IMG/VR virus record: IMGVR_UViG_3300020160_001428
Coordinates: 1-64,000 of that record
Length of the DNA stretch: 64,000 nt
Strand: one strand, 5' to 3'
From: a virus
Shown here piece by piece: positions 1 to 64,000 of this stretch; within the stretch, counting starts at the first letter, position 1, and every line of letters starts with the position of its first letter. Made by a program: the position numbers and the translations under genes. Below the pieces are notes generated by a model. The model worked only from the letters and a program-made list of their open reading frames with translations. It did not search any database and was not told where the DNA came from.

Positions 1-963
1 TAGTCCACATCCTTGTCCTGCTTTAGTAGTTGGGAACAACATAAAGTAATATGCGTATGCTGTTGTGTTAGCGACACTGATAGTTGAAGATGTTGTAAAT
101 CGAGAATCGCTCAACGTTATCGAGTCCTCTTTTATTAGAACCCATGTTACACCATCGTTACTTCCGTATAATTTATAACTTGTAGGATCGCGTCCACTAA
201 AGTCATTAGCAGTAGTGACTGTAAATCCAGTTACTACTTTACCTGTATTCAACTGTACAGTAACACCTGCGTTTGCTTTGTCAAAGTTTAGATACTTAGT
301 GTTTGGATTATTATCAAATGCACTGTTAGGTCCTTCGCTGCCTGGACTATTATTAGTTGTCGGAATCGCTCTTGTGATCTTCACTGTCGCATTATTCATG
401 TAGATTGCTGTAGGTGCAGGCGGTGGTGGCCCTGCAGGTGCGGCAGTTTGTCCTGCGGCTAGTGGCGTTGTGCTACCATTAGTTGCGTATGCATTAGTTT
501 GTGCTACTGTTGGATTCAATGTACCAGTCCATGTAACACCGCTAGTGTTGGCAAATCCCTGAGTCATACTAAACAACTGTCCTGTGTTGTTGTCATTGCC
601 CACAAAGAAAAAGTAGTCATTGCCCATGTTAATAATATGTCCAGTTCCCATTACTGATTTCTGTGTTCCGTTGGCGGAATATTGAATAGCATTCCACGGA
701 TTAGCACCATCGCCTGTAGCTACGAAAGCTACATAGTCTCCAGTTGCCCAACTAAGCTGACCACTAGTCCAAGGAATCCTATATACGGTTCCTGGATTTT
801 TGCTATAGATTTCACAAGTCGCTGTTTGTGTACAAGCATCAACGTTCCACTGACTGTCTGCTATCTGTGCTCGCCCAAACTTTAAGTCAGCCAGCCCCGA
901 TGCCTGACTGTATGCACTTACACATACAGTTAATAAGAATAAGAACTGTAATAGACGTTTCAT
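1..963 (-). CDS. Secreted F5/8 type C (discoidin)-like protein, C-terminus off the window
   Basis: The open frame runs from an ATG at 963 to the left edge without a stop (321 codons). The first ~18 residues (MKRLLQFLFLLTVCVSAYS) form a signal peptide, so the product is exported. A Pro-rich linker (PAGPPPPAPT) near residue 185 separates an N-terminal part from a C-terminal part. That part has a discoidin/F5-8C pattern: SAFDNNPNTKYLNF, then YKLYGSNDGVTW, as in carbohydrate-binding galactose-binding-like folds. The start overlaps the stop of the FecR-like gene (TAATG), so the two are probably translationally coupled at the end of the curli-type operon. The role is inferred to be a surface or matrix adhesin; no enzyme motif is visible. 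Confidence 0.75.
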   Translation of the reverse strand, partial: MKRLLQFLFLLTVCVSAYSQASGLADLKFGRAQIADSQWNVDACTQTATCEIYSKNPGTVYRIPWTSGQLSWATGDYVAFVATGDGANPWNAIQYSANGTQKSVMGTGHIINMGNDYFFFVGNDNNTGQLFSMTQGFANTSGVTWTGTLNPTVAQTNAYATNGSTTPLAAGQTAAPAGPPPPAPTAIYMNNATVKITRAIPTTNNSPGSEGPNSAFDNNPNTKYLNFDKANAGVTVQLNTGKVVTGFTVTTANDFSGRDPTSYKLYGSNDGVTWVLIKEDSITLSDSRFTTSSTISVANTTAYAYYFMLFPTTKAGQGCGL

Positions 964-2075
964 TATTTTTGTACAATAGTAATGATTGTGTTGCCGCCTT
1001 GGTTAACACGATTCTTGAACTCTAACGATCCTTGTGTTTGATAGATTAAAGAGTTTTGTGTTAATGGGGTTGTTATACATTGGATGTCGCTACCAGTATC
1101 TCTACATAAGCTAAGAGATGTATCATCTTTGACAGCAACAATGCCGCTTGACTTTTTATAGTCAGGTAGTACGCTGTCAACTTCTGCTAATAGATTTTCA
1201 CTTAGACTGTTACCGATCATATCAAATATACTGGCCAGGAACTGATTGTCTAGAAAGTTTTGCGCCAAGCGATCAACATACATACTGGCTATCTGCATTT
1301 CGAGTGCATTTTCAAGACCTTTCTCTTTTAAGAAGTCAACATCAAGGTAACTCTTGCTAGCAGATCGATCACCCTTGCCTGATTCTTTTAGTTCTTTTGG
1401 AGGACTTAGTAATAGCATATTACCAATGGCATCTTCGGACAAGTTTAATATTACAGGACGACTAGGAGGTTGACTACGACTGTTGACCTGTGTGGCTTGA
1501 AATGCCTGATTCAATATAACAATACCAGCATCGCTCTCAACTATGATTTCTCCAACCTTACAGTTCTTTTCTATATCGTCTTTGGTTCTGCTCTTGTTAC
1601 GATCGTCGGGACAACTTGGCAGTAAGATTATAGTGCTTTGACCCAGTTCGTCCACACTAGCAGTAAAGTCAGTACCACGAACGCTGATTGTAGCAGTAGG
1701 CGTATTAAGAGCAACGTTCTGTGGACTATTCTTAGCAATCTGTCCTGAGGCATATCGAACAGTACCGAGTGCAATCTTCGCGCCCAACTTACCAGCTTTT
1801 GATTTAGGATCGTAAACAAAATCGTCTATAACTAACTTTGAGTTCTCGTTGACCTGCACACGAGTATCATCCTCAAATGTTATGCCTACCTTGCCCTGTT
1901 GGGTTCTGATTGCATCGTTCATTTCCACTCCCGTGCCCTTGGCGCCCGTTAGTGTTTGCTTGTCCCTCTGAATGCTGGGAGGGGTGTTGAGTTGTTCTGT
2001 TACTTTGCCTATCGCGGCGTAACTCGACGAGGTGCCTAGCAACAGTAAGCATAGTATTGCTATCCACAATTTCAT
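963..2075 (-). CDS. FecR-domain secreted protein
   Basis: A 370-residue protein with signal peptide MKLWIAILCLLLLGTSSSYA. Residues ~45-140 match the FecR domain: GVEMNDAIRTQQGKVGITF, then DDTRVQVNENSKLVI, then TPTATISVRGTDF. The rest is low-similarity sequence with no recognised motif. FecR proteins are known as periplasmic sensors, but stand-alone secreted FecR-domain proteins also occur beside surface adhesins. No sigma factor or TonB receptor lies next to it, so a signalling role is unlikely here. It sits just downstream of the curlin-like gene and overlaps the next gene by one base. A periplasmic or outer-surface accessory of the curli unit is an inference. Confidence 0.8.
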   Translation of the reverse strand: MKLWIAILCLLLLGTSSSYAAIGKVTEQLNTPPSIQRDKQTLTGAKGTGVEMNDAIRTQQGKVGITFEDDTRVQVNENSKLVIDDFVYDPKSKAGKLGAKIALGTVRYASGQIAKNSPQNVALNTPTATISVRGTDFTASVDELGQSTIILLPSCPDDRNKSRTKDDIEKNCKVGEIIVESDAGIVILNQAFQATQVNSRSQPPSRPVILNLSEDAIGNMLLLSPPKELKESGKGDRSASKSYLDVDFLKEKGLENALEMQIASMYVDRLAQNFLDNQFLASIFDMIGNSLSENLLAEVDSVLPDYKKSSGIVAVKDDTSLSLCRDTGSDIQCITTPLTQNSLIYQTQGSLEFKNRVNQGGNTIITIVQK

Positions 2076-2084
2076 TCATACCCC

Positions 2085-3041
2085 TTAGTTCTTCTGCAAG
2101 ATTCTGAAAGTATTAAAACTTCCTGTTATCTTAATATTAGCCGCGTTATCTACACTACCTTGTTGAATAATACCAATGTCGTTATTAGATCCAGCAATAT
2201 CTGCTTTTGCATATTGACCAAGACTCAAACCACCGCTTTGTGTAATACTAGCAATGTTACTTGAACCAAGTACTTTATAATCAACAGTATTATCACTAAC
2301 ACCACTTTGACTTACTGTAGTTTGATTTCCTTGTCCGTCTAGAACAATCCCAACAGTATTACCATTAAGACCGCCGCCGCTTTGTGTTACGCTAGTAATG
2401 TTTGTTGCACCAGTGCTAGTAACGTTCACATTTCCCTTGTTACCAGTTAGGTTAAGAGTAGTATCGTTACCACCACCTAATGTTTGATTTACAACGGCTG
2501 TGACATTGTCTGCATCAATAATAGCGTCAATAGTATTGCCACCACCACCGCTGGATCTAACTGTTAAACTGTTAGTGTTGCCCAACATACTTACTGTAGT
2601 AACAGCATTACCACCTAATTGGATAATGTCAATCAAGTTACTTGCACTAACGCCAAGGCCGTTATTATTACTGTTAATGAAACCAATATTTCCGCCAACA
2701 TCAACACTATAGTTAATATCAATGCCTTTACCAGTAGTGCCGATTGTGCTGTTGGCTCCTAATGTAAGTATGTTGTTTGGCCCTGCTTGGTTAATAGTAA
2801 TGGTTTGATTATTTCCTACTAGTTTTGCAGGATCAGTATTAGCGCCTGCTGTACCATTAGTTAATATTCCTTTGACCTTATTACCTGCTCCGTCTTGAGT
2901 CATCGTGATAGTGCTATTATCGCCCGTCTGGTCGATATAAATGCTATTGTCGACAGCCCAGCTTGTGGCTGAGATGCCAAATAGCATTATAGTGAGTACT
3001 TTTCTCGACAACCCACTAACGCCTGTCATTCTCTTTTTCAT
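2085..3041 (-). CDS. Curlin-repeat amyloid-like secreted protein
   Basis: A 318-residue protein with an N-terminal signal (LTIMLFGISATSWA). It then has Gly/Asn/Thr/Ser-rich repeats with spaced Gln and Asn, for example IDQTGDNSTITMTQDGAGN, NQTITINQAGPNN and GNQTTVSQSGVSDN. This is the S-x5-Q-x-G-x-N-x5-Q style of CsgA/CsgB curlin repeats, which stack into an amyloid beta-helix outside the cell. Repeats are more irregular than in E. coli CsgA and the protein is about twice as long. Genes for the CsgG pore and CsgF lie directly upstream in the same direction, making this their likely substrate. No separate CsgB nucleator is seen. Translation starts at an ATG without its own Shine-Dalgarno (see the hairpin at 3038-3083). 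Confidence 0.8.
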   Translation of the reverse strand: MKKRMTGVSGLSRKVLTIMLFGISATSWAVDNSIYIDQTGDNSTITMTQDGAGNKVKGILTNGTAGANTDPAKLVGNNQTITINQAGPNNILTLGANSTIGTTGKGIDINYSVDVGGNIGFINSNNNGLGVSASNLIDIIQLGGNAVTTVSMLGNTNSLTVRSSGGGGNTIDAIIDADNVTAVVNQTLGGGNDTTLNLTGNKGNVNVTSTGATNITSVTQSGGGLNGNTVGIVLDGQGNQTTVSQSGVSDNTVDYKVLGSSNIASITQSGGLSLGQYAKADIAGSNNDIGIIQQGSVDNAANIKITGSFNTFRILQKN

Positions 3042-3070
3042 CGTTTTACCATACTATGATAGTTTAACAT
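3038..3070 (-). CDS. Possible 10-residue leader peptide before the curlin-like gene
   Basis: An ATG at 3070 sits 6 nt after a strong AAAGGAG and opens a 10-codon frame (MLNYHSMVKR). Its TGA overlaps the curlin start as ATGA. The peptide may couple translation into the curlin gene, or it may be a by-product of the hairpin described separately. Only the start signal and the overlap support it. Confidence 0.3.
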   Translation of the reverse strand: MLNYHSMVKR

Positions 3071-3083
3071 AGTATGCTCCTTT
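3038..3083 (-). promoter_or_regulatory. Hairpin-bridged ribosome binding site of the curlin-like gene
   Basis: On the minus strand AAAGGAG (ending at 3077) is followed directly by CATACTATG, a 9-nt loop, and the perfect complement CATAGTATG (stem arms 3068-3076 and 3050-3058). Eight bases later comes the curlin ATG at 3041. Folding the 27-nt stem-loop would bring the Shine-Dalgarno to a normal 8-nt spacing, as known for T4 gene 38. The alternative is coupling through the 10-codon leader. Confidence 0.55.
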
Positions 3084-3104
3084 GGGATTCTATGTCCCTT
3101 TAAA

Positions 3105-3113
3105 ATATTTAAG
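3105..3113 (-). promoter_or_regulatory. Late promoter box, curlin-like gene
   Basis: Minus-strand CTTAAATAT contains the TAAATA core of the T4 late promoter (TATAAATA). It lies about 35 nt before the leader ATG, in the csgG-curlin intergenic gap, so the curlin-like gene may have its own late promoter besides read-through from csgF. Confidence 0.4.
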
Positions 3114-3162
3114 CCGGCTCCTTTCGAAATTATATGCCGCTGTTAAAATATCGTTACTGCTT

Positions 3163-3199
3163 GGTGTTAAAAAATTTACACTGTAAAAAAAGCAACACC
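3163..3199 (-). terminator. Weak hairpin after csgG
   Basis: After the csgG stop the minus strand can pair TTTACA with TGTAAA around one base, followed by TTTTTT. An outer GGTGTT/AACACC pairing encloses it. It is AT-rich, so at best a partial terminator. Confidence 0.3.
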
Positions 3200-3200
3200 A

Positions 3201-4529
3201 TTACTTCTTATCTTCTAACTTATTACTCTGTATCCAACCACCACGGTTAGTACCATCTTTTACAACTACTCGCCACCAACCTTCTGTTCCAGGTTGTTTA
3301 ATACCTATGATAGATCCTTTTGCAACCCACCACACCTTTGTGCTTGTTTCTGATTCTTTAGCATAGAAATATGAGTTTTCTTTTAGTATTCTATCACCAA
3401 ACAATGTTACTGTTGGTTTTACTCCTGTCTGCATGTCTGTTACTTTTAAGTCTGCATCTACTTTCTTAACTTCCGGAGTTGCTGTAATCTTAGCAACTAC
3501 TTCTTCTTTAGGGGTTTCACTTTTTCCTTGGACTCCTGCAGGTACTTTTCCGCCATCGGACTGTGGTGGTGTGGCTGCGGGTGGCTCTTTGGCAGGGGCG
3601 GATTCTTTGGGGGCTTGTGTCGGAACCAACTCATCTTTCTTCTCCTCAGTTTTTCTTATCTCTGACGATATAACTGGTGTTGGCGGTGCTGGTAGAGCAA
3701 CTGGCGCAGGCGGAGCAATAACCACTGGAACATTTGATTTAAAATCCCAAATAGCCTTACGTTGTCCTTCTTTGATTAGCTCTACTACTGCCATCTCTAT
3801 TGCGGCCTTAACTGCATATGTGCCTGGCTCATTGATTGTAAGTCCTGCTTCTGCTTCAAATGCCTGTGTGCCCTGGTCAAAGAACTTTAATGCTGTTGTT
3901 GAGTCTGCTGTTGATAAAATAGTTTTTTGTACTGTAACTACTGCCAGTACTTTGCCTGTGTTGACACTAACTGCTCTTACGCTGATGGTTACTGTATCCT
4001 GACTCCATTGTGTTTGCTTGCCAATGCCAAATATACGCATACCGGCACCGCCGCTGTTGACCGTTGAGTCATAGCCAACAATACCACCTTCGATAATCAT
4101 ACCGGCAAATTGCATTGGCATTAAAGGTCTAGCATTGTTACCTTCATAGGCTTCGCGCATTTGTCTAATGATTAAGCGTTCTTTGGTCAGATTGTCGATA
4201 CCCACACGCTCAACAACTTCAAACCATTGTCCTTTCCCAACGCCTTGAAGTGCTTGTATTAGGAATGTTTCAGCGCCTTGTGTAACCGCCGAACTCAAAC
4301 TAGCTACGTTGGCCTGTGGACGGCGCTGTCCTGTTTTATCTGCAAAACTGTAAACAGCCACGCTGATGGGTTTGCCAACAGCAGGTGCAGGTATGGTGTC
4401 GAACTCTTTTTTAACACCTCGCATGGAAGTTGTAACAGTCGGATCAGCTTCAGACAACCCTGTGCTTTGTATCATAGCACATCCACTTAATAGGGCAACT
4501 ATAGATAGTGATAATAATGCACGTTTCAT
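3201..4529 (-). CDS. csgG: CsgG-like curli secretion pore lipoprotein with C-terminal SH3-like extension
   Basis: A 442-residue protein. The N-terminus ends in a lipobox (LLSGC, Cys17), so it is an outer-membrane lipoprotein. Residues ~50-265 match CsgG, the nonameric curli secretion channel: PISVAVYSFADKTGQ, VERVGIDNLTKER, GGIVGYDSTVNSGGAG, VSVNTGKVLAVV and ADSTTALKFF. E. coli CsgG is ~277 residues. The extra ~170 here comprise a Pro/Lys/Glu/Ala-rich linker (~275-365) and a C-terminal bacterial SH3-like fold (YFYAKES, GWWRVVVKDGTNRGGWI). This extension is unusual and might bind peptidoglycan. The gene follows csgF by 3 bases and precedes a curlin-like substrate. CsgE is not present in the window. 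Confidence 0.9.
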   Translation of the reverse strand: MKRALLSLSIVALLSGCAMIQSTGLSEADPTVTTSMRGVKKEFDTIPAPAVGKPISVAVYSFADKTGQRRPQANVASLSSAVTQGAETFLIQALQGVGKGQWFEVVERVGIDNLTKERLIIRQMREAYEGNNARPLMPMQFAGMIIEGGIVGYDSTVNSGGAGMRIFGIGKQTQWSQDTVTISVRAVSVNTGKVLAVVTVQKTILSTADSTTALKFFDQGTQAFEAEAGLTINEPGTYAVKAAIEMAVVELIKEGQRKAIWDFKSNVPVVIAPPAPVALPAPPTPVISSEIRKTEEKKDELVPTQAPKESAPAKEPPAATPPQSDGGKVPAGVQGKSETPKEEVVAKITATPEVKKVDADLKVTDMQTGVKPTVTLFGDRILKENSYFYAKESETSTKVWWVAKGSIIGIKQPGTEGWWRVVVKDGTNRGGWIQSNKLEDKK

Positions 4530-4532
4530 CTT

Positions 4533-5072
4533 TTAGTTTCCTGGCATGTTGAATGATTCTAATGGAACATATATGCAAGTCATTCCCGGATCTCTACACA
4601 ACGCATTTGCTGGATCTGTTACTGTTGTATCTGAAACTCGTAATACAATACACGTTCCATTAGATGATCCAACACAGTTCTCAACATCATTCACTCTACG
4701 CCATGCAATATTACTGCCTTGGAATGATACTGATCCTGAGCATTTAGAGTCTGTTGCTACATTGCAACTATTATTGGCAAACATGGCTGTTGCCACATTC
4801 TGACTAATCTGTGCATAGATACGCGACTCTAAGTTGTTTAAAAACTTAGATAGGTTTGTGTTTTTAGCATCGCTTGCGGCTTTGTCCAATGCCGCTTGAA
4901 CTCGATCATCTCGTGCCTTTTGTCTTGTTGCTTCTTGATTCTCAATAGTCAAGACGTGACTACTATATCCAATGCCGTTAAAACTTGGACTTTTAAATGT
5001 AAAATCACCTAATGGTGCGGCAGTGGCTGTTATGGCCAGCATTATCCCCAATGTAGCTAGGATTTTTTTCAT
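4533..5072 (-). CDS. csgF: CsgF-like curli assembly factor
   Basis: A 179-residue secreted protein with signal MKKILATLGIMLAITATAA. The mature N-terminus (PLGDFTFKSPSFNGIGYSSH) carries the CsgF pattern F-x-F-x-x-P-x-F-G that in E. coli CsgF inserts into the CsgG channel. A Gln/Asn-rich helix and SKFLNNLESRIYAQISQN follow, as in the CsgF middle region. CsgF couples curlin secretion to nucleation on the cell surface. The gene has a good ribosome site (GGGAG), starts the curli-type operon, and lies after a strong terminator and a late promoter box. Confidence 0.85.
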   Translation of the reverse strand: MKKILATLGIMLAITATAAPLGDFTFKSPSFNGIGYSSHVLTIENQEATRQKARDDRVQAALDKAASDAKNTNLSKFLNNLESRIYAQISQNVATAMFANNSCNVATDSKCSGSVSFQGSNIAWRRVNDVENCVGSSNGTCIVLRVSDTTVTDPANALCRDPGMTCIYVPLESFNMPGN

Positions 5073-5100
5073 TCGGTTCGCTCCCGGTTATCTGCTAATA

Positions 5101-5110
5101 CTATTTAATC
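5101..5110 (-). promoter_or_regulatory. Late promoter box, csgF operon
   Basis: Minus-strand GATTAAATAG lies about 30 nt upstream of csgF, just past the terminator at 5139-5164. This suggests the curli-type unit is transcribed on its own late in infection. Confidence 0.45.
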
Positions 5111-5138
5111 TATAACAAGAAATATAACATTAGCACAT

Positions 5139-5164
5139 AAAAAAAGGACACCTCAGTGTCCTTT
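5139..5164 (-). terminator. Rho-independent terminator
   Basis: On the minus strand AAAGGACAC and GTGTCCTTT pair around TGAG and are followed by a T-run. It ends the unit that finishes with the 5188-6612 gene and isolates the csg operon. Confidence 0.85.
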
Positions 5165-5187
5165 ATTGTAATAAGAAAGTATGCAGT

Positions 5188-6612
5188 TTATGTTTGTGGT
5201 AAACTAAAACTAAATTTTCCTTTAACTTGTGTACCACTATAACCATTAGACTCAATAGTAGCCTTTTCAGTAAAGTTCGGTGGATAGATAATGTTTATTT
5301 GTTTAACTGTGGCATCTTCACCTTTTGCACTTACAATACTTTTTGCCTGTACCATAGCACTACTGTTTAGGAAACTACGAATAGCTTCACCAAAGTCAAT
5401 TTTTGGATCACTATTAATATGGTCAGCTACTAGTTTAGCAACACGAGCTAGACATAAGAAACTAACATAACTTCCAGACTTATATCCACCTAGACTAAAA
5501 ATACGTTTTAATGCAGGAGGTACTTTCTTTGCATCTTCTGGTGTAGCTTGTTTGTTCACAGCATTAGGATTTTGAGGGTTACCGGCTAGTTGATAATCAG
5601 GAGCTCGAGCATTTGTTAACATTTCGTTTAATGCACTTGCTTCTTCTTGACTAATAATACCGTACTGTAGTCCTAGTGTAATAGGTTGTATCAAACCAGA
5701 CTCTCGTTTACAAATGTCAAGGATTTCAACTGCGGCAGGATATTTCTTAATATATGCGGCGCCGTTTTGCGTTTCTGAGGCCTCTTCTTTAGCTTTCCAT
5801 ATGTTAGTAATAGTGGCCTTAGCACCTTGTTTACCTTTATGGCTAACCCCAAGGCTAATACCGTTACTAATAATGTAACTATCAACTAAGGGATTGTTTT
5901 GATCTACTGGGAATGATATTGTTGCGGCTCTTAGTGGGCCTTTGAATACGTCTGCAACCGCTTGTGCAAGATGTCCAGTTACTTGACTGTGTCCGCTGAT
6001 CATAGCAACAGGAGCAATGACTTCACAGAAGTCGTCTTGCAATGCTGATACCTGTGCGGCGCCACCTACAAATACAATAGGTTGATTATTTGCCGCGGCG
6101 TTTAAGGATGCTGTTAGCATTTCTCCTTGTGCATGTTCACTGACAACTTTTACAATAGAGCCAACACCCCTAGCACGATTATCTGCTAGACCTAACTGTC
6201 CGGGCTGTAGTGCAGATTCAGCTTTAACAGTTGAACTCTTACCTGCGGCACTAAGACCAAGTACTGCTTTTACATCTTTATCTTGGATAGTATTGTTGGG
6301 ATTTTTACGATCGTAGAACTTGCCGATCCAAAGTTCTTCACCCTCATCACTTGCAAATACAGCATAGGCAAAGCTCTTAGAACGAGCGGCAGGTTTATTG
6401 ACCCAATGTATTTTATCTTTGGCGCCGTCAGTTACTTCTAATACTGCGGCCTCTACTTCTGCCATATCTGCATATTGTAGCTCAGGTGCAGGAGGAAAAT
6501 CCCAATTCCAGCTAGTGAACTTGTATTCTATACCGTCAGCACTAGCATAAACCTCATTAGGTTTGGCTGCTCGTAATCCTTGGCCTTCAACAATAAACTC
6601 TTTTGCTCTCAT
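5188..6612 (-). CDS. Phage protein of unknown function, 474 aa
   Basis: Not recognised by family. The start MRAKEFIVEGQ belongs to an M-x-x-x-E-F-I-V-E style common at the N-termini of T4-like phage proteins. The body is soluble with no signal or membrane segment. It includes IHWVNKPAARSKSFAYAVF, DEGEELWIGKFYDRKNP and a C-terminal ITLGLQYGIISQEEASALNEM segment. It has its own late box immediately upstream and a strong terminator downstream, so it is probably a single-gene late unit. A virion or DNA-associated role is a guess. Confidence 0.75.
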   Translation of the reverse strand: MRAKEFIVEGQGLRAAKPNEVYASADGIEYKFTSWNWDFPPAPELQYADMAEVEAAVLEVTDGAKDKIHWVNKPAARSKSFAYAVFASDEGEELWIGKFYDRKNPNNTIQDKDVKAVLGLSAAGKSSTVKAESALQPGQLGLADNRARGVGSIVKVVSEHAQGEMLTASLNAAANNQPIVFVGGAAQVSALQDDFCEVIAPVAMISGHSQVTGHLAQAVADVFKGPLRAATISFPVDQNNPLVDSYIISNGISLGVSHKGKQGAKATITNIWKAKEEASETQNGAAYIKKYPAAVEILDICKRESGLIQPITLGLQYGIISQEEASALNEMLTNARAPDYQLAGNPQNPNAVNKQATPEDAKKVPPALKRIFSLGGYKSGSYVSFLCLARVAKLVADHINSDPKIDFGEAIRSFLNSSAMVQAKSIVSAKGEDATVKQINIIYPPNFTEKATIESNGYSGTQVKGKFSFSLPQT

Positions 6613-6629
6613 AATAAATCCGTTATAGA

Positions 6630-6637
6630 GTATTTAG
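6630..6637 (-). promoter_or_regulatory. Late promoter box before 5188-6612
   Basis: Minus-strand CTAAATAC, 17 nt from the ATG at 6612. The TAA stop of the bilin reductase gene (6634-6636) is part of the box. The following CTCTATAACGGA nearly repeats the sequence after the box at 26634. Confidence 0.5.
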
Positions 6638-7317
6638 CGGATTTCAGGGAACAAACAATCGTGTATAAACACCTGTACATCATCCTCACTTAGCCCTAAA
6701 CTAACCATAACTTTAGGAGTATGCGGGTTTTGTTTCTGATTTTCGCAGTAGTAGTTCTGCGATTCTTTAGTATTATTAGCAGTATTACTAGTTTCGTCTA
6801 CACATTCTAGATAGTGGTTAATCAGTATATGCGCTAGACTTGTAAGTTGCTTTAATTCATCTTCGTCACTGACATTACCCGCCGCAACCATATGCTCACT
6901 AAAAATACGTTCTGCCCAATCAGGTAGTTTACGCTTTTTGTTCCATTCGTAGCGACCTACTTCTTCTCCAAAGTATTCAATCATAGGATGTTCTTTGTCG
7001 CCACCTGGACTATAATCAATAAAACAGCCGGTGATCTTGTTTTTACCAGCTATAACGTCAAAGCCAAAAATAGGAGCAGGGTTATGTAAATGTGGAAAAA
7101 TGCAACAGTGCATCATCCATAGTCCCTTAGTTTCTCGAGCATCTACTACATCAATATGAGCACGACGATAACGACTGCTAGCCCACACTTTGTTAACCCA
7201 ACCCGGCTGATTAAATCGATCCATTCCAGGTTCGTGTATAATACTGCCTGTTGCATAAAATCGTGATTCAAGGTATTCTTGAATTTTAATTAATGTATCC
7301 CATACATTACTGCTCAT
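6634..7317 (-). CDS. Ferredoxin-dependent bilin reductase (PcyA/PebS/PcyX family)
   Basis: A 227-residue protein. The core RRAHIDVVDARETKGLWMMH, then FPHLHNPAPIFGFDVIAG, then IDYSPGG matches the bilin reductase family, which reduces biliverdin IXalpha using ferredoxin. Asp87 in FGFD corresponds to the catalytic Asp of PcyA, and His70 in MMHC sits in the conserved L-H-x-V-x-F-P position. The length fits phage PebS/PcyX better than a fused enzyme. I chose the ATG at 7317 because GGAG lies 7 nt upstream; a TTG at 7332 is less likely. It overlaps the heme oxygenase gene that makes its substrate. Which bilin it makes cannot be told from sequence alone. Confidence 0.85.
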   Translation of the reverse strand: MSSNVWDTLIKIQEYLESRFYATGSIIHEPGMDRFNQPGWVNKVWASSRYRRAHIDVVDARETKGLWMMHCCIFPHLHNPAPIFGFDVIAGKNKITGCFIDYSPGGDKEHPMIEYFGEEVGRYEWNKKRKLPDWAERIFSEHMVAAGNVSDEDELKQLTSLAHILINHYLECVDETSNTANNTKESQNYYCENQKQNPHTPKVMVSLGLSEDDVQVFIHDCLFPEIR

Positions 7318-7864
7318 CAACAAACTCCACAAACTCCATCATTTGTTCAAAACATTTTGCGGCAAAGCCAAAACAGATAATAGCTTCTTCGGCAAGACTA
7401 TCATCTAACTTCGCACGTAGGATATTTTTAATTTTTTCTGGGTCGTCACCGAATGTATACATTCTACCTGCGCCAGGTACACGTTTCTTGATCATCTGTC
7501 CGCCACTTAAATCACCAAAGTGACGCACATACAAATGTGCTAACAGTTTTTTAGGATCGTCTTTAATGCCAAGTATGTAGGTAATGTATTCATTTACTAC
7601 AGGGCAGAGTTGTGCATCGCCCTGCTCGTCTCCCCACAACTCTTGAAAATCTTCTAAGATTGCAGGAGCTCTACGAACTTCAGGATAGTCATTTAGCAAG
7701 CCATGTGGCATAGCACATAACTCTAAAATCTCATACATTGGATGTTGATTTTTTAGATATGTAGCATATAGTTTATGATTTATTTTACCCGAGAACAAGA
7801 CCTTAACAAACGGTTGTGTCTCAGCATTACGATGTGCTTCGTGTGTTAGATCTTTTAGACTCAT
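7307..7864 (-). CDS. ho1: Heme oxygenase (biliverdin-producing)
   Basis: A 185-residue protein of the HO-1 family. The N-terminal LTHEAHRNAE carries the proximal heme ligand (His11, H-x-x-A-E pattern), and the distal helix has HFGDLSGGQMI. It opens heme to biliverdin IXalpha, CO and iron with reduced ferredoxin. It lies between clpS (ATGA overlap) and the bilin reductase, giving a two-step heme-to-bilin cassette like that of cyanophages. The neighbours here do not otherwise point to a cyanobacterial host. Confidence 0.92.
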   Translation of the reverse strand: MSLKDLTHEAHRNAETQPFVKVLFSGKINHKLYATYLKNQHPMYEILELCAMPHGLLNDYPEVRRAPAILEDFQELWGDEQGDAQLCPVVNEYITYILGIKDDPKKLLAHLYVRHFGDLSGGQMIKKRVPGAGRMYTFGDDPEKIKNILRAKLDDSLAEEAIICFGFAAKCFEQMMEFVEFVDEQ

Positions 7865-8169
7865 TCTGGATCAATCTTTATCTGTAATGGAAAACCTGCT
7901 TGTCTAGCTAGATGTGTAGCTTCAACACCTTTTTGTTCTGCAATCTCAAAAGTATAAACTCCAACTACTGCTGAGCCCTCATTGTGAACTTTAAGTGTAA
8001 TATCTTTAGCAGTTTCTTCAGTGTGTCTAAACACTGATGTCAACAGTTCTATAACAAACTCAATAGGAGTTTTATCATCGTTTAGGAAAATAACTTTGTA
8101 ACGCTTGGGTTCGGTTATAATAGTTTTGACTTTCTCGTCAATTTTTACTTCAAGATCTGTAGTTGCCAT
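7861..8169 (-). CDS. clpS: ClpS, N-degron adaptor of ClpAP
   Basis: A 102-residue protein. RYKVIFLNDDKTPIEFVIELL carries the N-D-D element that holds the substrate alpha-amino group, and HNEGSAVVGVYTFEIAEQK supplies the conserved His and ClpA-binding face. ClpS delivers proteins with N-terminal Leu, Phe, Tyr or Trp to ClpAP. The gate residue that is Met in E. coli (T-P-M-E-F) is Ile here, which in other ClpS proteins affects specificity. No clpA or clpP is nearby, so it would act on the host protease. It is the first gene of the clpS-ho1-bilin reductase unit. Confidence 0.93.
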   Translation of the reverse strand: MATTDLEVKIDEKVKTIITEPKRYKVIFLNDDKTPIEFVIELLTSVFRHTEETAKDITLKVHNEGSAVVGVYTFEIAEQKGVEATHLARQAGFPLQIKIDPE

Positions 8170-8188
8170 TTTTCGTTCCTCTTATTGA

Positions 8189-8196
8189 ATATTTAG
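8189..8196 (-). promoter_or_regulatory. Late promoter box before clpS
   Basis: Minus-strand CTAAATAT, about 20 nt from the clpS ATG, which also has an AGAGGA ribosome site. Confidence 0.45.
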
Positions 8197-8228
8197 TAGG
8201 GAGAATGTTACTTCTCCCCGGTTAACGA

Positions 8229-8654
8229 TTAACCCTTAATGGCAATCAAACGTGGTTTAAGTGCTTCAGGTATCATACGTGTTATTTTAACACTTAATAT
8301 ACCGTTTGTCAACTCCACTTCGTCCACTTCCATGTGATCTGCTAGTGTCCATGACTTTTCAAAGTCACGAGCGGCCAGTCCACGATGTAGGTATTCTTTA
8401 GAGTCGTCTGCTACTTTCTGTCCACGGATGATCAACTGATCCTGATCAATCTCTACAGTGATTTCCGCTTTGTTAAAACCTGCAACTGCAAGTTCTATCT
8501 CAAAGTTACTTTCACTATGTTTAACAAGATTAAATGGAGGATAGTTGTTAGTTTGATTTCGATTTTCGGCATCGCTAAAAATACGATCAAAACCAATTAG
8601 TGCTCTACTTAGATGGGCAAGAGCCGCCGTGTCGATAGTTCTTAGTTGTGTCAT
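8229..8654 (-). CDS. Small heat-shock protein Hsp20 (IbpA-like)
   Basis: A 141-residue alpha-crystallin-domain protein. The domain (~40-130) has NFEIELAVAGFNKAEITVEI, GLAARDFEKSWTLADHMEV, and NGILSVKI followed by PEALKPRLI, typical of IbpA/IbpB. It holds aggregating proteins for refolding by DnaK. Hsp20 is a known accessory gene of T4-like phages. It follows dnaK in the same direction across a 68-bp gap with a hairpin and an AGGAG-type ribosome site. Confidence 0.93.
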   Translation of the reverse strand: MTQLRTIDTAALAHLSRALIGFDRIFSDAENRNQTNNYPPFNLVKHSESNFEIELAVAGFNKAEITVEIDQDQLIIRGQKVADDSKEYLHRGLAARDFEKSWTLADHMEVDEVELTNGILSVKITRMIPEALKPRLIAIKG

Positions 8655-8686
8655 TATATTTTCTCCTTAATTAAGCAAGAATGACT

Positions 8687-8711
8687 GTGGGGCCTCACCC
8701 GAGCACCCCAC
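8687..8711 (-). terminator. Intercistronic hairpin dnaK-hsp20
   Basis: GTGGGG and CCCCAC pair around a 13-nt loop, with no T-run after it. More likely an attenuator or mRNA-end stabiliser than a full terminator. Confidence 0.4.
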
Positions 8712-8722
8712 GTTACTGTTTA

Positions 8723-10594
8723 TTAAACAGTTTCTTTAAACTCAGCATTAACAGTTTCTGGTTCACCTGTTTGTGGCTGAGGTTGTGCTTTGGCTTCCAT
8801 TAATGGCTGTGCCGCGGCAAACAAGTCACTGACTTTCTGCGTGATAGCTTCTTTGTCTGTGCCCTTGACTGCTTCGTCAACTTCTGTAGCGGCCGCTTCG
8901 ATAGCAGTTACTTGTTCAGCTGTTAACTTGTCTTTATGTTCTTCTAGATCCTTACGGACTTCGTGAACTTGTGCTTCTGCTCCATTACGTGCAGTCACTA
9001 GTTCCACAGTCTTCTTATCTTCTTCGGCATTGGCTTCGGCATCTTGTACCATCTGTTGGATCTCTGCATCGCTTAGTCCACTGTTGGCTTTGATAGTGAT
9101 CTTATTTTCTTTGCCAGTGTTTTTATCCTTGGCACTTACGTTAAGAATACCGTTTGCGTCGATATCAAGTGTGACTTCAATCTGTGGAGCGCCACGGCGA
9201 GCAGGTGCAATACCTTCTAAGTTAAACTCGCCTAGTAGTTTGTTGTACTGTGCAAGTTCACGTTCACCTTGGCTAACTTTAATAGTTACCGCAGGTTGGT
9301 TATCTTCTGCTGTTGAAAACACTTGACTGTGCTTGGTTGGGATAGTTGTGTTCTTTTGAATCAACTTGGCGAACACTCCGCCCATTGTTTCAATGCCTAA
9401 TGATAGAGGTGTTACGTCAAGCAACAGCACGTCATTACGGTCACCTGCTAGCACAGCACCTTGAATGGCCGCACCCGCCGCAACTGCTTCGTCTGGGTTG
9501 ACATCTTTACGTGGAGCCTTACCGAATAGTTTCTCTACTGTTTCCTGTACTTTAGGCATACGTGTCATACCACCAACAAGAATAACTTCGTCGATGTCTG
9601 CAATGCTAACACCTGCATCTTTAATAGCAGTTTGGCATGGGCCAACTGAACGCTGAATCAGTTCTTCAACTAGACTTTCTAGTTTACTGCGGCTGATAGT
9701 AATGTTCATGTGTTTTGGGCCACTTGCATCTGCTGTGATGTATGGCAAGTTAACACTAGTACTGGCACTGCTTGACAGTTCAATCTTGGCTTTTTCAGCG
9801 GCTTCTTTTAGACGTTGTAGAGAAAGGATGTCATTCTTAAGATCAACTCCACTTTCTTTCTTGAACTCATCTACTAAAAAGTCCATGATGCGTTGATCAA
9901 AGTCTTCACCACCTAGAAATGTATCTCCGTTAGTGCTCAGTACTTCGATTTGTTTATCGCCTTCCACATTTGCAATTTCAATGATTGATACGTCGAATGT
10001 ACCACCACCAAGATCGTAAACAGCAATTTTCCTGTCTCTTTTATCAGCTTTATCAACACCATAAGCAAGAGCTGCCGCAGTAGGCTCGTTAATAATACGA
10101 AGTACTTCCAAGCCTGCGATTTTTCCAGCGTCTTTAGTAGCCTGTCTTTGGCTGTCGTTAAAGTAAGCCGGTACTGTGATAACTGCTTGAGTAACTGTTG
10201 TACCAAGATAATCCTCCGCTGTCTTTTTCATTTTACGTAGCACTTCTGCAGAAATCTGTGGAGGTGCTAGTTTGTCGCCATTTACTTCAACCCATGCATC
10301 ACCGTTGTCGGCTTTGACAATAGAATAAGGCATCAAGTCGATGTCTTTTTGCACAGCCTGTTCATCAAACTTACGTCCAATTAAACGCTTTGCCGCATAG
10401 ATTGTATTTTTGGGATTTGTTACTGCTTGACGCTTTGCGCTTGCGCCTACTAGGATTTCGTTGTTAGCGTATGCAACAATACTAGGTGTAGTACGTGCGC
10501 CTTCGCTGTTTTCGATTACCTTTGTGACTCCATTTTCAATAATGGATACGCATGAATTTGTTGTACCTAAATCGATACCGATGACTTTGCTCAT
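8723..10594 (-). CDS. dnaK: DnaK (Hsp70) chaperone
   Basis: A complete 623-residue DnaK. The ATPase motifs [35 protein letters not shown] and VGGMTRMP are present. The substrate-binding domain ([19 protein letters not shown] onward) and a helical lid follow, and the tail is short (EFKETV) rather than the usual E-E-V-K ending. It would need host DnaJ and GrpE, which are absent here. A full-length dnaK is rare in phage genomes. Its pairing with hsp20 and clpS suggests a protein-quality module. It has an AAGGAG ribosome site and an upstream late box. Confidence 0.96.
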
Positions 10595-10672
10595 AATATT
10601 CTCCTTAAATTAAGCAAGATTTAGTTTGGGCGCCATGCCCGTTTGTAGAACCCTCTACGGCATCCTACAAAT

Positions 10673-10681
10673 TTATTTATC
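10673..10681 (-). promoter_or_regulatory. Late promoter box before dnaK
   Basis: Minus-strand GATAAATAA lies ~80 nt upstream of dnaK, one base after the stop of the MazG-like gene. The intervening leader holds small inverted repeats. Confidence 0.4.
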
Positions 10682-10966
10682 TCAGTGTGTCTCGAGATTT
10701 TCAATATTTGACCATAACTTTAGCTTCTCAATCTTAGCTACTTGTGCGGCTTCAATATTTGTCCAGCTAACAATATCCATACGTTGTAGGATGTCAATCA
10801 TTGCTAGCATGTCGCCTAGTTCTTCTTCTAGGTGTTGTCTGTTAGTTTTAGGTTTTCCGGGTTTAAAATTATCAAGTCCAAAACGGCTAATCTTACTAAC
10901 AGCTTGAATAACTTCTGCACATTCTTCTTGGAGAATGTCCATTACTTCTTTTTCTTGATGATTCAT
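10682..10966 (-). CDS. MazG-like nucleotide pyrophosphohydrolase
   Basis: A 94-residue protein starting MNHQEKEVMD. It has the all-alpha NTP pyrophosphohydrolase signature: E-E-C-A-E near residue 14, then HLEEELGDMLAMID near residue 45 (ExxE and ExxD metal ligands). Such enzymes hydrolyse (d)NTPs or related nucleotides, and MazG relatives are common in T4-like cyanophages. I placed the start at 10966, just after the bS21 stop, because a longer frame would run through bS21. Confidence 0.8.
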   Translation of the reverse strand: MNHQEKEVMDILQEECAEVIQAVSKISRFGLDNFKPGKPKTNRQHLEEELGDMLAMIDILQRMDIVSWTNIEAAQVAKIEKLKLWSNIENLETH

Positions 10967-10967
10967 A

Positions 10968-11210
10968 TTAATACATTTTCTTAGGAAGTGCTTGTTTAGC
11001 CAACTCTTTTTGCCAACGATTCTTTGCGGCAGATTTTTTACGTTTGCGCTCAGTAGTTGGTTTTTCATAAAATTCACGAGCACGTAGATCGTTTAGTAAT
11101 CCACTGTCTTGTACTTTCTTTTTAAACTTACGCAATGCCCGTTCAATAGGCTCTCCGTCTTTTACAAAAACCGTATTACCTATAAACTTATTGTACTGAT
11201 TCTCTCTCAT
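10968..11210 (-). CDS. rpsU: Ribosomal protein bS21
   Basis: An 80-residue homologue of 30S protein bS21: [19 protein letters not shown], then [15 protein letters not shown], the RNA-binding core, with a Lys/Arg-rich tail. bS21 sits near the anti-Shine-Dalgarno of 16S rRNA. Phage copies are thought to replace or add to the host protein and bias initiation toward phage mRNA. It has AAGGA 5 nt before the ATG and overlaps the upstream gene by 23 bp. Confidence 0.94.
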
Positions 11211-11577
11211 TTGAGTCCTTTTTTATATTTGGAAAATCAAAAAATCTATTTTGATTTAACAAGTCCCATTGCACCTGCATGTGCTCACACTTATAATATG
11301 TATTAGGTAGAGTCAAAAGGTAGCCTAGAAAGTGGCTAACATTAGACCCGCAGTTATCAATGTCTATGATAATAACGTCAGTCATCCTTGCAGTAATCAG
11401 TAACCATTTAATATCCGTTTCATTACTGAACAAATAGATATTGACTGCATCATCGTGTGTAGCTAGGTAATCTTCTAGAGATTTCTTTAGCTCTGTGCTA
11501 GGACATACTAACAACATTGATTCTGTTTGATCAAATATCAAATCAGGTGGTGTGATTATTTTTATGCTATTCTGCAT
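11188..11577 (-). CDS. Hypothetical protein, 129 aa, overlapping bS21
   Basis: Not recognised. An alpha/beta-looking soluble protein with alternating hydrophobic strands ([27 protein letters not shown]). This recalls a receiver or Rossmann-like fold, but no catalytic motif can be assigned. It runs into bS21 by 23 bp, so the two are co-translated. Confidence 0.65.
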
Positions 11578-11643
11578 TTAATTTTTTATCTTGGATTCGT
11601 TGCCAAAGTGTTCGTTCACTTTGCTCGCTATTTTGAACATAGT

Positions 11644-13077
11644 CTATTCCACTATCTTCTTGACTTGTTGATTGTCTTCCTTGACTATGTAGGTCTTTTT
11701 TTTAGATTCTTCTACCTGAGCAAGTATCTGAAGTAGTGCGTCAGTATCTGAAGTCTCTGTATTAACCCATTGGTCGCCGTTAAAGATGTACTCTCTAGAT
11801 TCTTCAGTTGTCGACAGTTTTTTAAATTCATCTCCAGCCACTGGATTCTCTGGAAACTCATATCCTTCAAGAAGATTTACTTCTTCGCCGTTGCCGTCTA
11901 TATATGTTTCGCCTGTGGCTAGACGCTCTTGTAATGTAGACTCTTTTTCCTTAGCAACTTCAGCTTCTGCGGCTTCAATCATCTTGTTCCATGCGTCGAT
12001 ATCAGCGACTGGCATTGTGCTGTCTACAGTTTCAACTAGTATTGGATCCGCTTTTGGAAAATCAATTGGATTATCTGTGTTGGTTACGTGGTAACCTGGA
12101 AAAGGCCATTCTGCTTTTATTTCTGGAAGTAGTTCGCTCTTGGTAATAACTTCTCCATTGGGCAACTCATCCTTGGCGATTTCTTTTATCTGCTCAATTT
12201 GTGCATCAGTCAATGGACCGTCATCTTGCTCGTATGCAGGATCGTTACTAGATTCTGTGACAGTGGTTGACGGGGAGACTATATCAACAACCGGACCTAC
12301 TGGGCTGTCACCCTCCGCATTTTCTTTCCTCCAGCCCCAAGTCATTTGGCTCGCTAACAACATTAGCACAGCAAGTGGGTCGAATACTGCTACAATGACC
12401 ATGATAACCCATGTCACTGCTTTTTCTAAAAGATTGGCATCTGGATTATCGCCGTAGATTAGTGCGGCAATATATTTTATAGGCCCAACCTCTGCCTCAA
12501 CTTTACGGACTTCGGCCGCGATGGGCGCCCGTTCTTCGTTAAGTGTTGAGATTCTTTTTTGGCTTTCTGCAATGTCTTGAGCGATGCGACTACGTTCTTT
12601 CTGCTGGGCTCTTCGAATGGTAACGGCTTTTTCCGCGCCCTTTTCGTCTTGACTGCGACCCATAACTTGATCCACAGCCTCATCCATCTGTTTGAGTGCT
12701 TTGCGATTAGCATCTATGTTCTCTTTTTCTGTTTTAATTTTTTCATCATATATGGCAATCTTACCTTGAACATCGCCACTGACAATATTTTGATCTAAGT
12801 GTGCCTTTGATAGGAATCCAAAGATACCCATAGAGGTAATAACCATTAATACAACAACGGCTATGCTCATGTAGGCTTTCATTAGCTTTGGTATGCGGGT
12901 CCAATATGCTTTTAACCAACTTGCGGCCACTAGTTTAGATACTTCTAAAGTAGTACCCATAACGACAATAGGCCAAAATGCGGCCGCAAATATTGACGTT
13001 AGTCCTATCACTGAATAATAGATTGCTACCGCACTTAATGTTAATCCTGAGAGAGCTAGTAAAATTGAAAATGTCAT
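11644..13077 (-). CDS. Integral membrane protein with coiled coil, 477 aa
   Basis: The N-terminal half has three membrane segments: TFSILLALSGLTLSAVAIYY, a second at ~30-50, and YMSIAVVVLMVITSMGIFGFL at ~70-90. A charged coiled coil (~105-200) and a further hydrophobic pair (WVIMVIVAVFDPLAVLMLLA) at ~225 follow. The C-terminal ~220 residues are acidic and probably disordered. This resembles the DUF4407-like membrane proteins of T4-like phages; function is unknown. The ATG is 6 nt after a late box, so the message may be leaderless. Confidence 0.75.
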   Translation of the reverse strand: MTFSILLALSGLTLSAVAIYYSVIGLTSIFAAAFWPIVVMGTTLEVSKLVAASWLKAYWTRIPKLMKAYMSIAVVVLMVITSMGIFGFLSKAHLDQNIVSGDVQGKIAIYDEKIKTEKENIDANRKALKQMDEAVDQVMGRSQDEKGAEKAVTIRRAQQKERSRIAQDIAESQKRISTLNEERAPIAAEVRKVEAEVGPIKYIAALIYGDNPDANLLEKAVTWVIMVIVAVFDPLAVLMLLASQMTWGWRKENAEGDSPVGPVVDIVSPSTTVTESSNDPAYEQDDGPLTDAQIEQIKEIAKDELPNGEVITKSELLPEIKAEWPFPGYHVTNTDNPIDFPKADPILVETVDSTMPVADIDAWNKMIEAAEAEVAKEKESTLQERLATGETYIDGNGEEVNLLEGYEFPENPVAGDEFKKLSTTEESREYIFNGDQWVNTETSDTDALLQILAQVEESKKKTYIVKEDNQQVKKIVE

Positions 13078-13082
13078 AAGTA

Positions 13083-13091
13083 GTATTTATC
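13083..13091 (-). promoter_or_regulatory. Late promoter box abutting the 11644-13077 gene
   Basis: Minus-strand GATAAATAC, then CTACTT counted from the core, then ATG. The expected start point falls at or near the ATG, with no Shine-Dalgarno. Confidence 0.45.
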
Positions 13092-13527
13092 GCTCACTGA
13101 ATGTCCAAAACTTACTATCTATTGTTTTGCAGGCCCATTCAGTGTAGTCCCTTATGGTATTGTCTTTTTCTACTTGTGTAAACAACATGCGACAATATCC
13201 GCCTTGTACAGGTTTAGTCATTACTACTTTTACACGCCCTGCGGTAGCATTAGACGGGTTAGTCCACTCTGCTACTGCGCCAGTTTCTAAATGGCTTGCC
13301 GCAAAAATAACAGTTTTGATATGTTGTTTTCGATCTTCACTAGATAATGAGCCACTGGCCTGTTTATATATATTGCCAAGTATAGCAATAAAATTTGCAG
13401 GTTCGTTATAGTCAGTTCTAACGCCAGCAGTTGCACTCAAAGGTATAGTAGTAACAGCATGGGCTGTACTAACGGAAAGTATTAGAGTCAACAACAGTAA
13501 ACGTGCCATTGTGTTTCTTACAAACAT
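13087..13527 (-). CDS. Secreted 17-kDa-type surface protein, 146 aa
   Basis: It starts MFVRNTMARLLLL with a signal peptide ending near STAHA; GGGAG lies 7 nt before the ATG at 13527. The C-terminal half (GYCRMLFTQVEKDNTIRDYT, ACKTIDSKFW) has the C-R-x-[FY]-x-T and C-x(5-8)-W pattern of rickettsial-type 17-kDa surface antigen C-terminal domains. It is periplasmic or surface-exposed. It overlaps the following lipoprotein frame by 59 bp. The family match is by eye and weak. Confidence 0.65.
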   Translation of the reverse strand: MFVRNTMARLLLLTLILSVSTAHAVTTIPLSATAGVRTDYNEPANFIAILGNIYKQASGSLSSEDRKQHIKTVIFAASHLETGAVAEWTNPSNATAGRVKVVMTKPVQGGYCRMLFTQVEKDNTIRDYTEWACKTIDSKFWTFSER

Positions 13528-13798
13528 ACAATTTCTCCCGGACAGTTCGTCCACCTAAATTCATTGTGATATAGCTTTCAGTACAATCTTTGGCGATGCC
13601 CATTTTTGCCGGAACATACTGTTCTACCGGATCATCTGAGCATTTAACTGTAGTAGTGCTATTAACAGATTCTTTGTTTACAGTCTGCACAGTCTGACTA
13701 GTGTAGCAATATTGGTTACTGCCTATCCTAGTAGACTGTGGCACACTTGAGCACCCTACTAAAAAGACCACTGCTATTAATGTAATAGCCTTGATCAT
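13469..13798 (-). CDS. Small lipoprotein, 109 aa
   Basis: Starting at MIKAITLIAVVFLVGCSS, the lipobox Cys makes this an outer- or inner-membrane lipoprotein. Four later Cys and the segment SYITMNLGGRTVREKLYVCK follow; no family is recognised. I chose the ATG at 13798, right after the stop of the gene above, over the longer frame at 13822. The 3' end overlaps the next secreted protein. Confidence 0.7.
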   Translation of the reverse strand: MIKAITLIAVVFLVGCSSVPQSTRIGSNQYCYTSQTVQTVNKESVNSTTTVKCSDDPVEQYVPAKMGIAKDCTESYITMNLGGRTVREKLYVCKKHNGTFTVVDSNTFR

Positions 13799-13799
13799 C

Positions 13800-14279
13800 T
13801 TAGTTACCTTTGGCTTCAGCAATCAACTGATCAAAGTCATTCTTTTGGATCTTCAAACGTACAAAGGTGTAGTGTTTCCCACTCATTGTAAACTGACCCA
13901 TATCACGTTGCAAGTGCTTGCGAATAGCAGTATCTGCAACTTTGTAACTGATCACAGTTTTGGTTGTCTTCTTGTCGTTGATGATAGCAATCTCAGTTTC
14001 TGAGTTGACTTTACCGTTAATGCGTTTGGCAAAGTTATTCATAGCCACAGCATACATCTGTTCTTCAGCGGCCTGCAAGTAAGCGGATTCGCCTGCGCCA
14101 CAAGCATACGCATATTCTTTTTCCCACCAGAACCAACCTTCAGTACCTGCCTGGGCACAGTTTTTGTACCAATCAGGTTGAGCAAACGTTTTGCGTTCCT
14201 CAATAGGGGACAACGAAGAACATGCAGTCAACGAAACGATGCCTGCTACCAAAAGTGCCTTAGTTAAAATGCCTGTCAT
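13800..14279 (-). CDS. LPP20-family-like lipoprotein, 159 aa
   Basis: Signal and lipobox MTGILTKALLVAGIVSLTAC. The mature part starts with a Trp/Cys-rich segment (PDWYKNC, EGWFWWEKEYAYACG). It then has AEEQMYAVAMNNFAKRINGKV and SYKVADTAIRKHLQRD, like LPP20/LpoB-type lipoproteins. It heads a three-gene envelope cluster driven by the promoter at 14327-14355. It may modify the host envelope or help lysis; no enzyme motif is present. Confidence 0.72.
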   Translation of the reverse strand: MTGILTKALLVAGIVSLTACSSLSPIEERKTFAQPDWYKNCAQAGTEGWFWWEKEYAYACGAGESAYLQAAEEQMYAVAMNNFAKRINGKVNSETEIAIINDKKTTKTVISYKVADTAIRKHLQRDMGQFTMSGKHYTFVRLKIQKNDFDQLIAEAKGN

Positions 14280-14326
14280 ATAAGCCTCATGTGTGTGTTA
14301 AAAAATATAGTTTTCACTATGTACAT

Positions 14327-14355
14327 AGTATAACACCTCCCGAAGGAGGTGTCAA
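14327..14355 (-). promoter_or_regulatory. Sigma70 promoter with palindromic spacer
   Basis: TTGACA (14350-14355), 17-bp spacer, TATACT (14327-14332), reading toward the LPP20-like lipoprotein. The spacer and the edge of the -35 form a perfect 8-bp inverted repeat around a 4-base loop (14333-14352). It may be an operator, or the terminator hairpin of the gene upstream fused to a promoter. Confidence 0.7.
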
Positions 14356-14375
14356 GTGCTTTTGGCTATTCAAAT

Positions 14376-14705
14376 TTATTTGATAAAGATCAGCGCCATT
14401 AAAGTGGCCTGTAGCGCAAAGCCCAAACCAATAGTAATGATATTGAGCATATCTTTGTTCAAAATGGCTTTGATGAACAGTAATACTAGAGCTGTCCAAA
14501 CCATAAGAATGATATCCACTCCCGGCATTTTGTCAGTTAGCCCTTTCATCACAGCAATCCAAGTTGGGACTGTTGCACAATGCAAAACTAGCACGGCTAC
14601 CCAACCGATTGCTTCTGCACTGATATGGCTAAACTGCTCTGCAAAGAATGTTTTCATTCCTGTTACAAACTTATCAAACTGTACTAAAAACTTTTCCATA
14701 ATCAA
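14376..14705 (-). CDS. Small membrane protein, 109 aa (holin candidate)
   Basis: The N-terminal ~25 residues form an amphipathic helix (FLVQFDKFVTGMKTFFAEQF). Three hydrophobic segments follow (AIGWVAVLVLHCATVPTWIA, IILMVWTALVLLFIKAIL, IITIGLGFALQATLMALIFI). Size, three membrane spans and the ATGA overlap with the SleB-type cell-wall hydrolase upstream fit a holin or lysis accessory. That is inference from context. Confidence 0.65.
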   Translation of the reverse strand: MIMEKFLVQFDKFVTGMKTFFAEQFSHISAEAIGWVAVLVLHCATVPTWIAVMKGLTDKMPGVDIILMVWTALVLLFIKAILNKDMLNIITIGLGFALQATLMALIFIK

Positions 14706-15244
14706 AGATCCCTATAAAATATGTGACGACCAATTTGTCCAATCTTTGGTTTGCCCCATCTTGGATTTACATAATCTGCATGATAGTACATGGCATTTTT
14801 TAGGATGTCAAGTCTAAATCCTTCTAGCAGAACTTTTTTGGCTACTTCATAGCTCTCTTTATAAGCTGGTCCGTTCACTGGTCTTAGTTTGACTGCGCTA
14901 TCGCAGTACCAACTGAACTGACAAACTACTTTTTCCATAAAGATGTTCTTTTGGAAGACAACTCCACAAACATCACTTGGAAATCTTGAATCACTGGCAC
15001 GGTTCATAGTTACCTGTGCTACAGCTACCTTACCTTCAAAGGGCTCGTGACCCGCTTCATGGTATATATTACGAGCAAGACAGTCTAGCTGACGCTCTCG
15101 ATCTTTAATAGTGACTACATCGTTAGTGACAAATAATGCCGTTTGATCTAACTTAGCCAATTTGGTCTGTGTAATAGTCTGCACAAAAATAGCAGTCAAC
15201 AACAAACTCAAACCTAGTACAAACATACGTATGGATTTTTCCAT
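14702..15244 (-). CDS. SleB/CwlJ-type cell-wall hydrolase
   Basis: A 180-residue protein with an N-terminal membrane/signal segment (FVLGLSLLLTAIFVQTI). The hydrolase_2 domain is at ~50-180: CLARNIYHEAGHEPFEGKVA, VAQVTMNRASDSRFPSDVCG, QFSWYCD, AMYYHADYVNPRWG and GRHIFYR. The E in YHEA is the expected catalytic Glu. It cleaves peptidoglycan glycan strands. An exported, membrane-anchored form resembles SAR-type endolysins. It overlaps the holin-like gene by 4 bp, so a lysis cassette is plausible. Confidence 0.88.
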   Translation of the reverse strand: MEKSIRMFVLGLSLLLTAIFVQTITQTKLAKLDQTALFVTNDVVTIKDRERQLDCLARNIYHEAGHEPFEGKVAVAQVTMNRASDSRFPSDVCGVVFQKNIFMEKVVCQFSWYCDSAVKLRPVNGPAYKESYEVAKKVLLEGFRLDILKNAMYYHADYVNPRWGKPKIGQIGRHIFYRDL

Positions 15245-15286
15245 AAGTTTCTCCTTTTAGTTAATGCGCCAAAAGCAATAGCACAT

Positions 15287-15314
15287 AGGAAGTTAAAAAA
15301 CTATAAAACTTCCT
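15287..15314 (-). other. Intergenic inverted repeat
   Basis: AGGAAGTT and AACTTCCT pair around 12 nt in the 133-bp gap before the SleB-type gene. No T-run or other signal follows; apart from this and the ribosome site I see nothing else in the gap. Confidence 0.3.
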
Positions 15315-15377
15315 GTTCCCAAAAAATTCATAACTTTTCTTGGGCGGGTTAAGTAGTTAGCTCAGAATCCCACTGAG

Positions 15378-15773
15378 TTATCTACGCATTTTGCTGATAT
15401 CAATGGCTTCCTCGTCTGAGAAAACAGGCACTGCATTGCTTTTATGCATGGTTGCAATACCCTTTACTTTGGTACCAGTATAAACCTTGGCTGGTTTAAG
15501 GGTAGCATTACCCAGACCAGTATCTACACTTTTAATATGGGCAGTAGTATTACGCCCTTGAGGAATAGTTAACGAGTATTTGGTGCTCAATAGCTCTGTT
15601 GATGCCATTGCTCGTTTACGTTTCTTTTCCTCTAACTCTATACCTTGCCTTTTGAGCAGGTCTTTCCACGATTCATCCAATTGTTCTGCCTTTCGTTTTG
15701 CCTCGGCTGAAGCAAACTTCTTTTTGCCTTTCTTTTTGCCTGTGGTACTTAGCCACGGACCTTCCAAATGCAT
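15378..15773 (-). CDS. Basic phage protein, 131 aa
   Basis: Not recognised functionally. Starting at MHLEGPWLSTTGKKKGKKKF, it is very Lys-rich at the N-terminus, followed by a charged helix (AKRKAEQLDESWKDLLKRQG). It then has a beta-rich tail ending EEAIDISKMRR. It looks nucleic-acid-binding or a virion DNA-packing accessory. The start at 15773 (ATG) is preferred over an upstream GTG at 15803. It is transcribed from the consensus promoter at 15813-15841. Confidence 0.7.
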   Translation of the reverse strand: MHLEGPWLSTTGKKKGKKKFASAEAKRKAEQLDESWKDLLKRQGIELEEKKRKRAMASTELLSTKYSLTIPQGRNTTAHIKSVDTGLGNATLKPAKVYTGTKVKGIATMHKSNAVPVFSDEEAIDISKMRR

Positions 15774-15812
15774 ACTCAAAATATTTCTCCAAAAGTTAAA
15801 CACATAAGCACT

Positions 15813-15841
15813 ATTATATAGGCTTTTTACTAACTTGTCAA
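15813..15841 (-). promoter_or_regulatory. Consensus sigma70 promoter
   Basis: TTGACA (15836-15841), 17-bp spacer, TATAAT (15813-15818), directly after the stop of the A-type carrier gene. A perfect match to the host vegetative consensus. Confidence 0.8.
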
Positions 15842-15851
15842 CTTTTTTGGT

Positions 15852-16172
15852 TTAGACGCGAAACGACTCACCACACCCGCAACGATCGCGTTCATTTGGG
15901 TTGGCAAATTCAAAACCCTCATTGAGTCCATTGCGAACCCAATCTACTTCTAGTCCTGATACATAGGCAAGACTCTTTGGATCAACGAATAACTTACAGC
16001 CCTTTGATTCAAAACATTCATCTTCTGGATTTACGTTATCAACATACTCGAGTACATAAGCCAATCCACTACATCCGGTGGTTCTTACGCCGACTCTCAA
16101 TCCGAGCCCTTTGCCCCTACGCTCTAACTGGCGTTGAACTTTTACTGCCGCGTGATCAGTTAACGATATCAT
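15852..16172 (-). CDS. iscA: A-type Fe-S carrier (IscA-like)
   Basis: A 106-residue HesB/IscA protein with the three conserved Cys ([13 protein letters not shown] and RCGCGESF). It carries and inserts Fe-S clusters made on IscU. It overlaps the iscU gene and ends the iscA-sod-iscU-iscA operon. A good match in length and motifs. Confidence 0.92.
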
Positions 16173-16551
16173 GCTGTTTGGCCTTATAGTCTGCTACTGC
16201 GGCTTTTATTGCGTCTTCGGCAAGAATTGAACAATGGATCTTAACTGGCGGTAGGGCTAGTTCTTCGGCAATTTCGGAATTTTTAAGCTCACTGGCTTTG
16301 TCGATGTGCATACCCTTGACCCACTCTGTAACGAGGCTCGAGCTCGCGATAGCCGATCCGCAGCCATACGTTTTAAATTTTGCATCTGTAATAATACCTG
16401 TATCATTGTCCACCTTTATCTGTAATTTCATTACGTCTCCGCAAGCAGGAGCTCCGACCATACCTGTACCAATGCCGTCTTCATCTTTACCAAATGATCC
16501 CACATTACGCGGATTCTCATAGTGGTCTATTACTTTATCGCTGTATGCCAT
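16156..16551 (-). CDS. iscU: IscU Fe-S scaffold
   Basis: A 131-residue Isc[19 protein letters not shown], then [15 protein letters not shown], then [18 protein letters not shown], and [16 protein letters not shown] give the three cluster-binding Cys and the adjacent Asp. The HscA-binding L-P-P-V-K-x-H-C motif is intact. I chose the ATG at 16551 because AAGGAAG lies 6 nt upstream. No IscS desulfurase is in the window, so it would use the host enzyme. Confidence 0.94.
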
Positions 16552-16552
16552 T

Positions 16553-17113
16553 TTATCTTCCTTGTAATCGGTCATTTACGACTGACCAATCGATAATTCG
16601 CCAAATATTTTCTAAATACTTGGCTTTATTTTGTTGATAGTCTAATGCCCACGCATGTTCCCATGCATCTATCAATAGAGCAATAGTCATGCCCTTTGTG
16701 TATTCGTGATTATGTATTGTATGTAACTTGCCACCTGGATCCATGTAAATCCAATTTGATCCTTGCGCGGCCATAAATTCTTTTTCTACTGCTTCTTTAA
16801 ACTTGTCAAAGCTACCATAGGCCGCATCGATAAGTTCTGCACTATCGCCTGCGGGCTTGTTTGCGGCTCTTGCAGGAGTAAGTCCTGCAAAGAACAAGTT
16901 ATGCAGTACTGCGCCGCCGTAGTTAAACTTTGAGTCACCTTCACCTTTATTGTATCTTTCAAAATACTTTGCGGCCAAACCGTCAAAGTGATAGTTAAGA
17001 GTTGCTTCACTCATAACAGGATCTAACTCGTTCTTATCAAACTTTAATTTGCTTTGAACTAGTTCTCTGCCGTCAGCATCCTCTTTAAGATACTTAATAA
17101 AGTGCATGGTCAT
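16553..17113 (-). CDS. sodB: Fe/Mn superoxide dismutase
   Basis: A 186-residue SOD. Metal ligands are seen as LNYHFDGLAAKYF (first His), AVLHNLFFAGL (second His) and DAWEHAWALDYQ (Asp and third His). It converts superoxide to peroxide and oxygen. It lies inside the Fe-S gene cluster, between iscU and the second A-type carrier, with an ATGA overlap. This is consistent with protecting new Fe-S clusters. Whether Fe or Mn is used cannot be read from the sequence. Confidence 0.92.
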   Translation of the reverse strand: MTMHFIKYLKEDADGRELVQSKLKFDKNELDPVMSEATLNYHFDGLAAKYFERYNKGEGDSKFNYGGAVLHNLFFAGLTPARAANKPAGDSAELIDAAYGSFDKFKEAVEKEFMAAQGSNWIYMDPGGKLHTIHNHEYTKGMTIALLIDAWEHAWALDYQQNKAKYLENIWRIIDWSVVNDRLQGR

Positions 17114-17415
17114 ACTGAGAAGCTACTTCCACATCCGCACTTGGTCTGTGCATTTGGATTATCAATGCTAAAATTCGTACCCATTAGATCTTCAGTAAAG
17201 TCTAATGTAGCACCTTGGAGATACTGTGCGCTCATAGAGTCAACGATGACTTTTCCAAACTCAAAATCATCTTCATTTTTAGTTTGATCAAAGTCAAATG
17301 CATAGCTAAATCCGCTACAACCACCACCTTGAATAGCTATTCGTAGAAATGGCTCCTCATTTTCCACTAGAAGTTTTTCAATTTCTGCGTTTGCGTTTTC
17401 TGTAATTGTAATCAT
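17110..17415 (-). CDS. Second A-type Fe-S carrier (ErpA/IscA-like)
   Basis: A 101-residue A-type carrier distinct from the one at 15852. The Cys pattern is intact (GGGCSGFSYAFDFDQ and KCGCGSSFSV). G-G-G-C-S-G-F is more ErpA-like than the T-T-G-C-S-G of its neighbour. It opens the sod-isc operon with a late box 17 nt upstream. Confidence 0.92.
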   Translation of the reverse strand: MITITENANAEIEKLLVENEEPFLRIAIQGGGCSGFSYAFDFDQTKNEDDFEFGKVIVDSMSAQYLQGATLDFTEDLMGTNFSIDNPNAQTKCGCGSSFSV

Positions 17416-17431
17416 AATAAGTCTCCGTATT

Positions 17432-17440
17432 GTATTTACC
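17432..17440 (-). promoter_or_regulatory. Late promoter box before the sod-isc operon
   Basis: Minus-strand GGTAAATAC. The TAA of the box is the stop codon of the 54-residue membrane protein. A CGGAG ribosome site follows before the ATG at 17415. Confidence 0.5.
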
Positions 17441-17600
17441 AGTGTCGAACCACACCTGCAATAATAAACAAGTTGGTAATAACGTAGCAGAGAACGATAG
17501 CAGTCCTAATAACTGCTATACGGTCTGCTTCGGCATCTGTTGTGCCTGATTTTTCACCTAGGGCTTTTGCCCAGAGTCGCCAAGTGTGTTTTGTAACCAC
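17436..17600 (-). CDS. 54-aa membrane protein with GTG start
   Basis: A short frame that begins with GTG at 17600 (a stop lies two codons upstream) and ends with TAA at 17436. The product starts MVTKHTWRLWAKALGEKS and has one membrane span (IAVIRTAIVLCYVITNLFII) and a tail ending VVRHW. It overlaps the 3' end of the HAD gene by 43 bp. Basic/acidic amphipathic head, single span and the W-x-L-W-A-K-A-L-G pattern resemble small conserved membrane proteins of T4-like phages. Function unknown. Confidence 0.65.
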   Translation of the reverse strand: MVTKHTWRLWAKALGEKSGTTDAEADRIAVIRTAIVLCYVITNLFIIAGVVRHW

Positions 17601-18070
17601 GGCTTACACGCCTCCCATGTGGTGTAGATATGCGATTTTCCGCCTGCGGCAATCCATTCGCTACAGTTGCTATGTCTGTCATCAATTAGGATATCGCCCG
17701 GTTTGCAATGACGATATTTGTCATGACTAAACGGTCCAAAGAATACAGGTATGCCTGGAAAGTGTTTGTTAGCCCACCAGCACTTGTCCCAACTTGCATA
17801 CTGTCCGCTGTAATCATGTGGTAATGCTGTTAGGAAGGTAACACGATCTGCTAGTCCTTTTGATACTGCTGATTTACAATAGTCAACTAGTTCGTGGGCA
17901 CCCGGTTTTAATGGCAAGTTTGCATAGAAACGCAAGTCTTCTTTGAGCTTATCCCAATCCGCTTGCGGTATGCGTTCGCCTGCACGATCATCCCAACGCA
18001 TTTTAAGTATTTCTTGTGCATGTGGTAACCAATCTGCTACTACATCATCCATGTCTAAATATATTTTCAT
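17558..18070 (-). CDS. HAD-family 5'(3')-deoxyribonucleotidase-like phosphatase
   Basis: A 170-residue protein. MKIYLDMDDVVADW is HAD motif I (D-x-D-x-V), FLTALPHD is near motif II, and PGDILIDDRHSNCSEW is motif IV. The size and D-M-D-D-V-V-A-D-W start fit NT5C-type nucleotidases found in phages, which dephosphorylate (deoxy)nucleoside monophosphates. The ATG sits 6 nt after the -10 of a perfect sigma70 promoter, so the transcript is probably leaderless. Confidence 0.82.
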   Translation of the reverse strand: MKIYLDMDDVVADWLPHAQEILKMRWDDRAGERIPQADWDKLKEDLRFYANLPLKPGAHELVDYCKSAVSKGLADRVTFLTALPHDYSGQYASWDKCWWANKHFPGIPVFFGPFSHDKYRHCKPGDILIDDRHSNCSEWIAAGGKSHIYTTWEACKPWLQNTLGDSGQKP

Positions 18071-18076
18071 AACTGT

Positions 18077-18105
18077 ATTATACAGTCTATATTTCTAGAT
18101 GTCAA
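18077..18105 (-). promoter_or_regulatory. Consensus sigma70 promoter, leaderless start
   Basis: TTGACA (18100-18105), 17-bp spacer, TATAAT (18077-18082). The HAD gene ATG begins at 18070, where transcription should start. Confidence 0.8.
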
Positions 18106-19086
18106 CTATACAACCTTAATATTTGCACCGCCGGTGCCCGATGTTGTAACTGCTACATTATATTCTGTCGGTAGTTGCCAACTTCTACCCACATAGACAA
18201 TTTGTTTTGGCCAAGGTGCACCAAAATTTGTTTCGGTTAAGTTATCCGATTGATTACCGCCTAATATCTTTACTGCACCTGTTGTGGGATTATAGCCTCT
18301 AAAAAATCCAATGTGGCCACCACCGGTTCTTGAAAAAACAACAACGTCATTTAATCTCCACTTAGACGGATCTCCTAATGGTACGGCAGTTCCGTATCCC
18401 TTGTATGCCAAACTACTTAGAGTTTTTAATGAAGGTAAGCAACACATCTTTAATACCCATCCTGCAAATCCTGCACACCAGGGAGTGCTGTCACTGTTGA
18501 TATTGAATCCTACACTTTTATAACAATTGATAATTTTATTATTGCTACCAGTTTCTTTCCACTTACCGGCGCCTGCTTCATAGGCCAATTGATCAAGTGT
18601 TCGGCTTAGTTTTAAAAATTTATCTGTGGGACTTAAATTATCTTCTGCACAATCAGTTAATGGGGTTGTGTTGGACGCAGGTGGTAAGCCGACTGATGAC
18701 TCAATTGGTACATCACCCTTGTTCGAAAGCCCAACTGCGGCAGCGGCGCTGTCAGTTTTAGCTGTAGTTGTGCTAGTAGCAAGTCCGCGGACTTCTGGGA
18801 TTGTTAGTGTGCGCTTTACAGCTTCGTGCGAGTAGTCGCCGCTGTAGGCAAATACATTTAGACTACCGGTAGTTATGTTACCACCGTCTGACATAGCATC
18901 ACCTACACGAGCAGTTTGTCGATATTCTGCTTCGACTGTTGTTGATCCTCGTACAACGGTGGCGCCCTTGGCATTAGCCGAACCAATCAATGCCATTGGA
19001 TGGTTATTGACCAGTACTGTCTGTGCTCCTTCAACTAATTTTTGATTACTGGCGACATCAACGTCTTGTCTAGCTACACTTGGCAT
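18106..19086 (-). CDS. PAAR-like tail-tip protein fused to a peptidoglycan peptidase
   Basis: A 326-residue protein. Residues ~1-95 look PAAR-like (MPSVARQDVD, GSANAKGATVVRGSTTVEAE, TGSLNVFAYSG), the sharpened tip that caps contractile tails. Residues ~160-315 resemble the NlpC/P60-CHAP type (TIGR02594-like): AYEAGAGKWKETG, STPWCAGFAGWVLK with the catalytic Cys, and GHIGFFRGY with the catalytic His. Such a fusion would pierce and then locally cut the wall during DNA entry. It precedes a structural-looking protein by 3 bp. Confidence 0.78.
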   Translation of the reverse strand: MPSVARQDVDVASNQKLVEGAQTVLVNNHPMALIGSANAKGATVVRGSTTVEAEYRQTARVGDAMSDGGNITTGSLNVFAYSGDYSHEAVKRTLTIPEVRGLATSTTTAKTDSAAAAVGLSNKGDVPIESSVGLPPASNTTPLTDCAEDNLSPTDKFLKLSRTLDQLAYEAGAGKWKETGSNNKIINCYKSVGFNINSDSTPWCAGFAGWVLKMCCLPSLKTLSSLAYKGYGTAVPLGDPSKWRLNDVVVFSRTGGGHIGFFRGYNPTTGAVKILGGNQSDNLTETNFGAPWPKQIVYVGRSWQLPTEYNVAVTTSGTGGANIKVV

Positions 19087-19089
19087 ATG

Positions 19090-19818
19090 TTAACCTAAGG
19101 TAGTAGGATTGCCACCTTTAACATTCAAAGCGGTTTGATTAGTTTTGCGAACAACTTCTTGGGCTTTTTCAACAACGAACAAACTGTTTATAGCCGTTTT
19201 CGCTTTTAGATATTGTTTAGCAATCCATCCGCCAATTTCGGTTTGCACCGCCCAGGCTAATGATACATCATAGGCAGTAGTTATGGCTTTTCCAGCATAC
19301 TCTGTAATTGATGTTACAATAGTAGTTTGTGCATCTATCATTGTTACTTCTTTTAATGTTGATTCAACTTTTGCAATAAAAGCCGCTGGAGTTACTATTG
19401 TTGGTGGTTTGCCTGCATCTGCTAGACTTGCATTAGTAGTCTGTTGTTGGAATTCATTATGTTTAGTTTGATCTAAGTAAGCTAATTTTTGTATAGTTGC
19501 TTGCTGGCCTATATGAGTTGATATTGTAGCTAGTCCAGATCTGGATTTTTCCATTTGACCATTCACATCGCTTATCTGTGTTTCAATTGCTTTGAATCTA
19601 TCGTCCATTGATTGTAACTGCTCTAAAATATTTGAAAGTGTGCCTTGAGTTGCACTCATAACTGCAATTGGAGACCCTGGAATTATTAGTCCCGCATTCC
19701 CCCATAACAATTCATTAGCCGCAGTCTGTGCTATAATAGCCGCGGCAGTAGTATCAGTTATAGTAACACTACCAGTACCTCCTGGCGGTAACACTGTTGT
19801 TATTGTAGTTATGGACAT
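19090..19818 (-). CDS. Probable tail structural protein, 242 aa
   Basis: Not recognised. It begins with a Thr/Ser/Gly-rich segment (TITTVLPPGGTGSVTITDTT), then has a long coiled coil (~60-110: LEQLQSMDDRFKAIETQISD) and an alpha-helical C-terminus. Composition and position directly before the PAAR/peptidase gene, with a consensus late promoter box, suggest a baseplate or tail-tip partner. Confidence 0.7.
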   Translation of the reverse strand: MSITTITTVLPPGGTGSVTITDTTAAAIIAQTAANELLWGNAGLIIPGSPIAVMSATQGTLSNILEQLQSMDDRFKAIETQISDVNGQMEKSRSGLATISTHIGQQATIQKLAYLDQTKHNEFQQQTTNASLADAGKPPTIVTPAAFIAKVESTLKEVTMIDAQTTIVTSITEYAGKAITTAYDVSLAWAVQTEIGGWIAKQYLKAKTAINSLFVVEKAQEVVRKTNQTALNVKGGNPTTLG

Positions 19819-19842
19819 GTATTCTTCTCCTAATCTATATCA

Positions 19843-19851
19843 ATATTTATA
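19843..19851 (-). promoter_or_regulatory. Late promoter box, exact T4 consensus
   Basis: Minus-strand TATAAATAT contains the T4 late -10 octamer TATAAATA without mismatch, 25 nt before the ATG at 19818. The TAA of the preceding gene (19847-19849) lies inside it. Confidence 0.65.
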
Positions 19852-20137
19852 CCAGTTTTATGCCTGAAGTTTGTTCTAAGAACTGCTTGGCAAATGTAGC
19901 ATCGGTAACTTCAGCAACGGTCACAGTACCTTTGGATAGTTTGACTTCTTTGTCGGGATTTACTGTAAACAAGTAAGGCATTAGTCCCGGGCCATTTGGA
20001 CCCATAGCAATAACCATAGGACGACTTAGTCTATAATGCATAGGACCATCATCGACTAGCTTGGCTACTAGTTCTTCTCCGCTAGTAAGTTTGAATGTAA
20101 TAACTTCACCGATTACAACGCCTTTATCAATAATCAT
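19847..20137 (-). CDS. Small Sm-like-fold candidate, 96 aa
   Basis: Mostly beta: EVITFKLTSGEELVAKLVDD, then YRLSRPMVIAMGP, then LFTVNPDKEVKLSKGTVT. The pattern of a strand pair with S-G-E-E followed by a central Gly-Pro loop recalls Sm/LSm barrels. The match is only suggestive. It sits between the tail genes and glutaredoxin. Confidence 0.65.
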   Translation of the reverse strand: MIIDKGVVIGEVITFKLTSGEELVAKLVDDGPMHYRLSRPMVIAMGPNGPGLMPYLFTVNPDKEVKLSKGTVTVAEVTDATFAKQFLEQTSGIKLV

Positions 20138-20138
20138 A

Positions 20139-20381
20139 TTAACCTTTTAATGTAGTAAAAAATGCTTCGTCTTTGTCTGCAAGTCCTTGAAAGCCGCCCG
20201 GCAATAGAACTCCGTCTTTAAAAATCTGGGGAACGCTACGTAGGCCTTGATCTACAAGGAACTCACGTGCTTCGGGTGCGTCTTCCATCTTAATCACTTT
20301 AAATGGAACACCTTTGCTTTCTAATAGTGCTTTTGCTCTGTCACAAAATGGACAGTTGTTTTTTGAATATACTGTAATCAT
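20139..20381 (-). CDS. grxC: Glutaredoxin
   Basis: An 80-residue glutaredoxin: MITVYSKNNCPFCDRAKALL with the C-P-F-C active site, cis-Pro motif SVPQIF and the GSH-binding G-G-F-Q-G. It reduces ribonucleotide reductase with glutathione and is 8 bp before nrdB in the same operon, as in T4-like phages. Confidence 0.94.
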   Translation of the reverse strand: MITVYSKNNCPFCDRAKALLESKGVPFKVIKMEDAPEAREFLVDQGLRSVPQIFKDGVLLPGGFQGLADKDEAFFTTLKG

Positions 20382-20389
20382 ACTTTCTC

Positions 20390-21490
20390 TTATAATGATG
20401 GCAATGCGTCATAGTCTAATGTTTCGCTCATTACACCAATGACATAGTTTGTTGATTCTGATTCTTGTAAGGCAGTTTGTTTCTTGCTTGTGTCAACGTG
20501 CTTGTTAAACCAAGGAATAGGAGTTGACTTAGGAGCACTGGCCTGATACTTGATGCCAATCTCTTTTAGTGCGCTAACTGCGGTGTAGTCTACAAAGTCA
20601 CGAAGGATGTTTGCATTCAACCCGATTACTGGACCCATCTTAAACAAGTATGTAGCCCAATCTTTTTCTTCACGAATAACATCCATATATAGTGCATATA
20701 CTTCTTGTTCACATTCTATTTTGGCAGCGGCAAAGCGTGGGTCTTCTTTAACCACTTGATTGATCAAATAAGCTGTCCAACCTTTATGCAGTAGTTCGTC
20801 TTGTAAGATCAACTGTATAATGTTACCATTGCCCATAAAGATTTTGTTTTCTACCATTGCTAAACTTGTAGCAAACGATACCATGAAGCGGAACGCTTCT
20901 AAAGCATAGCTGGCATGTAGCGCCATGTAGATTGCTTTGATGTGTTCTTTCTCATTAACTGATCCGTCCATTTCTTTCATACAGTTAATTCGATGTAACC
21001 TTTCGTAGTGTTCTCCAACACTCGATGCCATGTCTACAATTTCTTTAGTGTCGTGGATAGTGTTGAACACATCCTTTGGTACGTTATAGATGTTACGAAT
21101 AATATGGCTGTAGCTCTTTGAGTGAATGTTAGTTTCAAAGAATGTCCAGTTATATATCAATGCTTCTAGTTCAGGCAATGATACCACAGGCATAAAGATT
21201 TGGCTTGGGCCGCGTCCTTGTAAACTATCTAATGCTGTTTGACGTAGCAAGTTACTGGTGAAGATGTGTTTAACAGCATCACTAGCATCTTTGAAGTCGT
21301 TACTATCTTTAGTAAGACTAATCTCTTCTGGTTGCCAAAAGAAGCCACGTGCAGTTGCTTCAAAGTCTGCAATCTTCTTGTACTTAACTTCTTCAAAACG
21401 TTGAATAGTAACTGGGCCAGCTGGGTCCAGAAACATCTTACGATTAAGATAGTCTGTCTTTGTGTTTAAGTTATATTGTTGTTTGCTCAT
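20390..21490 (-). CDS. nrdB: Ribonucleotide reductase class Ia small subunit
   Basis: A 366-residue R2 protein. Ligand and radical motifs: TALDSLQGRGP (Asp88), FFETNIHSKSYSHIIRNIY (Glu119, His123 and radical Tyr127), VGEHYERLH, ASYALEAFRF and QDELLHKGW. The C-terminal VMSETLDYDALPSL is the peptide that docks into NrdA. It holds the tyrosyl radical for dNTP synthesis. It overlaps nothing and follows the aldolase gene directly. Confidence 0.95.
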   Translation of the reverse strand: MSKQQYNLNTKTDYLNRKMFLDPAGPVTIQRFEEVKYKKIADFEATARGFFWQPEEISLTKDSNDFKDASDAVKHIFTSNLLRQTALDSLQGRGPSQIFMPVVSLPELEALIYNWTFFETNIHSKSYSHIIRNIYNVPKDVFNTIHDTKEIVDMASSVGEHYERLHRINCMKEMDGSVNEKEHIKAIYMALHASYALEAFRFMVSFATSLAMVENKIFMGNGNIIQLILQDELLHKGWTAYLINQVVKEDPRFAAAKIECEQEVYALYMDVIREEKDWATYLFKMGPVIGLNANILRDFVDYTAVSALKEIGIKYQASAPKSTPIPWFNKHVDTSKKQTALQESESTNYVIGVMSETLDYDALPSL

Positions 21491-22141
21491 TTAATATTTT
21501 CCTGATGCAAGTACTATCTTGCAAATGTGTTCTAGTCTTTCTATGTGTTCGTATGCTCGCCATGGACTTGTGTCAATAGCAACCACCCCGTGTCCTTTGA
21601 TGCCTACAATATCGTAAGCAATATTTCCGTCTTTATCTAGCTGTAAATTCTCATGACAACGATCAGCAAGTTCTTGACTAATCGGAGCCACATCTCCTAC
21701 ATTAGGTGCTACCTTAGTATATCGATTGAGTTCTGGAAAAGACTCACTGATAGTACTAAGTTCAATACCGGCATGCATGGCCGCAATACAGTAGGTCGGG
21801 TGTACATGGACTACAACACGGACCTCACCTGTATGCTGACCCATTTCTTTTTGCAATCCAAAGTGTAACGGAAGTTCTCCACTAGGCTTTAGGTTCTTAC
21901 TAATCTCAGTGTAGTCTAGTTCTACACTAGCATGATACCTAGTCGGTGGCTGATCGTAGTAGCCTGTTTCAATACCAATCTTCTTGAACTGATCAGGCTG
22001 TAGTGTTTGTTTACGTACACCGCTGGGCGTGATGTAAAAGTGATCACGGTCATGATGTCGTATGCTGACATTACCATCACGACTAGTGATCCAGTTACGC
22101 TTATAAGCGTCTACCATTATGTCACAGATTGTTTCTAACAT
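21491..22141 (-). CDS. Class II aldolase/adducin-family protein
   Basis: A 216-residue protein with the FucA/araD fold. N-terminal SRDGNVSIRHHDRDHFYITPSG, then LKPSGELPLHFGL (catalytic Glu region), then VVVHVHPTYC (two zinc His) and KGHGVVAI (third zinc His). Members split or rearrange phosphorylated sugars such as fuculose-1-P or ribulose-5-P, or dehydrate methylthioribulose-1-P. The substrate here is unknown. Its insertion between nrdA and nrdB, with a one-base overlap to nrdA, is unusual. Confidence 0.88.
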   Translation of the reverse strand: MLETICDIMVDAYKRNWITSRDGNVSIRHHDRDHFYITPSGVRKQTLQPDQFKKIGIETGYYDQPPTRYHASVELDYTEISKNLKPSGELPLHFGLQKEMGQHTGEVRVVVHVHPTYCIAAMHAGIELSTISESFPELNRYTKVAPNVGDVAPISQELADRCHENLQLDKDGNIAYDIVGIKGHGVVAIDTSPWRAYEHIERLEHICKIVLASGKY

Positions 22142-24468
22142 TATAGTTTACAGGCTTCGCAGTCTTCTTCTTCAAAGTCAACTTCAACATAAGTTTGTGC
22201 AACACTCTGTACAAGTTCCTCTTTGGCCTTACTACCTGCTTTATTGATTAGGCTGTAGTAGAATGTTTTCAATCCCCAATAGTGAGCTTGCATTAGATTT
22301 TTTGCAATCAATGTGGTTGGCACCTTACGATCTGCAAAGTGTGCAGGATTGTAAAATGTGTTAGTACTAATACTTTGATCAACGTATGCGGCCAGTACTG
22401 CGGCAGTTTTTAAATAACCGTCACAGTCCTTTTGATCCCACATCATTTGATATTTGCTCTTGAGTTTATGATACTCAGGGACAACTTGGACAAAGGAACC
22501 TGCTTTGCTTTCCTTAACTGAAATAAGCGACATAGGCATTTCAATGCCATTAGTGCTATTAATAACAACACTAGAACTTTCAACAGGGGCAATAGCCATA
22601 AGTGTAGCATTTCTAACTCCATGCAATTTCATATTAACTCGTAATGTTTCCCAATCTAGTTCAGGTGTAAAGTCAGCAAGTTCGTTTGATCCTTTGGCAC
22701 GTGTCTCCCAAGGAAAGATGCCTTGTCCGTAGCGTGTCTTCTCACTATGTAAGCAAGCGCCACGTTCTTTGGCTAGTTCAACTGTTGCTTCTGTTAGATA
22801 ATAGGCCTGATGTTCCATCCATGCCTTAACATCTTGTAAGGCATCTTTCTCCCCGTACTTCATGCCACGTTTAGCATGCCAATAGGCCAAGTTAGTAACG
22901 CCGATACCCAATGGCTGAATCTCATCATTGCTTAGTTTACTCTGTATACTTAAGAAGTCTTGATAGTCAAGTATGTTGCATAGACTACGTTGTAAAATGC
23001 GGCAAGCACGGCGCATGTCTTCCGGATTCCGGAATGCTCCCCAGTTGATAGATCCTAATGTACATAACGCTATGCGACCTTCAGCGTCATCTAGACGTTT
23101 GAAAGATTTTGTGGGCAGTAGGATTTCACAACATAAGTTACTTTGATAGATAGTATGGTACTCTGGGTCGAACGGACCCTGGTTCATCACATTGTCAATG
23201 AACACTAGATAGATACGTCCTGTATCAGTACGTTCTTTCAGTATGCCTGACTTGAATACTTCTTCGGCTGACATTGTCTTTGTACGCAAATCTTTACGCT
23301 TTTCGTACTTGACATACAGCTCTTCAAAACGTTCAGTGTTTTTATAAAATGCTTCATACAAGTCAGGAACTTCGTTTGGATCAAAGAAAGTTATGTTTTC
23401 TTTGTTCTTAAATCTTCTCCAGAAGAAGGCACTAAGCACAACCCCATAATCCATATGACGGACTCGGGTTTCTTCTGTTCCTTGGTTGTTCTTAAGCACA
23501 ATAAGGTCATCAAACTGATGATGCCAAATAGGATAGAATACAGTAGCACTAGCATTACGAATGCCTCCTTGACTGCAACTACGTAGGTCTCCAAACCATT
23601 TCTTTAAAAAAGGTATCATACCTGTGTGCATGATCTCCCCACCTCTGATGGGACTACCTAATGGACGTAAGCGACCAATCTCCAAACCAATACCTGCACG
23701 TTTGCTAGCATACTTGGCCATCATCTCACCTGAAGCAAAGATGCTGTCTAGGTCGTCGTCTGATCTGATGAGGACGCAACTTGAGAACTGCTTGGTAGGA
23801 GTCCCCAGGCCAGCAAGTACAGGAGTAGCGAGAGTAAATAGACCGTCTGAAGCTGCCTGATAATATTCTTTGATAAATCGCATACGAGCTGTGTTAGGTT
23901 CTTCTTTGTGGAAGACTGTAGCGGCTGCGACAATGTAACGTACTTGAGGTGTTTCATAAATTTCCTTTGTGGCGCGATTACGCACTAGGTACTTTTCGAT
24001 TAGTTGTTCAATGCTGGCGTATCCATACTCTTCATCTTTCTCATGATCCAGCATGTCATCCATTTTATTCCAATCTTCTTGTGTATACCATGTTAGTAGT
24101 TCTTGAGTATACAATCCGGTAGCCACATTCTTTTTAACTATTTCATAAAGGTGAGGAGGCTCATAACTGCCATAGACATCTTTACGTAGCATCGACAGTC
24201 GTTGTTTGCCTGCTACATATTGATAGTTGGTGTGTCCAATATCGGGATTTGATTCTACATCGATTAGGTCCACAATAGCACGTAGAGTTATTTCGTCAAT
24301 CTCTTGTGTTGTGATACCGTCATAAAAATGTGGCTGGGCTTTGATTTCGATCATACTCTGACTTACGTCAGCTATACCGCTACAAACCTTTGCAATCTGT
24401 GTCTGCCATTTTTCTATTGTTAGTGGCTCTTTTAGGCCACTTCGTTTTGTTACTGTTATTGTTGTCAT
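22141..24468 (-). CDS. nrdA: Ribonucleotide reductase class Ia large subunit
   Basis: A 775-residue R1. An N-terminal ATP-cone (~1-85: TITVTKRSGLKEPLTIEKWQ) gives allosteric activity control. FSSCVLIRSDDD, SNLCCEILLPT and ALCTLGSINWG carry the active-site Cys and the N-x-C-x-E catalytic motif. GIEMPMSLISVKESK is at the subunit interface, and the C-terminal DCEACKL holds the redox Cys pair. I start it at the ATG at 24468; an in-frame TTG lies five codons upstream. It is transcribed with the aldolase, nrdB and grx. Confidence 0.95.
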   Translation of the reverse strand: MTTITVTKRSGLKEPLTIEKWQTQIAKVCSGIADVSQSMIEIKAQPHFYDGITTQEIDEITLRAIVDLIDVESNPDIGHTNYQYVAGKQRLSMLRKDVYGSYEPPHLYEIVKKNVATGLYTQELLTWYTQEDWNKMDDMLDHEKDEEYGYASIEQLIEKYLVRNRATKEIYETPQVRYIVAAATVFHKEEPNTARMRFIKEYYQAASDGLFTLATPVLAGLGTPTKQFSSCVLIRSDDDLDSIFASGEMMAKYASKRAGIGLEIGRLRPLGSPIRGGEIMHTGMIPFLKKWFGDLRSCSQGGIRNASATVFYPIWHHQFDDLIVLKNNQGTEETRVRHMDYGVVLSAFFWRRFKNKENITFFDPNEVPDLYEAFYKNTERFEELYVKYEKRKDLRTKTMSAEEVFKSGILKERTDTGRIYLVFIDNVMNQGPFDPEYHTIYQSNLCCEILLPTKSFKRLDDAEGRIALCTLGSINWGAFRNPEDMRRACRILQRSLCNILDYQDFLSIQSKLSNDEIQPLGIGVTNLAYWHAKRGMKYGEKDALQDVKAWMEHQAYYLTEATVELAKERGACLHSEKTRYGQGIFPWETRAKGSNELADFTPELDWETLRVNMKLHGVRNATLMAIAPVESSSVVINSTNGIEMPMSLISVKESKAGSFVQVVPEYHKLKSKYQMMWDQKDCDGYLKTAAVLAAYVDQSISTNTFYNPAHFADRKVPTTLIAKNLMQAHYWGLKTFYYSLINKAGSKAKEELVQSVAQTYVEVDFEEEDCEACKL

Positions 24469-24491
24469 TAGTCTCTCTTGCAAAGTGTTGA

Positions 24492-24499
24492 ATATTTAG
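24492..24499 (-). promoter_or_regulatory. Late-type promoter box before nrdA
   Basis: Minus-strand CTAAATAT, ~25 nt before the nrdA ATG, overlapping the TAA stop of the preceding gene (24496-24498). A late-type box before nrdA is unexpected, because nrd genes are middle/early in T4. Confidence 0.4.
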
Positions 24500-24921
24500 T
24501 GTGTTGTCGGAAGCTCTATGATCTTTTGTATATGTATACTTTTTGGAACTTGGGTTATATGCACACTTTTTTCTAAATCAACACCTAGCACACTATCGTT
24601 GATAATACACATATAATACAGTCTTGATTGACTTTTGTCAATGCCTACTTTGAATACAGGTTGCCAATCTATAAACCGATCAGTTAATTGTAACGTGTAT
24701 ACAATGGCTAATGTTCGAGTGTATTCACAATAGGCATTCTCTTCAATCATCTGCCAAGGGCCAGGCCAGGTGGCGAGATCATACGGATCTATGTTGCGAC
24801 TAGTTTCGGGAGCTTGGTTCCAAAAGTCTATTGCAGACTGTATTGGATTAGGGTCGTTAGATAATGCTACTCTAAAGTCGTGCCATGCTCTGAGACGATC
24901 TTCAAACTTTTTATCAAACAT
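24496..24921 (-). CDS. Hypothetical protein, 141 aa
   Basis: Not recognised. Starts MFDKKFEDRLRAWHDFRVAL, Trp-rich in the first half (FWNQAPE, ATWPGPWQMIEE), then strand-like segments (VFKVGIDKSQSRLYYMCII). Soluble, no signal. It follows the tail spike gene by 3 bp, so it may be a tail-spike chaperone or accessory. Confidence 0.65.
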   Translation of the reverse strand: MFDKKFEDRLRAWHDFRVALSNDPNPIQSAIDFWNQAPETSRNIDPYDLATWPGPWQMIEENAYCEYTRTLAIVYTLQLTDRFIDWQPVFKVGIDKSQSRLYYMCIINDSVLGVDLEKSVHITQVPKSIHIQKIIELPTTH

Positions 24922-24924
24922 TGG

Positions 24925-26613
24925 TTAACTTAATATTTCGTACCAATAATTAATATAACCAGATTCAATACCTGTACTGTTTGAATATTTTATATAAACA
25001 GTTTCTGCATTGCCGTCTCCAACTGTTGCAGGCAATACTGGCTGGTCTTGTAGTGTTGCAGTAAATGATAGACTTTCAAATCTTGCAGGATTACCTGTGA
25101 TATCATACTCGTCAGTTAGTTTTACAGCATTATTAAATTTGTCAACAGTGATGTATAGTGTACCTTGACGTACTACCATAGTACTCTGACTACGATAGAT
25201 ATAGTGCAAATTAATTCTTGAACTAACGTTGCCTGGTAAACGAGCAAACGTACTGTTAATTGCACTGGCTTGGACTAACACCTGTAAATTGTATTTGTGA
25301 TTACTATGAGCTACACCACTAATTTCGCTAATGTATCTATAATCACGGAATCCTGTTTTGTTAGTTAATTCTTCACTACGTTGGAAATAATCGTTATCAC
25401 TAACGTTACTTCCTTGTCCAAAATGTATTACGCTATATGCGGCTGTTGAACTATTGCCGCCATCGTTGCCTACTTTAAAGTATTTGTTACCTTGTGATAG
25501 GTTATTTCTTCCGGCAACAATATTAATCCCATGTTCGTTAATTAAATCAAAGCGTGAATTTAAAAACGAATTGCTTCGTGGACCTTCTTGTTGGCCAGGT
25601 GCGTATTGATCGATAGATTGACCAAACAGTACGCCTTGACCTAAATTATAAAATAAACAATTGTCAAAAGTATTTGATATAATGTCAAAGGTACTGTTAA
25701 CGGCATAGCTGGCATTAACAAAATCACAATTGATAAACATATTATCTTTACTAGTGATTACTCCGCTAGTTGCACGTAACTGAACACATGAATCTGCTTC
25801 AACTTTAGTACTGTCTATTAGATCAAATGAGCTTTGAAATTTAACATTGTTAAAATTTGAATCTGTTGTAGAATCTAAAATCATAACAGGAGCCAGTGAC
25901 TGCGTACTTCTCAATGTCATGCCGCTAACTTCTATAAATTTTGGTTGGTTTGAATTGGTCATGTTAACTAGAGTAACATATCCCACAACACCAACAGTTG
26001 GACTACCAACTGTTTGAAATACAGGGGCATTGGCAGTTTGCACAATAACTGTTTTATCCTTGCCCGCGCCTCTTAATACAGCAAATGGAGGAACTTTTAT
26101 ACTTGCACTAATTTTGTAAATCCCGGGCTCGATGTTTATTATAATTCTATTTGATTCAGAAACATGCTCACCTGCTGGAACACCTTTAATGTACAGCTCA
26201 TCAATTGCACGTTGCAAAGCCGCAGTATCGTCATTGGTAAATGTGTATATATCTGTTGATACATTATAAGAGCCGCCACCAATTGCTCCAAAACTTCTAG
26301 TGCTAACTGTGTCATCTAGACGCTGTTGGAATGTACGTTGAACAGGAGTACCAGCAGTGGGACCTGTTTGAATAGTTCCTAGTGTACGTTTGTACTCATA
26401 CTGTAATGCTAGGTCAAGAATGTTATCATGCTCAGTAAGAATCTTAGTATTGCCTACATAGGGCGATCCTTCTTGTATTGATCCGTTACCGATGAACAGT
26501 TCTTGACTATCGATAGCCCAGCCCATCTCTCCGCTGGCTAACTGCGGAACACTTGTTCCTGAATTTTTACGCCCTCTTCGGACTTGTACGCGACTTATTT
26601 GGACTACGGCCAT
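24925..26613 (-). CDS. Tail spike with pectate-lyase-like beta-helix
   Basis: A 562-residue protein. The N-terminal VQISRVQVRRGRKN, then LASGEMGWAIDSQELFIGNG matches the virion-attachment motif shared by other fibre proteins here. Residues ~100-480 form a right-handed beta-helix of the pectate lyase 3 type (FTNDDTAALQRAIDELYIKG, NRIIINIEPGIYKISASIKV, VLRGAGKDKTVI). The C-terminal ~80 residues are a separate beta domain. It probably binds or degrades host surface polysaccharide. The ATG at 26613 has GGAG 8 nt upstream. Confidence 0.85.
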   Translation of the reverse strand: MAVVQISRVQVRRGRKNSGTSVPQLASGEMGWAIDSQELFIGNGSIQEGSPYVGNTKILTEHDNILDLALQYEYKRTLGTIQTGPTAGTPVQRTFQQRLDDTVSTRSFGAIGGGSYNVSTDIYTFTNDDTAALQRAIDELYIKGVPAGEHVSESNRIIINIEPGIYKISASIKVPPFAVLRGAGKDKTVIVQTANAPVFQTVGSPTVGVVGYVTLVNMTNSNQPKFIEVSGMTLRSTQSLAPVMILDSTTDSNFNNVKFQSSFDLIDSTKVEADSCVQLRATSGVITSKDNMFINCDFVNASYAVNSTFDIISNTFDNCLFYNLGQGVLFGQSIDQYAPGQQEGPRSNSFLNSRFDLINEHGINIVAGRNNLSQGNKYFKVGNDGGNSSTAAYSVIHFGQGSNVSDNDYFQRSEELTNKTGFRDYRYISEISGVAHSNHKYNLQVLVQASAINSTFARLPGNVSSRINLHYIYRSQSTMVVRQGTLYITVDKFNNAVKLTDEYDITGNPARFESLSFTATLQDQPVLPATVGDGNAETVYIKYSNSTGIESGYINYWYEILS

Positions 26614-26633
26614 TGTAAACACTCCATTATAGA

Positions 26634-26642
26634 GTATTTATG
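26634..26642 (-). promoter_or_regulatory. Late promoter box before the tail spike
   Basis: Minus-strand CATAAATAC, followed by CTCTATAATGGAG counted from the core end, then the spike ATG. It is nearly the same extended element as at 6630. Confidence 0.55.
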
Positions 26643-26646
26643 CCAT

Positions 26647-27363
26647 TTATGCTAGGCGATAGTACTCTGATACCCGTGTACACCAGCGTTCTGTCCAATA
26701 ATCAAAATCTGCAGATTCTAGAATAAACTCCTGATATTGCGGATCCGACCAAACTCCGGGTGTAATTTCTTCTGGCTTAACGCACATTAAAATAACACCT
26801 TTACGTATGTTAGTTCCGTGTACTTCGTTATGAGCCATGGCATATGCAGTTAACTGAATAAAGTAGTCGTCAATAAACTCACGCTTTTTAGGCTTGTTAG
26901 TTTGTTTAAAGTCTAGAATACTTTGCTCACCTTTGTGTATGCCCACGCAGTCTGTAGTGCCTGCATACAGTTCCGGAAAATATAAAGGTACTTCACTGCC
27001 CCATACTTCGTCAACATGAATCATGCCTTCTGCAATAACCTTCTTGGCCATTACTAGGCTTTGTTGTGCATAGGGATTAGTTACTGTGTCTTTTAAAGTT
27101 TCACCTTTAATATAGTTTTCCAAGTAGGTGTGCATCCTAGTACCACGATTAGCCGCTTCAGTGGTAATCTGTTGCGCCTTAGCTTCACCTACAGCTTTAC
27201 GCCAGTTTGCTAGTGCAATACGGCTTTCTGCTGGTTTTGTTTTGTCTAGGATTGTGGTTACTGACGGAACCTTGTGTCCATCGGGCGTTGCATATAAACG
27301 CTTGCCCGATGATTCATCTCTAGTCAGTTTGGTATAGGTATATCGTTCTTGTAATAATGTCAT
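26647..27363 (-). CDS. PD-(D/E)XK nuclease (RecB-like)
   Basis: A 238-residue protein. Starts with a tandem KVPSVTTILDKTKP motif. The catalytic core is GTTDCVGIHKGEQSILDFKQ (Asp and D-x-K) followed by a helix with Q-L-T-A-Y as in RecB/Cas4-type nucleases. N-terminal RGTRMHTYLENYIKG carries the upstream His/Glu. It is likely a DNA exonuclease in replication or recombination. It starts 5 nt after the -10 of a sigma70 promoter. Confidence 0.83.
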   Translation of the reverse strand: MTLLQERYTYTKLTRDESSGKRLYATPDGHKVPSVTTILDKTKPAESRIALANWRKAVGEAKAQQITTEAANRGTRMHTYLENYIKGETLKDTVTNPYAQQSLVMAKKVIAEGMIHVDEVWGSEVPLYFPELYAGTTDCVGIHKGEQSILDFKQTNKPKKREFIDDYFIQLTAYAMAHNEVHGTNIRKGVILMCVKPEEITPGVWSDPQYQEFILESADFDYWTERWCTRVSEYYRLA

Positions 27364-27368
27364 ATGCT

Positions 27369-27397
27369 ATAATAACATCTAGAACTAAGGGTGTCAA
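27369..27397 (-). promoter_or_regulatory. Sigma70 promoter before the nuclease gene
   Basis: TTGACA (27392-27397), 17-bp spacer, TATTAT (27369-27374), then AGCAT and the ATG at 27363. The -35 contains the TGA stop of the gene upstream, and the transcript may be leaderless. Confidence 0.7.
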
Positions 27398-27612
27398 CCC
27401 CTGGCTTTCCTCAAAGCGTGTTTTGCCATTTGACTTACACCCGAACCATCTAACTTAGCATCACTTGGTGCTGTGTCAGTTTTGGTTACTTTGGTTTTTA
27501 GTTCTACACCGTTTTGGTCAAAGCGTTGAGTAAGGCCTTGTGTAAGTGGATCGCTATCATAGGCCTGTTTGAATGAGTCATATGTAAACTCTTCATCGCC
27601 AACATTTTGCAT
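27394..27612 (-). CDS. C-terminal phage domain, probably made by -1 frameshift from 27717-28607
   Basis: The first ATG gives 72 residues, but the same frame is open upstream to 27720 with protein-like sequence (VTEEVNQLNLVLKQLIGRAD, then RPAVLTWDEVNRYMQ) and no ATG, GTG or TTG start. The segment, with TWDEVN, FTYDSFKQAYDSDP and a basic VSQMAKHALRKARG tail, resembles the conserved C-terminal domain of small phage proteins. I infer that it is translated after a -1 slip on A-AAA-AAG at the end of the preceding gene, giving a ~404-residue product. Initiation at 27612 remains possible. Confidence 0.6.
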   Translation of the reverse strand: MQNVGDEEFTYDSFKQAYDSDPLTQGLTQRFDQNGVELKTKVTKTDTAPSDAKLDGSGVSQMAKHALRKARG

Positions 27613-27642
27613 GTAACGATTTACCTCATCCCAGGTAAGAAC

Positions 27643-27672
27643 GGCAGGGCGACCTTTTTGATCTGCCCTGCC
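27643..27672 (-). repeat. 8-bp hairpin inside the frameshifted domain
   Basis: GGCAGGGC and GCCCTGCC pair perfectly around 14 nt, 47 nt after the slippery site. The distance is long for a frameshift stimulator, but it is GC-rich in an AT-rich region. Confidence 0.4.
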
Positions 27673-27716
27673 GATGAGTTGCTTTAATACTAGATTAAGT
27701 TGATTAACTTCTTCTG

Positions 27717-28607
27717 TTACTTTTTTTTTGGTGCTAGTAAGGTTGCTAGTTTGCGACCATACTCTCGGCTTTCACGTGTCATACGACCAGCGGCTTCTTC
27801 ACCACCTGCGGCTGTTGCATCTGCGGCAAACTCATCAGTTGGTTCGTCGCCCATTCCTTCGCCTGGCATAGCATCGTCTGGATTAGACATGTCTTCTTCG
27901 CCGCCGACTTCCATGCCTGGTTCTGCACCCATCATGTCGCCACCGTTTTCACCTGTTAGTAAGCCTACGCTTTGTGTAAGTGCCTGGCGTGATGATTCTA
28001 GTGCTGTGTAGATTGTGGCCAGTGAAGGTTTCACCACTGACTCAAATTCCATGGCTAAATCAGATCCCATTTCGTCTCTTATAGAGTCTACTAGTTCTAA
28101 CATTGCTTCGGCCTGCATATTTGCTGTGTCTTCCATCCAGCCTGTAATGCGGTCAACCATGTCGCGAGCGGCCATGATTAATTCGGCTTTTTCTTCTTCG
28201 CCTTCTGTGATTACATCTTCTTTTAAGCCTGCCATTTTGGCACGGATCTCTGCCTTCTCTTGTAGCTCTTGAGGAATATCTTCAAATGCGATTAGGCCTT
28301 CTTCTACTTTGGCTAGTACTAATGATTCCATTTGTGTTAGCTGTGGAGCACTTGCTTCACGCTCTTCAATGGCTGTGTTTAGTACATCTAAGAACATTTT
28401 ATTCTTAGTAAAGTTTTCGTTGTTGATAACTGCATCATAGTTAGATGCACTTTCAAACTGACTAACTTTTGTTCGTAGCTTGTTGCGGGCGTCGAGCATT
28501 TGCTCTAGCGTAAAGCTGTCTAAGTTTAGCTTCTGGCCAAACATCTGAGCCGCGCTTTCATTCAAAGCCTTTGCTGTAGGTTTTTGGTGAAATTCTGTAA
28601 TTCGCAT
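27717..28607 (-). CDS. Phage virion-type protein, 296 aa (frameshift donor)
   Basis: Starts MRITEFHQKPTAKALNE, an N-terminal style shared with other phage genes. The middle has LTLEQMLDARNKLRTK-like helices (SFTLEQMLDARNKLRTKVSQ) and DRITGWMEDTANMQAEAMLE. A Gly/Met/Glu-rich acidic linker (~220-270) follows, with the end LATLLAPKKK. The last codons form a run of nine A then G just before TAA, a textbook -1 slippery sequence. A scaffold or virion role is inferred from similar genes in T4-like phages. No enzyme motif. Confidence 0.78.
   Translation of the reverse strand: MRITEFHQKPTAKALNESAAQMFGQKLNLDSFTLEQMLDARNKLRTKVSQFESASNYDAVINNENFTKNKMFLDVLNTAIEEREASAPQLTQMESLVLAKVEEGLIAFEDIPQELQEKAEIRAKMAGLKEDVITEGEEEKAELIMAARDMVDRITGWMEDTANMQAEAMLELVDSIRDEMGSDLAMEFESVVKPSLATIYTALESSRQALTQSVGLLTGENGGDMMGAEPGMEVGGEEDMSNPDDAMPGEGMGDEPTDEFAADATAAGGEEAAGRMTRESREYGRKLATLLAPKKK
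27720..27726 (-). promoter_or_regulatory. Slippery heptamer A-AAA-AAG (programmed -1 frameshift site)
   Basis: The donor frame reads CCA AAA AAA AAG TAA. Slipping back one base reads AAA AAA GTA ACA GAA and continues 108 codons to 27394. One extra A in the run would also fuse the frames, so a homopolymer sequencing error must be excluded. Confidence 0.6.
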
Positions 28608-28637
28608 ATTAGTTCTTCCTAAATGGTATTGTTAAGT

Positions 28638-28646
28638 TTATTTATC
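28638..28646 (-). promoter_or_regulatory. Late promoter box before 27717-28607
   Basis: Minus-strand GATAAATAA, 32 nt before the ATG. The TAA stop of the upstream gene (28642-28644) is inside the box. Confidence 0.45.
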
Positions 28647-29067
28647 TCAGCGATGCATAGAAGATGCCGTCTATTCGGCTCTTGGCATCCTTGACTTGCT
28701 CTGTGACTAGTTCCCAGCGCCAAAGTGCTGTGTCTTTAGTAACATAATCTTTGCTTACTTTCATGGTGTTTTTGTAAAATACTGAATCCATATAGTTTTT
28801 TTGAAAACGTTTATCTTCTTTTTCAATGTCATCAATTCGGGTAGACCACTTCTTATCGTGCAGTTTTGCTATGGCAAATGCTGATACTTTTAAGTAGGTT
28901 GTTGCTATTAGTATTTTACGGGGCATTTGGAATACATTCCACATGTCATCAGGACCTCTGACGATCATGTAGTTTTTATATTTGGTAGATCGGGCATTGA
29001 TGGGAACAAACATGCCACTTCTCACAGCCATGTCATATATCTGTGCTTCTAACTTTTCTGAGTCCAT
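28642..29067 (-). CDS. Phage protein, 141 aa
   Basis: Not recognised. Starts MDSEKLEAQIYDMAVRSGMF at 29067, just past the stop of the upstream gene. It contains YKNYMIVRGPDDMWNVFQMP, LKVSAFAIAKLHDKKW and a C-terminal DAKSRIDGIFYASLR. A compact alpha/beta protein without signal or catalytic motif. Part of a five-gene set of small phage proteins (27.4-30.3 kb). Confidence 0.7.
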   Translation of the reverse strand: MDSEKLEAQIYDMAVRSGMFVPINARSTKYKNYMIVRGPDDMWNVFQMPRKILIATTYLKVSAFAIAKLHDKKWSTRIDDIEKEDKRFQKNYMDSVFYKNTMKVSKDYVTKDTALWRWELVTEQVKDAKSRIDGIFYASLR

Positions 29068-29071
29068 TATT

Positions 29072-29275
29072 TTATGTGTTTGGGTAGATATAGGTTTCAT
29101 TATTGTTGCCCTGTACTTTAATTACAAGACTTTTCCTGATTAGGCTCTCGATTATGAAACGCTCGTGTTCTTCAAATGTTTTCATAGACACTAACCCCTT
29201 GAGAGTTTCTAGGATAGCACGTTCTTCGCGGCTAGTCCAAGTATCAAGGCTTCTAACAAGTTCGTTTAGTTTCAT
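29072..29275 (-). CDS. Small phage protein, 67 aa
   Basis: Begins MKLNELVRSLDTWTSREERA, helical, then a short beta tail (LVIKVQGNNNETYIYPN). The shape resembles a winged-helix turn, but no DNA-binding motif can be assigned. TAATG overlap with the gene above. Confidence 0.68.
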   Translation of the reverse strand: MKLNELVRSLDTWTSREERAILETLKGLVSMKTFEEHERFIIESLIRKSLVIKVQGNNNETYIYPNT

Positions 29276-29619
29276 TATAGTTGTGTTAGTTGTCTGCGTA
29301 GATCAGTTAACTGTTTAGTTACAGCGGTAATCTGATCTTGAATAGCTTTACGCTGTTCTAGGCGTTGCTTTTGTTGTTGTGCCATCATAGCACTTTGTAT
29401 TTTTGGGTCATTAGATGTTGCTGGCATAGCCGCTGCCATACCCGCGGCAGTTTGTAAAGCGCCTGTTCCTGCTTTACCTATTGCGCCGCCTACAGCTTGA
29501 GCACCTTTTGCCAGTGCGCCGCCTACCGCAGAGCCTACTCTTGCCGCTCCGGCGGCAACTGCTGGCAGAAACTCATTTAGTTGTTTATCATCTTCGTTTA
29601 CTATGTCTTGTAATCTCAT
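29275..29619 (-). CDS. Gly/Ala-rich phage protein, 114 aa
   Basis: Starts MRLQDIVNEDDKQLNEFLPA. A Gly/Ala-rich amphipathic stretch (ARVGSAVGGALAKGAQAVGG) follows, then a charged coiled coil (RKAIQDQITAVTKQLTDLRR). Such stretches in phage proteins are often virion-internal or membrane-active. It overlaps the nucleotidyltransferase gene by 4 bp. Confidence 0.68.
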   Translation of the reverse strand: MRLQDIVNEDDKQLNEFLPAVAAGAARVGSAVGGALAKGAQAVGGAIGKAGTGALQTAAGMAAAMPATSNDPKIQSAMMAQQQKQRLEQRKAIQDQITAVTKQLTDLRRQLTQL

Positions 29620-30338
29620 TGTCTGCCCTCAATACTTAAATCTTTATCTACGATGTTATTCATATGATCCTGTAGTCTTTCAATCCATTTTTTGTTACGT
29701 AGCATTTTGTATACTAGATTCTCTGTGCTAAACTCACTTGCGGCACTTTCTAATCCTGACTTACGCATACGTTTGATGTCATCCCACATGTGTTTAGCAA
29801 TGTCATGATCATCTTGTTTTAAGACTAACTTTACTCTATCTCTGTAGTTAGTGTATTTACGCTGTACGTCTTCACTGTCTACGTCTATATCGGTTCGTTC
29901 TGCTTGTGATACCCACTCGTCATTTAATACACTATAGATTCCTACGCTGTGATGATCTTGTCCCACATCTTGTGCATATAGTTCTACAGGTATATCCCTA
30001 ACTGTAATGTCATGTCGAGCATTGTAGTCATTCTTCTTGGCATCGAGCAACTGCTTGTATTCTTCAGTATCAGGCACTTGCACTATAATGTGTAGATCTA
30101 TATCACTGTGACTTGTATAGCTATAAGCCGCATTACTACCACTGATAGTAATGTCAACTACATCTAGTTCAACGCCAATGAACTCTTCAAAGTGTTTGGC
30201 TATCTTAAGTAGGCCTTGTCTAATCTCTGGAATCAGTTGTTGGTTGGCAAATAGTTTGGGATTTAGTTCGTCGTGAAACTGCACAGCATGGTCAATGCTG
30301 AACTCGCGTACAATATCAGTAAACTCTTTTATAAGCAT
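29616..30338 (-). CDS. Nucleotidyltransferase-fold protein, 240 aa
   Basis: ITISGSNAAYSYTSHSDIDL carries the hG-S and D-x-D motifs of the pol-beta-type nucleotidyltransferase superfamily (residues ~64-83). The rest is helical and charged. The start MLIKEFTDIVREFSIDH is typical of phage proteins. The acceptor is unknown; relatives modify RNA, nucleotides or proteins. ATG lies 4 nt after a late box core, without a Shine-Dalgarno. Confidence 0.78.
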   Translation of the reverse strand: MLIKEFTDIVREFSIDHAVQFHDELNPKLFANQQLIPEIRQGLLKIAKHFEEFIGVELDVVDITISGSNAAYSYTSHSDIDLHIIVQVPDTEEYKQLLDAKKNDYNARHDITVRDIPVELYAQDVGQDHHSVGIYSVLNDEWVSQAERTDIDVDSEDVQRKYTNYRDRVKLVLKQDDHDIAKHMWDDIKRMRKSGLESAASEFSTENLVYKMLRNKKWIERLQDHMNNIVDKDLSIEGRQ

Positions 30339-30341
30339 ACT

Positions 30342-30350
30342 GTATTTAGC
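30342..30350 (-). promoter_or_regulatory. Late promoter box abutting the nucleotidyltransferase start
   Basis: Minus-strand GCTAAATAC with only CAGT between the core and ATG. A leaderless transcript is predicted if this is a promoter. Confidence 0.4.
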
Positions 30351-30373
30351 GTGTTAAAAGGCCTGCGGAGTTT

Positions 30374-30802
30374 TTAAAGTCCTAGGAACTTTAGGACGTG
30401 TGGAAAACTAGTTGCGTTTAACCATCCAGTACCTGCGGCAAATGCCAGTGCTACCATAGCATACATTGTGTATTTGTTTTTGAGCTTTTCTATTTCGCCA
30501 ATACGTCCTGCAAGTTTGCTGTGTGCTTCTTGATCTTCTGCGTGTAGCTTATCTGCATGTTCAAAATACTTGCCGCTGTTGGCACGATATTCTTCCTGCA
30601 TTTTTTCTAGTTTGTCTGCTAGTAGGTCGCGTGTGTTGTCTAGACAGTCGTGCATTTCCTTAACATCTGCTTTAAGGTCGCTGATCTGTTCTTTGATCGA
30701 TTCTACTTTAGTTTCAACTATGCCTACTCGCTCGGGTAATGCTGATAGTTGAGATACTGCTTCTGTATCTACTCGCGGTTTTTTTGCTGTTGCTGTGGCC
30801 AT
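30374..30802 (-). CDS. Coiled-coil protein with C-terminal membrane anchor, 142 aa
   Basis: A long heptad-rich coiled coil (~18-110: RVGIVETKVESIKEQISDLK and EKMQEEYRANSGKYFEH), then one membrane span (YTMYAMVALAFAAGTGWL). This architecture resembles phage spanin- or inner-membrane-associated coiled coils. Function unknown. Confidence 0.7.
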   Translation of the reverse strand: MATATAKKPRVDTEAVSQLSALPERVGIVETKVESIKEQISDLKADVKEMHDCLDNTRDLLADKLEKMQEEYRANSGKYFEHADKLHAEDQEAHSKLAGRIGEIEKLKNKYTMYAMVALAFAAGTGWLNATSFPHVLKFLGL

Positions 30803-30891
30803 CTTAGGCTCGTCTCCAATAAGTTAAGTTCGCTCAGAACTGTGTATATTACTGTGGCCTAGTGATGTGTGATTGATAGTTGCCTATGCTA

Positions 30892-30900
30892 GTATTTAGT
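30892..30900 (-). promoter_or_regulatory. Late-like box upstream of the coiled-coil gene
   Basis: Minus-strand ACTAAATAC, 90 nt before the ATG at 30802 and directly after the stop of the gene above. The leader is long, so support is weaker. Confidence 0.3.
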
Positions 30901-31316
30901 CATTCCAAGTAAACTATGGTGTTTCGGTATTGACCGGCTTGTGTGTCAAACATAGAGATAGCCAGTTCTGCAGTTTCTGTTAGGCCCACTATCATAGGTA
31001 CAAAATGTAAGTCTTCAACTAGCAGGCCTTCTTCACGGCCTAATGCATCTGTAAAGCCGCCGTCGTATTCTATTTCAAAGTTGAAAGTCCATACTCTGTG
31101 AGTATTCTTATAGGCATGGCCAAACTGATAGTCTTTTAGATTAACTTCATCTACTTGTGGACTAAGTCTATATAACGGATTGACACGTAGTCCTATTACC
31201 TGCAATAACATTTGAAAGTTTTGTTGCTGTTGCCACTCAAGCTCGCGTCCAGGTTCTTTTCTGTATTGTTTGGTTTCAGTGACGTCAAGTAATGTTAGTA
31301 TAGAGAATCTTTGCAT
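30900..31316 (-). CDS. Hypothetical phage protein, 138 aa
   Basis: Starts MQRFSILTLLDVTETKQYRK; includes LEWQQQQNFQMLLQVIGLR and HRVWTFNFEIEYDGG; ends QYRNTIVYLE. Beta-rich; no recognised family. The pattern resembles small T4-like structural proteins. Late box core 5 nt before the ATG, no Shine-Dalgarno. Confidence 0.68.
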   Translation of the reverse strand: MQRFSILTLLDVTETKQYRKEPGRELEWQQQQNFQMLLQVIGLRVNPLYRLSPQVDEVNLKDYQFGHAYKNTHRVWTFNFEIEYDGGFTDALGREEGLLVEDLHFVPMIVGLTETAELAISMFDTQAGQYRNTIVYLE

Positions 31317-31320
31317 GACA

Positions 31321-31329
31321 GTATTTAAC
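31321..31329 (-). promoter_or_regulatory. Late promoter box abutting 30900-31316
   Basis: Minus-strand GTTAAATAC, CTGTC from the core end, then ATG. The third case of a late box almost touching a start codon. Confidence 0.4.
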
Positions 31330-31334
31330 AGTCG

Positions 31335-31362
31335 TAAAAAAGCCCACTATAAAAGTGGGCTT
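31335..31362 (-). terminator. Rho-independent terminator after 31389-31739
   Basis: AAGCCCACT and AGTGGGCTT pair around 5 nt and lead into TTTTTT on the minus strand. Confidence 0.88.
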
Positions 31363-31388
31363 AGTCTTCCCATCCCAGGGTAAGTCGA

Positions 31389-31739
31389 TTATAGAGCTGG
31401 TGCAAATACTGCAATGATATCGATAGTTGGTGTACCTGTTAGGGCTTCAACTGTACCATCTGTAAAGTCACCTGTGCCTTGCAAGCGTAGGAATACAACG
31501 TCTGTAGTTCCGCTAACAAAAGCTGAACCGTCTGCTGTACCAAAACCTGCTACTGTAAAAGCAGAGTCACCAGTACCGCCAGCACCGTGTGCTGTAGTAA
31601 AATAATCAACATAAGCATTAAGCTCTGTGTGAGTCATGTTTGTCTTGCTGATTTTAACGATAAGTGTACGACCTGCGTCACTTGTTGCATTGCTAAACTT
31701 TTTCCAGTTTACAATGTTTGCTGAGTCCATTTGTGCCAT
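31389..31739 (-). CDS. Small beta-rich, probably abundant virion protein, 116 aa
   Basis: Not recognised. Starts MAQMDSANIVNWKKFSNATS, then a basic strand (LIVKISKTNM) and Gly/Thr/Ala-rich beta sequence (GAGGTGDSAFTVAGFGTADG). It is alone between its own late box, a leader hairpin, a strong GAGGAG ribosome site and a strong terminator. That layout is typical of a highly expressed late structural gene such as a head decoration protein. Confidence 0.72.
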   Translation of the reverse strand: MAQMDSANIVNWKKFSNATSDAGRTLIVKISKTNMTHTELNAYVDYFTTAHGAGGTGDSAFTVAGFGTADGSAFVSGTTDVVFLRLQGTGDFTDGTVEALTGTPTIDIIAVFAPAL

Positions 31740-31759
31740 AATATTATCTCCTCGTTTAT

Positions 31760-31782
31760 GGTTTTTAGACCACCCTCTGTGG
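31760..31782 (-). promoter_or_regulatory. Leader hairpin before 31389-31739
   Basis: In the leader, GACCAC and GTGGTC pair around AGAGG, between the late box and the GAGGAG site. It may stabilise the message. Confidence 0.4.
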
Positions 31783-31793
31783 TCCTTGTAATA

Positions 31794-31801
31794 TTATTTA
31801 G
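31794..31801 (-). promoter_or_regulatory. Late promoter box before 31389-31739
   Basis: Minus-strand CTAAATAA, 55 nt upstream of the ATG. Confidence 0.45.
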
Positions 31802-31814
31802 CCAAAGACTAAAA

Positions 31815-32084
31815 TTATTCTTCTAATGGGGGAGTTTTACGGCTTTCTTGTATTTTGAGTACGCCACGCTTAAACTTACGTGCATCTGCTGTACGGATAG
31901 CATTTAGGAAACGGCGCTCTAGTTCGGCGCTTTCTTCTTCGTTAAACTGCTGTTTAATCAAAGCCATAAGATTGATTGCGCTCTCTATGATATTGGCACC
32001 ACGGTTTTCTATCAATAGCTCAGTGTTACGGCTATTGCCTAAACTATTGAGTTCCTCTAAGATAGAGCGTGTTCTTCTTTTCAT
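31815..32084 (-). CDS. Small phage protein, 89 aa
   Basis: Starts MKRRTRSILEELNSLGNSRN at 32084 with AGGAAA upstream; a longer frame from 32132 would start within the promoter region. It has NIIESAINLMALIKQQFNEE and EESAELERRFLNAIRTADAR, all helical, charged, then a basic tail. It reads like a conserved small regulatory or packaging protein of T4-like phages. Both a sigma70 promoter and a late box precede it. Confidence 0.72.
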   Translation of the reverse strand: MKRRTRSILEELNSLGNSRNTELLIENRGANIIESAINLMALIKQQFNEEESAELERRFLNAIRTADARKFKRGVLKIQESRKTPPLEE

Positions 32085-32103
32085 ATTAGTGTTTCCTGTA
32101 GTA

Positions 32104-32111
32104 TTATTTAC
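32104..32111 (-). promoter_or_regulatory. Late-type box before 31815-32084
   Basis: Minus-strand GTAAATAA, ~20 nt from the ATG at 32084, just downstream of the sigma70 -10. The gene may be read both early and late. Confidence 0.4.
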
Positions 32112-32120
32112 CCTAAGTGT

Positions 32121-32149
32121 ATTATACAACATAGTTTGGTTAAAGTCAA
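32121..32149 (-). promoter_or_regulatory. Sigma70 promoter, minus strand
   Basis: TTGACT (32144-32149), 17-bp spacer, TATAAT (32121-32126), reading toward 31815-32084. Divergent from the promoter at 32155. Confidence 0.75.
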
Positions 32150-32154
32150 ATCTG

Positions 32155-32183
32155 TTGACTTTTTGTGCGGTCGCACATATACT
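32155..32183 (+). promoter_or_regulatory. Sigma70 promoter with palindromic spacer, plus strand
   Basis: TTGACT (32155-32160), 17-bp spacer, TATACT (32178-32183). The spacer holds TGTGCGGTCGCACA (32164-32177), a 6-bp inverted repeat likely to be an operator. It drives the plus-strand island from 32241. Confidence 0.75.
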
Positions 32184-32240
32184 AGACTAAATACATCAGT
32201 AGAAACCATGAGTCTCTACACACACTTACAGAGGACTAAA

Positions 32241-32417
32241 ATGAAATATCTATCAGAAAAGATGCAGACTATCCTAGAACGTTTAAGCGAAATGTTCCCA
32301 GGATCTAGCTATCAATCAAGTCTAGATCACTATCTAGCAGACAAAGGCATTACCGATGCCGCACAGTTGGAAAACTACATCCGACAATTCAATTCTCAAA
32401 AGGAATCTTATCTATGA
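32241..32417 (+). CDS. Small protein, 58 aa (DUF3563-like)
   Basis: Start at 32241 after AGAGGA. The product has MKYLSEKMQTILERLSEM, then SSLDHYLADKGITDAAQLEN followed by YIRQFN. The pattern of a helix, then a Y-L-A-x-x-x-D-x-x-x-L-E core is like DUF3563 small proteins of betaproteobacteria. First gene of the plus-strand early island; function unknown. Confidence 0.65.
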   Translation: MKYLSEKMQTILERLSEMFPGSSYQSSLDHYLADKGITDAAQLENYIRQFNSQKESYL

Positions 32418-32536
32418 AAAACTTTTTAAACGCACTTTACGAAATCAGTATAAGCATTGGTCAAGCTCGTGCCGCGGCCGCATTGGCTCGCTCAGGCATG
32501 TACAACGAAGCCAAAGCGTTAATGCTATCTAAGTAA
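32414..32536 (+). CDS. Small protein, 40 aa, coupled to the gene above
   Basis: ATGA overlap at 32414. The product starts MKNFLNALYEISISIGQARA and ends ALARSGMYNEAKALMLSK. A helix with an aromatic/Ala pattern similar to the neighbour; no known family. Supported by overlap and codon use only. Confidence 0.55.
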   Translation: MKNFLNALYEISISIGQARAAAALARSGMYNEAKALMLSK

Positions 32537-32584
32537 ATATTGCGCCGCAAGGTGTAATAAATAACACACACAGAAGGAGTAGCA

Positions 32585-33001
32585 ATGACTACAAAGTTTT
32601 CACACGTCAAAGGATCTGAAGTAGAGTTTAAGGGTGGCGGACTTCGCGACTTTTTTCTATACAAGGATCTCGGAGTAGCAGATGCAACTAACGGGCGTGT
32701 CCTAGCACACATTACCAAAGCCAATTTACCCCCAGAGAATTCGGGAGGCACAGGCTGGCATATTCACGTGGCAGAGTTCCAAATCGTTTACATGCTAAAG
32801 GGTTGGGCCAAGTTCATGTACGAAGATAAAATACACCTAGTCGAAGCAGGCGATTGCGTACAGCAACGTCCTGGCATTGTACACTATTTGTACGACTACA
32901 GCCCGGACATGGAGTATTTGGAAATCATAACTCCAGCAGACTACGGAACAGTGCCGGCTGAAGGTCCTTGCGATATACCCAATCCCACACCTTGGGAGTA
33001 A
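32585..33001 (+). CDS. Cupin-domain protein, 138 aa
   Basis: Cupin motif 1 is GWHIHVAEFQIVYMLKG (two His and Glu) and motif 2 is PGIVHYLYDYSPDMEYLEI. Metal-binding single-domain cupin, substrate unknown. AAGGAG lies 6 nt before the ATG. It overlaps nothing and runs into the esterase gene after 3 bp. Confidence 0.82.
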   Translation: MTTKFSHVKGSEVEFKGGGLRDFFLYKDLGVADATNGRVLAHITKANLPPENSGGTGWHIHVAEFQIVYMLKGWAKFMYEDKIHLVEAGDCVQQRPGIVHYLYDYSPDMEYLEIITPADYGTVPAEGPCDIPNPTPWE

Positions 33002-33004
33002 GCT

Positions 33005-33580
33005 ATGACCCTAGTTTACATACATGGCGCCAGTGCCACTAGCGAAAGCTTCAACTATGTTAGAAGTAAGTTGGGCAAGGGTGTTGACATCAACTACGAC
33101 AGTCGAAATGGTTTTGAAAACAACCTAAAAGACATGCAGTCAACTTTGAGTAACTACACTGACATAGTGTTCATTGCCCATAGCTTGGGCGGCATCTACA
33201 GTTTACACTTAGCCAATACAATGCCCATGAGTGTAAAGGGTGCTGTAACCCTAAGCACTCCATATGGTGGTGCTGAAGTAGCAGACTATGCTCAATACTT
33301 CTTGCCATTCAGCAGACTGATGCGTGACATCGGTCCTAGTTCGTGGGTTATGAAGCAGGCAAGAAATATCAAAATACAGCATCCTTGGACTAACATTGTT
33401 ACTGTAAAGGGACAAAGTGCGTTTATGCATGAGCCTAACGATGGTGTAGTTACTATCGCTAGTCAAAAGCATCACGAGGATATGGAACTAGTAGAAGTGG
33501 ACTATAATCACTATGAGGTTGTTCTAGCTGAGCCAGTGATTAAAATCATTAAAGAACGAGTAAAAAAGTTCGGAAAGTAG
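33005..33580 (+). CDS. Alpha/beta-hydrolase (lipase/esterase-like), 191 aa
   Basis: MTLVYIHGASATSESFNYVR holds the oxyanion H-G; the nucleophile elbow is FIAHSLGGIYSLHL; NDGVVTIAS carries the acid; YNHYEVV the His. No signal peptide, so it is cytoplasmic. Class resembles PGAP1/lipase-type hydrolases. Substrate unknown. Confidence 0.82.
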   Translation: MTLVYIHGASATSESFNYVRSKLGKGVDINYDSRNGFENNLKDMQSTLSNYTDIVFIAHSLGGIYSLHLANTMPMSVKGAVTLSTPYGGAEVADYAQYFLPFSRLMRDIGPSSWVMKQARNIKIQHPWTNIVTVKGQSAFMHEPNDGVVTIASQKHHEDMELVEVDYNHYEVVLAEPVIKIIKERVKKFGK

Positions 33581-33609
33581 TTGCTTTTATTCGTAAAAGC
33601 ATATATAAT
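33581..33609 (+). promoter_or_regulatory. Sigma70 promoter with palindromic spacer, plus strand
   Basis: TTGCTT (33581-33586), 17-bp spacer, TATAAT (33604-33609). An 8-bp inverted repeat with a TTCG loop, TGCTTTTATTCGTAAAAGCA (33582-33601), fills -35 and spacer. It begins directly after the esterase stop, so it may also act as its terminator. Confidence 0.65.
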
Positions 33610-33669
33610 AGTAACATAGAGAAAAAGAAGTATCTATGTTAATACAGACATTACACACAGGAGATTATT

Positions 33670-33936
33670 ATGTCATTCGAAACACCAAAACTACCAGAAG
33701 TTAAATTCAACAAAAACGGATACGAAATCCGTGCAGACATCCTAGCATTAGCTAAAGATGCTGTCCAAGCAGAGTACAGCTACAAGTTCCAAGGTTGGGA
33801 AATGTCAACTGCCAAAGATGAAAAGACTGGCAAGTTGATTACTACAGTAGGTATGCCAGAGTTTCCAGGAATCGATAAGGTTCTAGAAGCGGCTGAGAAA
33901 ATGTACGGCTTTGTTAATCAAAGCACAAAGAAATAA
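33670..33936 (+). CDS. Conserved phage protein, 88 aa
   Basis: Starts MSFETPKLPEVKFNKNGYEI, then ADILALAKDAVQAEYSYKFQ and ends ITTVGMPEFPGIDKVLEAA with KMYGFVN. Beta then helix. Closely resembles a small protein widespread in T4-like phages of aquatic bacteria. Monocistronic with its own promoter and terminator; AGGAG before ATG. Confidence 0.75.
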   Translation: MSFETPKLPEVKFNKNGYEIRADILALAKDAVQAEYSYKFQGWEMSTAKDEKTGKLITTVGMPEFPGIDKVLEAAEKMYGFVNQSTKK

Positions 33937-33975
33937 TATAAAATAATAATACGGGCATAGCCTATACTATAAAAG

Positions 33976-33999
33976 AAAAGCACCTTCGGGTGCTTTTTC
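33976..33999 (+). terminator. Rho-independent terminator with TTCG loop
   Basis: AAAAGCACC TTCG GGTGCTTTT followed by T-run on the plus strand. Confidence 0.9.
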
Positions 34000-34019
34000 T
34001 TTGGCCCTATGTAAACTTA

Positions 34020-34046
34020 TTTGCGGGCTAAGGCGTTGTATATATA
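34020..34046 (+). promoter_or_regulatory. Possible promoter before 34082
   Basis: TTGCGG and a TATATATAG stretch at ~15-18 bp spacing. Not near consensus, but a promoter is expected after the terminator. Confidence 0.3.
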
Positions 34047-34081
34047 GCAGATGAATTTCTGCCTTAACCTAAGGAAATATT

Positions 34082-34294
34082 ATGAAAGCACTTATCGCAA
34101 CTATCGTATCAGCATTTGCATTGACAGCATTTGCCGCAGAGCCAGCCAAGGCCCCTGCAACTCCAGCACCTGCCGCATCAGCGCCAGCTAAGGCAGAAGT
34201 TAAGAAGGACGAAAAGAAGCCTGCAAAAAGCGAACCTGCTAAGAAAGAGCCAGCTAAAACAGACGCCAAAGCCGCTACACCAGCCGCTAAGTAA
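34082..34294 (+). CDS. Secreted Ala/Pro/Lys-rich protein, 70 aa
   Basis: Signal peptide MKALIATIVSAFALTAFA, then only Ala, Pro, Lys, Glu, Thr and Asp in PAK/EPAKK repeats. Low complexity and basic, so periplasmic or surface, perhaps a DNA- or LPS-binding tail. AAGGAA before the ATG. Confidence 0.68.
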   Translation: MKALIATIVSAFALTAFAAEPAKAPATPAPAASAPAKAEVKKDEKKPAKSEPAKKEPAKTDAKAATPAAK

Positions 34295-34319
34295 ACTCGA
34301 CCTAGAAGACAGTGATCTC

Positions 34320-34469
34320 ATTGTTGATGATGAGATCACATTTGGTCGTAATCTAAAGGCTCGCGATTTTGGTAGGGTTATCGAAGATGACTTATCAGAC
34401 TATGTAAAGTTTAGATTATGGCTAGCTAGACAACTAGCTATGAGAGCATATGATAAAGCCCACGCATAA
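34320..34469 (+). CDS. Open phage frame without a standard start, ~49 aa
   Basis: The frame is open from within the preceding gene and encodes a protein-like stretch, VIEDDLSDYVKFRLWLARQL and AMRAYDKAHA, which looks like a conserved C-terminal motif of small T4-like phage proteins. There is no ATG, GTG or TTG after the upstream stop; ATT at 34320 is the closest. It may use a rare start or be joined by a +1 shift from 34082-34294. I cannot decide. Confidence 0.35.
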   Translation: MVDDEITFGRNLKARDFGRVIEDDLSDYVKFRLWLARQLAMRAYDKAHA

Positions 34470-34481
34470 GTGGGCTTTTTC
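34455..34481 (+). terminator. Rho-independent terminator
   Basis: AAAGCCCAC, 6-nt loop, GTGGGCTTT and T-run on plus. The complement also ends in Ts, so it may stop transcripts from both sides of this convergent junction. Confidence 0.88.
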
Positions 34482-34503
34482 TTTGAACAACGTCTTTGTA
34501 AAA

Positions 34504-34944
34504 TTAGTTACACCAACTTTGTTTAGCGTCACCGTAGTATTCACGAGCCAAGCCGTTAGTAATAAGTCCTTGACGAATGCTTTGTCCGTTTACCAGGATA
34601 TCTCCCAATATACGGCCACCAAACTTATCCCATCCGTAGATAATAACTTGATGCTTTGGGTGGGATTGTAAGGCTTGAGTTGTAAATTTACTCGCCAGTT
34701 GCGCCCGCTGGTCTTCTTGTGGACATTGAGCTCTGTGTCCTTTTTCCGGTGTGTCGACTCCGTAGATTCTAACAGCAAGTTCGGGCTTGAGCGGTAGTGG
34801 TAGAAAGGGGGCGGCGATTACAATAGTATCGCCATCACTCACTCTAATAACTTGTGCATCGTATGTTGCTGATTTTGCAGGCATCTTGCCTTGTGCAAAT
34901 GTCAGTACTGGTACTGCTAATAATAGTAATAAAAACTTCTTCAT
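34504..34944 (-). CDS. Secreted staphylococcal-nuclease-like endonuclease
   Basis: A 146-residue protein with signal MKKFLLLLLAVPVLTFAQG. SNase catalytic residues: VSDGDTIVI (Asp, Asp-Thr), VRIYGVDTPEKGHR (Arg, Asp-Thr, Glu) and GGRILGDILVNG (second Arg). Ca2+-dependent nuclease, exported to the periplasm or outside. May degrade competing or released DNA. Confidence 0.87.
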   Translation of the reverse strand: MKKFLLLLLAVPVLTFAQGKMPAKSATYDAQVIRVSDGDTIVIAAPFLPLPLKPELAVRIYGVDTPEKGHRAQCPQEDQRAQLASKFTTQALQSHPKHQVIIYGWDKFGGRILGDILVNGQSIRQGLITNGLAREYYGDAKQSWCN

Positions 34945-34968
34945 TTGGTATCCTTAATCTAAGTACTT

Positions 34969-34976
34969 TATTTATT
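34969..34976 (-). promoter_or_regulatory. Late promoter box before the SNase gene
   Basis: Minus-strand AATAAATA, 25 nt before the ATG. It contains the TAA of the preceding gene (34972-34974). Confidence 0.4.
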
Positions 34977-35607
34977 GCCATGCGACCATTTTAAACCGCT
35001 CACGAGGTATGCCAAAATAGTCGCACTTCCAGTGACTTTGTGCAAAGAAGTCTAAATGATGCCACTCGTCTTTATGTGCTAGTATTTGCTTGGCGGCATG
35101 CTTCCAATCAATGGCTAAGAGCACAGGTTCTACAGTAGCTTTTATTTCTGCTACTTCTTCATAGATAAAGCTATCCCATTCCCAGTGTAGAACTTCAAAG
35201 GCGTTGCCCTCACGATCAGCATAGTCCATAGAGAAGTCCAAGCCCCACTTGGGACGTAGTGCTATGATCTTGTTGACTAGGGGTAGTGTCTTTGCCCAAT
35301 GATTAAGTTCTATTAGAGCTTGCCCTGTGTAGCCCTTACGTTCAAATAAGAGACTGTGGTTAAGGTGTGCGCCCTCTATTGCGGGCAGGTGTGTAAACCA
35401 ATCTTGTTTAAGAGCTCGAAGATGTTCTCTATGCTTTTTGGGCTTGATTCTATTGCCGTAGGCAAAGTGTTGTTCTAGTTGGGTAAGATCGTAACCGTTC
35501 TGATCAAATAGATCTAGGTCTTCTACTGTGGGTTGATAAAGCAGTTTTTCTATGGGCTTGTCCCAATAACCGTTTGAATCAAACTTATTATCACTGATTG
35601 ATAACAT
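34972..35607 (-). CDS. Hypothetical phage protein, 211 aa
   Basis: Not recognised. Begins MLSISDNKFDSNGYWDKPIE, has a His/Trp-rich second half (HWEWDSFIYEEVAEIKATVE, KDEWHHLDFFAQSHWKCDY). Soluble, no signal. Conserved His and Trp hint at an enzyme, but no known motif fits. Confidence 0.68.
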   Translation of the reverse strand: MLSISDNKFDSNGYWDKPIEKLLYQPTVEDLDLFDQNGYDLTQLEQHFAYGNRIKPKKHREHLRALKQDWFTHLPAIEGAHLNHSLLFERKGYTGQALIELNHWAKTLPLVNKIIALRPKWGLDFSMDYADREGNAFEVLHWEWDSFIYEEVAEIKATVEPVLLAIDWKHAAKQILAHKDEWHHLDFFAQSHWKCDYFGIPRERFKMVAWQ

Positions 35608-35619
35608 GTTACTGTAGTT

Positions 35620-35985
35620 TTAGCCCATTATGATTGCGGCTACAAAGGCATCTTCTTGTGATATGGCGCTGATGTTTAATCGAGCCTGTGCCTGTTGCTC
35701 TGTAGTTATTGTTTGTGAAAGATAACTCACTGCCGAAGTTGCTCCACTAGTTACCCACGATAAGTTACCTGATGAGTCTGTTTGAAGTAGTTGTCCGTTA
35801 GTTCCGCCTGTTGGGAACGACTGTAGTGTTACTATTGATTCTACACTTGCTACGGATTTTTTAAGGTATATTCGGCCGTCATAGGTGTTTAAGGCTAGTT
35901 CACCTAGTGCTAAGTCACCTGTTGCTGGTACTCTACCCGCAACTGCGCTTCGTTTTAACTTAACGACGTTTGCCGTTGTAGCCAT
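35620..35985 (-). CDS. Short tail-fibre adaptor protein, 121 aa
   Basis: N-terminal VVKLKRSAVAGRVP, then LALGELALNTYDGRIYLKK is the same attachment motif as in 36427-39009 (IIKIKRSG, LKLGELAYS) and 24925-26613. The remainder is beta-rich with Q-L-L-Q-T-D-S-S-G-N. It probably joins or shortens a fibre in the tail apparatus. Confidence 0.75.
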   Translation of the reverse strand: MATTANVVKLKRSAVAGRVPATGDLALGELALNTYDGRIYLKKSVASVESIVTLQSFPTGGTNGQLLQTDSSGNLSWVTSGATSAVSYLSQTITTEQQAQARLNISAISQEDAFVAAIIMG

Positions 35986-36045
35986 GTGGCATCCCTTTAT
36001 AATCCGCTATATAGCGAGGTTTTTACAAGAGTATATACTCTCACT

Positions 36046-36054
36046 GTATTTATT
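36046..36054 (-). promoter_or_regulatory. Late promoter box before 35620-35985
   Basis: Minus-strand AATAAATAC, 60 nt upstream of the ATG. The leader holds the self-complementary GAGAGTATATACTCT. Confidence 0.4.
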
Positions 36055-36073
36055 GTTTTAGGGGGATTAGGTG

Positions 36074-36427
36074 TTACCCGATGATTACTGAAGACACAAT
36101 CCCACTAGAAGCACCGTGTCCGGCAACTAATGAAATATATGGAGCAATCATACCGCCACCGCCGGTTGCAGGATCAGCAATAGTTGTAGTGTAAGTTGTG
36201 CCACTGATCACAAATGAGATTGGTGTTCCGGGAGTCAGTGAGCTATAAACTGCCCAAAGGGCGGCTGCGTTGGTACTGTCATTAACTTGAAGGTTATTAC
36301 CTGACAAGTATACACCTTGACCGTATACTAGAGGCCAACCTGTGTAAGTTATAGAACTAGGAGGAACAAACCCATTCAAGGTTACCCCAGCATTGATGGT
36401 CATTCCTGGTCCGATAGTTAAAGCCAT
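36074..36427 (-). CDS. Tail-fibre-associated protein, 117 aa
   Basis: Gly/Thr/Ser/Val-rich beta protein beginning MALTIGPGMTINAGVTLNGF, with SGTTYTTTIADPATGGGG. No family recognised. TAATG overlap with the long fibre gene suggests co-production. Confidence 0.68.
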   Translation of the reverse strand: MALTIGPGMTINAGVTLNGFVPPSSITYTGWPLVYGQGVYLSGNNLQVNDSTNAAALWAVYSSLTPGTPISFVISGTTYTTTIADPATGGGGMIAPYISLVAGHGASSGIVSSVIIG

Positions 36428-39009
36428 TAGTATGTACCGCCGTCTAAATCAGCCCAAACAGGTAATCCTTCTTGTAACTGTAGAGTTTGTCCATTTGTGC
36501 CGGCTGTTAACTTGCTCAGTGTGTTTGAGGCACTTGCGTATAGTAAGTCACCCTTTGCATAACTACTCTGACCAGTACCACCGTAGGCATAAGTGATCAC
36601 GTTAGCTTGCCAAGTACCAGTTCCGACAGTGCCAAGTGTAGTGATTGTGTTTTGACCAACATATGTGCTGGCAATGTCAACCGCATTAGCAGTTACACTA
36701 ATCCTATCAGCTGTACCAACTACATCCAATACACCATTTGTGTAAGTTAAACCGTTACCAGCTACTGTACTTGCTAGTTGTACATTATCCCCGGATATTT
36801 CAATACCGTTAGCAACGTTTACATCTAGTGTGTTACCAGTCTTGCTTAATCCCTGACCTGCTGTAATCTGTCCTGCACCACTGAACTGTACGAATGATAA
36901 CGCTGTAGTTCCAACAGTAATAGCACCGTCAGTTGTTAATACAAATCCGCTGTCAGCGTTTGTTGTGCCTTCTTCAACGAAGGTAAACATTCCGCTAGTA
37001 ACTTCTACTCCCGGAGTATTATCACAATCTTCTGCACGAGTCCATGCACCACTTGCAACAACGTAAATACCGTTGTCTTCACCTGTTGTTTGATTCTTGA
37101 CTAACACACGATTGCCAACTGCAAGCGCCACACCGTCAATAGTTTGTGTATTGCTCAGTGTAATGTTAGCAGTGGTTGCCGCACGTACAGATGCTTTGAC
37201 ATCCAATCCTGAACGAGTAGCATCAACATAGGCCTTAGTTGCCGCGTCTTGTGCGCTAGTTGGATCTGTAAGATTAGTTATTTTTCCTGATACTGACAAG
37301 TTCCCGTCAGTACCAAATGTCCATGTCTTTGAGTTGCCAGCATCGATTACAACGTTACCAGCAGTAGAGCCGGTAATACTGTCAATGCCAACTAGGCTAG
37401 TGTCTAGTTCAACTACACCACTAGTGACTGCAAAGTTAGTACTGAACTGAGCAATACCTTTGTTACTAGTACTTGCATCTTCACCAGCAACTGTTATAGT
37501 AGTGCCAGAGTGTGTTACATCAATGCCTTCACCGCCTAGTATGCTGATAGCATTACTAGCAACAGTTAATGCACCACTGTCAGTAGTAACTGACTGTACA
37601 ACATTTGTTTTTAGTGCAACGTCACCGCTAGTAACTACAAATCCACTGGTATTAAATGTTGCAACACCTTTTACGCTTGATGTAGCTGTGGCTACGCTGA
37701 TTGCCACTTGGTTATCTGTTACTGCTGTGCTGATTGCTCCGCTACCAGTGATAGTTAATGTATCACTACCTAACGCAACTCCGTCAGTTCCTGTGTTGCC
37801 AGCAATATTAAGCGTGGTGCTTATAGATGCTGTTGTTACTGCTGTAATTAAGCCCTTACCATTAACAGTAATAACTGGTATTGCTGTTGAACTACCAAAT
37901 GATCCAGTGTTTGTGTTTACTGTGTCTAGGGTAACTGTAATAGTTGTGTCACCCAAGTTGGTCATTGTGGCAAAACCGTCCGCATCGCCAGCAATGGTAA
38001 TAACAGGATCACTTACATTAAAGTCTAACTTACCATTTGTGTCATCATAAGTTACGCTAATACCGCTTTCAGTATTAGAGTCAATCATTCCGCCTACGAT
38101 GTCTTGTATTCTTTCTGTTTTTAATGTAACTGCACCAGTGGTAACTGTAAAGTCTGTTACATCAAAGCTGGCAATACCTTTGTTAGTATCTGTTGCATCT
38201 TCGCCGGATACTGTTACTGTACCTGCTGTATCGTCATAAGTTACATCAATGCCTTCGCCGGCTACTACTTGTCCACCTGTTGCGTCTTGAATGTACTCAA
38301 GTAACGAAGTACTAGCATCAGTATAGATGTTACTGATAATGGACTTACCAGTACCATTTGGAGTAACTGTGATATTACCGTTTGTATCTGTAGATGTAAT
38401 GGCATTGCCGTCAATGCTGATATTGTCTACAGTTAATGCTGTGAATGAGCCGGTACTAGGTGTAACGTTACCAATAGGTGTATTATTAATACTAGTAAAA
38501 CTGGCGGCTCCGGCGCTGATAGTGCCGCTTACAAATAATGCGCCACCAACACCAACACCACCAGTTACAACCAATGCACCAGTACTGGTGCTTGTGCTGA
38601 CTTTACTAGAAGTTAATAATACGCTGCCAGTACCGTTAGGAGCAAGTGTTAAGTCTCCATTGACATCTGTAGTGATTATACTGTTGCCATTAAATGACAA
38701 GTTATCAACTAATAGTTCGTCTAGCTTTTTATTAGCATCAACAACTAACGCTGAACTGGCTGTTAGTAAGCCACGTTCGTGATCTAGTAGATCTGTAAAA
38801 TACTTACCACCAATAACAATAACGTCATTGGCATTACCAGTGCCGCCGTTGACACCGTTTGCTCCGATGAATAACCTGTCACCACCGTTGCTAGTAGGGT
38901 TGCCGCTGGCAGTTAAGTAGCTGTAGGCTAACTCACCTAGTTTTAACGATGCTGGTGCACCTGAGGTACCTGATCGTTTAATCTTTATAATATTTGATTC
39001 AATAGCCAT
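36427..39009 (-). CDS. Long repetitive tail fibre, 860 aa
   Basis: Attachment motif NIIKIKRSGTSGAP, LKLGELAYSYLT, DRLFIGANG, then D-x-N-G-D-L-T-L-A-P-N-G-T-G repeats (ITTDVNGDLTLAPNGTG, STDTNGNITVTPNGTG). Thr/Ser/Val beta repeats such as EDATDTNKGIASFDVTDFTV recur several times. Near ~610 there is VSGKITNLTDPTSAQDAATK, a hinge motif seen in phage fibres. The C-terminal LAVGNRVLVKNQTTGEDNGI is a tail-fibre knob-type unit. Adhesion to the host surface. Confidence 0.87.
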   Translation of the reverse strand: MAIESNIIKIKRSGTSGAPASLKLGELAYSYLTASGNPTSNGGDRLFIGANGVNGGTGNANDVIVIGGKYFTDLLDHERGLLTASSALVVDANKKLDELLVDNLSFNGNSIITTDVNGDLTLAPNGTGSVLLTSSKVSTSTSTGALVVTGGVGVGGALFVSGTISAGAASFTSINNTPIGNVTPSTGSFTALTVDNISIDGNAITSTDTNGNITVTPNGTGKSIISNIYTDASTSLLEYIQDATGGQVVAGEGIDVTYDDTAGTVTVSGEDATDTNKGIASFDVTDFTVTTGAVTLKTERIQDIVGGMIDSNTESGISVTYDDTNGKLDFNVSDPVITIAGDADGFATMTNLGDTTITVTLDTVNTNTGSFGSSTAIPVITVNGKGLITAVTTASISTTLNIAGNTGTDGVALGSDTLTITGSGAISTAVTDNQVAISVATATSSVKGVATFNTSGFVVTSGDVALKTNVVQSVTTDSGALTVASNAISILGGEGIDVTHSGTTITVAGEDASTSNKGIAQFSTNFAVTSGVVELDTSLVGIDSITGSTAGNVVIDAGNSKTWTFGTDGNLSVSGKITNLTDPTSAQDAATKAYVDATRSGLDVKASVRAATTANITLSNTQTIDGVALAVGNRVLVKNQTTGEDNGIYVVASGAWTRAEDCDNTPGVEVTSGMFTFVEEGTTNADSGFVLTTDGAITVGTTALSFVQFSGAGQITAGQGLSKTGNTLDVNVANGIEISGDNVQLASTVAGNGLTYTNGVLDVVGTADRISVTANAVDIASTYVGQNTITTLGTVGTGTWQANVITYAYGGTGQSSYAKGDLLYASASNTLSKLTAGTNGQTLQLQEGLPVWADLDGGTY

Positions 39010-39025
39010 TTAACCGCTCCGTATT

Positions 39026-39856
39026 TTAGAAAAACCCACCGTCCATCTCATTGGATCTTAAATTCTGTATTGTATCCCAACGTTCACTGCTGGCGTTATA
39101 AATCAACAATGCACCATCATCTAGTGCCGCGCCACCAGCCGTTGAGTTAACATCTGGGATATCCACTACTGTATTTATTCCAGCCCCTTTACTTACGCTG
39201 ATCGAGCCAAACTCGTCAATATTGACGTTTGTACCTGCTTTTACCACACCCAAAGTGCTGGTAGTTGCTACGGGAACGCTGACAGTGCCGTCAACTGCAA
39301 CATTGATATTATCGCCAACAATAACACCACCGAGAGTGGTAGTTGTAGCAGGAGTCAGTGAGTATTGTTCAATACTAGACCACTCTACATCGTAATCTGT
39401 GGTTGTTGCTTTTACTAAGACCTGCCCAGGTACTCCACCTTCAGGGAGGGGAGTTAGATCTACTGGCAGACCGGTTGCTGGGCTAGTTGCGTTAACAGTT
39501 CCTGAAACAACTAGATCAATCGGAGCTCCGTCGTTAGTGATAGATAATTTGTTAGTTTCAGTGTCAACACTAAATCTAACGCCACTGACATATAAGCTAC
39601 CTGGACCAACATATATGTCTTTCCATTGCTTTTCTACTGTACCCAGTGAGTAGACATTATCTACAGAGGGAATAATATTTCGATTAACTGCACCTAAATC
39701 AACAGTACTAGTGATAAAAGTATTAATAGCAGTACTGATGCCGCCAAGTTCTGCGGCAAAATCTACAAAGTTACCGTTGATCTTGCGAAAGGCTTCGCGA
39801 ACAGTATCGCCATCTCTAGCGTTGGGTGTACCAAGATTAATTGTTTCGATTGTCAC
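39026..39856 (-). CDS. Tail-fibre protein, 276 aa
   Basis: Starts MTIETINLGTPNARDGDTVR, EAFRKINGNF, a fibre N-terminus common in T4-like phages. It then has alternating Thr/Val/Gly beta segments (NPSVDNVYSLG-like, TTTTLGGVIVGDNINVAVDG, TTSTLGVVKAGTNVNIDEFG). T-L-G-x-V repeats are typical of fibre shafts. Confidence 0.82.
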   Translation of the reverse strand: MTIETINLGTPNARDGDTVREAFRKINGNFVDFAAELGGISTAINTFITSTVDLGAVNRNIIPSVDNVYSLGTVEKQWKDIYVGPGSLYVSGVRFSVDTETNKLSITNDGAPIDLVVSGTVNATSPATGLPVDLTPLPEGGVPGQVLVKATTTDYDVEWSSIEQYSLTPATTTTLGGVIVGDNINVAVDGTVSVPVATTSTLGVVKAGTNVNIDEFGSISVSKGAGINTVVDIPDVNSTAGGAALDDGALLIYNASSERWDTIQNLRSNEMDGGFF

Positions 39857-39882
39857 TTTCTGCTCCTGCTATGCTCTTTTCA

Positions 39883-39891
39883 ATATTTATC
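39883..39891 (-). promoter_or_regulatory. Late promoter box before the 39026-39856 fibre gene
   Basis: Minus-strand GATAAATAT, 27 nt before the ATG. Confidence 0.5.
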
Positions 39892-39897
39892 GTTATC

Positions 39898-41661
39898 TTA
39901 TATATGCTCCTGCCAAGTAACTACGCCCACAGCATCATCATTGTTGGTAGTAGCAATAGCAGCCAAACACCATATGTCCGATACGCCTGCAATAGTGCGG
40001 CCTATCTGTTGACTAAAGTCTACTTCATTTGAAGTAATAGCGGCTGATCCACCTTTGTTAGATCCTACAAAGATACCTTGATCGATTACAGTTCCACCTG
40101 ACAATGCCGTGGAGGCAAGGTCATACTCTACCGAACTGTCTGATCCAGAACTAGTCCAACTAGCATCAGTCAATGTTGGGTTTATGATTATGCGATAGAC
40201 AAACGCGGCCTGTTGTAGGCCATACACATCAAACTTAACAGGGACCACAACCGATTCGAGATTGGCTGCTTTGAGCCTAATACATACTAGAGGTCTATAC
40301 ACAGTATCGCTGATATTTTTACCTGTTAGACTGGTTCCAATACTGCGGGTAACGCTACGATTCATGTAGCCACCTTCGGATATCACAGTGGAGCAGATAG
40401 CTCGCATGGTGCCTGCGGCTCCTGTACTGGTCAGTTCATATCTAACGGGCAATGTAGCAGTGGTCATGTAAACTCTGTCAAAGCCAACTCGATTAGCGTG
40501 ATGGAAGGTGTGACATACTATGAACTGTCCGTCTATGACAAACCCGCAACGAACTGATCCTACGCCCAGCCATTCAATATCACACCAAAAAATCTGTGAT
40601 CTACTTACAACTAAGGTAATGCCGCTTGCTCCTGTACCATTGAGTTTATCACCATTCCAAGTTGCTTGAGCAAACTTTTCTGTTGTATCGTCTACTGATC
40701 CTGATGTGTATTTCCTTATGACAAGATTTACTGTGGTACCATCTACTTCAAAGTATACACCGTTCTGTGCTCCAAACAATCCCACACGCTGACGCAGACC
40801 CGCAGTGGGTGTGGTCATCGCAAAAGTAGCCATGGTCAGTAGACTCTTGCCAGGCTGATAGGCAAACACTGATTTGGTTTGTCTTAAACTTTCATCACCG
40901 TTGCCCGACACTGACATTAATACTGAACTTTCATTAGTTACAAATGTTGATGTGGCCGCGCCAGTGTCTACCTGATTCCATTTGAATGGATCATCTCTGT
41001 AGCGTTGGGCACCATCGAACAGGGTAAACGGATTGCTGACTCGTAGTCTGCCAAACGCATCGAGATTTGCTCCGCCGAAAGACACAACCGGTGTGCCTGT
41101 AATCGTAGCAGTAACATTACCACTAATCGGAACGGGATTGCCTGTATCGTTCTTAATCTCTACTTCTGGCATTGTACCTACATTAACTGTAGGCGTACCA
41201 CTGATAGTAACTGTGGTATTCTCTAATGCTGTTAATGTAGTGCTTCCTAACTCAACTGTACCACTTACAGTGGCATTAATATTCTCTAATGCTGTTAATG
41301 TATTTGTATCTAATGCTACAGTTCCACTTACTTGTTGTGTAGTTGGGAATGTCACATTGGCATTAACAGTACCGTCTACTGTTATAGTATTGCCGCCATC
41401 TTGTACTGTAACTGTGCCGCCAATAGGCATATAAGGTACTGCGAGGATGCCGCTGGTACCCACTTCCGTTATGTGCGTATGAACTGGAGCTTCAGGTGTT
41501 GATGTAACTGTAACAGTATCAACTAGATTTACATCACCTGTAATAGTAATGTTATCACTACCCAGTGTAACACGGAGGTGAGGCTTACCAGCGTCATCAT
41601 ACTCCATAGCCTTATGGATGTTGTTTAAGTTAGGATCTTGGGTATCGTGATGGTAAGGCAT
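39898..41661 (-). CDS. Virion structural protein, 587 aa
   Basis: N-terminal 200 residues are a repetitive shaft (SGTVALDTNTLTALENINAT and SGTVELGSTTLTALENTTVT) with two near-identical repeats. The rest is a globular beta domain (LDAFGRLRVSNPFTLFDGAQ, RYRDDPFKWNQ, FWCDIEWLGVGSVRCGFVID). The globular part resembles a large structural protein common in T4-like aquatic phages. Part of the tail region. Confidence 0.82.
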   Translation of the reverse strand: MPYHHDTQDPNLNNIHKAMEYDDAGKPHLRVTLGSDNITITGDVNLVDTVTVTSTPEAPVHTHITEVGTSGILAVPYMPIGGTVTVQDGGNTITVDGTVNANVTFPTTQQVSGTVALDTNTLTALENINATVSGTVELGSTTLTALENTTVTISGTPTVNVGTMPEVEIKNDTGNPVPISGNVTATITGTPVVSFGGANLDAFGRLRVSNPFTLFDGAQRYRDDPFKWNQVDTGAATSTFVTNESSVLMSVSGNGDESLRQTKSVFAYQPGKSLLTMATFAMTTPTAGLRQRVGLFGAQNGVYFEVDGTTVNLVIRKYTSGSVDDTTEKFAQATWNGDKLNGTGASGITLVVSRSQIFWCDIEWLGVGSVRCGFVIDGQFIVCHTFHHANRVGFDRVYMTTATLPVRYELTSTGAAGTMRAICSTVISEGGYMNRSVTRSIGTSLTGKNISDTVYRPLVCIRLKAANLESVVVPVKFDVYGLQQAAFVYRIIINPTLTDASWTSSGSDSSVEYDLASTALSGGTVIDQGIFVGSNKGGSAAITSNEVDFSQQIGRTIAGVSDIWCLAAIATTNNDDAVGVVTWQEHI

Positions 41662-42569
41662 TATAATCCGTAGTAGCTCTTGGTTGTGTTGTAGTTTTGT
41701 GTGATTTCAGCATCACTTAATGCTCTACTATAAATCTGTATGGCACCCATGCCGCCGTTAAAGTTGGGGTCAGGTCCTCCAGGAGGATATCCCCAATTAC
41801 TTCTACCAATATAACAATTAGCCCTAGTGCTGACAGCTGGTGCTGCCACTGCTCCTGTTGCTGTTGGAACTCCATCTATAAACACCTTGCCTACTGTTCC
41901 TGTAGGCGTCCACGTTGCACATACATGATGCCAGCCGGTATTAGGCAATAGTTGAACTTCGGATTGTATATTATCGCCACTGGGGCCGACCCACAGTACA
42001 GGTTCACCACTTAGGCCGCCTGTTGCAGATAACAACACATTGTCTGAACCTGCGTCACTGCCAAAATCTATAATACGATTCCAGTTGGGTACGCTGATAA
42101 TGTATACCCAACTTTGAATTGTGTATCCAGCACTGGTAAAGTAAATGCCCGGTGGACATTGAGCATATTGTGCGTCTGAACCGTCGAATGCCAGTGCTCC
42201 ACCTAGGGCTTCACCGTAGGCAATTCCACCGTAGACCGTGGCATGATTGTTGTTGCCGCTTAGATCATTCCAAGTGTCCTCACCGGGTTCTCTAGACCAA
42301 CTGTTTAGATTGCGAGCATCTAGATTTAATACTAGTCCCTCTTCAATGACTGTGATAATAGTATCTGGGTTCCAAGGACGACCTTGTAAAAGTCCGCCTG
42401 CATTAGGATTATTAGTTATCGCGTTGCCACTGTACTGTGTGGGTAACTGTGTAATGTCGTAAGTTGCTCTAGGGTTACCATCCGCCGCACGTTTTGTAGC
42501 TGCCAAATCTAGTTTAGCTTTTTGCCTAAGTTGTTTTGTTGCCAGTGTTGAGATACCGTTTTGACTCAT
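41661..42569 (-). CDS. LamG/concanavalin-A-like tail protein, 302 aa
   Basis: Residues ~80-295 are a LamG-type jelly roll: NLDARNLNSWSREPGEDTWN, DLSGNNNHATVYGG, LAFDGSDAQYAQ, YTIQSWVYI, GWHHVCATW and GMGAIQIYSRALSDAEITQN. It binds carbohydrate, here likely host surface glycans. It overlaps neighbours by 1 and 4 bp. Confidence 0.85.
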   Translation of the reverse strand: MSQNGISTLATKQLRQKAKLDLAATKRAADGNPRATYDITQLPTQYSGNAITNNPNAGGLLQGRPWNPDTIITVIEEGLVLNLDARNLNSWSREPGEDTWNDLSGNNNHATVYGGIAYGEALGGALAFDGSDAQYAQCPPGIYFTSAGYTIQSWVYIISVPNWNRIIDFGSDAGSDNVLLSATGGLSGEPVLWVGPSGDNIQSEVQLLPNTGWHHVCATWTPTGTVGKVFIDGVPTATGAVAAPAVSTRANCYIGRSNWGYPPGGPDPNFNGGMGAIQIYSRALSDAEITQNYNTTKSYYGL

Positions 42570-42862
42570 TGCGGGCCTCCATTGTATATTGGAAAACTGT
42601 TGCCTCTAATGTCAGCAGGGTCCTTAGGACCGTTTACTCCACCGCCTGCATGTGTAGTAACAGCATCAATACCAGCATACTGCTCTTTAGGCTTGTTGGT
42701 CATAATAGTTTCTTTTTCTTTGCTTAGTAGATCGAATACTTGTTTGAAACGATTAGGGTCATTCGACTGTAGTGTTTGATCCTGCGGCTCATCAACTGCC
42801 TCGGGCTCTTGCTCTCGGTCCATTGCGTCTAAAACTGCTCTGATTAAGTCTTGTGCTCTCAT
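42566..42862 (-). CDS. Small phage protein, 98 aa
   Basis: Starts MRAQDLIRAVLDAMDREQEP with AGGAAA upstream; acidic middle (EAVDEPQDQ), basic KQVFDLLSKEKETIMTNKPK, Gly-rich end. The N-terminus resembles other phage M-R-A-x-D-L-I proteins. First gene of the tail-fibre operon. A tail chaperone or adaptor role is a guess. Confidence 0.68.
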   Translation of the reverse strand: MRAQDLIRAVLDAMDREQEPEAVDEPQDQTLQSNDPNRFKQVFDLLSKEKETIMTNKPKEQYAGIDAVTTHAGGGVNGPKDPADIRGNSFPIYNGGPQ

Positions 42863-42880
42863 TATTGGCTTTCCTATTAG

Positions 42881-42897
42881 ATATTTATCGTAAATAA
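42881..42897. promoter_or_regulatory. Divergent palindromic late promoter
   Basis: ATATTTATCGTAAATAA holds two late cores on opposite strands, TATTTA and TAAATA, around TCG. The minus box serves 42566-42862 and the fibre operon. The plus box ends 7 nt before the ATG of the deacetylase gene, which has no Shine-Dalgarno. Confidence 0.5.
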
Positions 42898-42903
42898 CAT
42901 ACG

Positions 42904-43392
42904 ATGACAGCAAAACCTGTATTAATGATTCATGAGATTACAGATGCAATTTTTAACTTGCCCCTAGCTGATTATCTGCTGACTTTTGATGATGGTACCC
43001 AAGATCATTGGCAGTATTTTAAGCAAGTACGGGCTATTCCTACAGAAAAAATCTACTTTATCATTACCAATCGTATTGGCACAGCAGGATATCTCAATTT
43101 AGAACAAGTTAAACAGATGAGTTTAGATCCAATGACTACAATTGGTGGGCATAGTCACGATCACATTAGGTTAAACACATTTGACACGCTGGTTGAAAAA
43201 GTAGCATATATTAAACAAGACACTGAACAAATGATTAATTGGTTTAATGAGAATTTAGGATACTGTCCTAAAGCATTCTGTTTACCCTATAACGAAGATG
43301 CTGGCGGACTATATGCCGCGTGGCTGAGAAATAAAGGGATTACTAGTATCTATGCTAGCGAAAGGACTGCCTGTGAGCATATACTTTCCTAA
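42904..43392 (+). CDS. Polysaccharide deacetylase (NodB-like), 162 aa
   Basis: LLTFDDGTQDHW carries the catalytic and metal Asp (T-F-D-D), and GGHSHDHIRL the metal His pair (H-S-H-D-H). CLPYNEDAGG is near motif 3. It removes acetyl groups from amino sugars. Somewhat short compared with full NodB domains (~200 aa). The next gene overlaps by 20 bp. It faces away from the fibre operon. Confidence 0.82.
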   Translation: MTAKPVLMIHEITDAIFNLPLADYLLTFDDGTQDHWQYFKQVRAIPTEKIYFIITNRIGTAGYLNLEQVKQMSLDPMTTIGGHSHDHIRLNTFDTLVEKVAYIKQDTEQMINWFNENLGYCPKAFCLPYNEDAGGLYAAWLRNKGITSIYASERTACEHILS

Positions 43393-44101
43393 TACGCCTG
43401 CTACCTTTATCCATGTTCCAAGGACCGGAGGCACTAGTTTTAAAAGTTGGGCAAAGACTAATATCCTATCTAGTCAAGAGCTACCATTGCCAGATTTTAT
43501 CCCCAGCAACACAAATATAATTCCCAATAGACAACATCTCATATCTGTTTGGGGCGACTTGGGAACTGAGTTTGCATTTGTTCGCAATCCCTATGATCGA
43601 CTAGTTAGTCTTTATCATTATATGGGTCAATGGGCTGAACAACGATTTGCAGATAACAAAAACAAATTAGCCACCGGTGTTGACTTTGTCAAATCGTTTC
43701 CATATCAAAGTAGTAATGCTATAACTGCTATACAAGATGATAAACGTCTAATTGATTATTATAACTTGGGCTTTGAGAATTGGCTCAACTCTGTGTTCCA
43801 TAATAGAGATGATATCTACAGTAAAACTGGGCATGGTACAAGGCATATTATTGATCACTTTTGGCGAGGAGAAACTCAGCTAAGTTGGTTCAATGGTCAA
43901 CTGCCCGATGTCATTATAAAGACTGAAGAACTAAGCAGGCAATTTTATATTATACAAGATTTACTAAATTGCCATGTGCCACTGCCTATAGAAAATAGTA
44001 GCAGGCACGATCACTATCAAGCATACTATAATTCATCTACAAAAAAACTAGTAGAAACAATATTTGCTGAAGACTTAGCCGCGTTTGAATACAAGTTTTA
44101 A
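43373..44101 (+). CDS. Sulfotransferase (PAPS-dependent), 242 aa
   Basis: FIHVPRTGGTSFKSW is the 5'-phosphosulfate-binding loop and EFAFVRNPYDRLVSLYHYM the 3'-phosphate-binding motif of sulfotransferase family 2. It sulfates a carbohydrate or peptide Tyr. I chose GTG at 43373 (AAAGGA 6 nt upstream); an ATG at 43352 is an alternative. Its 3' end overlaps the convergent PIG-L gene by 27 bp. Confidence 0.83.
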   Translation: MSIYFPNTPATFIHVPRTGGTSFKSWAKTNILSSQELPLPDFIPSNTNIIPNRQHLISVWGDLGTEFAFVRNPYDRLVSLYHYMGQWAEQRFADNKNKLATGVDFVKSFPYQSSNAITAIQDDKRLIDYYNLGFENWLNSVFHNRDDIYSKTGHGTRHIIDHFWRGETQLSWFNGQLPDVIIKTEELSRQFYIIQDLLNCHVPLPIENSSRHDHYQAYYNSSTKKLVETIFAEDLAAFEYKF

Positions 44102-44725
44102 TGCTTCTGCATTACTGTAGCCAACTTGATATCCCCTATACTTTAATAGTGTCAGCATTGCCTCCACACTACGAGCATCAGGAAACTCGTATGTTTCAGT
44201 AACATATTTTCTCAGTGCAGTTTCTTTCAGTACCACTATGTCAGCGTTAATTTCTATGTAAGTGTTTGGTTCAAATACTGGTTGTACTTGCGAGAAAGTC
44301 CAATCAGTACTAGATGGCACTTCAAAGAAGTACAATTCATCGACAGTACTAGAGGGTTTAGGGCGACATGCTACCAGTGCGGCTTCTGCTAGTATGCGAT
44401 GATCTCTATTCATGTCACTGATGTTGTGAGTATAGACAGCATTAAACTTTTCCATATCAACTAACTTGGTCACAAACTCCGACATTTCTTTAATGTCTAA
44501 TGTTAGATCGTTATTGTTCCACATCTTCCATTTAGCTCCAGCGGCTTCACAATTCTTAATAAATGTGTCAGTCCTAACTCGACTGACGTCATAGGCATTT
44601 GGTCGATTGCCGTTGCACATACTGTAGACATGTACGTCATGTCCTTCACGACTTAGCTTTACGATAGTTCCGTAAGGGCCATAGGCTTCGTCGTCAGGGT
44701 GAGCTAGTAGAAATAATATTTTCAT
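44075..44725 (-). CDS. PIG-L/LmbE-type deacetylase, 216 aa
   Basis: LLAHPDDEAYGPYGT is the zinc motif (H-P-D-D) and THNISDMNRDHRILA supplies the third ligand. N-acetylglucosaminyl-type de-N-acetylase. It sits next to the CMP-sugar synthetase, consistent with amino-sugar processing. Confidence 0.87.
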   Translation of the reverse strand: MKILFLLAHPDDEAYGPYGTIVKLSREGHDVHVYSMCNGNRPNAYDVSRVRTDTFIKNCEAAGAKWKMWNNNDLTLDIKEMSEFVTKLVDMEKFNAVYTHNISDMNRDHRILAEAALVACRPKPSSTVDELYFFEVPSSTDWTFSQVQPVFEPNTYIEINADIVVLKETALRKYVTETYEFPDARSVEAMLTLLKYRGYQVGYSNAEALKLVFKRG

Positions 44726-45390
44726 TGCAATATCCAGTCCATTCCTAATTTTTTATACAGCAATTCAGCAACCATAAAATCTTCTTCATCGTCAATGTCT
44801 ATGCTTTCAATTTTACTTAACATAGTAAAATGGGGTTTATTTCCTACTATGTTGCCTGTTGCGGCTAGAAGTTCAGTCTTAATAATACCCACGGCCCAGT
44901 TTAATGATACAATATTAGGCAACTCTTGACTACGAGGAGTTTTATTACTGTCATAGTTAAGAGACTTGCCATCTTGCCATAAAAACTTCTTTTCAGGACT
45001 AACTGATACAACACTATCTATGTTAGGATAATCTGTTTTAATTTTATCAACTGCCGCCTGTAAGGTTGATAATTTCAATAGTGGTTGAACAACTTCTGAG
45101 TTTATCATAAATTCAGCAGGACATGCCTCAGCTAAATTTTTATAAAATAGATCATTAGATATTTCTCCGGCATAATAAGGATCTCTGTGATGTACACGTA
45201 TGCCGTGTGAACCTGCAATCCTAACACATTGTTCACAGTCTGTACTGACTATGATGTCTGATAAGCCGTTTACCTGTTTTAACATTGTTAGTCTAATATC
45301 TAATAGAGTAGTATCAGCAAACGGCTTTGAGTTCTTTGAAGGTACACGCTTAGAGCCTTTTCTTACAGGGACCATTGCAATAATGCTCAT
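44722..45390 (-). CDS. Cytidylyltransferase (CMP-sugar synthetase, NeuA-like), 222 aa
   Basis: MVPVRKGSKRVPSKNSKPFA is the nucleotide-binding loop, followed by LSDIIVSTDCEQ and IESIDIDDEEDFMVAELL. Activates a sialic-acid- or Kdo-like sugar with CTP. Product unknown. ATGA overlap with the PIG-L gene. Confidence 0.87.
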   Translation of the reverse strand: MSIIAMVPVRKGSKRVPSKNSKPFADTTLLDIRLTMLKQVNGLSDIIVSTDCEQCVRIAGSHGIRVHHRDPYYAGEISNDLFYKNLAEACPAEFMINSEVVQPLLKLSTLQAAVDKIKTDYPNIDSVVSVSPEKKFLWQDGKSLNYDSNKTPRSQELPNIVSLNWAVGIIKTELLAATGNIVGNKPHFTMLSKIESIDIDDEEDFMVAELLYKKLGMDWILQ

Positions 45391-46067
45391 AATATTTCCT
45401 TTTCTGCATCTGCAAACATTGCAGATATTGTATCAAACACTCCGCCAAAGTCATTAATATCATATTCTTTAGGCGGATTATTTTTATTTCCTAATACGGT
45501 AATATTAATATCTTTATTTTTTAAAATGTAACTGTATGATAACATATCTTCTGCATATTTGTCATATGTATTTTTGTCATTAAATCCAAAACAATTATCA
45601 AATACTTTTGGAAATTTAAGGTATGGTCTTATAATTGCATCAAAAAGATAGCCATGAGAAACAAATTGGCATTCTTTGAATTGCTCTTTGCTAGGAAAAT
45701 CTATATCAAGCGTTTTATCCAATGACGTTACTTGGATATCCGATAGCACAAAGTTCCAAGGTTCCGGAGATACTAATAGGGTAGACAGCCAACGTTCTTC
45801 TAATGTCAGTTGTGCTTTGAGAGCTCTGCCAATAAATCGATTGTTTCCTAATTCGATTCGTAGCTGTTGTATTTCTGTAATATTCCATAAGAATAACGGA
45901 TCATATATTTCATGAATATAATAATAAAACATTCCATTTAGGGCTGCCGGCCATGACCTATCTAAGGGCGGATTTATTAAAAACTGTAGTATATTATATT
46001 CGTTATAAGATGACAATGATCTATTTTTTAGAGAGGCAAGGACTTTTGCATTGTAGATATAAATCAT
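45387..46067 (-). CDS. Hypothetical protein, 226 aa
   Basis: Not recognised. Aromatic-rich (MFYYYIHEIYDPLFLWNI, EPWNFVLSDIQV), no signal. Embedded with 4-bp overlaps between the CMP-sugar synthetase and an epimerase, so probably part of the same sugar pathway, such as a transferase. Confidence 0.65.
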   Translation of the reverse strand: MIYIYNAKVLASLKNRSLSSYNEYNILQFLINPPLDRSWPAALNGMFYYYIHEIYDPLFLWNITEIQQLRIELGNNRFIGRALKAQLTLEERWLSTLLVSPEPWNFVLSDIQVTSLDKTLDIDFPSKEQFKECQFVSHGYLFDAIIRPYLKFPKVFDNCFGFNDKNTYDKYAEDMLSYSYILKNKDINITVLGNKNNPPKEYDINDFGGVFDTISAMFADAEKEIL

Positions 46068-46999
46068 AGCATATCTCCAATTATATCATCAAGTGAATGT
46101 TTAGGACTATAATCAATGGCTGCTTTAATCTTAGTCAAGTCAGGTACACGTTTATAGATATCACCGTGATGTTTACTAAATGCCTGTTCATAAGGCACTA
46201 ACTGTATTTTAGAATTCGAGCCAGATATAGCAATAACACGCTCTGCTAGTTGCTTAATACTGACTGGTTCATCATTACCAATGTTGAACAGCTCTCCGTT
46301 TATATCAGACAGTTTTATTAGAGCATCAACTGCATCACTAACGTGGCAGAAACTACGCACCTGTTCACCTGTACCATATACTATAATATCTTCGTTGTTC
46401 TTTGCGGCTTTGATCATACGGGGTAATACCATACCATAGTCACCTAGCTGTCCAGGGCCTACTACATTAAAGAACCGTACAATGGTAAATGGAAACTCAC
46501 TAGCACGTATCATAAACTCTGTTGTCAGCTTGGCACTGGCATATCCCCAACGTAGTTTACTGCTAGGCCCAATGCTGGCATTGGCTTCTTCGTGGAAAGG
46601 ACCTTCTCCGTAGATTTCACTTGTGCTAGAAAATGTCACGTGTCTGTTCCGTAGCTTTTGAAACAGGGGAATCATCTTGTTAGCCAGTGCAAGGTTGTTA
46701 AACAAAGTACCACTTGGATCTTTGTCTACATGTTCTACTCCCACACTTCCTGCAAGCATAAAGATTTTATCGTGCTTGCGAGCAATCTTAAGGAATTCAT
46801 TATCGTCCATTGTAGTCAAATCAGCCTCAACAAATCTATAAAGATTTTTATGCTGTTTGAATTGTTCTAGACCTTCTTTGTTAGCAGTCTTAAGGTTATC
46901 AATAACTGTAACGCCAACATGACGTTCCTTAGAATCAAAGAGTGCTTTGGTCAGTTGCTGGCCTATGAAGCCCGCGCCTCCCAGAATTAAATAATTCAT
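46064..46999 (-). CDS. NAD-dependent sugar epimerase/dehydratase (SDR), 311 aa
   Basis: LILGGAGFIGQQL is the Rossmann G-x-x-G-x-x-G, SSTSEIYGEG gives the Ser/Thr and WGYASAKLTTEF the Y-x-x-x-K. Length fits extended SDRs such as UDP-glucose 4-epimerase or dTDP-glucose dehydratase relatives. It starts within the previous SDR gene (65-bp overlap). Confidence 0.9.
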   Translation of the reverse strand: MNYLILGGAGFIGQQLTKALFDSKERHVGVTVIDNLKTANKEGLEQFKQHKNLYRFVEADLTTMDDNEFLKIARKHDKIFMLAGSVGVEHVDKDPSGTLFNNLALANKMIPLFQKLRNRHVTFSSTSEIYGEGPFHEEANASIGPSSKLRWGYASAKLTTEFMIRASEFPFTIVRFFNVVGPGQLGDYGMVLPRMIKAAKNNEDIIVYGTGEQVRSFCHVSDAVDALIKLSDINGELFNIGNDEPVSIKQLAERVIAISGSNSKIQLVPYEQAFSKHHGDIYKRVPDLTKIKAAIDYSPKHSLDDIIGDML

Positions 47000-47567
47000 A
47001 AATTTGTCCTAATGTTATTTCCTCAATGGGTATCTGCTTGCAATCTGCCATTGCTTCTACCACATCATCTATGTGTGCAATATAATGCATTTTATCTGGA
47101 TCAGTTGGCACATACGCTGTACCGTCTATGCACCTTTGTATAAAACTATCCGAGCTTGCGCCAGGACCGTATACACTAGGTATACGATAATTGATGTAAC
47201 TAGCTACTCCAGCACTATGTTCTAAATAAACTTCCATACATCTCTTAGCTATATTATACGCTGTTTGCGGACCTTTGTCAACTCCTATTAACTTAGCGCC
47301 TTGACTACTAGCATTAACAAAAAATGCCGTTGGACATACAGCTAGTGCCTTTCGAGTAGCATCCATAATAGTATCCATTACTTCTCTAGGATTACTATTC
47401 ATGTACTCAGTTGAACTTGGACAGGCCAAATGATATACCATATCACATTCTATTTGTTTAAAGGAGCGGTCGATAGGATATACTATATGTCCTCGACGAA
47501 CTAGACTTTCAACTAATCTAGTTCCAATAAATCCTGTTGCTCCCGTTACTGCTACTTTCCTTACCAT
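46935..47567 (-). CDS. NAD-dependent epimerase/dehydratase (SDR), 210 aa
   Basis: AVTGATGFIGTRLVESL cofactor motif, FVNASSQGAKLIG and YNIAKRCMEVYLEH active site. Shorter than typical (~300), lacking part of the substrate lid. A 65-bp overlap at its 3' end. Pairs with the second SDR, perhaps consecutive sugar steps. Confidence 0.85.
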   Translation of the reverse strand: MVRKVAVTGATGFIGTRLVESLVRRGHIVYPIDRSFKQIECDMVYHLACPSSTEYMNSNPREVMDTIMDATRKALAVCPTAFFVNASSQGAKLIGVDKGPQTAYNIAKRCMEVYLEHSAGVASYINYRIPSVYGPGASSDSFIQRCIDGTAYVPTDPDKMHYIAHIDDVVEAMADCKQIPIEEITLGQIYELFNSGRRGLHRPATDQSTL

Positions 47568-48031
47568 GGTGCGTTATCCCATCCTAATCTTATAAATCTA
47601 ACTCCAGTGTCCTGTAATCCATATTTGATTGTTCTAATAAATGAACGCCCTGTCTCTGGGGTAAACAAAGGAATGTCTAAGGCATTAGTGAGCAAGTTAT
47701 CATCGTCAACTAAGTGCCCGCGACCGCAGATACTATAACAACCATTGTGCCCAGCATTAACAAAGATAATACTACCGTTATGTTCTGCCCAACCTTTAAT
47801 ATTGAGTTTGATTTGTTCGTATGCTTTATACAATACAAAGCCCGCAACTCCGTATATTATAACACGCTTTCCTTGACTTGCAAGGCCTGCCGCTATGTTA
47901 ACCATATTAGGTTCTTGTACGCCGCAGTTGATTATTTTATAGTTGCCGTCAGTCCACTTCCACATGTCTGCATGTAGAAAGTAAACTTCTCCTGGATAAC
48001 GATTTAAAAATTTATGTAAAGTTGCTCTCAT
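47561..48031 (-). CDS. Transketolase C-terminal (pyrimidine-binding) subunit, 156 aa
   Basis: Pyr domain of a split transketolase: NCGVQEPNMVNIAAGLASQG includes the activating Glu, and KRVIIYGVAGFVLYKAYEQI follows. It lacks the third domain. Its TPP-binding partner is at 49223-49939, with the halogenase gene between. Substrate is probably a sugar precursor. Confidence 0.82.
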   Translation of the reverse strand: MRATLHKFLNRYPGEVYFLHADMWKWTDGNYKIINCGVQEPNMVNIAAGLASQGKRVIIYGVAGFVLYKAYEQIKLNIKGWAEHNGSIIFVNAGHNGCYSICGRGHLVDDDNLLTNALDIPLFTPETGRSFIRTIKYGLQDTGVRFIRLGWDNAPW

Positions 48032-49292
48032 CTTCTAACCATTTATAGTATAGCGTTCCTCTGTGTATGTCAATTAGTTCTTGTGGGTTTACTGTGTCAG
48101 CTGGTCGAGCTACATCATCTCTAAAGCCAGATAATACATAATCCCACGCTTCCGCTGGAAATATATCAATTTCTTTACGATCCTCTACAGGGACGGTTTT
48201 GTAATGATTCCAGTAGTCGTTGTCTCGTTTAGAATATTTGTAGTGGGCAATGATAAAATTCATTACGGAATCAAATTCATCATTTGTCTCTGCATTGTAT
48301 TCATCTTCTTCAAGTGTGCCATTAATATATGCTGTTAATCTTTTTAGTGCAGAAGTTACCAAATATAATCCAGTTGATTCGATCGGCTCAATGAACGCAG
48401 ACGCTAGTCCAATGGCAACTATATTATCTTTCAAGTGTATTTTGTTTCTGCCTGTAGTCATTGAAACAGATCCAATTTGATGCGGTTCTACAGTAATATG
48501 AAACTTATCCTGTGCATACTTAATAAAATCATCCAATACATCGTATTTGCTGTCATGTACATATCCAATAGCTAGCTCAGTACCTAACGGAATATTCCAT
48601 ATCCAACCATGCGGCATTGCTTTGAATATACTATATGGTTTACATTGCATTTCTTTATCAGTATATGCGTGTCTAAAGACCAATGCACGATTGTTTGGTA
48701 TTTTATCTGCAATACTTACAAAGTTATCCGGCCATGAGGCTACATATCTCCCAAAACCAGTGCTATCAATAAGAAGATCACATGTTCCTTCTACATCTTT
48801 TAAAGTTACAAATTTGCGTATAATTGTTAAATTAGGAATACTAGGCGCTAGTGTATCCATATAGGCTAACAGTTCAGTGGCTCTAAAATGCACAGAAATA
48901 TCTTTGTATTCTAAAATATTATCGGGTATCTTATCAGTTGCTATTATCTTATCTATACTTGAACTGTTGTACCTGTCAGTCTGTCCTACTCCAAACGGAA
49001 ATGTAAAACTTTCTCCGTTTTGATTAAAGTCTTGAAACTTAATTCCAAGTTTAAGTGTGCCATTACAGTGATTAATAACATCCTTGTGAGAGATGCCAAG
49101 ATCGTTTAGAAATTGACTTACGTCTGGTATAAGAGCTTCACCAACCCCTATAGGTTTGTTCTCTTCGGGATATATCCAAGTAATTTCTTTGTCAGGATAT
49201 TGCTTTGACAAATAGAATGCTGTTAGGTATCCTGAAGTTCCTGCACCAACGATTGTAATTCGGTTAATGTTTCTATCTTTTTGTAATGCCAT
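48012..49292 (-). CDS. Flavin-dependent (tryptophan-type) halogenase, 426 aa
   Basis: ITIVGAGTSGYLTAF is the FAD motif (G-x-G-x-x-G); IGVGEALIPDVSQFL; TLKLGIKFQDF carries the catalytic-Lys position (Lys81); GWIWNIPL is the W-x-W-x-I-P motif that excludes monooxygenation; IEPIESTGLYL the Glu-Ser. These are hallmarks of FADH2-dependent halogenases. A phage enzyme of this type (VirX1) is known. Substrate and halide cannot be read. It sits between the two transketolase subunits. Confidence 0.88.
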   Translation of the reverse strand: MALQKDRNINRITIVGAGTSGYLTAFYLSKQYPDKEITWIYPEENKPIGVGEALIPDVSQFLNDLGISHKDVINHCNGTLKLGIKFQDFNQNGESFTFPFGVGQTDRYNSSSIDKIIATDKIPDNILEYKDISVHFRATELLAYMDTLAPSIPNLTIIRKFVTLKDVEGTCDLLIDSTGFGRYVASWPDNFVSIADKIPNNRALVFRHAYTDKEMQCKPYSIFKAMPHGWIWNIPLGTELAIGYVHDSKYDVLDDFIKYAQDKFHITVEPHQIGSVSMTTGRNKIHLKDNIVAIGLASAFIEPIESTGLYLVTSALKRLTAYINGTLEEDEYNAETNDEFDSVMNFIIAHYKYSKRDNDYWNHYKTVPVEDRKEIDIFPAEAWDYVLSGFRDDVARPADTVNPQELIDIHRGTLYYKWLEDESNFT

Positions 49293-49939
49293 TTTTTAAT
49301 ATCCTGTTGTATACTAGTAACTCCGTGTCCTTTATGCGTATGAAAAATATACACATTAGGCACTGTATCTACAGCATTGTTATATGCTGTTAAAATCTTT
49401 GTCCTATCATGTCCATCTACTTCTTGCACAAACCAGCTGTATTCTTTAAAGAACTGAATAGTAGGTTTAATTTTTAAAACGTCACTGACGTTTCCCGTAA
49501 CTTGTGCATTGTTATAATCAATAGTTAAGAATATATTCTTAATATTATGATGCCCGATAAACTGGATAGCTTCTAAGGTATTACCCATTTGTAGTGCGGC
49601 GTCGCTAATGTTGACCCACACACGCTTATCTGTAGTCATAGCAATACCAATGGCAACACCGAGTGCATTGCCCATTGTTTCTTCACCATAGTCTACAAAT
49701 ACAATTTCATCGTGTTTGACTCCTACACTTAGGTCTTCGATCTTATCTAAGAAGCCTAATTTCTGCCATACTAGATAGTATAACTGTGCTCCAAATGGTT
49801 TGCCTATTACAATATGATCTTTGTAAGGTACAACAATCTGTTCTGTGAACAATACATCAACATAGTCAAGCATACTCATAGCACTGGCGATATGACTTAG
49901 GCCATTTTGATAAGAATATTCAAGTAGCTGACGTTTCAT
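49223..49939 (-). CDS. Transketolase N-terminal (TPP-binding) subunit, 238 aa
   Basis: VFVDYGEETMGNALGVAIGI, then NISDAALQMGNTLEAIQFIG and LTIDYNNAQVTG match the TPP-binding part of small transketolases; the usual G-D-G reads S-D-A here, which may weaken Mg binding. C-terminal HTHKGHGVTSI is typical. Overlaps the halogenase gene by 70 bp. Confidence 0.83.
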   Translation of the reverse strand: MKRQLLEYSYQNGLSHIASAMSMLDYVDVLFTEQIVVPYKDHIVIGKPFGAQLYYLVWQKLGFLDKIEDLSVGVKHDEIVFVDYGEETMGNALGVAIGIAMTTDKRVWVNISDAALQMGNTLEAIQFIGHHNIKNIFLTIDYNNAQVTGNVSDVLKIKPTIQFFKEYSWFVQEVDGHDRTKILTAYNNAVDTVPNVYIFHTHKGHGVTSIQQDIKKWHYKKIETLTELQSLVQELQDT

Positions 49940-50514
49940 TTTGGAATTAACTTTCCCATAGTTAACTTGTCTAGCGGATATTCTAATATTCCAGATTTAA
50001 AATTTAGAATTGCATCTATAGTTTTGGCTACAAAGACATCAACATCTAAATATAGATCTTCAAAAGGTATGTCTGTATAGTCCTTACGTAATATCCTAGG
50101 CTGTAGTCTATCTGATTTCATTGCCGTAACGTCTGCTAGTCTTGTACTGTATATTGTGCCAATTCGCAATATTAAATAGTCGTCGCAATTATATTTGATA
50201 TAGTTTTCTAAATAGAATTTACCAAGATTGTAACTAGTACTGCCAGAGTGATCTAATATTAGATCGTCAACGCCAGTTGTACTAGCAAATACAATTGGCA
50301 TATCTAATCTATCAACTAATTTAATTGTTTCTCTAACATACTGATGCATGACATGTGCGTCATGCTGTGACAAATGGCTGTGTGTAAATGTAGGACTGCC
50401 AAGGTGCAGATACATGTCAATATTCTGTGTACCGTCTACCCATTCTATTTCAGTTCGTTCTCTTAATTTGCTAGCTAGGAATCCGCCCCAGCCTGATAAT
50501 CCAACTTTTTTCAT
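49936..50514 (-). CDS. Short SDR-like (Rossmann) protein, 192 aa
   Basis: LSGWGGFLASKLRERTE is a G-x-G-G-F-L cofactor loop; VFASTTGVDDLI and SYNLGKFYLENYIKYNCDDY hold the S and Y-x-x-x-K. Short, missing C-terminal third. Third SDR of the island, probably a reductase or epimerase for a sugar. Confidence 0.75.
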   Translation of the reverse strand: MKKVGLSGWGGFLASKLRERTEIEWVDGTQNIDMYLHLGSPTFTHSHLSQHDAHVMHQYVRETIKLVDRLDMPIVFASTTGVDDLILDHSGSTSYNLGKFYLENYIKYNCDDYLILRIGTIYSTRLADVTAMKSDRLQPRILRKDYTDIPFEDLYLDVDVFVAKTIDAILNFKSGILEYPLDKLTMGKLIPK

Positions 50515-51596
50515 ATTGATACTGTTCCTGGTTTTCTAGATAGGTAAAAGTCTCCGCCGCAGTAATCCCACCGGCAGACAGTTCCTGTTTTAAATAATAT
50601 AGATAATTTAGTTATTGCTAACTTGTCTGTTACTAGATTAGTATATGGCACTTCGGGCGCACTATCGCGAATGAAGTTTGTCATATGTATTCCGCAATGG
50701 AACACATTGCCGTCACCGTTGATAGTTATAGACTCTTGTCCTGCCGCACACTTCCAGCCACGTGCATCTATGCCCAATTTAAATAGATCATTTGTGGTGT
50801 ATATTACATCGTCGATTTCGTATCGTTGTTCTGTTTTGTTGTGTTGCTTATAAAATGCCATATGCTTTTCTGCAACATCTTCTGGATATACATAATGACA
50901 GAAGCCATAGATCATTTCGCAGTTTTGTATTTTTTCATATTCTAAATAGGAAACAACTTTGGCATAAAACTCTTCAGGAATAACTTCTACAGTCTTTCCC
51001 TGATACCATCGATCGCCGCGTTCAACGTTCTCCATCATAATATCCATGTTGTGGATAGGAATGCCTAGCTCTTTAAGCACTTCCCAGTTATGGTCGAAGT
51101 CTTTAAGTTTATTCATCCGCTTGAGTTCTAAGTAGTGGAAACTAGCATTAAATTGATCACAGTACGGAAGCATAGCACGTAGCTTATCTTCTTTAATAGT
51201 AAGATTAGTCTGCATCTCGTTGTATGCATTAATACCAGTCTCGGCACCCTTTTGATGTATATACTTTAGAATGTCTAAGCAACGAGGATGTCTAGTAGGT
51301 TCTCCTCCGTGATAGTAAAACAACACGGATTTAAATCCTTGTTTTTGAAAAAACTCAAACAATTTATCAACTGTTATAATAATATCTTCGTATGTGTAAT
51401 GTTTTCCGCTATGCCAGTGACAGTAATTACATTTTAGATCACATGCTTCTGTAATACGGAATGTGACCATATAGTCGTAGTCTATACCACCTTGCTCGAG
51501 GTTGCTGAGCATGTTATAGGACCGCAGTGGTTTAATTTGCCCAACTTGCATGTCTTCTTTATGTCTAACTACTTTGAGTTTTTTCCAATCTGCCAT
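50511..51596 (-). CDS. Radical SAM/SPASM protein, 361 aa
   Basis: ITEACDLKCNYCHWHSG is the 4Fe-4S C-x3-C-x2-C; FYYHGGEPTRHPRC carries the G-G-E-P. C-terminal CAAGQESITINGDGNVFHCG and CRWDYCGGDF bind further clusters (SPASM-like). Related enzymes modify peptides, tRNA or sugars. Preceded by a good sigma70 promoter and AAGGA. Confidence 0.88.
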   Translation of the reverse strand: MADWKKLKVVRHKEDMQVGQIKPLRSYNMLSNLEQGGIDYDYMVTFRITEACDLKCNYCHWHSGKHYTYEDIIITVDKLFEFFQKQGFKSVLFYYHGGEPTRHPRCLDILKYIHQKGAETGINAYNEMQTNLTIKEDKLRAMLPYCDQFNASFHYLELKRMNKLKDFDHNWEVLKELGIPIHNMDIMMENVERGDRWYQGKTVEVIPEEFYAKVVSYLEYEKIQNCEMIYGFCHYVYPEDVAEKHMAFYKQHNKTEQRYEIDDVIYTTNDLFKLGIDARGWKCAAGQESITINGDGNVFHCGIHMTNFIRDSAPEVPYTNLVTDKLAITKLSILFKTGTVCRWDYCGGDFYLSRKPGTVSI

Positions 51597-51614
51597 TTAT
51601 ATTATCCTTGTGCT

Positions 51615-51643
51615 ATTGTAAACTATTTGCAGTTAATTGTCAA
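51615..51643 (-). promoter_or_regulatory. Sigma70 promoter before the radical SAM gene
   Basis: TTGACA (51638-51643), 17-bp spacer, TACAAT (51615-51620), 19 nt before the ATG. It separates the 50.5 kb unit from 51.6-63 kb. Confidence 0.7.
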
Positions 51644-52475
51644 CCTGATTGTAAAAAAACAGGAACTGAGGTATAAAGCAAACAGCATTGCCCAATTTGA
51701 CTTCTACTACCTCCCCTTTAAATTTTCCAGTTGGATCACTTTTAGGAATAAAGTTAAATTTTGAATTCGTGTTCTTTAAAGCAGGAAGTGTTGTTGTTTT
51801 ATATTTGGATTGTAAATGTAACAGTTCTATTCGTGTCATATGTTCTAATTTAGATTTTGAATCAGTGTCAATACTATCAAACTCTACGTTTTCGACCACT
51901 TGATATAGATCATCAACTTTGTTTAAAAATATTCCACTGCTAACTAATTCGTCAAATAGTTCTCGAGCTTCACTAACAGTAATAAACTCGTAGTCATTGT
52001 TGTAGACAAAACTTTTAAAATAATCTAAGAGATCGTTAGAGGAATCAAAATGCTTGCGGGCAATTGCTTCTAAGTTATCAAATCTGTTTTGAAATTGCGT
52101 GTCTTTCCAGTCTTTCCATATAAAATCTAAGAAGTAATCTCGATTGCATGTCACACTGTCTGCCCACCATAGTCTATGAAATATAGTTCTTGCAAAACAA
52201 TTGGCTTGGAACACAAATTCATTTAATTCCAAGTAAGCGCATTTATCTTTATACATGAGAGTTTCACAGATTATATCAAAGAATGGAACGTTATGTTCAG
52301 TTAGATGATAGGTATTAATTTCATTGTGAGCGCATCTGGGTTTTATTTGATGTGTTGGATATCTACTGTTGAGATCAACTGCTCTTGCTGTTTTTATACC
52401 TTGTATAAAATTGACAATACTATTAAACTCAGAGCTTTCTAAGTATTCAGTAGTGTTTACGTTGTAAGGAGTCAT
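51633..52475 (-). CDS. Hypothetical protein, 280 aa
   Basis: Not recognised. Helical, with HQIKPRCAHNEINTYHLTEH, CAYLELNEFVFQANCFARTI and FIWKDWKDTQFQNRFDNLEA. No signal. It sits between radical SAM genes with a 4-bp overlap to the next gene, so may be a substrate-handling partner. Confidence 0.65.
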   Translation of the reverse strand: MTPYNVNTTEYLESSEFNSIVNFIQGIKTARAVDLNSRYPTHQIKPRCAHNEINTYHLTEHNVPFFDIICETLMYKDKCAYLELNEFVFQANCFARTIFHRLWWADSVTCNRDYFLDFIWKDWKDTQFQNRFDNLEAIARKHFDSSNDLLDYFKSFVYNNDYEFITVSEARELFDELVSSGIFLNKVDDLYQVVENVEFDSIDTDSKSKLEHMTRIELLHLQSKYKTTTLPALKNTNSKFNFIPKSDPTGKFKGEVVEVKLGNAVCFIPQFLFFYNQVDN

Positions 52476-53272
52476 TCTTTGCTCCTTAAGAAAAATCTCA
52501 TTAACTCTCCATAAAACTCGTCATCTGTCATTTCTCTTCCGGTTATTTTAAAACTTTTTACTCCCATTGCAATTAGTCGTTGCATGGCATCGGGTTTAAT
52601 ATCCATACAATCATACTTGCTGTCTCTACTAGGATCAAACTTTGGTAGCCAACATTCTTCTACTTCTGCGCTGTATGGTCTGCCTGCGGTGTTTTCATCA
52701 GCAATGGCTTTAAAGTGTTGATCCCAATATTTGCAACCCCATATACAAGTGTCGTTCAACATGACTTCCCACTTGGAGCAGTCAAGCTCAGTTGCTCTAG
52801 GATCAAATATGTGTTCAAATCTTGGCACTATCCAATCGTATTTGCTTTCAAGGTCTTTGTACCATGCAATATCAGAATCCTGTAATGGTATATTAAGTAG
52901 GCCCATTCCTGTTATGCTATAGATTAGATCGTATTTGGGAAAGTGTGTTCTCACATACTGACGTAGATCATCATTGACTATGATTAAAGAGTTACCTTCT
53001 CTGTGAAATTTTTCTAGTAGATGGTTTCCTGTCTCGTCATCTAAATTGATCTTGTGATTGCTCATGGTAAGAGCGATGCTTACATTTTTATTATAATAAT
53101 AATTAATTAAAGCATCGTTATAGAACACGTCTCGATTTATTCGACCACCGTTCCATCGACACTTATTGATGCCATCATAGACTACTAGATTGTCTAGACT
53201 CGTGGCCTTATTTCCTAAAAATTTAATTAAAGGAATGGACTTACTAAATGCTCCTGCTATTAAATATCTCAT
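52472..53272 (-). CDS. Hypothetical protein resembling U32-like TIM-barrel partners, 266 aa
   Basis: Pattern IALTMSNHKINLDDETGNHL, LIIVNDDLRQYVRTHFPKYD and LIYSITGMGL, with a C-terminal CIWGCKYWDQHF and KSFKITGRE. This follows the architecture of U32 peptidase-like proteins that sit beside radical SAM enzymes in glycan loci, including W-N-G-G-R-I-N. The match is by eye. Confidence 0.6.
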   Translation of the reverse strand: MRYLIAGAFSKSIPLIKFLGNKATSLDNLVVYDGINKCRWNGGRINRDVFYNDALINYYYNKNVSIALTMSNHKINLDDETGNHLLEKFHREGNSLIIVNDDLRQYVRTHFPKYDLIYSITGMGLLNIPLQDSDIAWYKDLESKYDWIVPRFEHIFDPRATELDCSKWEVMLNDTCIWGCKYWDQHFKAIADENTAGRPYSAEVEECWLPKFDPSRDSKYDCMDIKPDAMQRLIAMGVKSFKITGREMTDDEFYGELMRFFLRSKE

Positions 53273-53279
53273 TTGTTTC

Positions 53280-54029
53280 TCACATTAAGAAGCATTTATT
53301 TTTTGGACAAATGCCGTCTGTTTTTATTCTATAACAACAATTATACATTTCCAATTGCGGACTGTATAAAAAGTACTTGTCTTTGTATAAACAAGGTTTT
53401 CCCTTTGGGCTAAATGTCACACTGGCCCAAACTTCAGATCTAGGTTTACCCAACCGAGTTACTTCTTCAAATTTTATAATCTTACTATAGGCCGGGTCAT
53501 TTTTTAATTTAAGATATTCTTGCAATGCAATATTGCTTCGACCATCACCAAAATCTGTAATAGGCGTTAGATACACGTTGCCGGTTTTGGTATGTTCTTT
53601 TACCTTAAGATAATACCATATTGCTTCTTTGCCGCTAAACATTACATCGATTACCCTACAGGTAATATTTTCTTTAAGGATGTCTTCTATATCTTCATGG
53701 CTAACTTCAGTTGGATGTATGCTAGCCTGCAGGGTATAAGGCTCGCTAATGGTTTTCATTACTTCAATGCTGTGTTTGCTAAGATTAGTCTGAATGACAA
53801 ATGGTATTTGAAATTCATTAAAGCACTTAATAATATATCCAATTTCAGGATGCACAAATGGTTCGCCACCAAAGACAAATACCTCAACGCCCGGATACGT
53901 ATCTCCTAGCATCTTGACAAATGTTCTTAGTGTGTTGTGATCTGTAACATGATGTATACTTTTGTCCAAGTTGGAACAATAGTAACAGTTGTAGTTACAT
54001 TTCATAGTGACTTCCCATTCAACTTGCAT
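53280..54029 (-). CDS. Radical SAM protein, 249 aa
   Basis: MKCNYNCYYCSNLDKS is the cluster motif and VEVFVFGGEPFVHPE the SAM-binding G-G-E-P. C-terminal CLYKDKYFLYSPQLEMYNCC and CPKNKCFL have four or more further Cys. Short and compact, like a peptide-modifying enzyme. Overlaps the next one by 11 bp. Confidence 0.85.
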   Translation of the reverse strand: MQVEWEVTMKCNYNCYYCSNLDKSIHHVTDHNTLRTFVKMLGDTYPGVEVFVFGGEPFVHPEIGYIIKCFNEFQIPFVIQTNLSKHSIEVMKTISEPYTLQASIHPTEVSHEDIEDILKENITCRVIDVMFSGKEAIWYYLKVKEHTKTGNVYLTPITDFGDGRSNIALQEYLKLKNDPAYSKIIKFEEVTRLGKPRSEVWASVTFSPKGKPCLYKDKYFLYSPQLEMYNCCYRIKTDGICPKNKCFLM

Positions 54030-54927
54030 TCTTTACCTTAAGTTGTTTTAGTAGCCCGTCACAGTTGCAGGCCTTATGCGGACAAATCATGGGAATTGTT
54101 TTAGTGATGTTTTTAAAGAAATCTGGATTACGCAATAGATTTACGTCATCTTCTTTTGCTAGACAAAACTTTACTACATTTCCACGCACATCAATTTCAT
54201 AGTTGTTGTTATAGCAACTCCAACCTTTAAAATTAGTTAGTCCTTGTTGAAAGACTTGATAATCATTAAACCGGTCGTTGTCATAGGCTAGATCTTTTTC
54301 TATTTCATCTTCAAAGAACTTAAAGTATTCCCAAAATTCTTTGCGATAGTTAAACAATTTCTGTATAGTATTTCCGTAGATAAAATGAGGGTGTATTTTG
54401 AGTCCAGGTATTCCCTTGCAAATTTCATACATTTCTTTTATCTGTGGCCACAGTCGTTTATCGTGGTGTAGCATAATATTAACTTTACACTTGTACCCAC
54501 GTTCAACCATGTGTTTCATGTTGTTGACAAATCTAACAGGGTCAGTGCAATCAGCAGGATGATAGCTGAATAAAAATGCTAACCTATCATAGTGTGGATG
54601 AGTTGTTAAATCCTTTTCAGCATTAGTTACTACGTAGACAAATTGAAACTTTTCTAATGCAGAAATCTTATCTAGTATATAATAGTAGTGTGGTCCGATA
54701 GTGGGTTCTCCACCTAGTAGGCCCAAGTTGAAAGGCAGGCTACTTCTATCCAGTGCTTCAATAACGCCGTCGATAGTCTGCTTGCTAGATATTTTACCCC
54801 ACTCTTTTCCATACTCGTTTCGAGCATAGCAGTAGGAACAATGCAGTTGGCAAATGGTCAAACTATCCCAATGTACATTAATGTGATCAGGATCTTGTTG
54901 TATATGATGTTGTTTTACGTAGTCCAT
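54019..54927 (-). CDS. Radical SAM/SPASM-like protein, 302 aa
   Basis: LTICQLHCSYCYARNEYG cluster, LGLLGGEPTIGPHYYYIL SAM motif. C-terminal CYNNNYEIDVRGNVVKFC and CPHKACNCDG give extra Fe-S ligands. Overlaps the following radical SAM gene by 13 bp. Confidence 0.86.
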   Translation of the reverse strand: MDYVKQHHIQQDPDHINVHWDSLTICQLHCSYCYARNEYGKEWGKISSKQTIDGVIEALDRSSLPFNLGLLGGEPTIGPHYYYILDKISALEKFQFVYVVTNAEKDLTTHPHYDRLAFLFSYHPADCTDPVRFVNNMKHMVERGYKCKVNIMLHHDKRLWPQIKEMYEICKGIPGLKIHPHFIYGNTIQKLFNYRKEFWEYFKFFEDEIEKDLAYDNDRFNDYQVFQQGLTNFKGWSCYNNNYEIDVRGNVVKFCLAKEDDVNLLRNPDFFKNITKTIPMICPHKACNCDGLLKQLKVKNAS

Positions 54928-55856
54928 GATCTCTCTTTATAGTAGTTGGTCATTCTTCTCGATGGGCAGATGTCATTTGGACACGTTTCTTTTTTAACAA
55001 TATCTCCGCCTAGATATAAAGGTAACTTCTTTCCAGTACAGGTAATATCAATAGTGCCATCTATCCTAACCGTTAAACTTGCAGGAGTACAGGTATAACC
55101 TTTAAACTTATTTAGGCCTTGATATTCTATCTCGTAATCTTTTAATATTCTTTGACTGCCGTCATCAAAGGTACAGTCAACTTCTTCAAAGTAGGTCCAC
55201 CCTCCCATTGCACCGTCTGTGTTTTCAGCTTCTTCCAAGTATGTATGAAATGTGTTAAAAAATTCATCTGTATAGTTTGGGGTAAAGTCTTGTGTTGGTG
55301 CTAGTATGCAAGGCTTAAATTCAATATTGTTAGTCTTTAAGAAATTAAGAAACTCTAAGGTAGTTGTCCATAATGCAGTATCGTCACTCATACTGACATG
55401 TACTGAGAATCGTATATCGGGCAATTTGTTTATTTCTAAACATTTATTAAAAAACTTAGGGTGTGCATACTGTGGATGATAGGAAGCAAATACAACCAAT
55501 TTTCCTGCGCCTATATTACTGAGGGTATCATAAAACTCGACAGGTTTAACCAAATTAGTAAAAAATGATATGTCCTGACATTGCTCCATATCAGCTAATC
55601 CTTGAACAACTTCTTGCACATAAGGATATAACGTAGGTTCACCTCCGGTAATGCAGATATTAAATGGCATCTTAATGTTATTCAGTCGGGCTAATGTTAT
55701 TTGGTGATTAGCAGTATGATCGGGTTTTGAAAAGTCGTTAGACAATGATCTCAGAACTGGACAGTACGAGCATTTAAAATTGCACCAGTTAGTTAATGGC
55801 CAGTCAATAAAGAGGCGTTCTACTGGTCTTCCACAACTAAGAATTGGGTTTATCAA
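54915..55856 (-). CDS. Radical SAM/SPASM-like protein, 313 aa
   Basis: LTNWCNFKCSYCPVLRSL cluster, ICITGGEPTLYPYVQE SAM motif. C-terminal CTPASLTVRIDGTIDITCTG and CPNDICPSR. Third in a row; overlaps the GT2 gene by 20 bp. Confidence 0.86.
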   Translation of the reverse strand: MINPILSCGRPVERLFIDWPLTNWCNFKCSYCPVLRSLSNDFSKPDHTANHQITLARLNNIKMPFNICITGGEPTLYPYVQEVVQGLADMEQCQDISFFTNLVKPVEFYDTLSNIGAGKLVVFASYHPQYAHPKFFNKCLEINKLPDIRFSVHVSMSDDTALWTTTLEFLNFLKTNNIEFKPCILAPTQDFTPNYTDEFFNTFHTYLEEAENTDGAMGGWTYFEEVDCTFDDGSQRILKDYEIEYQGLNKFKGYTCTPASLTVRIDGTIDITCTGKKLPLYLGGDIVKKETCPNDICPSRRMTNYYKERSWTT

Positions 55857-56505
55857 CGGCGTTTCCTTCTAAACAATGATATGTTGTATTTACTAGGGAA
55901 TTAGCCTGTGAAAAAGAAATGTTGTCTCCACCATCTATTGTCTGATAATAGAATACCTTGTTTAGGGTTTTGATCGACTTGGCTTGAAGTGCGGCATGGA
56001 CTGTTAGTTTGATATCGTTGTGTATGTTACTGTCCATGGGAAACTCAAAATCAATTATACAATCACGTTTATATATGTGCTGTGATAGTTGCAGATGCTC
56101 GGTGTTTAATCTATCTAAAAACTCGTCCGATGTTAACTGACTATTTTTGTACAATGTCATAAAAGTTAACATATTTGATGTTTCATATGTAGGGCAATAA
56201 TTCCCTACTATTAAGTCAGCGTCTAATCTAATAGTTAGAAAGTCTTTATGCAGATAGTCATCATCTTCCAAATAATAAACATATTCGCCCTGAGCAATTT
56301 CTAATAAAAATTTATACTTTTCACATAGACTACCTGATGCATAGTAGAAGTATTTTACCTGCGGATGTTTAATTTCTTCAATATCGCAACTATCATTATT
56401 AACTAATACTTCAACTCCGGGAGTAATCTGTGCAAGAACACTTTCTAAACAACGAGTAAACAGCTTAGGTCGATTATGAGTAAGGATTAAAATACTTAAA
56501 TGCAC
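55837..56505 (-). CDS. Glycosyltransferase family 2-like, 222 aa
   Basis: LSILILTHNRPKLFTRCLES, then VLVNNDSCDIEEIKHP, then YVYYLEDDDYLHKDFL with the D-x-D metal motif. GT-A fold. It transfers a sugar to an unknown acceptor. It is sandwiched between radical SAM genes, suggesting their product is a glycan or glycopeptide. Confidence 0.85.
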   Translation of the reverse strand: MHLSILILTHNRPKLFTRCLESVLAQITPGVEVLVNNDSCDIEEIKHPQVKYFYYASGSLCEKYKFLLEIAQGEYVYYLEDDDYLHKDFLTIRLDADLIVGNYCPTYETSNMLTFMTLYKNSQLTSDEFLDRLNTEHLQLSQHIYKRDCIIDFEFPMDSNIHNDIKLTVHAALQAKSIKTLNKVFYYQTIDGGDNISFSQANSLVNTTYHCLEGNAVDKPNS

Positions 56506-57485
56506 TTTATCTTATCTCCATTAACGGGTCTGGGTTCGACGTGGCCTTTTAATTCGTTTTCAATTCCGTCGCAGACAAAAAAGTATTTGCATCCTGTACA
56601 TTTGACTGTTTTAAAATAACTTTGCAGTCTAATACGCTCTGCTTCTACTAGGCATTGTTCAACTTTTTCTTTTTGACTGTAGAGTTTACTAGTATCTAGA
56701 TTACCACTGTAAACTGCTTTGTTCCAATCTTTTAAATCATAAATGTGTTGATAGTGTCCTTTTACATGATCAACATATCCTTCCATATAACACGGAGGAA
56801 AGTATCGAGCATTTACTTCAATTAGGTTTTGTAATTTATCTATATACCGTTTGACATAGTCGCACACTAGGGCATAATCAATTATGTTACCGTTAGCATT
56901 GTCTTGCCAATAATTCAATGCAATAAAATTTACCTGTGTGGGCTTAAGATCTAGCATTACTTGAGTGTCAATATTATTGTAGTTTAATTCACAAATGGTA
57001 GTGTTTAATCGTACCTCAATGCCCAATTGATGTGCGTTAGCAATTGCTCGTAGTATGTTATCAAATGCACCTTTCTTACCTACAATTGTGTCGTGTACGT
57101 CTGCGGTAGTGGCATGCAGACTAAACAGTATTTCTCTTAGCCCGAGATTGTAAGATCGCTTGGCAAACTCAATGTTACTAAACTTTCCGCCGTGACTTAG
57201 ACAACTGATGCGTTTAAATTTATCCTGACAATACTCAAGTATTTTAAACCAATTAGGTTCTACTGAGCTTTCACCGCCAGACAGGTCAATTTCTTCAATG
57301 CCATATGCTAAAAGATAATCGACTCTATCAGTTATTTGTTTAAGAGTATCGCGTTCAGTAAGATGATTTTTATAATAACAAAAGTCACAAGAATAGTTAC
57401 AAAGTTTACCCGTGTCTAGTTTTGCCCTAGAATTAATAGGACGATCATAATCTATCTCAAGTTGATTAACACTTAATTTGTTCAT
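56496..57485 (-). CDS. Radical SAM/SPASM-like protein, 329 aa
   Basis: TGKLCNYSCDFCYYKNHL cluster, EIDLSGGESSVEPNWFKIL (G-G-E-S SAM motif), C-terminal CLVEAERIRL and VKCTGCKYFFVCDGIEN cluster. Resembles peptide or tRNA-modifying radical SAM proteins. Overlaps its neighbours by 10 and 20 bp. Confidence 0.87.
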   Translation of the reverse strand: MNKLSVNQLEIDYDRPINSRAKLDTGKLCNYSCDFCYYKNHLTERDTLKQITDRVDYLLAYGIEEIDLSGGESSVEPNWFKILEYCQDKFKRISCLSHGGKFSNIEFAKRSYNLGLREILFSLHATTADVHDTIVGKKGAFDNILRAIANAHQLGIEVRLNTTICELNYNNIDTQVMLDLKPTQVNFIALNYWQDNANGNIIDYALVCDYVKRYIDKLQNLIEVNARYFPPCYMEGYVDHVKGHYQHIYDLKDWNKAVYSGNLDTSKLYSQKEKVEQCLVEAERIRLQSYFKTVKCTGCKYFFVCDGIENELKGHVEPRPVNGDKIKCI

Positions 57486-58347
57486 TTAATAACTTTAAAA
57501 ATTCATCGTTAGGTAATAAGGTCGTGCCTATTAGTCCGTCTTTTTTTCTTACCTCAAGAGCACAATCATAATAATCTATATCATATATTACATCTTTGCC
57601 GTAATGCTCACATTCTAATATGAACCGACTGGAGCAATCGAAGTGTCCAGGAGTTCTAGTGTATATGTATGTACTAAATTTGTTCCACATATTATCAATC
57701 GGTACTAGATGCACATTATCTAACGAATACAAGTTAGTATTATTAGTTAGAACAATGTTTTTTTCAAATCCGTGTTTTTTTATTAAAGATTCTAGTTCTA
57801 TTTGAGGAATTTCTCTACAAAGGTCAGTAAGATAAAACATTGCCGCAATCTCTGAAACTTCGAGCAATGGTTTATACTTAGAAAATAGTATTTTCTTTTT
57901 ATAGTTTACTAACATTAAATCAGGTACACAATCTCCGTAGATTTCAAAGTCCTGTAACAAAAATATATTTGATTTTGTTTTAGTATAGTATGAAAAATCA
58001 GACTCAGAACAACGAAATAGAAATATGTTTTCAACAAGTAAATCTGCATTCTTTAATCTAGGACTGCCGTCAACAACTAAAAGATTCTTAGCAATTATAA
58101 CCTTAGGAGCATGATGCTCTATTATATCATCTACAGTTAAATTATCGTATTTTTGGTTAATTGCATTAATAAATTCTTGTTTAGTTGTACCGTCCGATAA
58201 TAATATGCAGGGTTTTAATTTAGTATATTCTTTAACTGCATAATAGTAGTCAATCATTTCAAACATGTGGCCACACACTCCAAATTTAAATTCAAATGAA
58301 GTTGTTAGTACGAGATCATAGGATTTTAAATTTACAATGTTGGACAT
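57466..58347 (-). CDS. Hypothetical protein, 293 aa (glycosyltransferase-like?)
   Basis: Begins MSNIVNLKSYDLVLTTSFEF, then LKPCILLSDGTTKQEFINAI. Alternating strands and helices with IFLLQDFEIYGDCVPDLMLV and VLTNNTNLYSLDNVHLVPID resemble a GT-B-like transferase, but no signature residues are clear. Common in cyanophage-type genomes as unannotated neighbours of glycan genes. Confidence 0.6.
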   Translation of the reverse strand: MSNIVNLKSYDLVLTTSFEFKFGVCGHMFEMIDYYYAVKEYTKLKPCILLSDGTTKQEFINAINQKYDNLTVDDIIEHHAPKVIIAKNLLVVDGSPRLKNADLLVENIFLFRCSESDFSYYTKTKSNIFLLQDFEIYGDCVPDLMLVNYKKKILFSKYKPLLEVSEIAAMFYLTDLCREIPQIELESLIKKHGFEKNIVLTNNTNLYSLDNVHLVPIDNMWNKFSTYIYTRTPGHFDCSSRFILECEHYGKDVIYDIDYYDCALEVRKKDGLIGTTLLPNDEFLKLLNEQIKC

Positions 58348-59129
58348 GTGATTTCCTGTAGAGATAACGGTTGGTAATCTAATTCATCAAACAAACTAGA
58401 AGGCAACTGTTCTGCAATTTCTTGAGGAATGTCTAATCGATTATTTGGCAATATTTTTTTAAAATTATCTGCTAGACAGTTGAATTGATCTACATCTAGC
58501 GGACTTAGACTACACATGGGCATTAGATTATGATATTCATCTTGAGTTAATATATTATTATAACTTCTATAGCATGACAAATCAATAGATTGATTGCCAA
58601 TTTGAATCATTTTAGTTTCTAAAATATTTTCAAATTTAACTGTTTGAACAGTTGGCATCTGTTTTAATATGACGGATTGTATAAGAGACGACTCATTACG
58701 TTGTTTTAGCAGTTTGACGCCGGCTGTTGTATTATAGGGTGCCGAGTCTTGAGTAATAGAATCAATAGTATATATTGCTGACGGATTGCGAGTTATATTG
58801 ATCGCGCATACGCTGTCAATATCACTAGTAACCATATTGACAAATGTTTTAGAAAAACTTCCGCTAATGACTAATATTGGATATGGTCGATTATGGTACT
58901 GAGATAGAAAGGCCGTGTAGTCACCACCTTCTGGAAATACTGTATCTGTTTTAACACCAAAGTCAGTCCAGATGGCACGGAACTGCATTTTTAATTGATT
59001 ATTAGTATTATTATCTAATAGTTCTTGGTAATTATTGTCAGTGTGTTTGATCGAGTTTAAATGCTGTGTAATAGTCCAAGCGATGGTGGCTTTTTTAATA
59101 GTCTCCGACCCGCTTAGGATAATTAACAT
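58332..59129 (-). CDS. Degenerate P-loop-like phage protein, 265 aa
   Basis: MLIILSGSETIKKATIAWTI has a kinase-like G-x4-K-K loop lacking the Walker GK[ST]. YPILVISGSFSKTFVNMVTS and CAINITRNPSAIYTIDSI (R-N-P) recall sulfotransferase/kinase folds. Clearly paralogous to the 59135-60187 protein. Function unknown. Confidence 0.7.
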   Translation of the reverse strand: MLIILSGSETIKKATIAWTITQHLNSIKHTDNNYQELLDNNTNNQLKMQFRAIWTDFGVKTDTVFPEGGDYTAFLSQYHNRPYPILVISGSFSKTFVNMVTSDIDSVCAINITRNPSAIYTIDSITQDSAPYNTTAGVKLLKQRNESSLIQSVILKQMPTVQTVKFENILETKMIQIGNQSIDLSCYRSYNNILTQDEYHNLMPMCSLSPLDVDQFNCLADNFKKILPNNRLDIPQEIAEQLPSSLFDELDYQPLSLQEITCPTL

Positions 59130-59134
59130 GATTA

Positions 59135-60187
59135 TTAGTCGACAATGTCGTCATACGTTAACGGCTCGTATCCTAGTTCAGTAAACAAATTTTCTGGCAT
59201 GTTTGCGGATATGACAGCTTTAATTTCAGATATTGTTGCTGGCGTAGATCTTAACGAATTAATATAAGTCGTAATCTCTTCGGTTATGTTAGGGCTTTGA
59301 CCAGACGCATAATGTTGTAATTCTATATTAATTGCATCTAATGTTTCTGCTGATATAATTTCTAAAGGTATTAAGTTTTCATGTTCCCATTGTGTCAGCA
59401 CACTATTAAAATTATCGTACCCTGCTGGCACTGTAACTTCAACACCATTAACTGTAAATTTACCAGCTGTAATAATGTCTTCAAATCTAATAGTAGTAAT
59501 ATCATCAAATTTAGCTAATACGGCGGCGTTGGCAATTGAGTAAACTAATTTTCTAGCATCTAATTCAGGAGTTCTATTTTTTTCAGGATTTGCATAGTAT
59601 GCATCGTCTTTACGATTTAATAAAATGCAAGTAGACGGATTGCGGATAATGTTTATCACCGTAACATTCTCAGCCCCAATATCAGTTCTTACACTGTTAA
59701 TAAATGCTTTAGAAAATATACCAGTAATAACATGTACGTCTCCCAGTCTATTTGCATAGTTTGCTAATACATCAGCATATGAGTGAGGATGTAACAATGG
59801 AATTTTTGGTGAACTGTTTCCGTAGTCAACCGTGTCTGTGATACCAAAATCGTGTGCGAGATCAATAAAGAAATTGCTAAAATGATTATTTCGACCACCT
59901 GTTAAAAACAAGTTATCGTTTAGTTCTAGAATTTTGTCAAATATTGCATTACCTTCTAGATCAATTACTCCGTCGTTATCTAAATCGATCAATAACTCGT
60001 TAGTATGCGGTTGATCACCGATAGCCGGGGAATATACTACTTTTCCCGTAGGGTCTGTTACTCTAAATGGCTCAATGGAAAAATCAACAGTATGTCCATC
60101 GACTACAAACCTATTTAAGGCAGCAATTATCTTTCTTGCAAAAAACTTTTTGTGTATAGTTTCTACACCACTTAAAATTACTAACAT
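59135..60187 (-). CDS. Degenerate P-loop-like phage protein, paralogue, 350 aa
   Basis: MLVILSGVETIHKKFFARKI, VHVITGIFSKAFINSVRTDI and VTVINIIRNPSTCILLNRKD align in order with the 265-residue neighbour; both end in L-F-x-E-L-x-Y-x-P-L-[ST]. About 85 residues longer, with an acidic D-L-D-N-D-G-V-I-D-L insertion. Tandem duplication. Confidence 0.72.
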   Translation of the reverse strand: MLVILSGVETIHKKFFARKIIAALNRFVVDGHTVDFSIEPFRVTDPTGKVVYSPAIGDQPHTNELLIDLDNDGVIDLEGNAIFDKILELNDNLFLTGGRNNHFSNFFIDLAHDFGITDTVDYGNSSPKIPLLHPHSYADVLANYANRLGDVHVITGIFSKAFINSVRTDIGAENVTVINIIRNPSTCILLNRKDDAYYANPEKNRTPELDARKLVYSIANAAVLAKFDDITTIRFEDIITAGKFTVNGVEVTVPAGYDNFNSVLTQWEHENLIPLEIISAETLDAINIELQHYASGQSPNITEEITTYINSLRSTPATISEIKAVISANMPENLFTELGYEPLTYDDIVD

Positions 60188-60189
60188 AG

Positions 60190-60600
60190 TTATCTCCTTA
60201 AATAGTCTTGTATAACGGCGTTGACTGCATTATCATCATTATAATCAGTTAACATTTGAAGTTGATTTATTACAGAAGAATATTCATTTTTATTCTTCTC
60301 AATTTCTTTAATATTATCTTTTAATGTAAGATATTTTTCAAGATTGTTAATTAAATTCTCATCGCCTGTTTCAATAATTTTAATATAACACTCTTCTTTG
60401 TTACTATCAGTAATGATAATTCCTTTACTGATAAATTCATTGTTTAATAACATAAAAGAAACAAAGTCAACTAATGTAAACGATAATAAATTATCTCCCA
60501 TAATACCGCGTACTTTGGTTTTGACTGCTTTCGCGGCTTTACCTGCATAGGTACTAGCATCAATTCCTTCTACTTCTTCATAATTAGTGATTTCTTTCAT
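60190..60600 (-). CDS. Hypothetical protein, 136 aa
   Basis: MKEITNYEEVEGIDASTYAG, a conserved-looking LLSFTLVDFVSFMLLNNEFI, then Lys/Glu-rich coiled coil (IKEIEKNKNEYSSVINQLQM). Soluble. It overlaps the small gene above. May be a chaperone or assembly partner of the heptad-repeat tail proteins. Confidence 0.65.
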   Translation of the reverse strand: MKEITNYEEVEGIDASTYAGKAAKAVKTKVRGIMGDNLLSFTLVDFVSFMLLNNEFISKGIIITDSNKEECYIKIIETGDENLINNLEKYLTLKDNIKEIEKNKNEYSSVINQLQMLTDYNDDNAVNAVIQDYLRR

Positions 60601-60850
60601 TTTTTAACCTTTCAATTTCGTCAGATAATTCTTGTACTGCTTTGATCAATGGAAAAATTAACTGATGCGGATTAGCTACAATAAAGTATCCGTCTCGATC
60701 TTTTTCTAAAATAGTGTATTTTTCTATTGGCCAAATTTCATTTATATTCTGTGCCATACAGCTCATAGTTTTTCTTACTGTATCACCTTTAGTGTTGTCA
60801 GTATATATATGCTCTGCAGGTCTTAGCTGTTTTATTTTCTCTAAACTCAT
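60584..60850 (-). CDS. S74-like chaperone remnant, 88 aa
   Basis: YTILEKDRDGYFIVANPHQL, then IFPLIKAVQELSDEIERLKN look like the helical C-terminal end of a peptidase S74 intramolecular chaperone. The preceding repeat protein ends shortly after S-D-E-Q-V-K, where the S74 part would start. A separate small protein supplying the missing half is an inference. TAATG overlap with it. Confidence 0.6.
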   Translation of the reverse strand: MSLEKIKQLRPAEHIYTDNTKGDTVRKTMSCMAQNINEIWPIEKYTILEKDRDGYFIVANPHQLIFPLIKAVQELSDEIERLKNERNH

Positions 60851-61494
60851 TACATATACTCAATTTCAGTTTTAACTTGTTCATCGCTATAGTTGCAATT
60901 ACAGGTACATGAGTAATTGCAGTTACAGGTGCAGTAGTTGCAGTTACATGTGCAATAGTTGCAGTTACAGGTGCAGGCGATCCTAGAGTCATTAATTTGA
61001 TTTACTAAGGAATTTATATGAACAGCTCTAATCTTTGATCCAACTAATGCGGCAAATGATGTTGCATTGCTAACTGCGGGCACCTGTGGATAGGTTATAG
61101 TTTCCGGTTGTGGGACTGGACCATATACTGGTATCTGGTTGCCAGTCGGGTTTCCGTAAGGATCAAGTTCTGGAGTATAGCCAACTACTACTTGCCCGTT
61201 AGGACTATTGATATTCTGGTTAGCTCCATTTTGTGCTGTTGTTGCCGCTGGTCCTGCAACGCTTACAGCAGTAATAATAGTGTCTAGGCGGGCCGCTGAA
61301 ACTGTTCCCGAGTAATAGCCGGCAGGTATAACGATATTAGATTGGCCTCTTCGAACTCTTTCATTGATTGCAGCCTGAAAAATGCCAGCCATGGCTGAGC
61401 CACTAATAGTAGTGCTAGTTCCAACGTAGCCGCCGATGTACCCTAGAGCATTTGATGCGTTGGTTCCGTAAACGTTTGCAACTAAACTTGCCAT
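60850..61494 (-). CDS. Tail protein with Cys-rich heptad repeats, 214 aa
   Basis: Starts MASLVANVYGTNASNALGYI, then helical/beta region with IFQAAINERVRRGQSNIVIP and QNINSPNGQVVVGYTPELDP. At ~173-201 it has four C-T-C-N-C-N-Y units (Ser inserted before the last). It ends S-D-E-Q-V-K-T-E-I-E-Y-M, a shortened S74-like start. Member of a three-gene paralogue set. Confidence 0.78.
   Translation of the reverse strand: MASLVANVYGTNASNALGYIGGYVGTSTTISGSAMAGIFQAAINERVRRGQSNIVIPAGYYSGTVSAARLDTIITAVSVAGPAATTAQNGANQNINSPNGQVVVGYTPELDPYGNPTGNQIPVYGPVPQPETITYPQVPAVSNATSFAALVGSKIRAVHINSLVNQINDSRIACTCNCNYCTCNCNYCTCNCNYSCTCNCNYSDEQVKTEIEYM
60889..60975 (-). repeat. 21-bp tandem repeats coding C-T-C-N-C-N-Y
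   Basis: Four near-identical 21-bp units encode the Cys-rich heptads; identical unit design to 61723-61809 and 62374-62460. Confidence 0.9.
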
Positions 61495-61500
61495 TTATAA

Positions 61501-62334
61501 CTACTCCACCTCAAAATTAATTGGTAATTTTGAGTAGTTAACAAAATAGTATCCGTCTAGGTCTTTACCTAGAGCACATTCGTATTTGGTGCCTTGTAGT
61601 TCTTGAGCCATTACTCCACGATAGCGAGTCGATTTATCTTTGATATAGTTCCAAGAATAAACATTTAAATTATTTTCAACTTTAATAAATTTGATATTTT
61701 CTTTTAATCTTATATCACTACCATAATTACAATTACAGGTACATGCATAATTGCAGTTACAGGTGCAGTAGTTGCAATTACAGGTGCAGTAGTTGCAATT
61801 ACAGGTGCATACAGCGCCGGCAGAATTAATAGCACTAATTAGTGTATTAATATCTACAGAACTTATCCGTTGGTCTTTACTGAACGATGTTCCAACTGAC
61901 GGCGCCGGTGATTGTGGATAGGTTATTACTTCTGGAGTAGGTACTGCGGCGTATGTTGGGGTTGAACCAACTACATTTCCGTAACCGTCAAGGATCGGAG
62001 TTGAACCTGTTTGTACTACTCCGTTAGAACTATTGATATTCTGATTAGCTCCGTTATATGCTTGACTGGCCGCTGGGCCGGCCTGCTGAACTGTTGTAAT
62101 AATCTCTTGAACCCTAGCCCCTAATATTTTTCCACTAAAATAACTTGCCGGAAGTTGAATTGCTGAGCCGCCGCGGCGACTTCTTTCTGCAATGGCTTTA
62201 TTTGCTATATCAACTAATTTGTTTTCTCGCATTACGTCAGTAGATAACACGCCGGCCAGGTTATGAGTTACGGCATTAGTGGCATTAGTTCCGTATATAC
62301 TTTTAGTCAGTCCCGAAAAAGTTGGTAATGCCAT
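61501..62334 (-). CDS. Tail protein with Cys-rich heptads and S74-like domain, 277 aa
   Basis: Starts MALPTFSGLTKSIYGTNATN and has NKAIAERSRRGGSAIQLPAS, as in its paralogues. Four C-T-C-N-C-N-Y units at ~176-204. Then GSDIRLKENIKFIKVENNLN, with the Ser/Lys signature of the self-cleaving peptidase S74 intramolecular chaperone, and YRGVMAQELQGTKYECALGK. This domain is short (72 aa). The full version of the fold the two neighbours lack. Confidence 0.83.
   Translation of the reverse strand: MALPTFSGLTKSIYGTNATNAVTHNLAGVLSTDVMRENKLVDIANKAIAERSRRGGSAIQLPASYFSGKILGARVQEIITTVQQAGPAASQAYNGANQNINSSNGVVQTGSTPILDGYGNVVGSTPTYAAVPTPEVITYPQSPAPSVGTSFSKDQRISSVDINTLISAINSAGAVCTCNCNYCTCNCNYCTCNCNYACTCNCNYGSDIRLKENIKFIKVENNLNVYSWNYIKDKSTRYRGVMAQELQGTKYECALGKDLDGYYFVNYSKLPINFEVE
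61723..61809 (-). repeat. 21-bp tandem repeats coding C-T-C-N-C-N-Y
   Basis: Four 21-bp units, Ala inserted before the last, directly before the S74-like domain. Confidence 0.9.
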
Positions 62335-62907
62335 TTACATGTACTCCACTTGACTTTTAAGTTGTTCATCGCTATAGTTGCAGTTACAGGTACATGAGTA
62401 ATTGCAGTTACAGGTGCAGTAGTTGCAATTACAGGTGCAGTAGTTGCAGTTACAGGTACATACAGCACCAGCAGTATTAATTTCTGTAATTAGTGCATTG
62501 ACAATAGCACTAGTTATTCTTTGGCCGGCTATAAAGTTTCCTGAGCCGCTAGGAACTGCTACTTGACCGTAAGTAGTTATTGCTGGAGGATTGCCACTAT
62601 TAGCGCCACCTCCATAATTGGTATTGTATGCTTGACTAGTTGCGGGTCCTGCAATTTCTACATTAGTTTTAATTTCTTGAATTTTGCTTGCAAATAATCT
62701 ACCAGTATAATAATTAGAAGGAATAGCAATTGCCGAACCACCGCGACGTGTTCTTTCTGAAATAGCTTTTTGTGCTATATTGTAAAATATTCCGCCAGAC
62801 ATCTTATTTGTGTTATTGACTTGTGTAAGTCCATGAGATACTGAATCGCTGGCGTCAGTACCGTAGATGTCTTTTACTAATCCCGATGTTATATTTGGTA
62901 ACGCCAT
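62335..62907 (-). CDS. Tail protein with Cys-rich heptad repeats, 190 aa
   Basis: Starts MALPNITSGLVKDIYGTDAS, with NIAQKAISERTRRGGSAIAI shared with the 277-aa paralogue. It is shorter in the middle than its siblings. Four C-T-C-N-C-N-Y units at ~149-177, then S-D-E-Q-L-K-S-Q-V-E-Y-M. Stop and start abut the next gene. Confidence 0.78.
   Translation of the reverse strand: MALPNITSGLVKDIYGTDASDSVSHGLTQVNNTNKMSGGIFYNIAQKAISERTRRGGSAIAIPSNYYTGRLFASKIQEIKTNVEIAGPATSQAYNTNYGGGANSGNPPAITTYGQVAVPSGSGNFIAGQRITSAIVNALITEINTAGAVCTCNCNYCTCNCNYCTCNCNYSCTCNCNYSDEQLKSQVEYM
62374..62460 (-). repeat. 21-bp tandem repeats coding C-T-C-N-C-N-Y
   Basis: Four 21-bp units; third copy of the array in 1.6 kb. Confidence 0.9.
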
Positions 62908-62919
62908 CGCTCCGTCTCC

Positions 62920-63318
62920 TTAAATTGCTTTTGATAAAAAGTCTAAATCTTCTTTAGCTTTATTCTGTGCTAGAAATTTGTCATAGTCGTCAAGATCAGC
63001 AGTTGATGTAATAAAATCTAGTGTGTTCTTATCAACCTCCTTGTCTGGCATTTCTTGATTTTCATTCATATCTTTGATAATCTGCATGACTAAATCAGTT
63101 AACGATATACCTAAAATAGAAGTGACCATTTCTATTTGTTTAGAAATATCAACAGTTTCAACTGGTTCAGTTCTTTCAGACATTTCTTTGATAATGTTCA
63201 TAGATAGAATAAATCCATCTAGCATAATTGTAGAAACTCCTGGTTCATCTTCAACTTCCATAAGGTTGATAATCTCTAGGATTTTTTCTAATTTTTCGTT
63301 TATTGTCATCTGAGTCAT
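62920..63318 (-). CDS. Helical protein, 132 aa
   Basis: MTQMTINEKLEKILEIINLM, then acidic/helical MLDGFILSMNIIKEMSERTE and LGISLTDLVMQIIKDMNENQ. No signal, no motif. It is coupled (ATGA) to the radical SAM gene and precedes the Cys-rich tail proteins. It could be a recognition partner, but nothing in the sequence proves it. Confidence 0.65.
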   Translation of the reverse strand: MTQMTINEKLEKILEIINLMEVEDEPGVSTIMLDGFILSMNIIKEMSERTEPVETVDISKQIEMVTSILGISLTDLVMQIIKDMNENQEMPDKEVDKNTLDFITSTADLDDYDKFLAQNKAKEDLDFLSKAI

Positions 63319-64000
63319 TTTATTTCTTTGTCCTTAAAATCATGAAATTTTGGAGAGTTTTCGTAGTTACCGTAGGTCGTTACATTACCCTCGTTAGTAA
63401 AATATGTCTTCAATTCTTTGCGTTCACCACAACCATTGCACATGTCGCAAAACAATTCGCATACAGGTACAGATACTGCTTTATTTATCCAGTCATTTCT
63501 AAGCTGATTTTTAATCTCGGTTAGCTTTTCGATGTCCTTTGGGGTTAGTGTATCCCAGGCCACACTAGTGATCATGCGCTCTGGATTAAAAGTTTTTATC
63601 AATTTGGTCATGTCTTTATACACATGGTTGATATTAAACTTATGTATGGTATAACGCATACGATATCTAAACTTGTTTTTTACTAGATTAGTAAAGACTT
63701 CAATCATACTTCTAGTACTGTCCATACCATTATGATATACCCGATCCTTGTTGCCAATTCCGTCAAAGCTAACATCTATTGATAACAGTCCCTTTTTATA
63801 AAAGAAGTTGTTCATTGTTTCATCAATAAAGTTTTGACTTAGGTATTTGATACCGTTGGTTGTCATGTTAAAATGTACATTACGTTTCTTACTAAAGGCA
63901 TAGTCCATAGCAAAGCAGACGTTCTCCCATTCTAGCGTAGGTTCGCCGCCAAACAATACAATTAGTGTTTGGCTTTTAGGATCTTCTCTAGCAAGTATTG
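63315..64000 (-). CDS. Radical SAM/SPASM-like protein, N-terminus off the window
   Basis: The frame stays open to the right edge (I-L-A-R-E-D-P-K-S-Q before LIVLFGGEP), so the cluster motif lies beyond it. Seen: FGGEPTLEWENVCFAMDYAF, LSIDVSFDGIGNKDRVYHNG and C-terminal CELFCDMCNGCGERKEL cluster. It resembles anaerobic-sulfatase-maturase-type peptide modifiers. An apparent TTG start at 63956 is internal. First known gene of the unit running into the C-T-C-N-C-N-Y proteins. Confidence 0.85.
   Translation of the reverse strand, partial: ILAREDPKSQTLIVLFGGEPTLEWENVCFAMDYAFSKKRNVHFNMTTNGIKYLSQNFIDETMNNFFYKKGLLSIDVSFDGIGNKDRVYHNGMDSTRSMIEVFTNLVKNKFRYRMRYTIHKFNINHVYKDMTKLIKTFNPERMITSVAWDTLTPKDIEKLTEIKNQLRNDWINKAVSVPVCELFCDMCNGCGERKELKTYFTNEGNVTTYGNYENSPKFHDFKDKEIK

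Follow-up and report, generated by a model that had tools for sequence, protein, structure and literature searches.

Cys-heptad tail proteins paired with PapB-like radical SAM enzymes in phages: a probable system for cross-linking fibre tips

Introduction

What do radical SAM enzymes do beside the Cys-rich tail proteins of a phage? The question is raised by a 64,000-nucleotide stretch of viral DNA (the window), which forms the first part of the 72,407-base IMG/VR record IMGVR_UViG_3300020160_001428. An earlier note on this DNA proposed that radical SAM enzymes modify the Cys heptads of three tail proteins, giving rigid or metal-binding fibre tips. In open-access papers, no earlier report of a link between radical SAM enzymes and fibre tips was found. 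Here, comparative genomics strongly supports an action of phage radical SAM enzymes on the Cys heptads. The heptad arrays are likely the substrate of three upstream enzymes, whose action would give a cross-linked and rigid fibre tip.

Results

The tip proteins and their arrays

Three adjacent paralogs (Table 1) each carry the array CTCNCNY-CTCNCNY-CTCNCNY-(S/A)-CTCNCNY, with 12 Cys in 29 residues. The array has neither Lys nor Arg, and tryptic peptide data would miss it. These arrays of four heptads were pointed out in the earlier note and are confirmed by the open reading frames and by Tandem Repeats Finder, which places period-21 arrays at 62375-62457, 61730-61809 and 60890-60976. All DNA differences between neighbouring heptads of one paralog are synonymous, and thus the repeat is kept at the protein level. 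Among 452 heptads compared, Asn or Asp occupies position 4 in 90% and position 6 in 96%, and position 7 is Tyr, Phe or His in 96%.

The Peptidase_S74 domain is intact in tip protein 2 only, where Pfam PF13884 scores 31.7 bits (cut-off 22). Tip proteins 1 and 3 end 12 codons past the array, with S74 absent or split in both, and the start of the 88-residue S74 frame overlaps the stop codon of tip protein 3 in a TAATG junction. A split S74 recurs in several other phages. A programmed frameshift was considered for joining the two parts, but the gap between them is anywhere from 0 to 30 nt long, which makes separate initiation likelier. In many members the SDxRLK start of the S74 domain comes after the array. 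The predicted structure of tip protein 1 has a folded N-terminal domain, mostly with pLDDT >80, and heptads with pLDDT of 36-46; a Foldseek search with the model gave no structural match. Overall, the tip substrates have about 125-540 residues with a folded N-terminal domain.

Table 1. Features of the tip locus (positions in the window unless given for the record)
Feature	Position	Strand	Description
Conserved gene of unknown function	60190..60600	minus	136 aa; follows the tip gene(s) immediately; phrog_25260 match
S74 chaperone, C-terminal part	60584..60850	minus	separate 88-aa ORF; PHROG tail-fibre C-termini at same positions
Tip protein 3	60850..61494	minus	214-aa ORF; heptads 60889-60975, then SDEQVKTEIEYM and stop
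Tip protein 2	61501..62334	minus	277-aa ORF; heptads 61723-61809, then intact Peptidase_S74 chaperone domain
Tip protein 1	62335..62907	minus	190-aa ORF; heptads 62374-62460, then SDEQLKSQVEYM and stop
Small all-alpha protein	62920..63318	minus	132 aa; between enzyme C and tips; conserved synteny in this lineage (alignment)
Radical SAM enzyme C	63315-64187 of record (63315..64000 in window)	minus	290 aa; CX3CX2C; Pfam; shortened C-terminal Cys cluster
Radical SAM enzyme B	64477-65601 of record, beyond window		Pfam Radical_SAM
Radical SAM enzyme A	65603-66709 of record, beyond window		Pfam Radical_SAM

The adjacent enzymes

The earlier note saw one radical SAM gene starting upstream of the tips and five more downstream. 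These are borne out, and the full record adds two behind the first, so that Pfam Radical_SAM matches eight genes: three upstream (A, B and C) and five downstream at 50.5-57.5 kb. The CX3CX2C motif of the SAM cluster is invariant in the alignments of A, B and C. Seven C-terminal Cys, the SPASM auxiliary ligands, are invariant in A and likewise in B, and enzyme A matches TIGR04085 above cut-off. Enzyme C keeps just one C-terminal Cys group.

The top NCBIfam match of A, B and C, and also of the clostridial and Chloroflexi-MAG enzymes, is the PapB ranthipeptide maturase NF047865 (54-184 bits); the scores of A (64.5), B (130), C (86.7) and the clostridial enzyme (184) all lie below its curated cut-off of 340 bits. 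The SCIFF and QhpD thioether maturases follow close behind, and the top PDB match of A and B is 5wgg. Judged by best family match, the three adjacent enzymes are of the peptide-cross-linking type. They form three separate well-supported clades (98/99 for clade C), each with Campylobacter-phage and Chloroflexi-MAG members and closest to PapB and other peptide maturases. A PqqD-like RiPP recognition element (RRE) had no Pfam match in any of the three enzymes or in the small proteins, nor was one found in the predicted structure of the 132-residue protein, which has six helices and no RRE-like wing. The 136-residue gene holds the same place in most related loci, including phages with the order B-C-A.

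The enzymes might also modify the tip in ways other than thioether formation, by C-methylation or epimerisation of Asn or Tyr, by Cys-Tyr or C-C cyclophane links, or by a different reaction for each of A, B and C. That the three families differ at the C-terminus points to three reactions, the dynobactin maturase DynA and the cyclophane maturase YhhB also score on these enzymes after PapB, and Asn and the aromatic residue show the conservation expected of acceptors. However, the best match throughout is the thioether enzyme PapB, with other thioether maturases next, and heptad, hexad and tetrad tips share no element other than Cys. We regard such chemistry as rather unlikely.

Pairing across phages

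A tblastn search of the window's tip proteins against INPHARED (one run at E 0.01) gave no matches, and relatives were then found by DNA patterns. Radical_SAM occurs in 43 of 48 IMG/VR contigs with heptads, usually in 7-11 copies, against 6 of 40 controls (relatives found by NrdB and random contigs; Fisher p 5e-13, with contigs that are not independent). The co-occurrence that the earlier note had asked about is thus evident, as heptads are almost never found where radical SAM genes are lacking. An S74 back-translation pattern was dropped as matched control, being too strict (two contigs). Four of the five negative heptad contigs are cut off at most 1.6 kb from the heptad gene, and the cut is on the side that carries the enzymes in the relative L101. 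The contig G037/L102 (43.8 kb) has 17 heptads and zero radical SAM genes. One lineage with the heptad pattern and no plausible tip gene (L041) was dropped; another (L131), considered as a member lacking the array, has an interrupted tip ORF with S74 still present and counts as a member.

The reverse search, with the enzyme B profile down to 25% identity, gave 29 clusters whose flanks were long enough; 28 of them have a Cys-rich tip protein, against 0 of 29 in the minus-strand control, and the 29th lineage is a cut contig. The operon has the order A-B-C-tip or B-C-A-tip in diverse lineages, so that candidate precursor and maturase genes are adjacent as in RiPP biosynthesis. The pairing extends to phages of great diversity, among them cultured Campylobacter phages, where all three enzymes are retained even when unlinked. 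CP220 and CPt10 are cultured phages of this group, and the heptad protein of CP220 is CPT_0180. Relatives that have no heptads retain radical SAM genes of other kinds but lack A, B and C. The repeat type tracks the enzyme set: C-x-C hexad tips occur with A and B only and C-x-C-x-C heptad tips with A, B and C, a covariation that may be a single event on the tree and is hence not given as statistics. In two heptad lineages (L092 and L107) enzyme C was not found.

This distribution bears on the possibility that the tips are unmodified, with Cys stabilised by metal or disulphides like the needle of T4 gp37, and that radical SAM genes lie nearby through an exchangeable host-range module. Cys-x-Cys arrays are able to bind metal, G037 carries its heptad protein in the absence of radical SAM genes, and other radical SAM and sugar genes also occur near tips. 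Against this, the three clades stay with the tip to about 25% identity and through rearranged gene order, persist in Campylobacter phages even when unlinked, and are the ones missing from heptad-free relatives; clostridial prophages carry an enzyme alone beside the tip. We consider unmodified tips unlikely.

The downstream genes

Not all of the earlier proposal stands. Pairing, its depth, the peptide-cross-linking type of the enzymes and their rarity in controls favour an action on the heptads, but the five downstream radical SAM genes, which had been counted in the same system, belong to separate clades, are not PapB-like and have relatives that occur without heptads. The Fe-S kit at 15.8-17.4 kb, which the earlier note linked to the tips, is not tied to them either: NifU_N is present in 6 of 24 heptad contigs against 11 of 19 heptad-free controls.

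Downstream of the tips, sugar-type genes and genes for glycosyltransferases form a cluster that also contains radical SAM genes. It could suggest that the enzymes act elsewhere, on a host glycan, a nucleotide sugar or another phage protein, for example as metabolic helpers at low oxygen; a metabolic role was suggested for Campylobacter phages by Timms et al. 2010 (PMC2853527). The radical SAM genes of this cluster, however, are of other clades. Peptide maturases are the best-scoring families for A, B and C, and in the clostridial and SPN3US-like loci the pair stands without a cluster of this kind next to it. We consider another substrate very unlikely.

Parallel pairs

In two clostridial prophages a single PapB-like enzyme lies directly before a Cys-rich tail-operon protein, and SPN3US-like phages have a parallel pair of enzyme and Cys-rich protein with a different repeat. 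The Cys-rich protein of the clostridial pair has 142 aa; in SPN3US, two Cys-rich proteins of about 133 aa lie upstream of gp102/gp103. Against the CXXX-repeat target family (TIGR04115/TIGR04119) the clostridial enzyme scores 148 bits and SPN3US gp103 126 bits, below the cut-off of 350.

Discussion

The preferred reading is that the arrays are cross-linked by the adjacent enzymes. In the tip protein as translated, the N-terminal part is predicted to be a folded domain and the C-terminal array to be unstructured. The array Cys would then be the target of A and B, both PapB-like SPASM enzymes, and of enzyme C, their shortened relative. The most likely link would run from the sulphur of Cys to a carbon of the adjacent Asn/Asp at positions 4 and 6, perhaps also of the aromatic residue at position 7, with a mass change of -2 Da per link. 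Cross-linking would make the floppy Cys-rich tail rigid and oxidation-proof, and it would form the tip of a trimeric tail fibre. Folding of the fibre may be aided by the S74 chaperone, which would be cleaved off, made as a separate chain or absent. The main text of the published IBB_35 virion proteome makes no mention of the heptad protein.

Judged from these genomic comparisons, phages with the tip and the enzyme set probably modify their fibre tips chemically. We also lean towards a broader reading, in which an old, dedicated radical maturation system of phages uses up to three PapB-like enzymes to put C-S cross-links along fibre-tip Cys repeats, the number of enzymes following the Cys per repeat, with parallel versions evolved in unrelated clostridial siphophages and SPN3US-like jumbo phages.

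If true, this would be, to our knowledge, the first virus whose structural proteins are the target of its own radical SAM peptide chemistry, and RiPP chemistry would be a route to building virus particles. A puzzle posed in 2010 is why there are 11-12 radical SAM genes in group II Campylobacter phages (PMC2853527); tip modification would account for at least three of them. The enzymes would be able to act on large proteins with long Cys arrays, and the system would have a bearing on the stability of fibre tips and on their access to receptors. The question is testable in cultured phages, and the pairing flags Cys-rich phage proteins overlooked by annotation, as in SPN3US.

Comparison with known systems

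The closest known system is PapA/PapB (NF047865), in which a radical SAM/SPASM maturase also stands next to a Cys-repeat substrate. PapB accepts Cys-Xn-Asp with n = 0-6, with -2 Da per link (PMC9413430). Its known substrate is CX3D/E, whereas the phage repeat consists of C-x-C-[ND]-C-N-[YF] heptads with Asn; furthermore, the phage substrate is a large tail-type protein, three enzymes take the place of one and no RRE was found in the phage set. The CXXX-repeat target system (TIGR04115/TIGR04119) likewise has a radical SAM maturase with a Cys-repeat target, but it is bacterial and has neither a tail protein nor an S74 chaperone. The SCIFF maturases (TIGR03974; CteB, PDB 5wgg) and QhpD (TIGR03906) are thioether-forming SPASM enzymes, and among solved structures 5wgg is closest to A and B. 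The phage enzymes score far below the equivalog cut-offs of both; SCIFF maturases act on a short peptide with six Cys, and QhpD acts on an enzyme subunit.

Among tail fibres, the needle tip of the T4 long tail fibre gp37 is lined with His, and its His-x-His motifs bind iron without an enzyme. It shares with the phage tips a C-terminal fibre position and a regularly repeated ligand-type side chain, but the repeat here is C-x-C-x-C and not H-x-H, and it comes with dedicated radical SAM enzymes. In fibres with a Peptidase_S74 chaperone the resemblance is in the order of array and S74 start seen in many members; unlike in those fibres, the array often ends the protein, or the C-terminal part of S74 is a separate downstream ORF.

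Tip proteins and their repeats

The earlier note had described three paralogous tail proteins with Cys heptads next to radical SAM genes, whose enzymes it proposed to act on the heptads. Three minus-strand ORFs with 12 Cys in 29 residues each bear out the description. Every DNA difference between neighbouring heptads is synonymous in each of these paralogs. With two heptads written as an exact DNA pattern, 31 IMG/VR contigs were retrieved (strict set), and with a looser pattern 49 stretches; four heptad stretches are found in the GTDB genome set. The translated arrays contain about 3 to 28 heptads, with the consensus (n=452) C-(T 63%, P 15%)-C-(N 52%, D 38%)-C-(N 88%, D 8%)-(Y 73%, F 15%, H 8%). 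Because their N-terminal domains have a common motif with ExxRR (42/59) and later I-x-A-x-x-x-N-x-L, the tip proteins form a family beyond the low-complexity array. In an AlphaFold2 model pLDDT is above 80 for most of the N-domain and 36-46 for the heptads; no structural match to the tip model was found.

Of 65 distinct tip proteins, 20 have a stop after the array, 20 have SDxRLK, a few residues and a stop, 14 have the full Peptidase_S74 chaperone domain (S74) and 11 have other sequence. S74 proteins cleave themselves immediately before the SDxRLK motif at the domain start. If so here, the mature C-terminus of the first three classes would be the Cys array. An S74 domain cut right after SDxRLKxxIxYM, its C-terminal part being a separate ORF 0-30 nt past the stop, recurs across lineages. 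This ORF is possibly a chaperone supplied in trans.

Enzymes encoded beside the tips

The record enclosing the window has 72,407 bases in IMG/VR and eight Radical_SAM genes. Sequence past the window end reveals three radical SAM genes immediately upstream of the tips, not one, encoding enzymes A, B and C. The genes are arranged as A-B-97-C-132-tip-d136 in the lineage of the window and as B-C-A-tip-d136 in other lineages (numbers denote small ORFs by length). A same-strand radical SAM gene ends within 1.6 kb upstream of 49/61 tip genes versus 282/1,103 other genes of the same loci; tip genes without it are mostly second or later paralogs, or belong to lineages with the enzymes downstream.

Positions of the tip genes, enzymes and related features
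Feature	Source	Position	Remark
Tip ORFs	Window	62335-62907; 61501-62334; 60850-61494	Minus strand; four CTCNCNY heptads each
Separate S74 C-terminal ORF	Window	60584-60850	Matching ORFs in loci L086, L090, L092, L094, L107, L110, L154, L173
Enzyme A	Window record	65603-66709	368 aa
Enzyme B	Window record	64477-65601	374 aa
Enzyme C	Window record	63315-64187	290 aa
Small ORFs	Window record		97 aa between B and C; 132 aa between C and tips
Second cassette	Window	50511-57485	Equivalents in L131, L173, L186
Cys-rich ORF pair	Salmonella phage SPN3US (L278)	5124-5522; 5536-5937	
Cys-rich ORF pair	Erwinia phage ChrisDB (L279)	5079-5468; 5472-5873	
Second Campylobacter Cys-rich protein	L280	16842-17210 (CP220 24.2-24.6 kb)	Longer in CP21, L167

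All three enzyme families have an invariant CX3CX2C motif; A and B also have invariant SPASM cysteines, and C is a shortened enzyme. The top NCBIfam match of A, B, C, both Chloroflexi-MAG enzymes and a clostridial enzyme is the ranthipeptide maturase family PapB (NF047865), at 54-184 bits, which does not reach its cut-off of 340 bits. Next come further maturases of peptides, among them SCIFF, QhpD and CXXX-repeat. Among solved structures, 5wgg (CteB) is the closest to A and B. No RRE was found by Pfam in the enzymes and small proteins, or by structure prediction of the 132-aa protein. In a tree of 81 sequences separate clades are formed by A with Chl449 (100/100), B with Chl400 (100/94) and C (98/99, taking in ten of its 12 assigned rows). 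The five radical SAM genes downstream, once thought part of the same system, fall outside these clades and score no higher than 37 bits with PapB. Downstream of the tip, a second conserved cassette combines glycosyltransferase-like proteins with radical SAM genes of other clades. Campylobacter phages have one each of A (CPT_0184), B (CPT_0023, by similarity) and C (CPT_0099), spread over the genome. A second Cys-rich protein with C-x-x-C repeats (CKNCINCSNC...) lies about 7 kb from their enzyme B.

Co-occurrence of tips and enzymes

The proposed co-occurrence of heptads and radical SAM genes across phages is upheld in 43/48 viral heptad contigs: 31/31 of the strict set, mostly with 7-11 copies, and 12/17 further ones. 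Among 40 controls (31 NrdB relatives of the window phage and nine other contigs), Radical_SAM is present in 6/40, in three or more copies in 2/40, and heptads in 0/40. Fisher tests of heptad contigs versus controls gave 5e-13 and 7e-16, for contigs that are not independent, since an identical tip protein recurs in no fewer than eight members of the strict set. The eight radical SAM genes found in each of two controls are of none of the A, B or C types, and neither control has a Cys tip. Of the five heptad contigs without Radical_SAM, four (G040, G041, G043, G052) are members of the L101 family, L101 being the Chloroflexi MAG contig. Each of them breaks off no more than 1.6 kb beyond the heptad gene, in the direction in which the enzymes of L101 are encoded, at a distance of 3.2 kb. 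The only real exception is G037, which is also a fragment, of 43.8 kb. On this contig, which has no radical SAM gene, a 252-aa protein with 17 heptads (L102 9806-10564) lies among tail/fibre genes.

A profile of enzyme B alone gave 76 loci, down to 25% identity; after clustering at 70% identity, 29 clusters have 4 kb or more of downstream sequence. An ORF that qualifies as Cys-rich, with 8 or more Cys among 30 residues, is found within 5 kb downstream of B in 21/29 and 2.8-4.5 kb upstream in four, with 0/29 in the minus-strand control. The tip gene of L173 and L186 is slightly below the threshold, the Campylobacter tip is located elsewhere in the genome, and the L146 contig ends where the tip sits in its relatives. 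A tip is therefore present in 28/29 clusters, and L146 allows no judgement. The heptad pattern had missed many of the tips, which carry CPCNCNF heptads, CxCN hexads with CGCNY-SDERLK at their end, mixed arrays or, in L175, a CHSN-type array. The gene partnership between enzymes and tips is real, widespread and specific.

By profile assignment, A and B but not C are present at the 11 loci whose tips have CxC hexads and lack the CxCxC heptad; the contigs, up to 278 kb long, give no C-type match. Their best C-profile score, 85 bits, comes from an A-type gene, and true C genes score about 196 or higher. Almost all heptad loci have A, B and C. Hexad lineages lie on one side of the A+B tree (weak support), so the hexad pattern without C may be a single evolutionary event. 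C was not found in L092 and L107, both of heptad lineages, and L175 has C yet a CHSN-type array. The match of three Cys per repeat to three enzymes is suggestive only.

Other genes of the window

The Fe-S kit at 15.8-17.4 kb had been tied to the tips. This connection fails, as NifU_N occurs in 6/24 heptad contigs versus 11/19 controls. Heme oxygenase, ClpS-like, Hsp20-like, full-length DnaK (854 bits) and Fe/Mn superoxide dismutase genes are found at 7307-10594 and 16553-17113, the dismutase gene adjoining the Fe-S assembly genes. A tryptophan-halogenase family flavoprotein (PF04820, 230 bits) lies at 48012-49292 amid epimerase, PIG-L and other sugar-type genes, and 2085-4529 encodes a curlin-repeat protein and full-length CsgG.

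Comparison with known systems

Independent pairs of a similar kind are found in other phages. In a Clostridium rectalis tail operon, the gene of a PapB-like SPASM enzyme (434 aa) is followed, after about 11 bases, by that of a 142-aa protein with Cys heptads at its C-terminal end; 208 related genomes hold one more close enzyme homolog (45% identical), directly before a Cys-rich protein. SPN3US and ChrisDB each encode two proteins of about 130 aa with 20-21 Cys each, and two radical SAM genes follow shortly downstream. These ORFs are adjacent, start with ATG, have a common N-terminal part and C-S-G type repeats, and adjoin a virion structural protein; in SPN3US they are unannotated or annotated in the wrong frame. 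Small Cys-rich ORFs also adjoin PapB-like genes in gut phages.

Timms et al. 2010 regarded it as highly unusual that CP220/CPt10 carry 11-12 radical SAM genes, and proposed a metabolic role; they recorded the 21-bp repeat in CPT_0180, unconnected there to these genes (PMC2853527). The searched passages of the IBB_35 and CC_R7 papers contain no link between tip and radical SAM (PMC3322345, PMC12398825), and the open-access library searched yielded no connection of phage radical SAM enzymes, RiPPs and tails.

Our best reading of the gene neighbourhoods is that the adjacent enzymes probably modify the tips. A, B and C would most likely act on the Cys of the array, and the modification would make the tip rigid and reduction-proof. 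Thioether links would be the likeliest chemistry, at about an even chance. PapB joins a Cys sulphur to the Asp beta-carbon (Glu gamma) over a spacing of zero to six residues, with -2 Da per link (PMC9413430). The acceptor would be Asn in the heptads whereas it is Asp in PapB, a departure that is the weakest step of the proposal; Asn/Asp at heptad positions 4 and 6 would lie within PapB-like linking reach.
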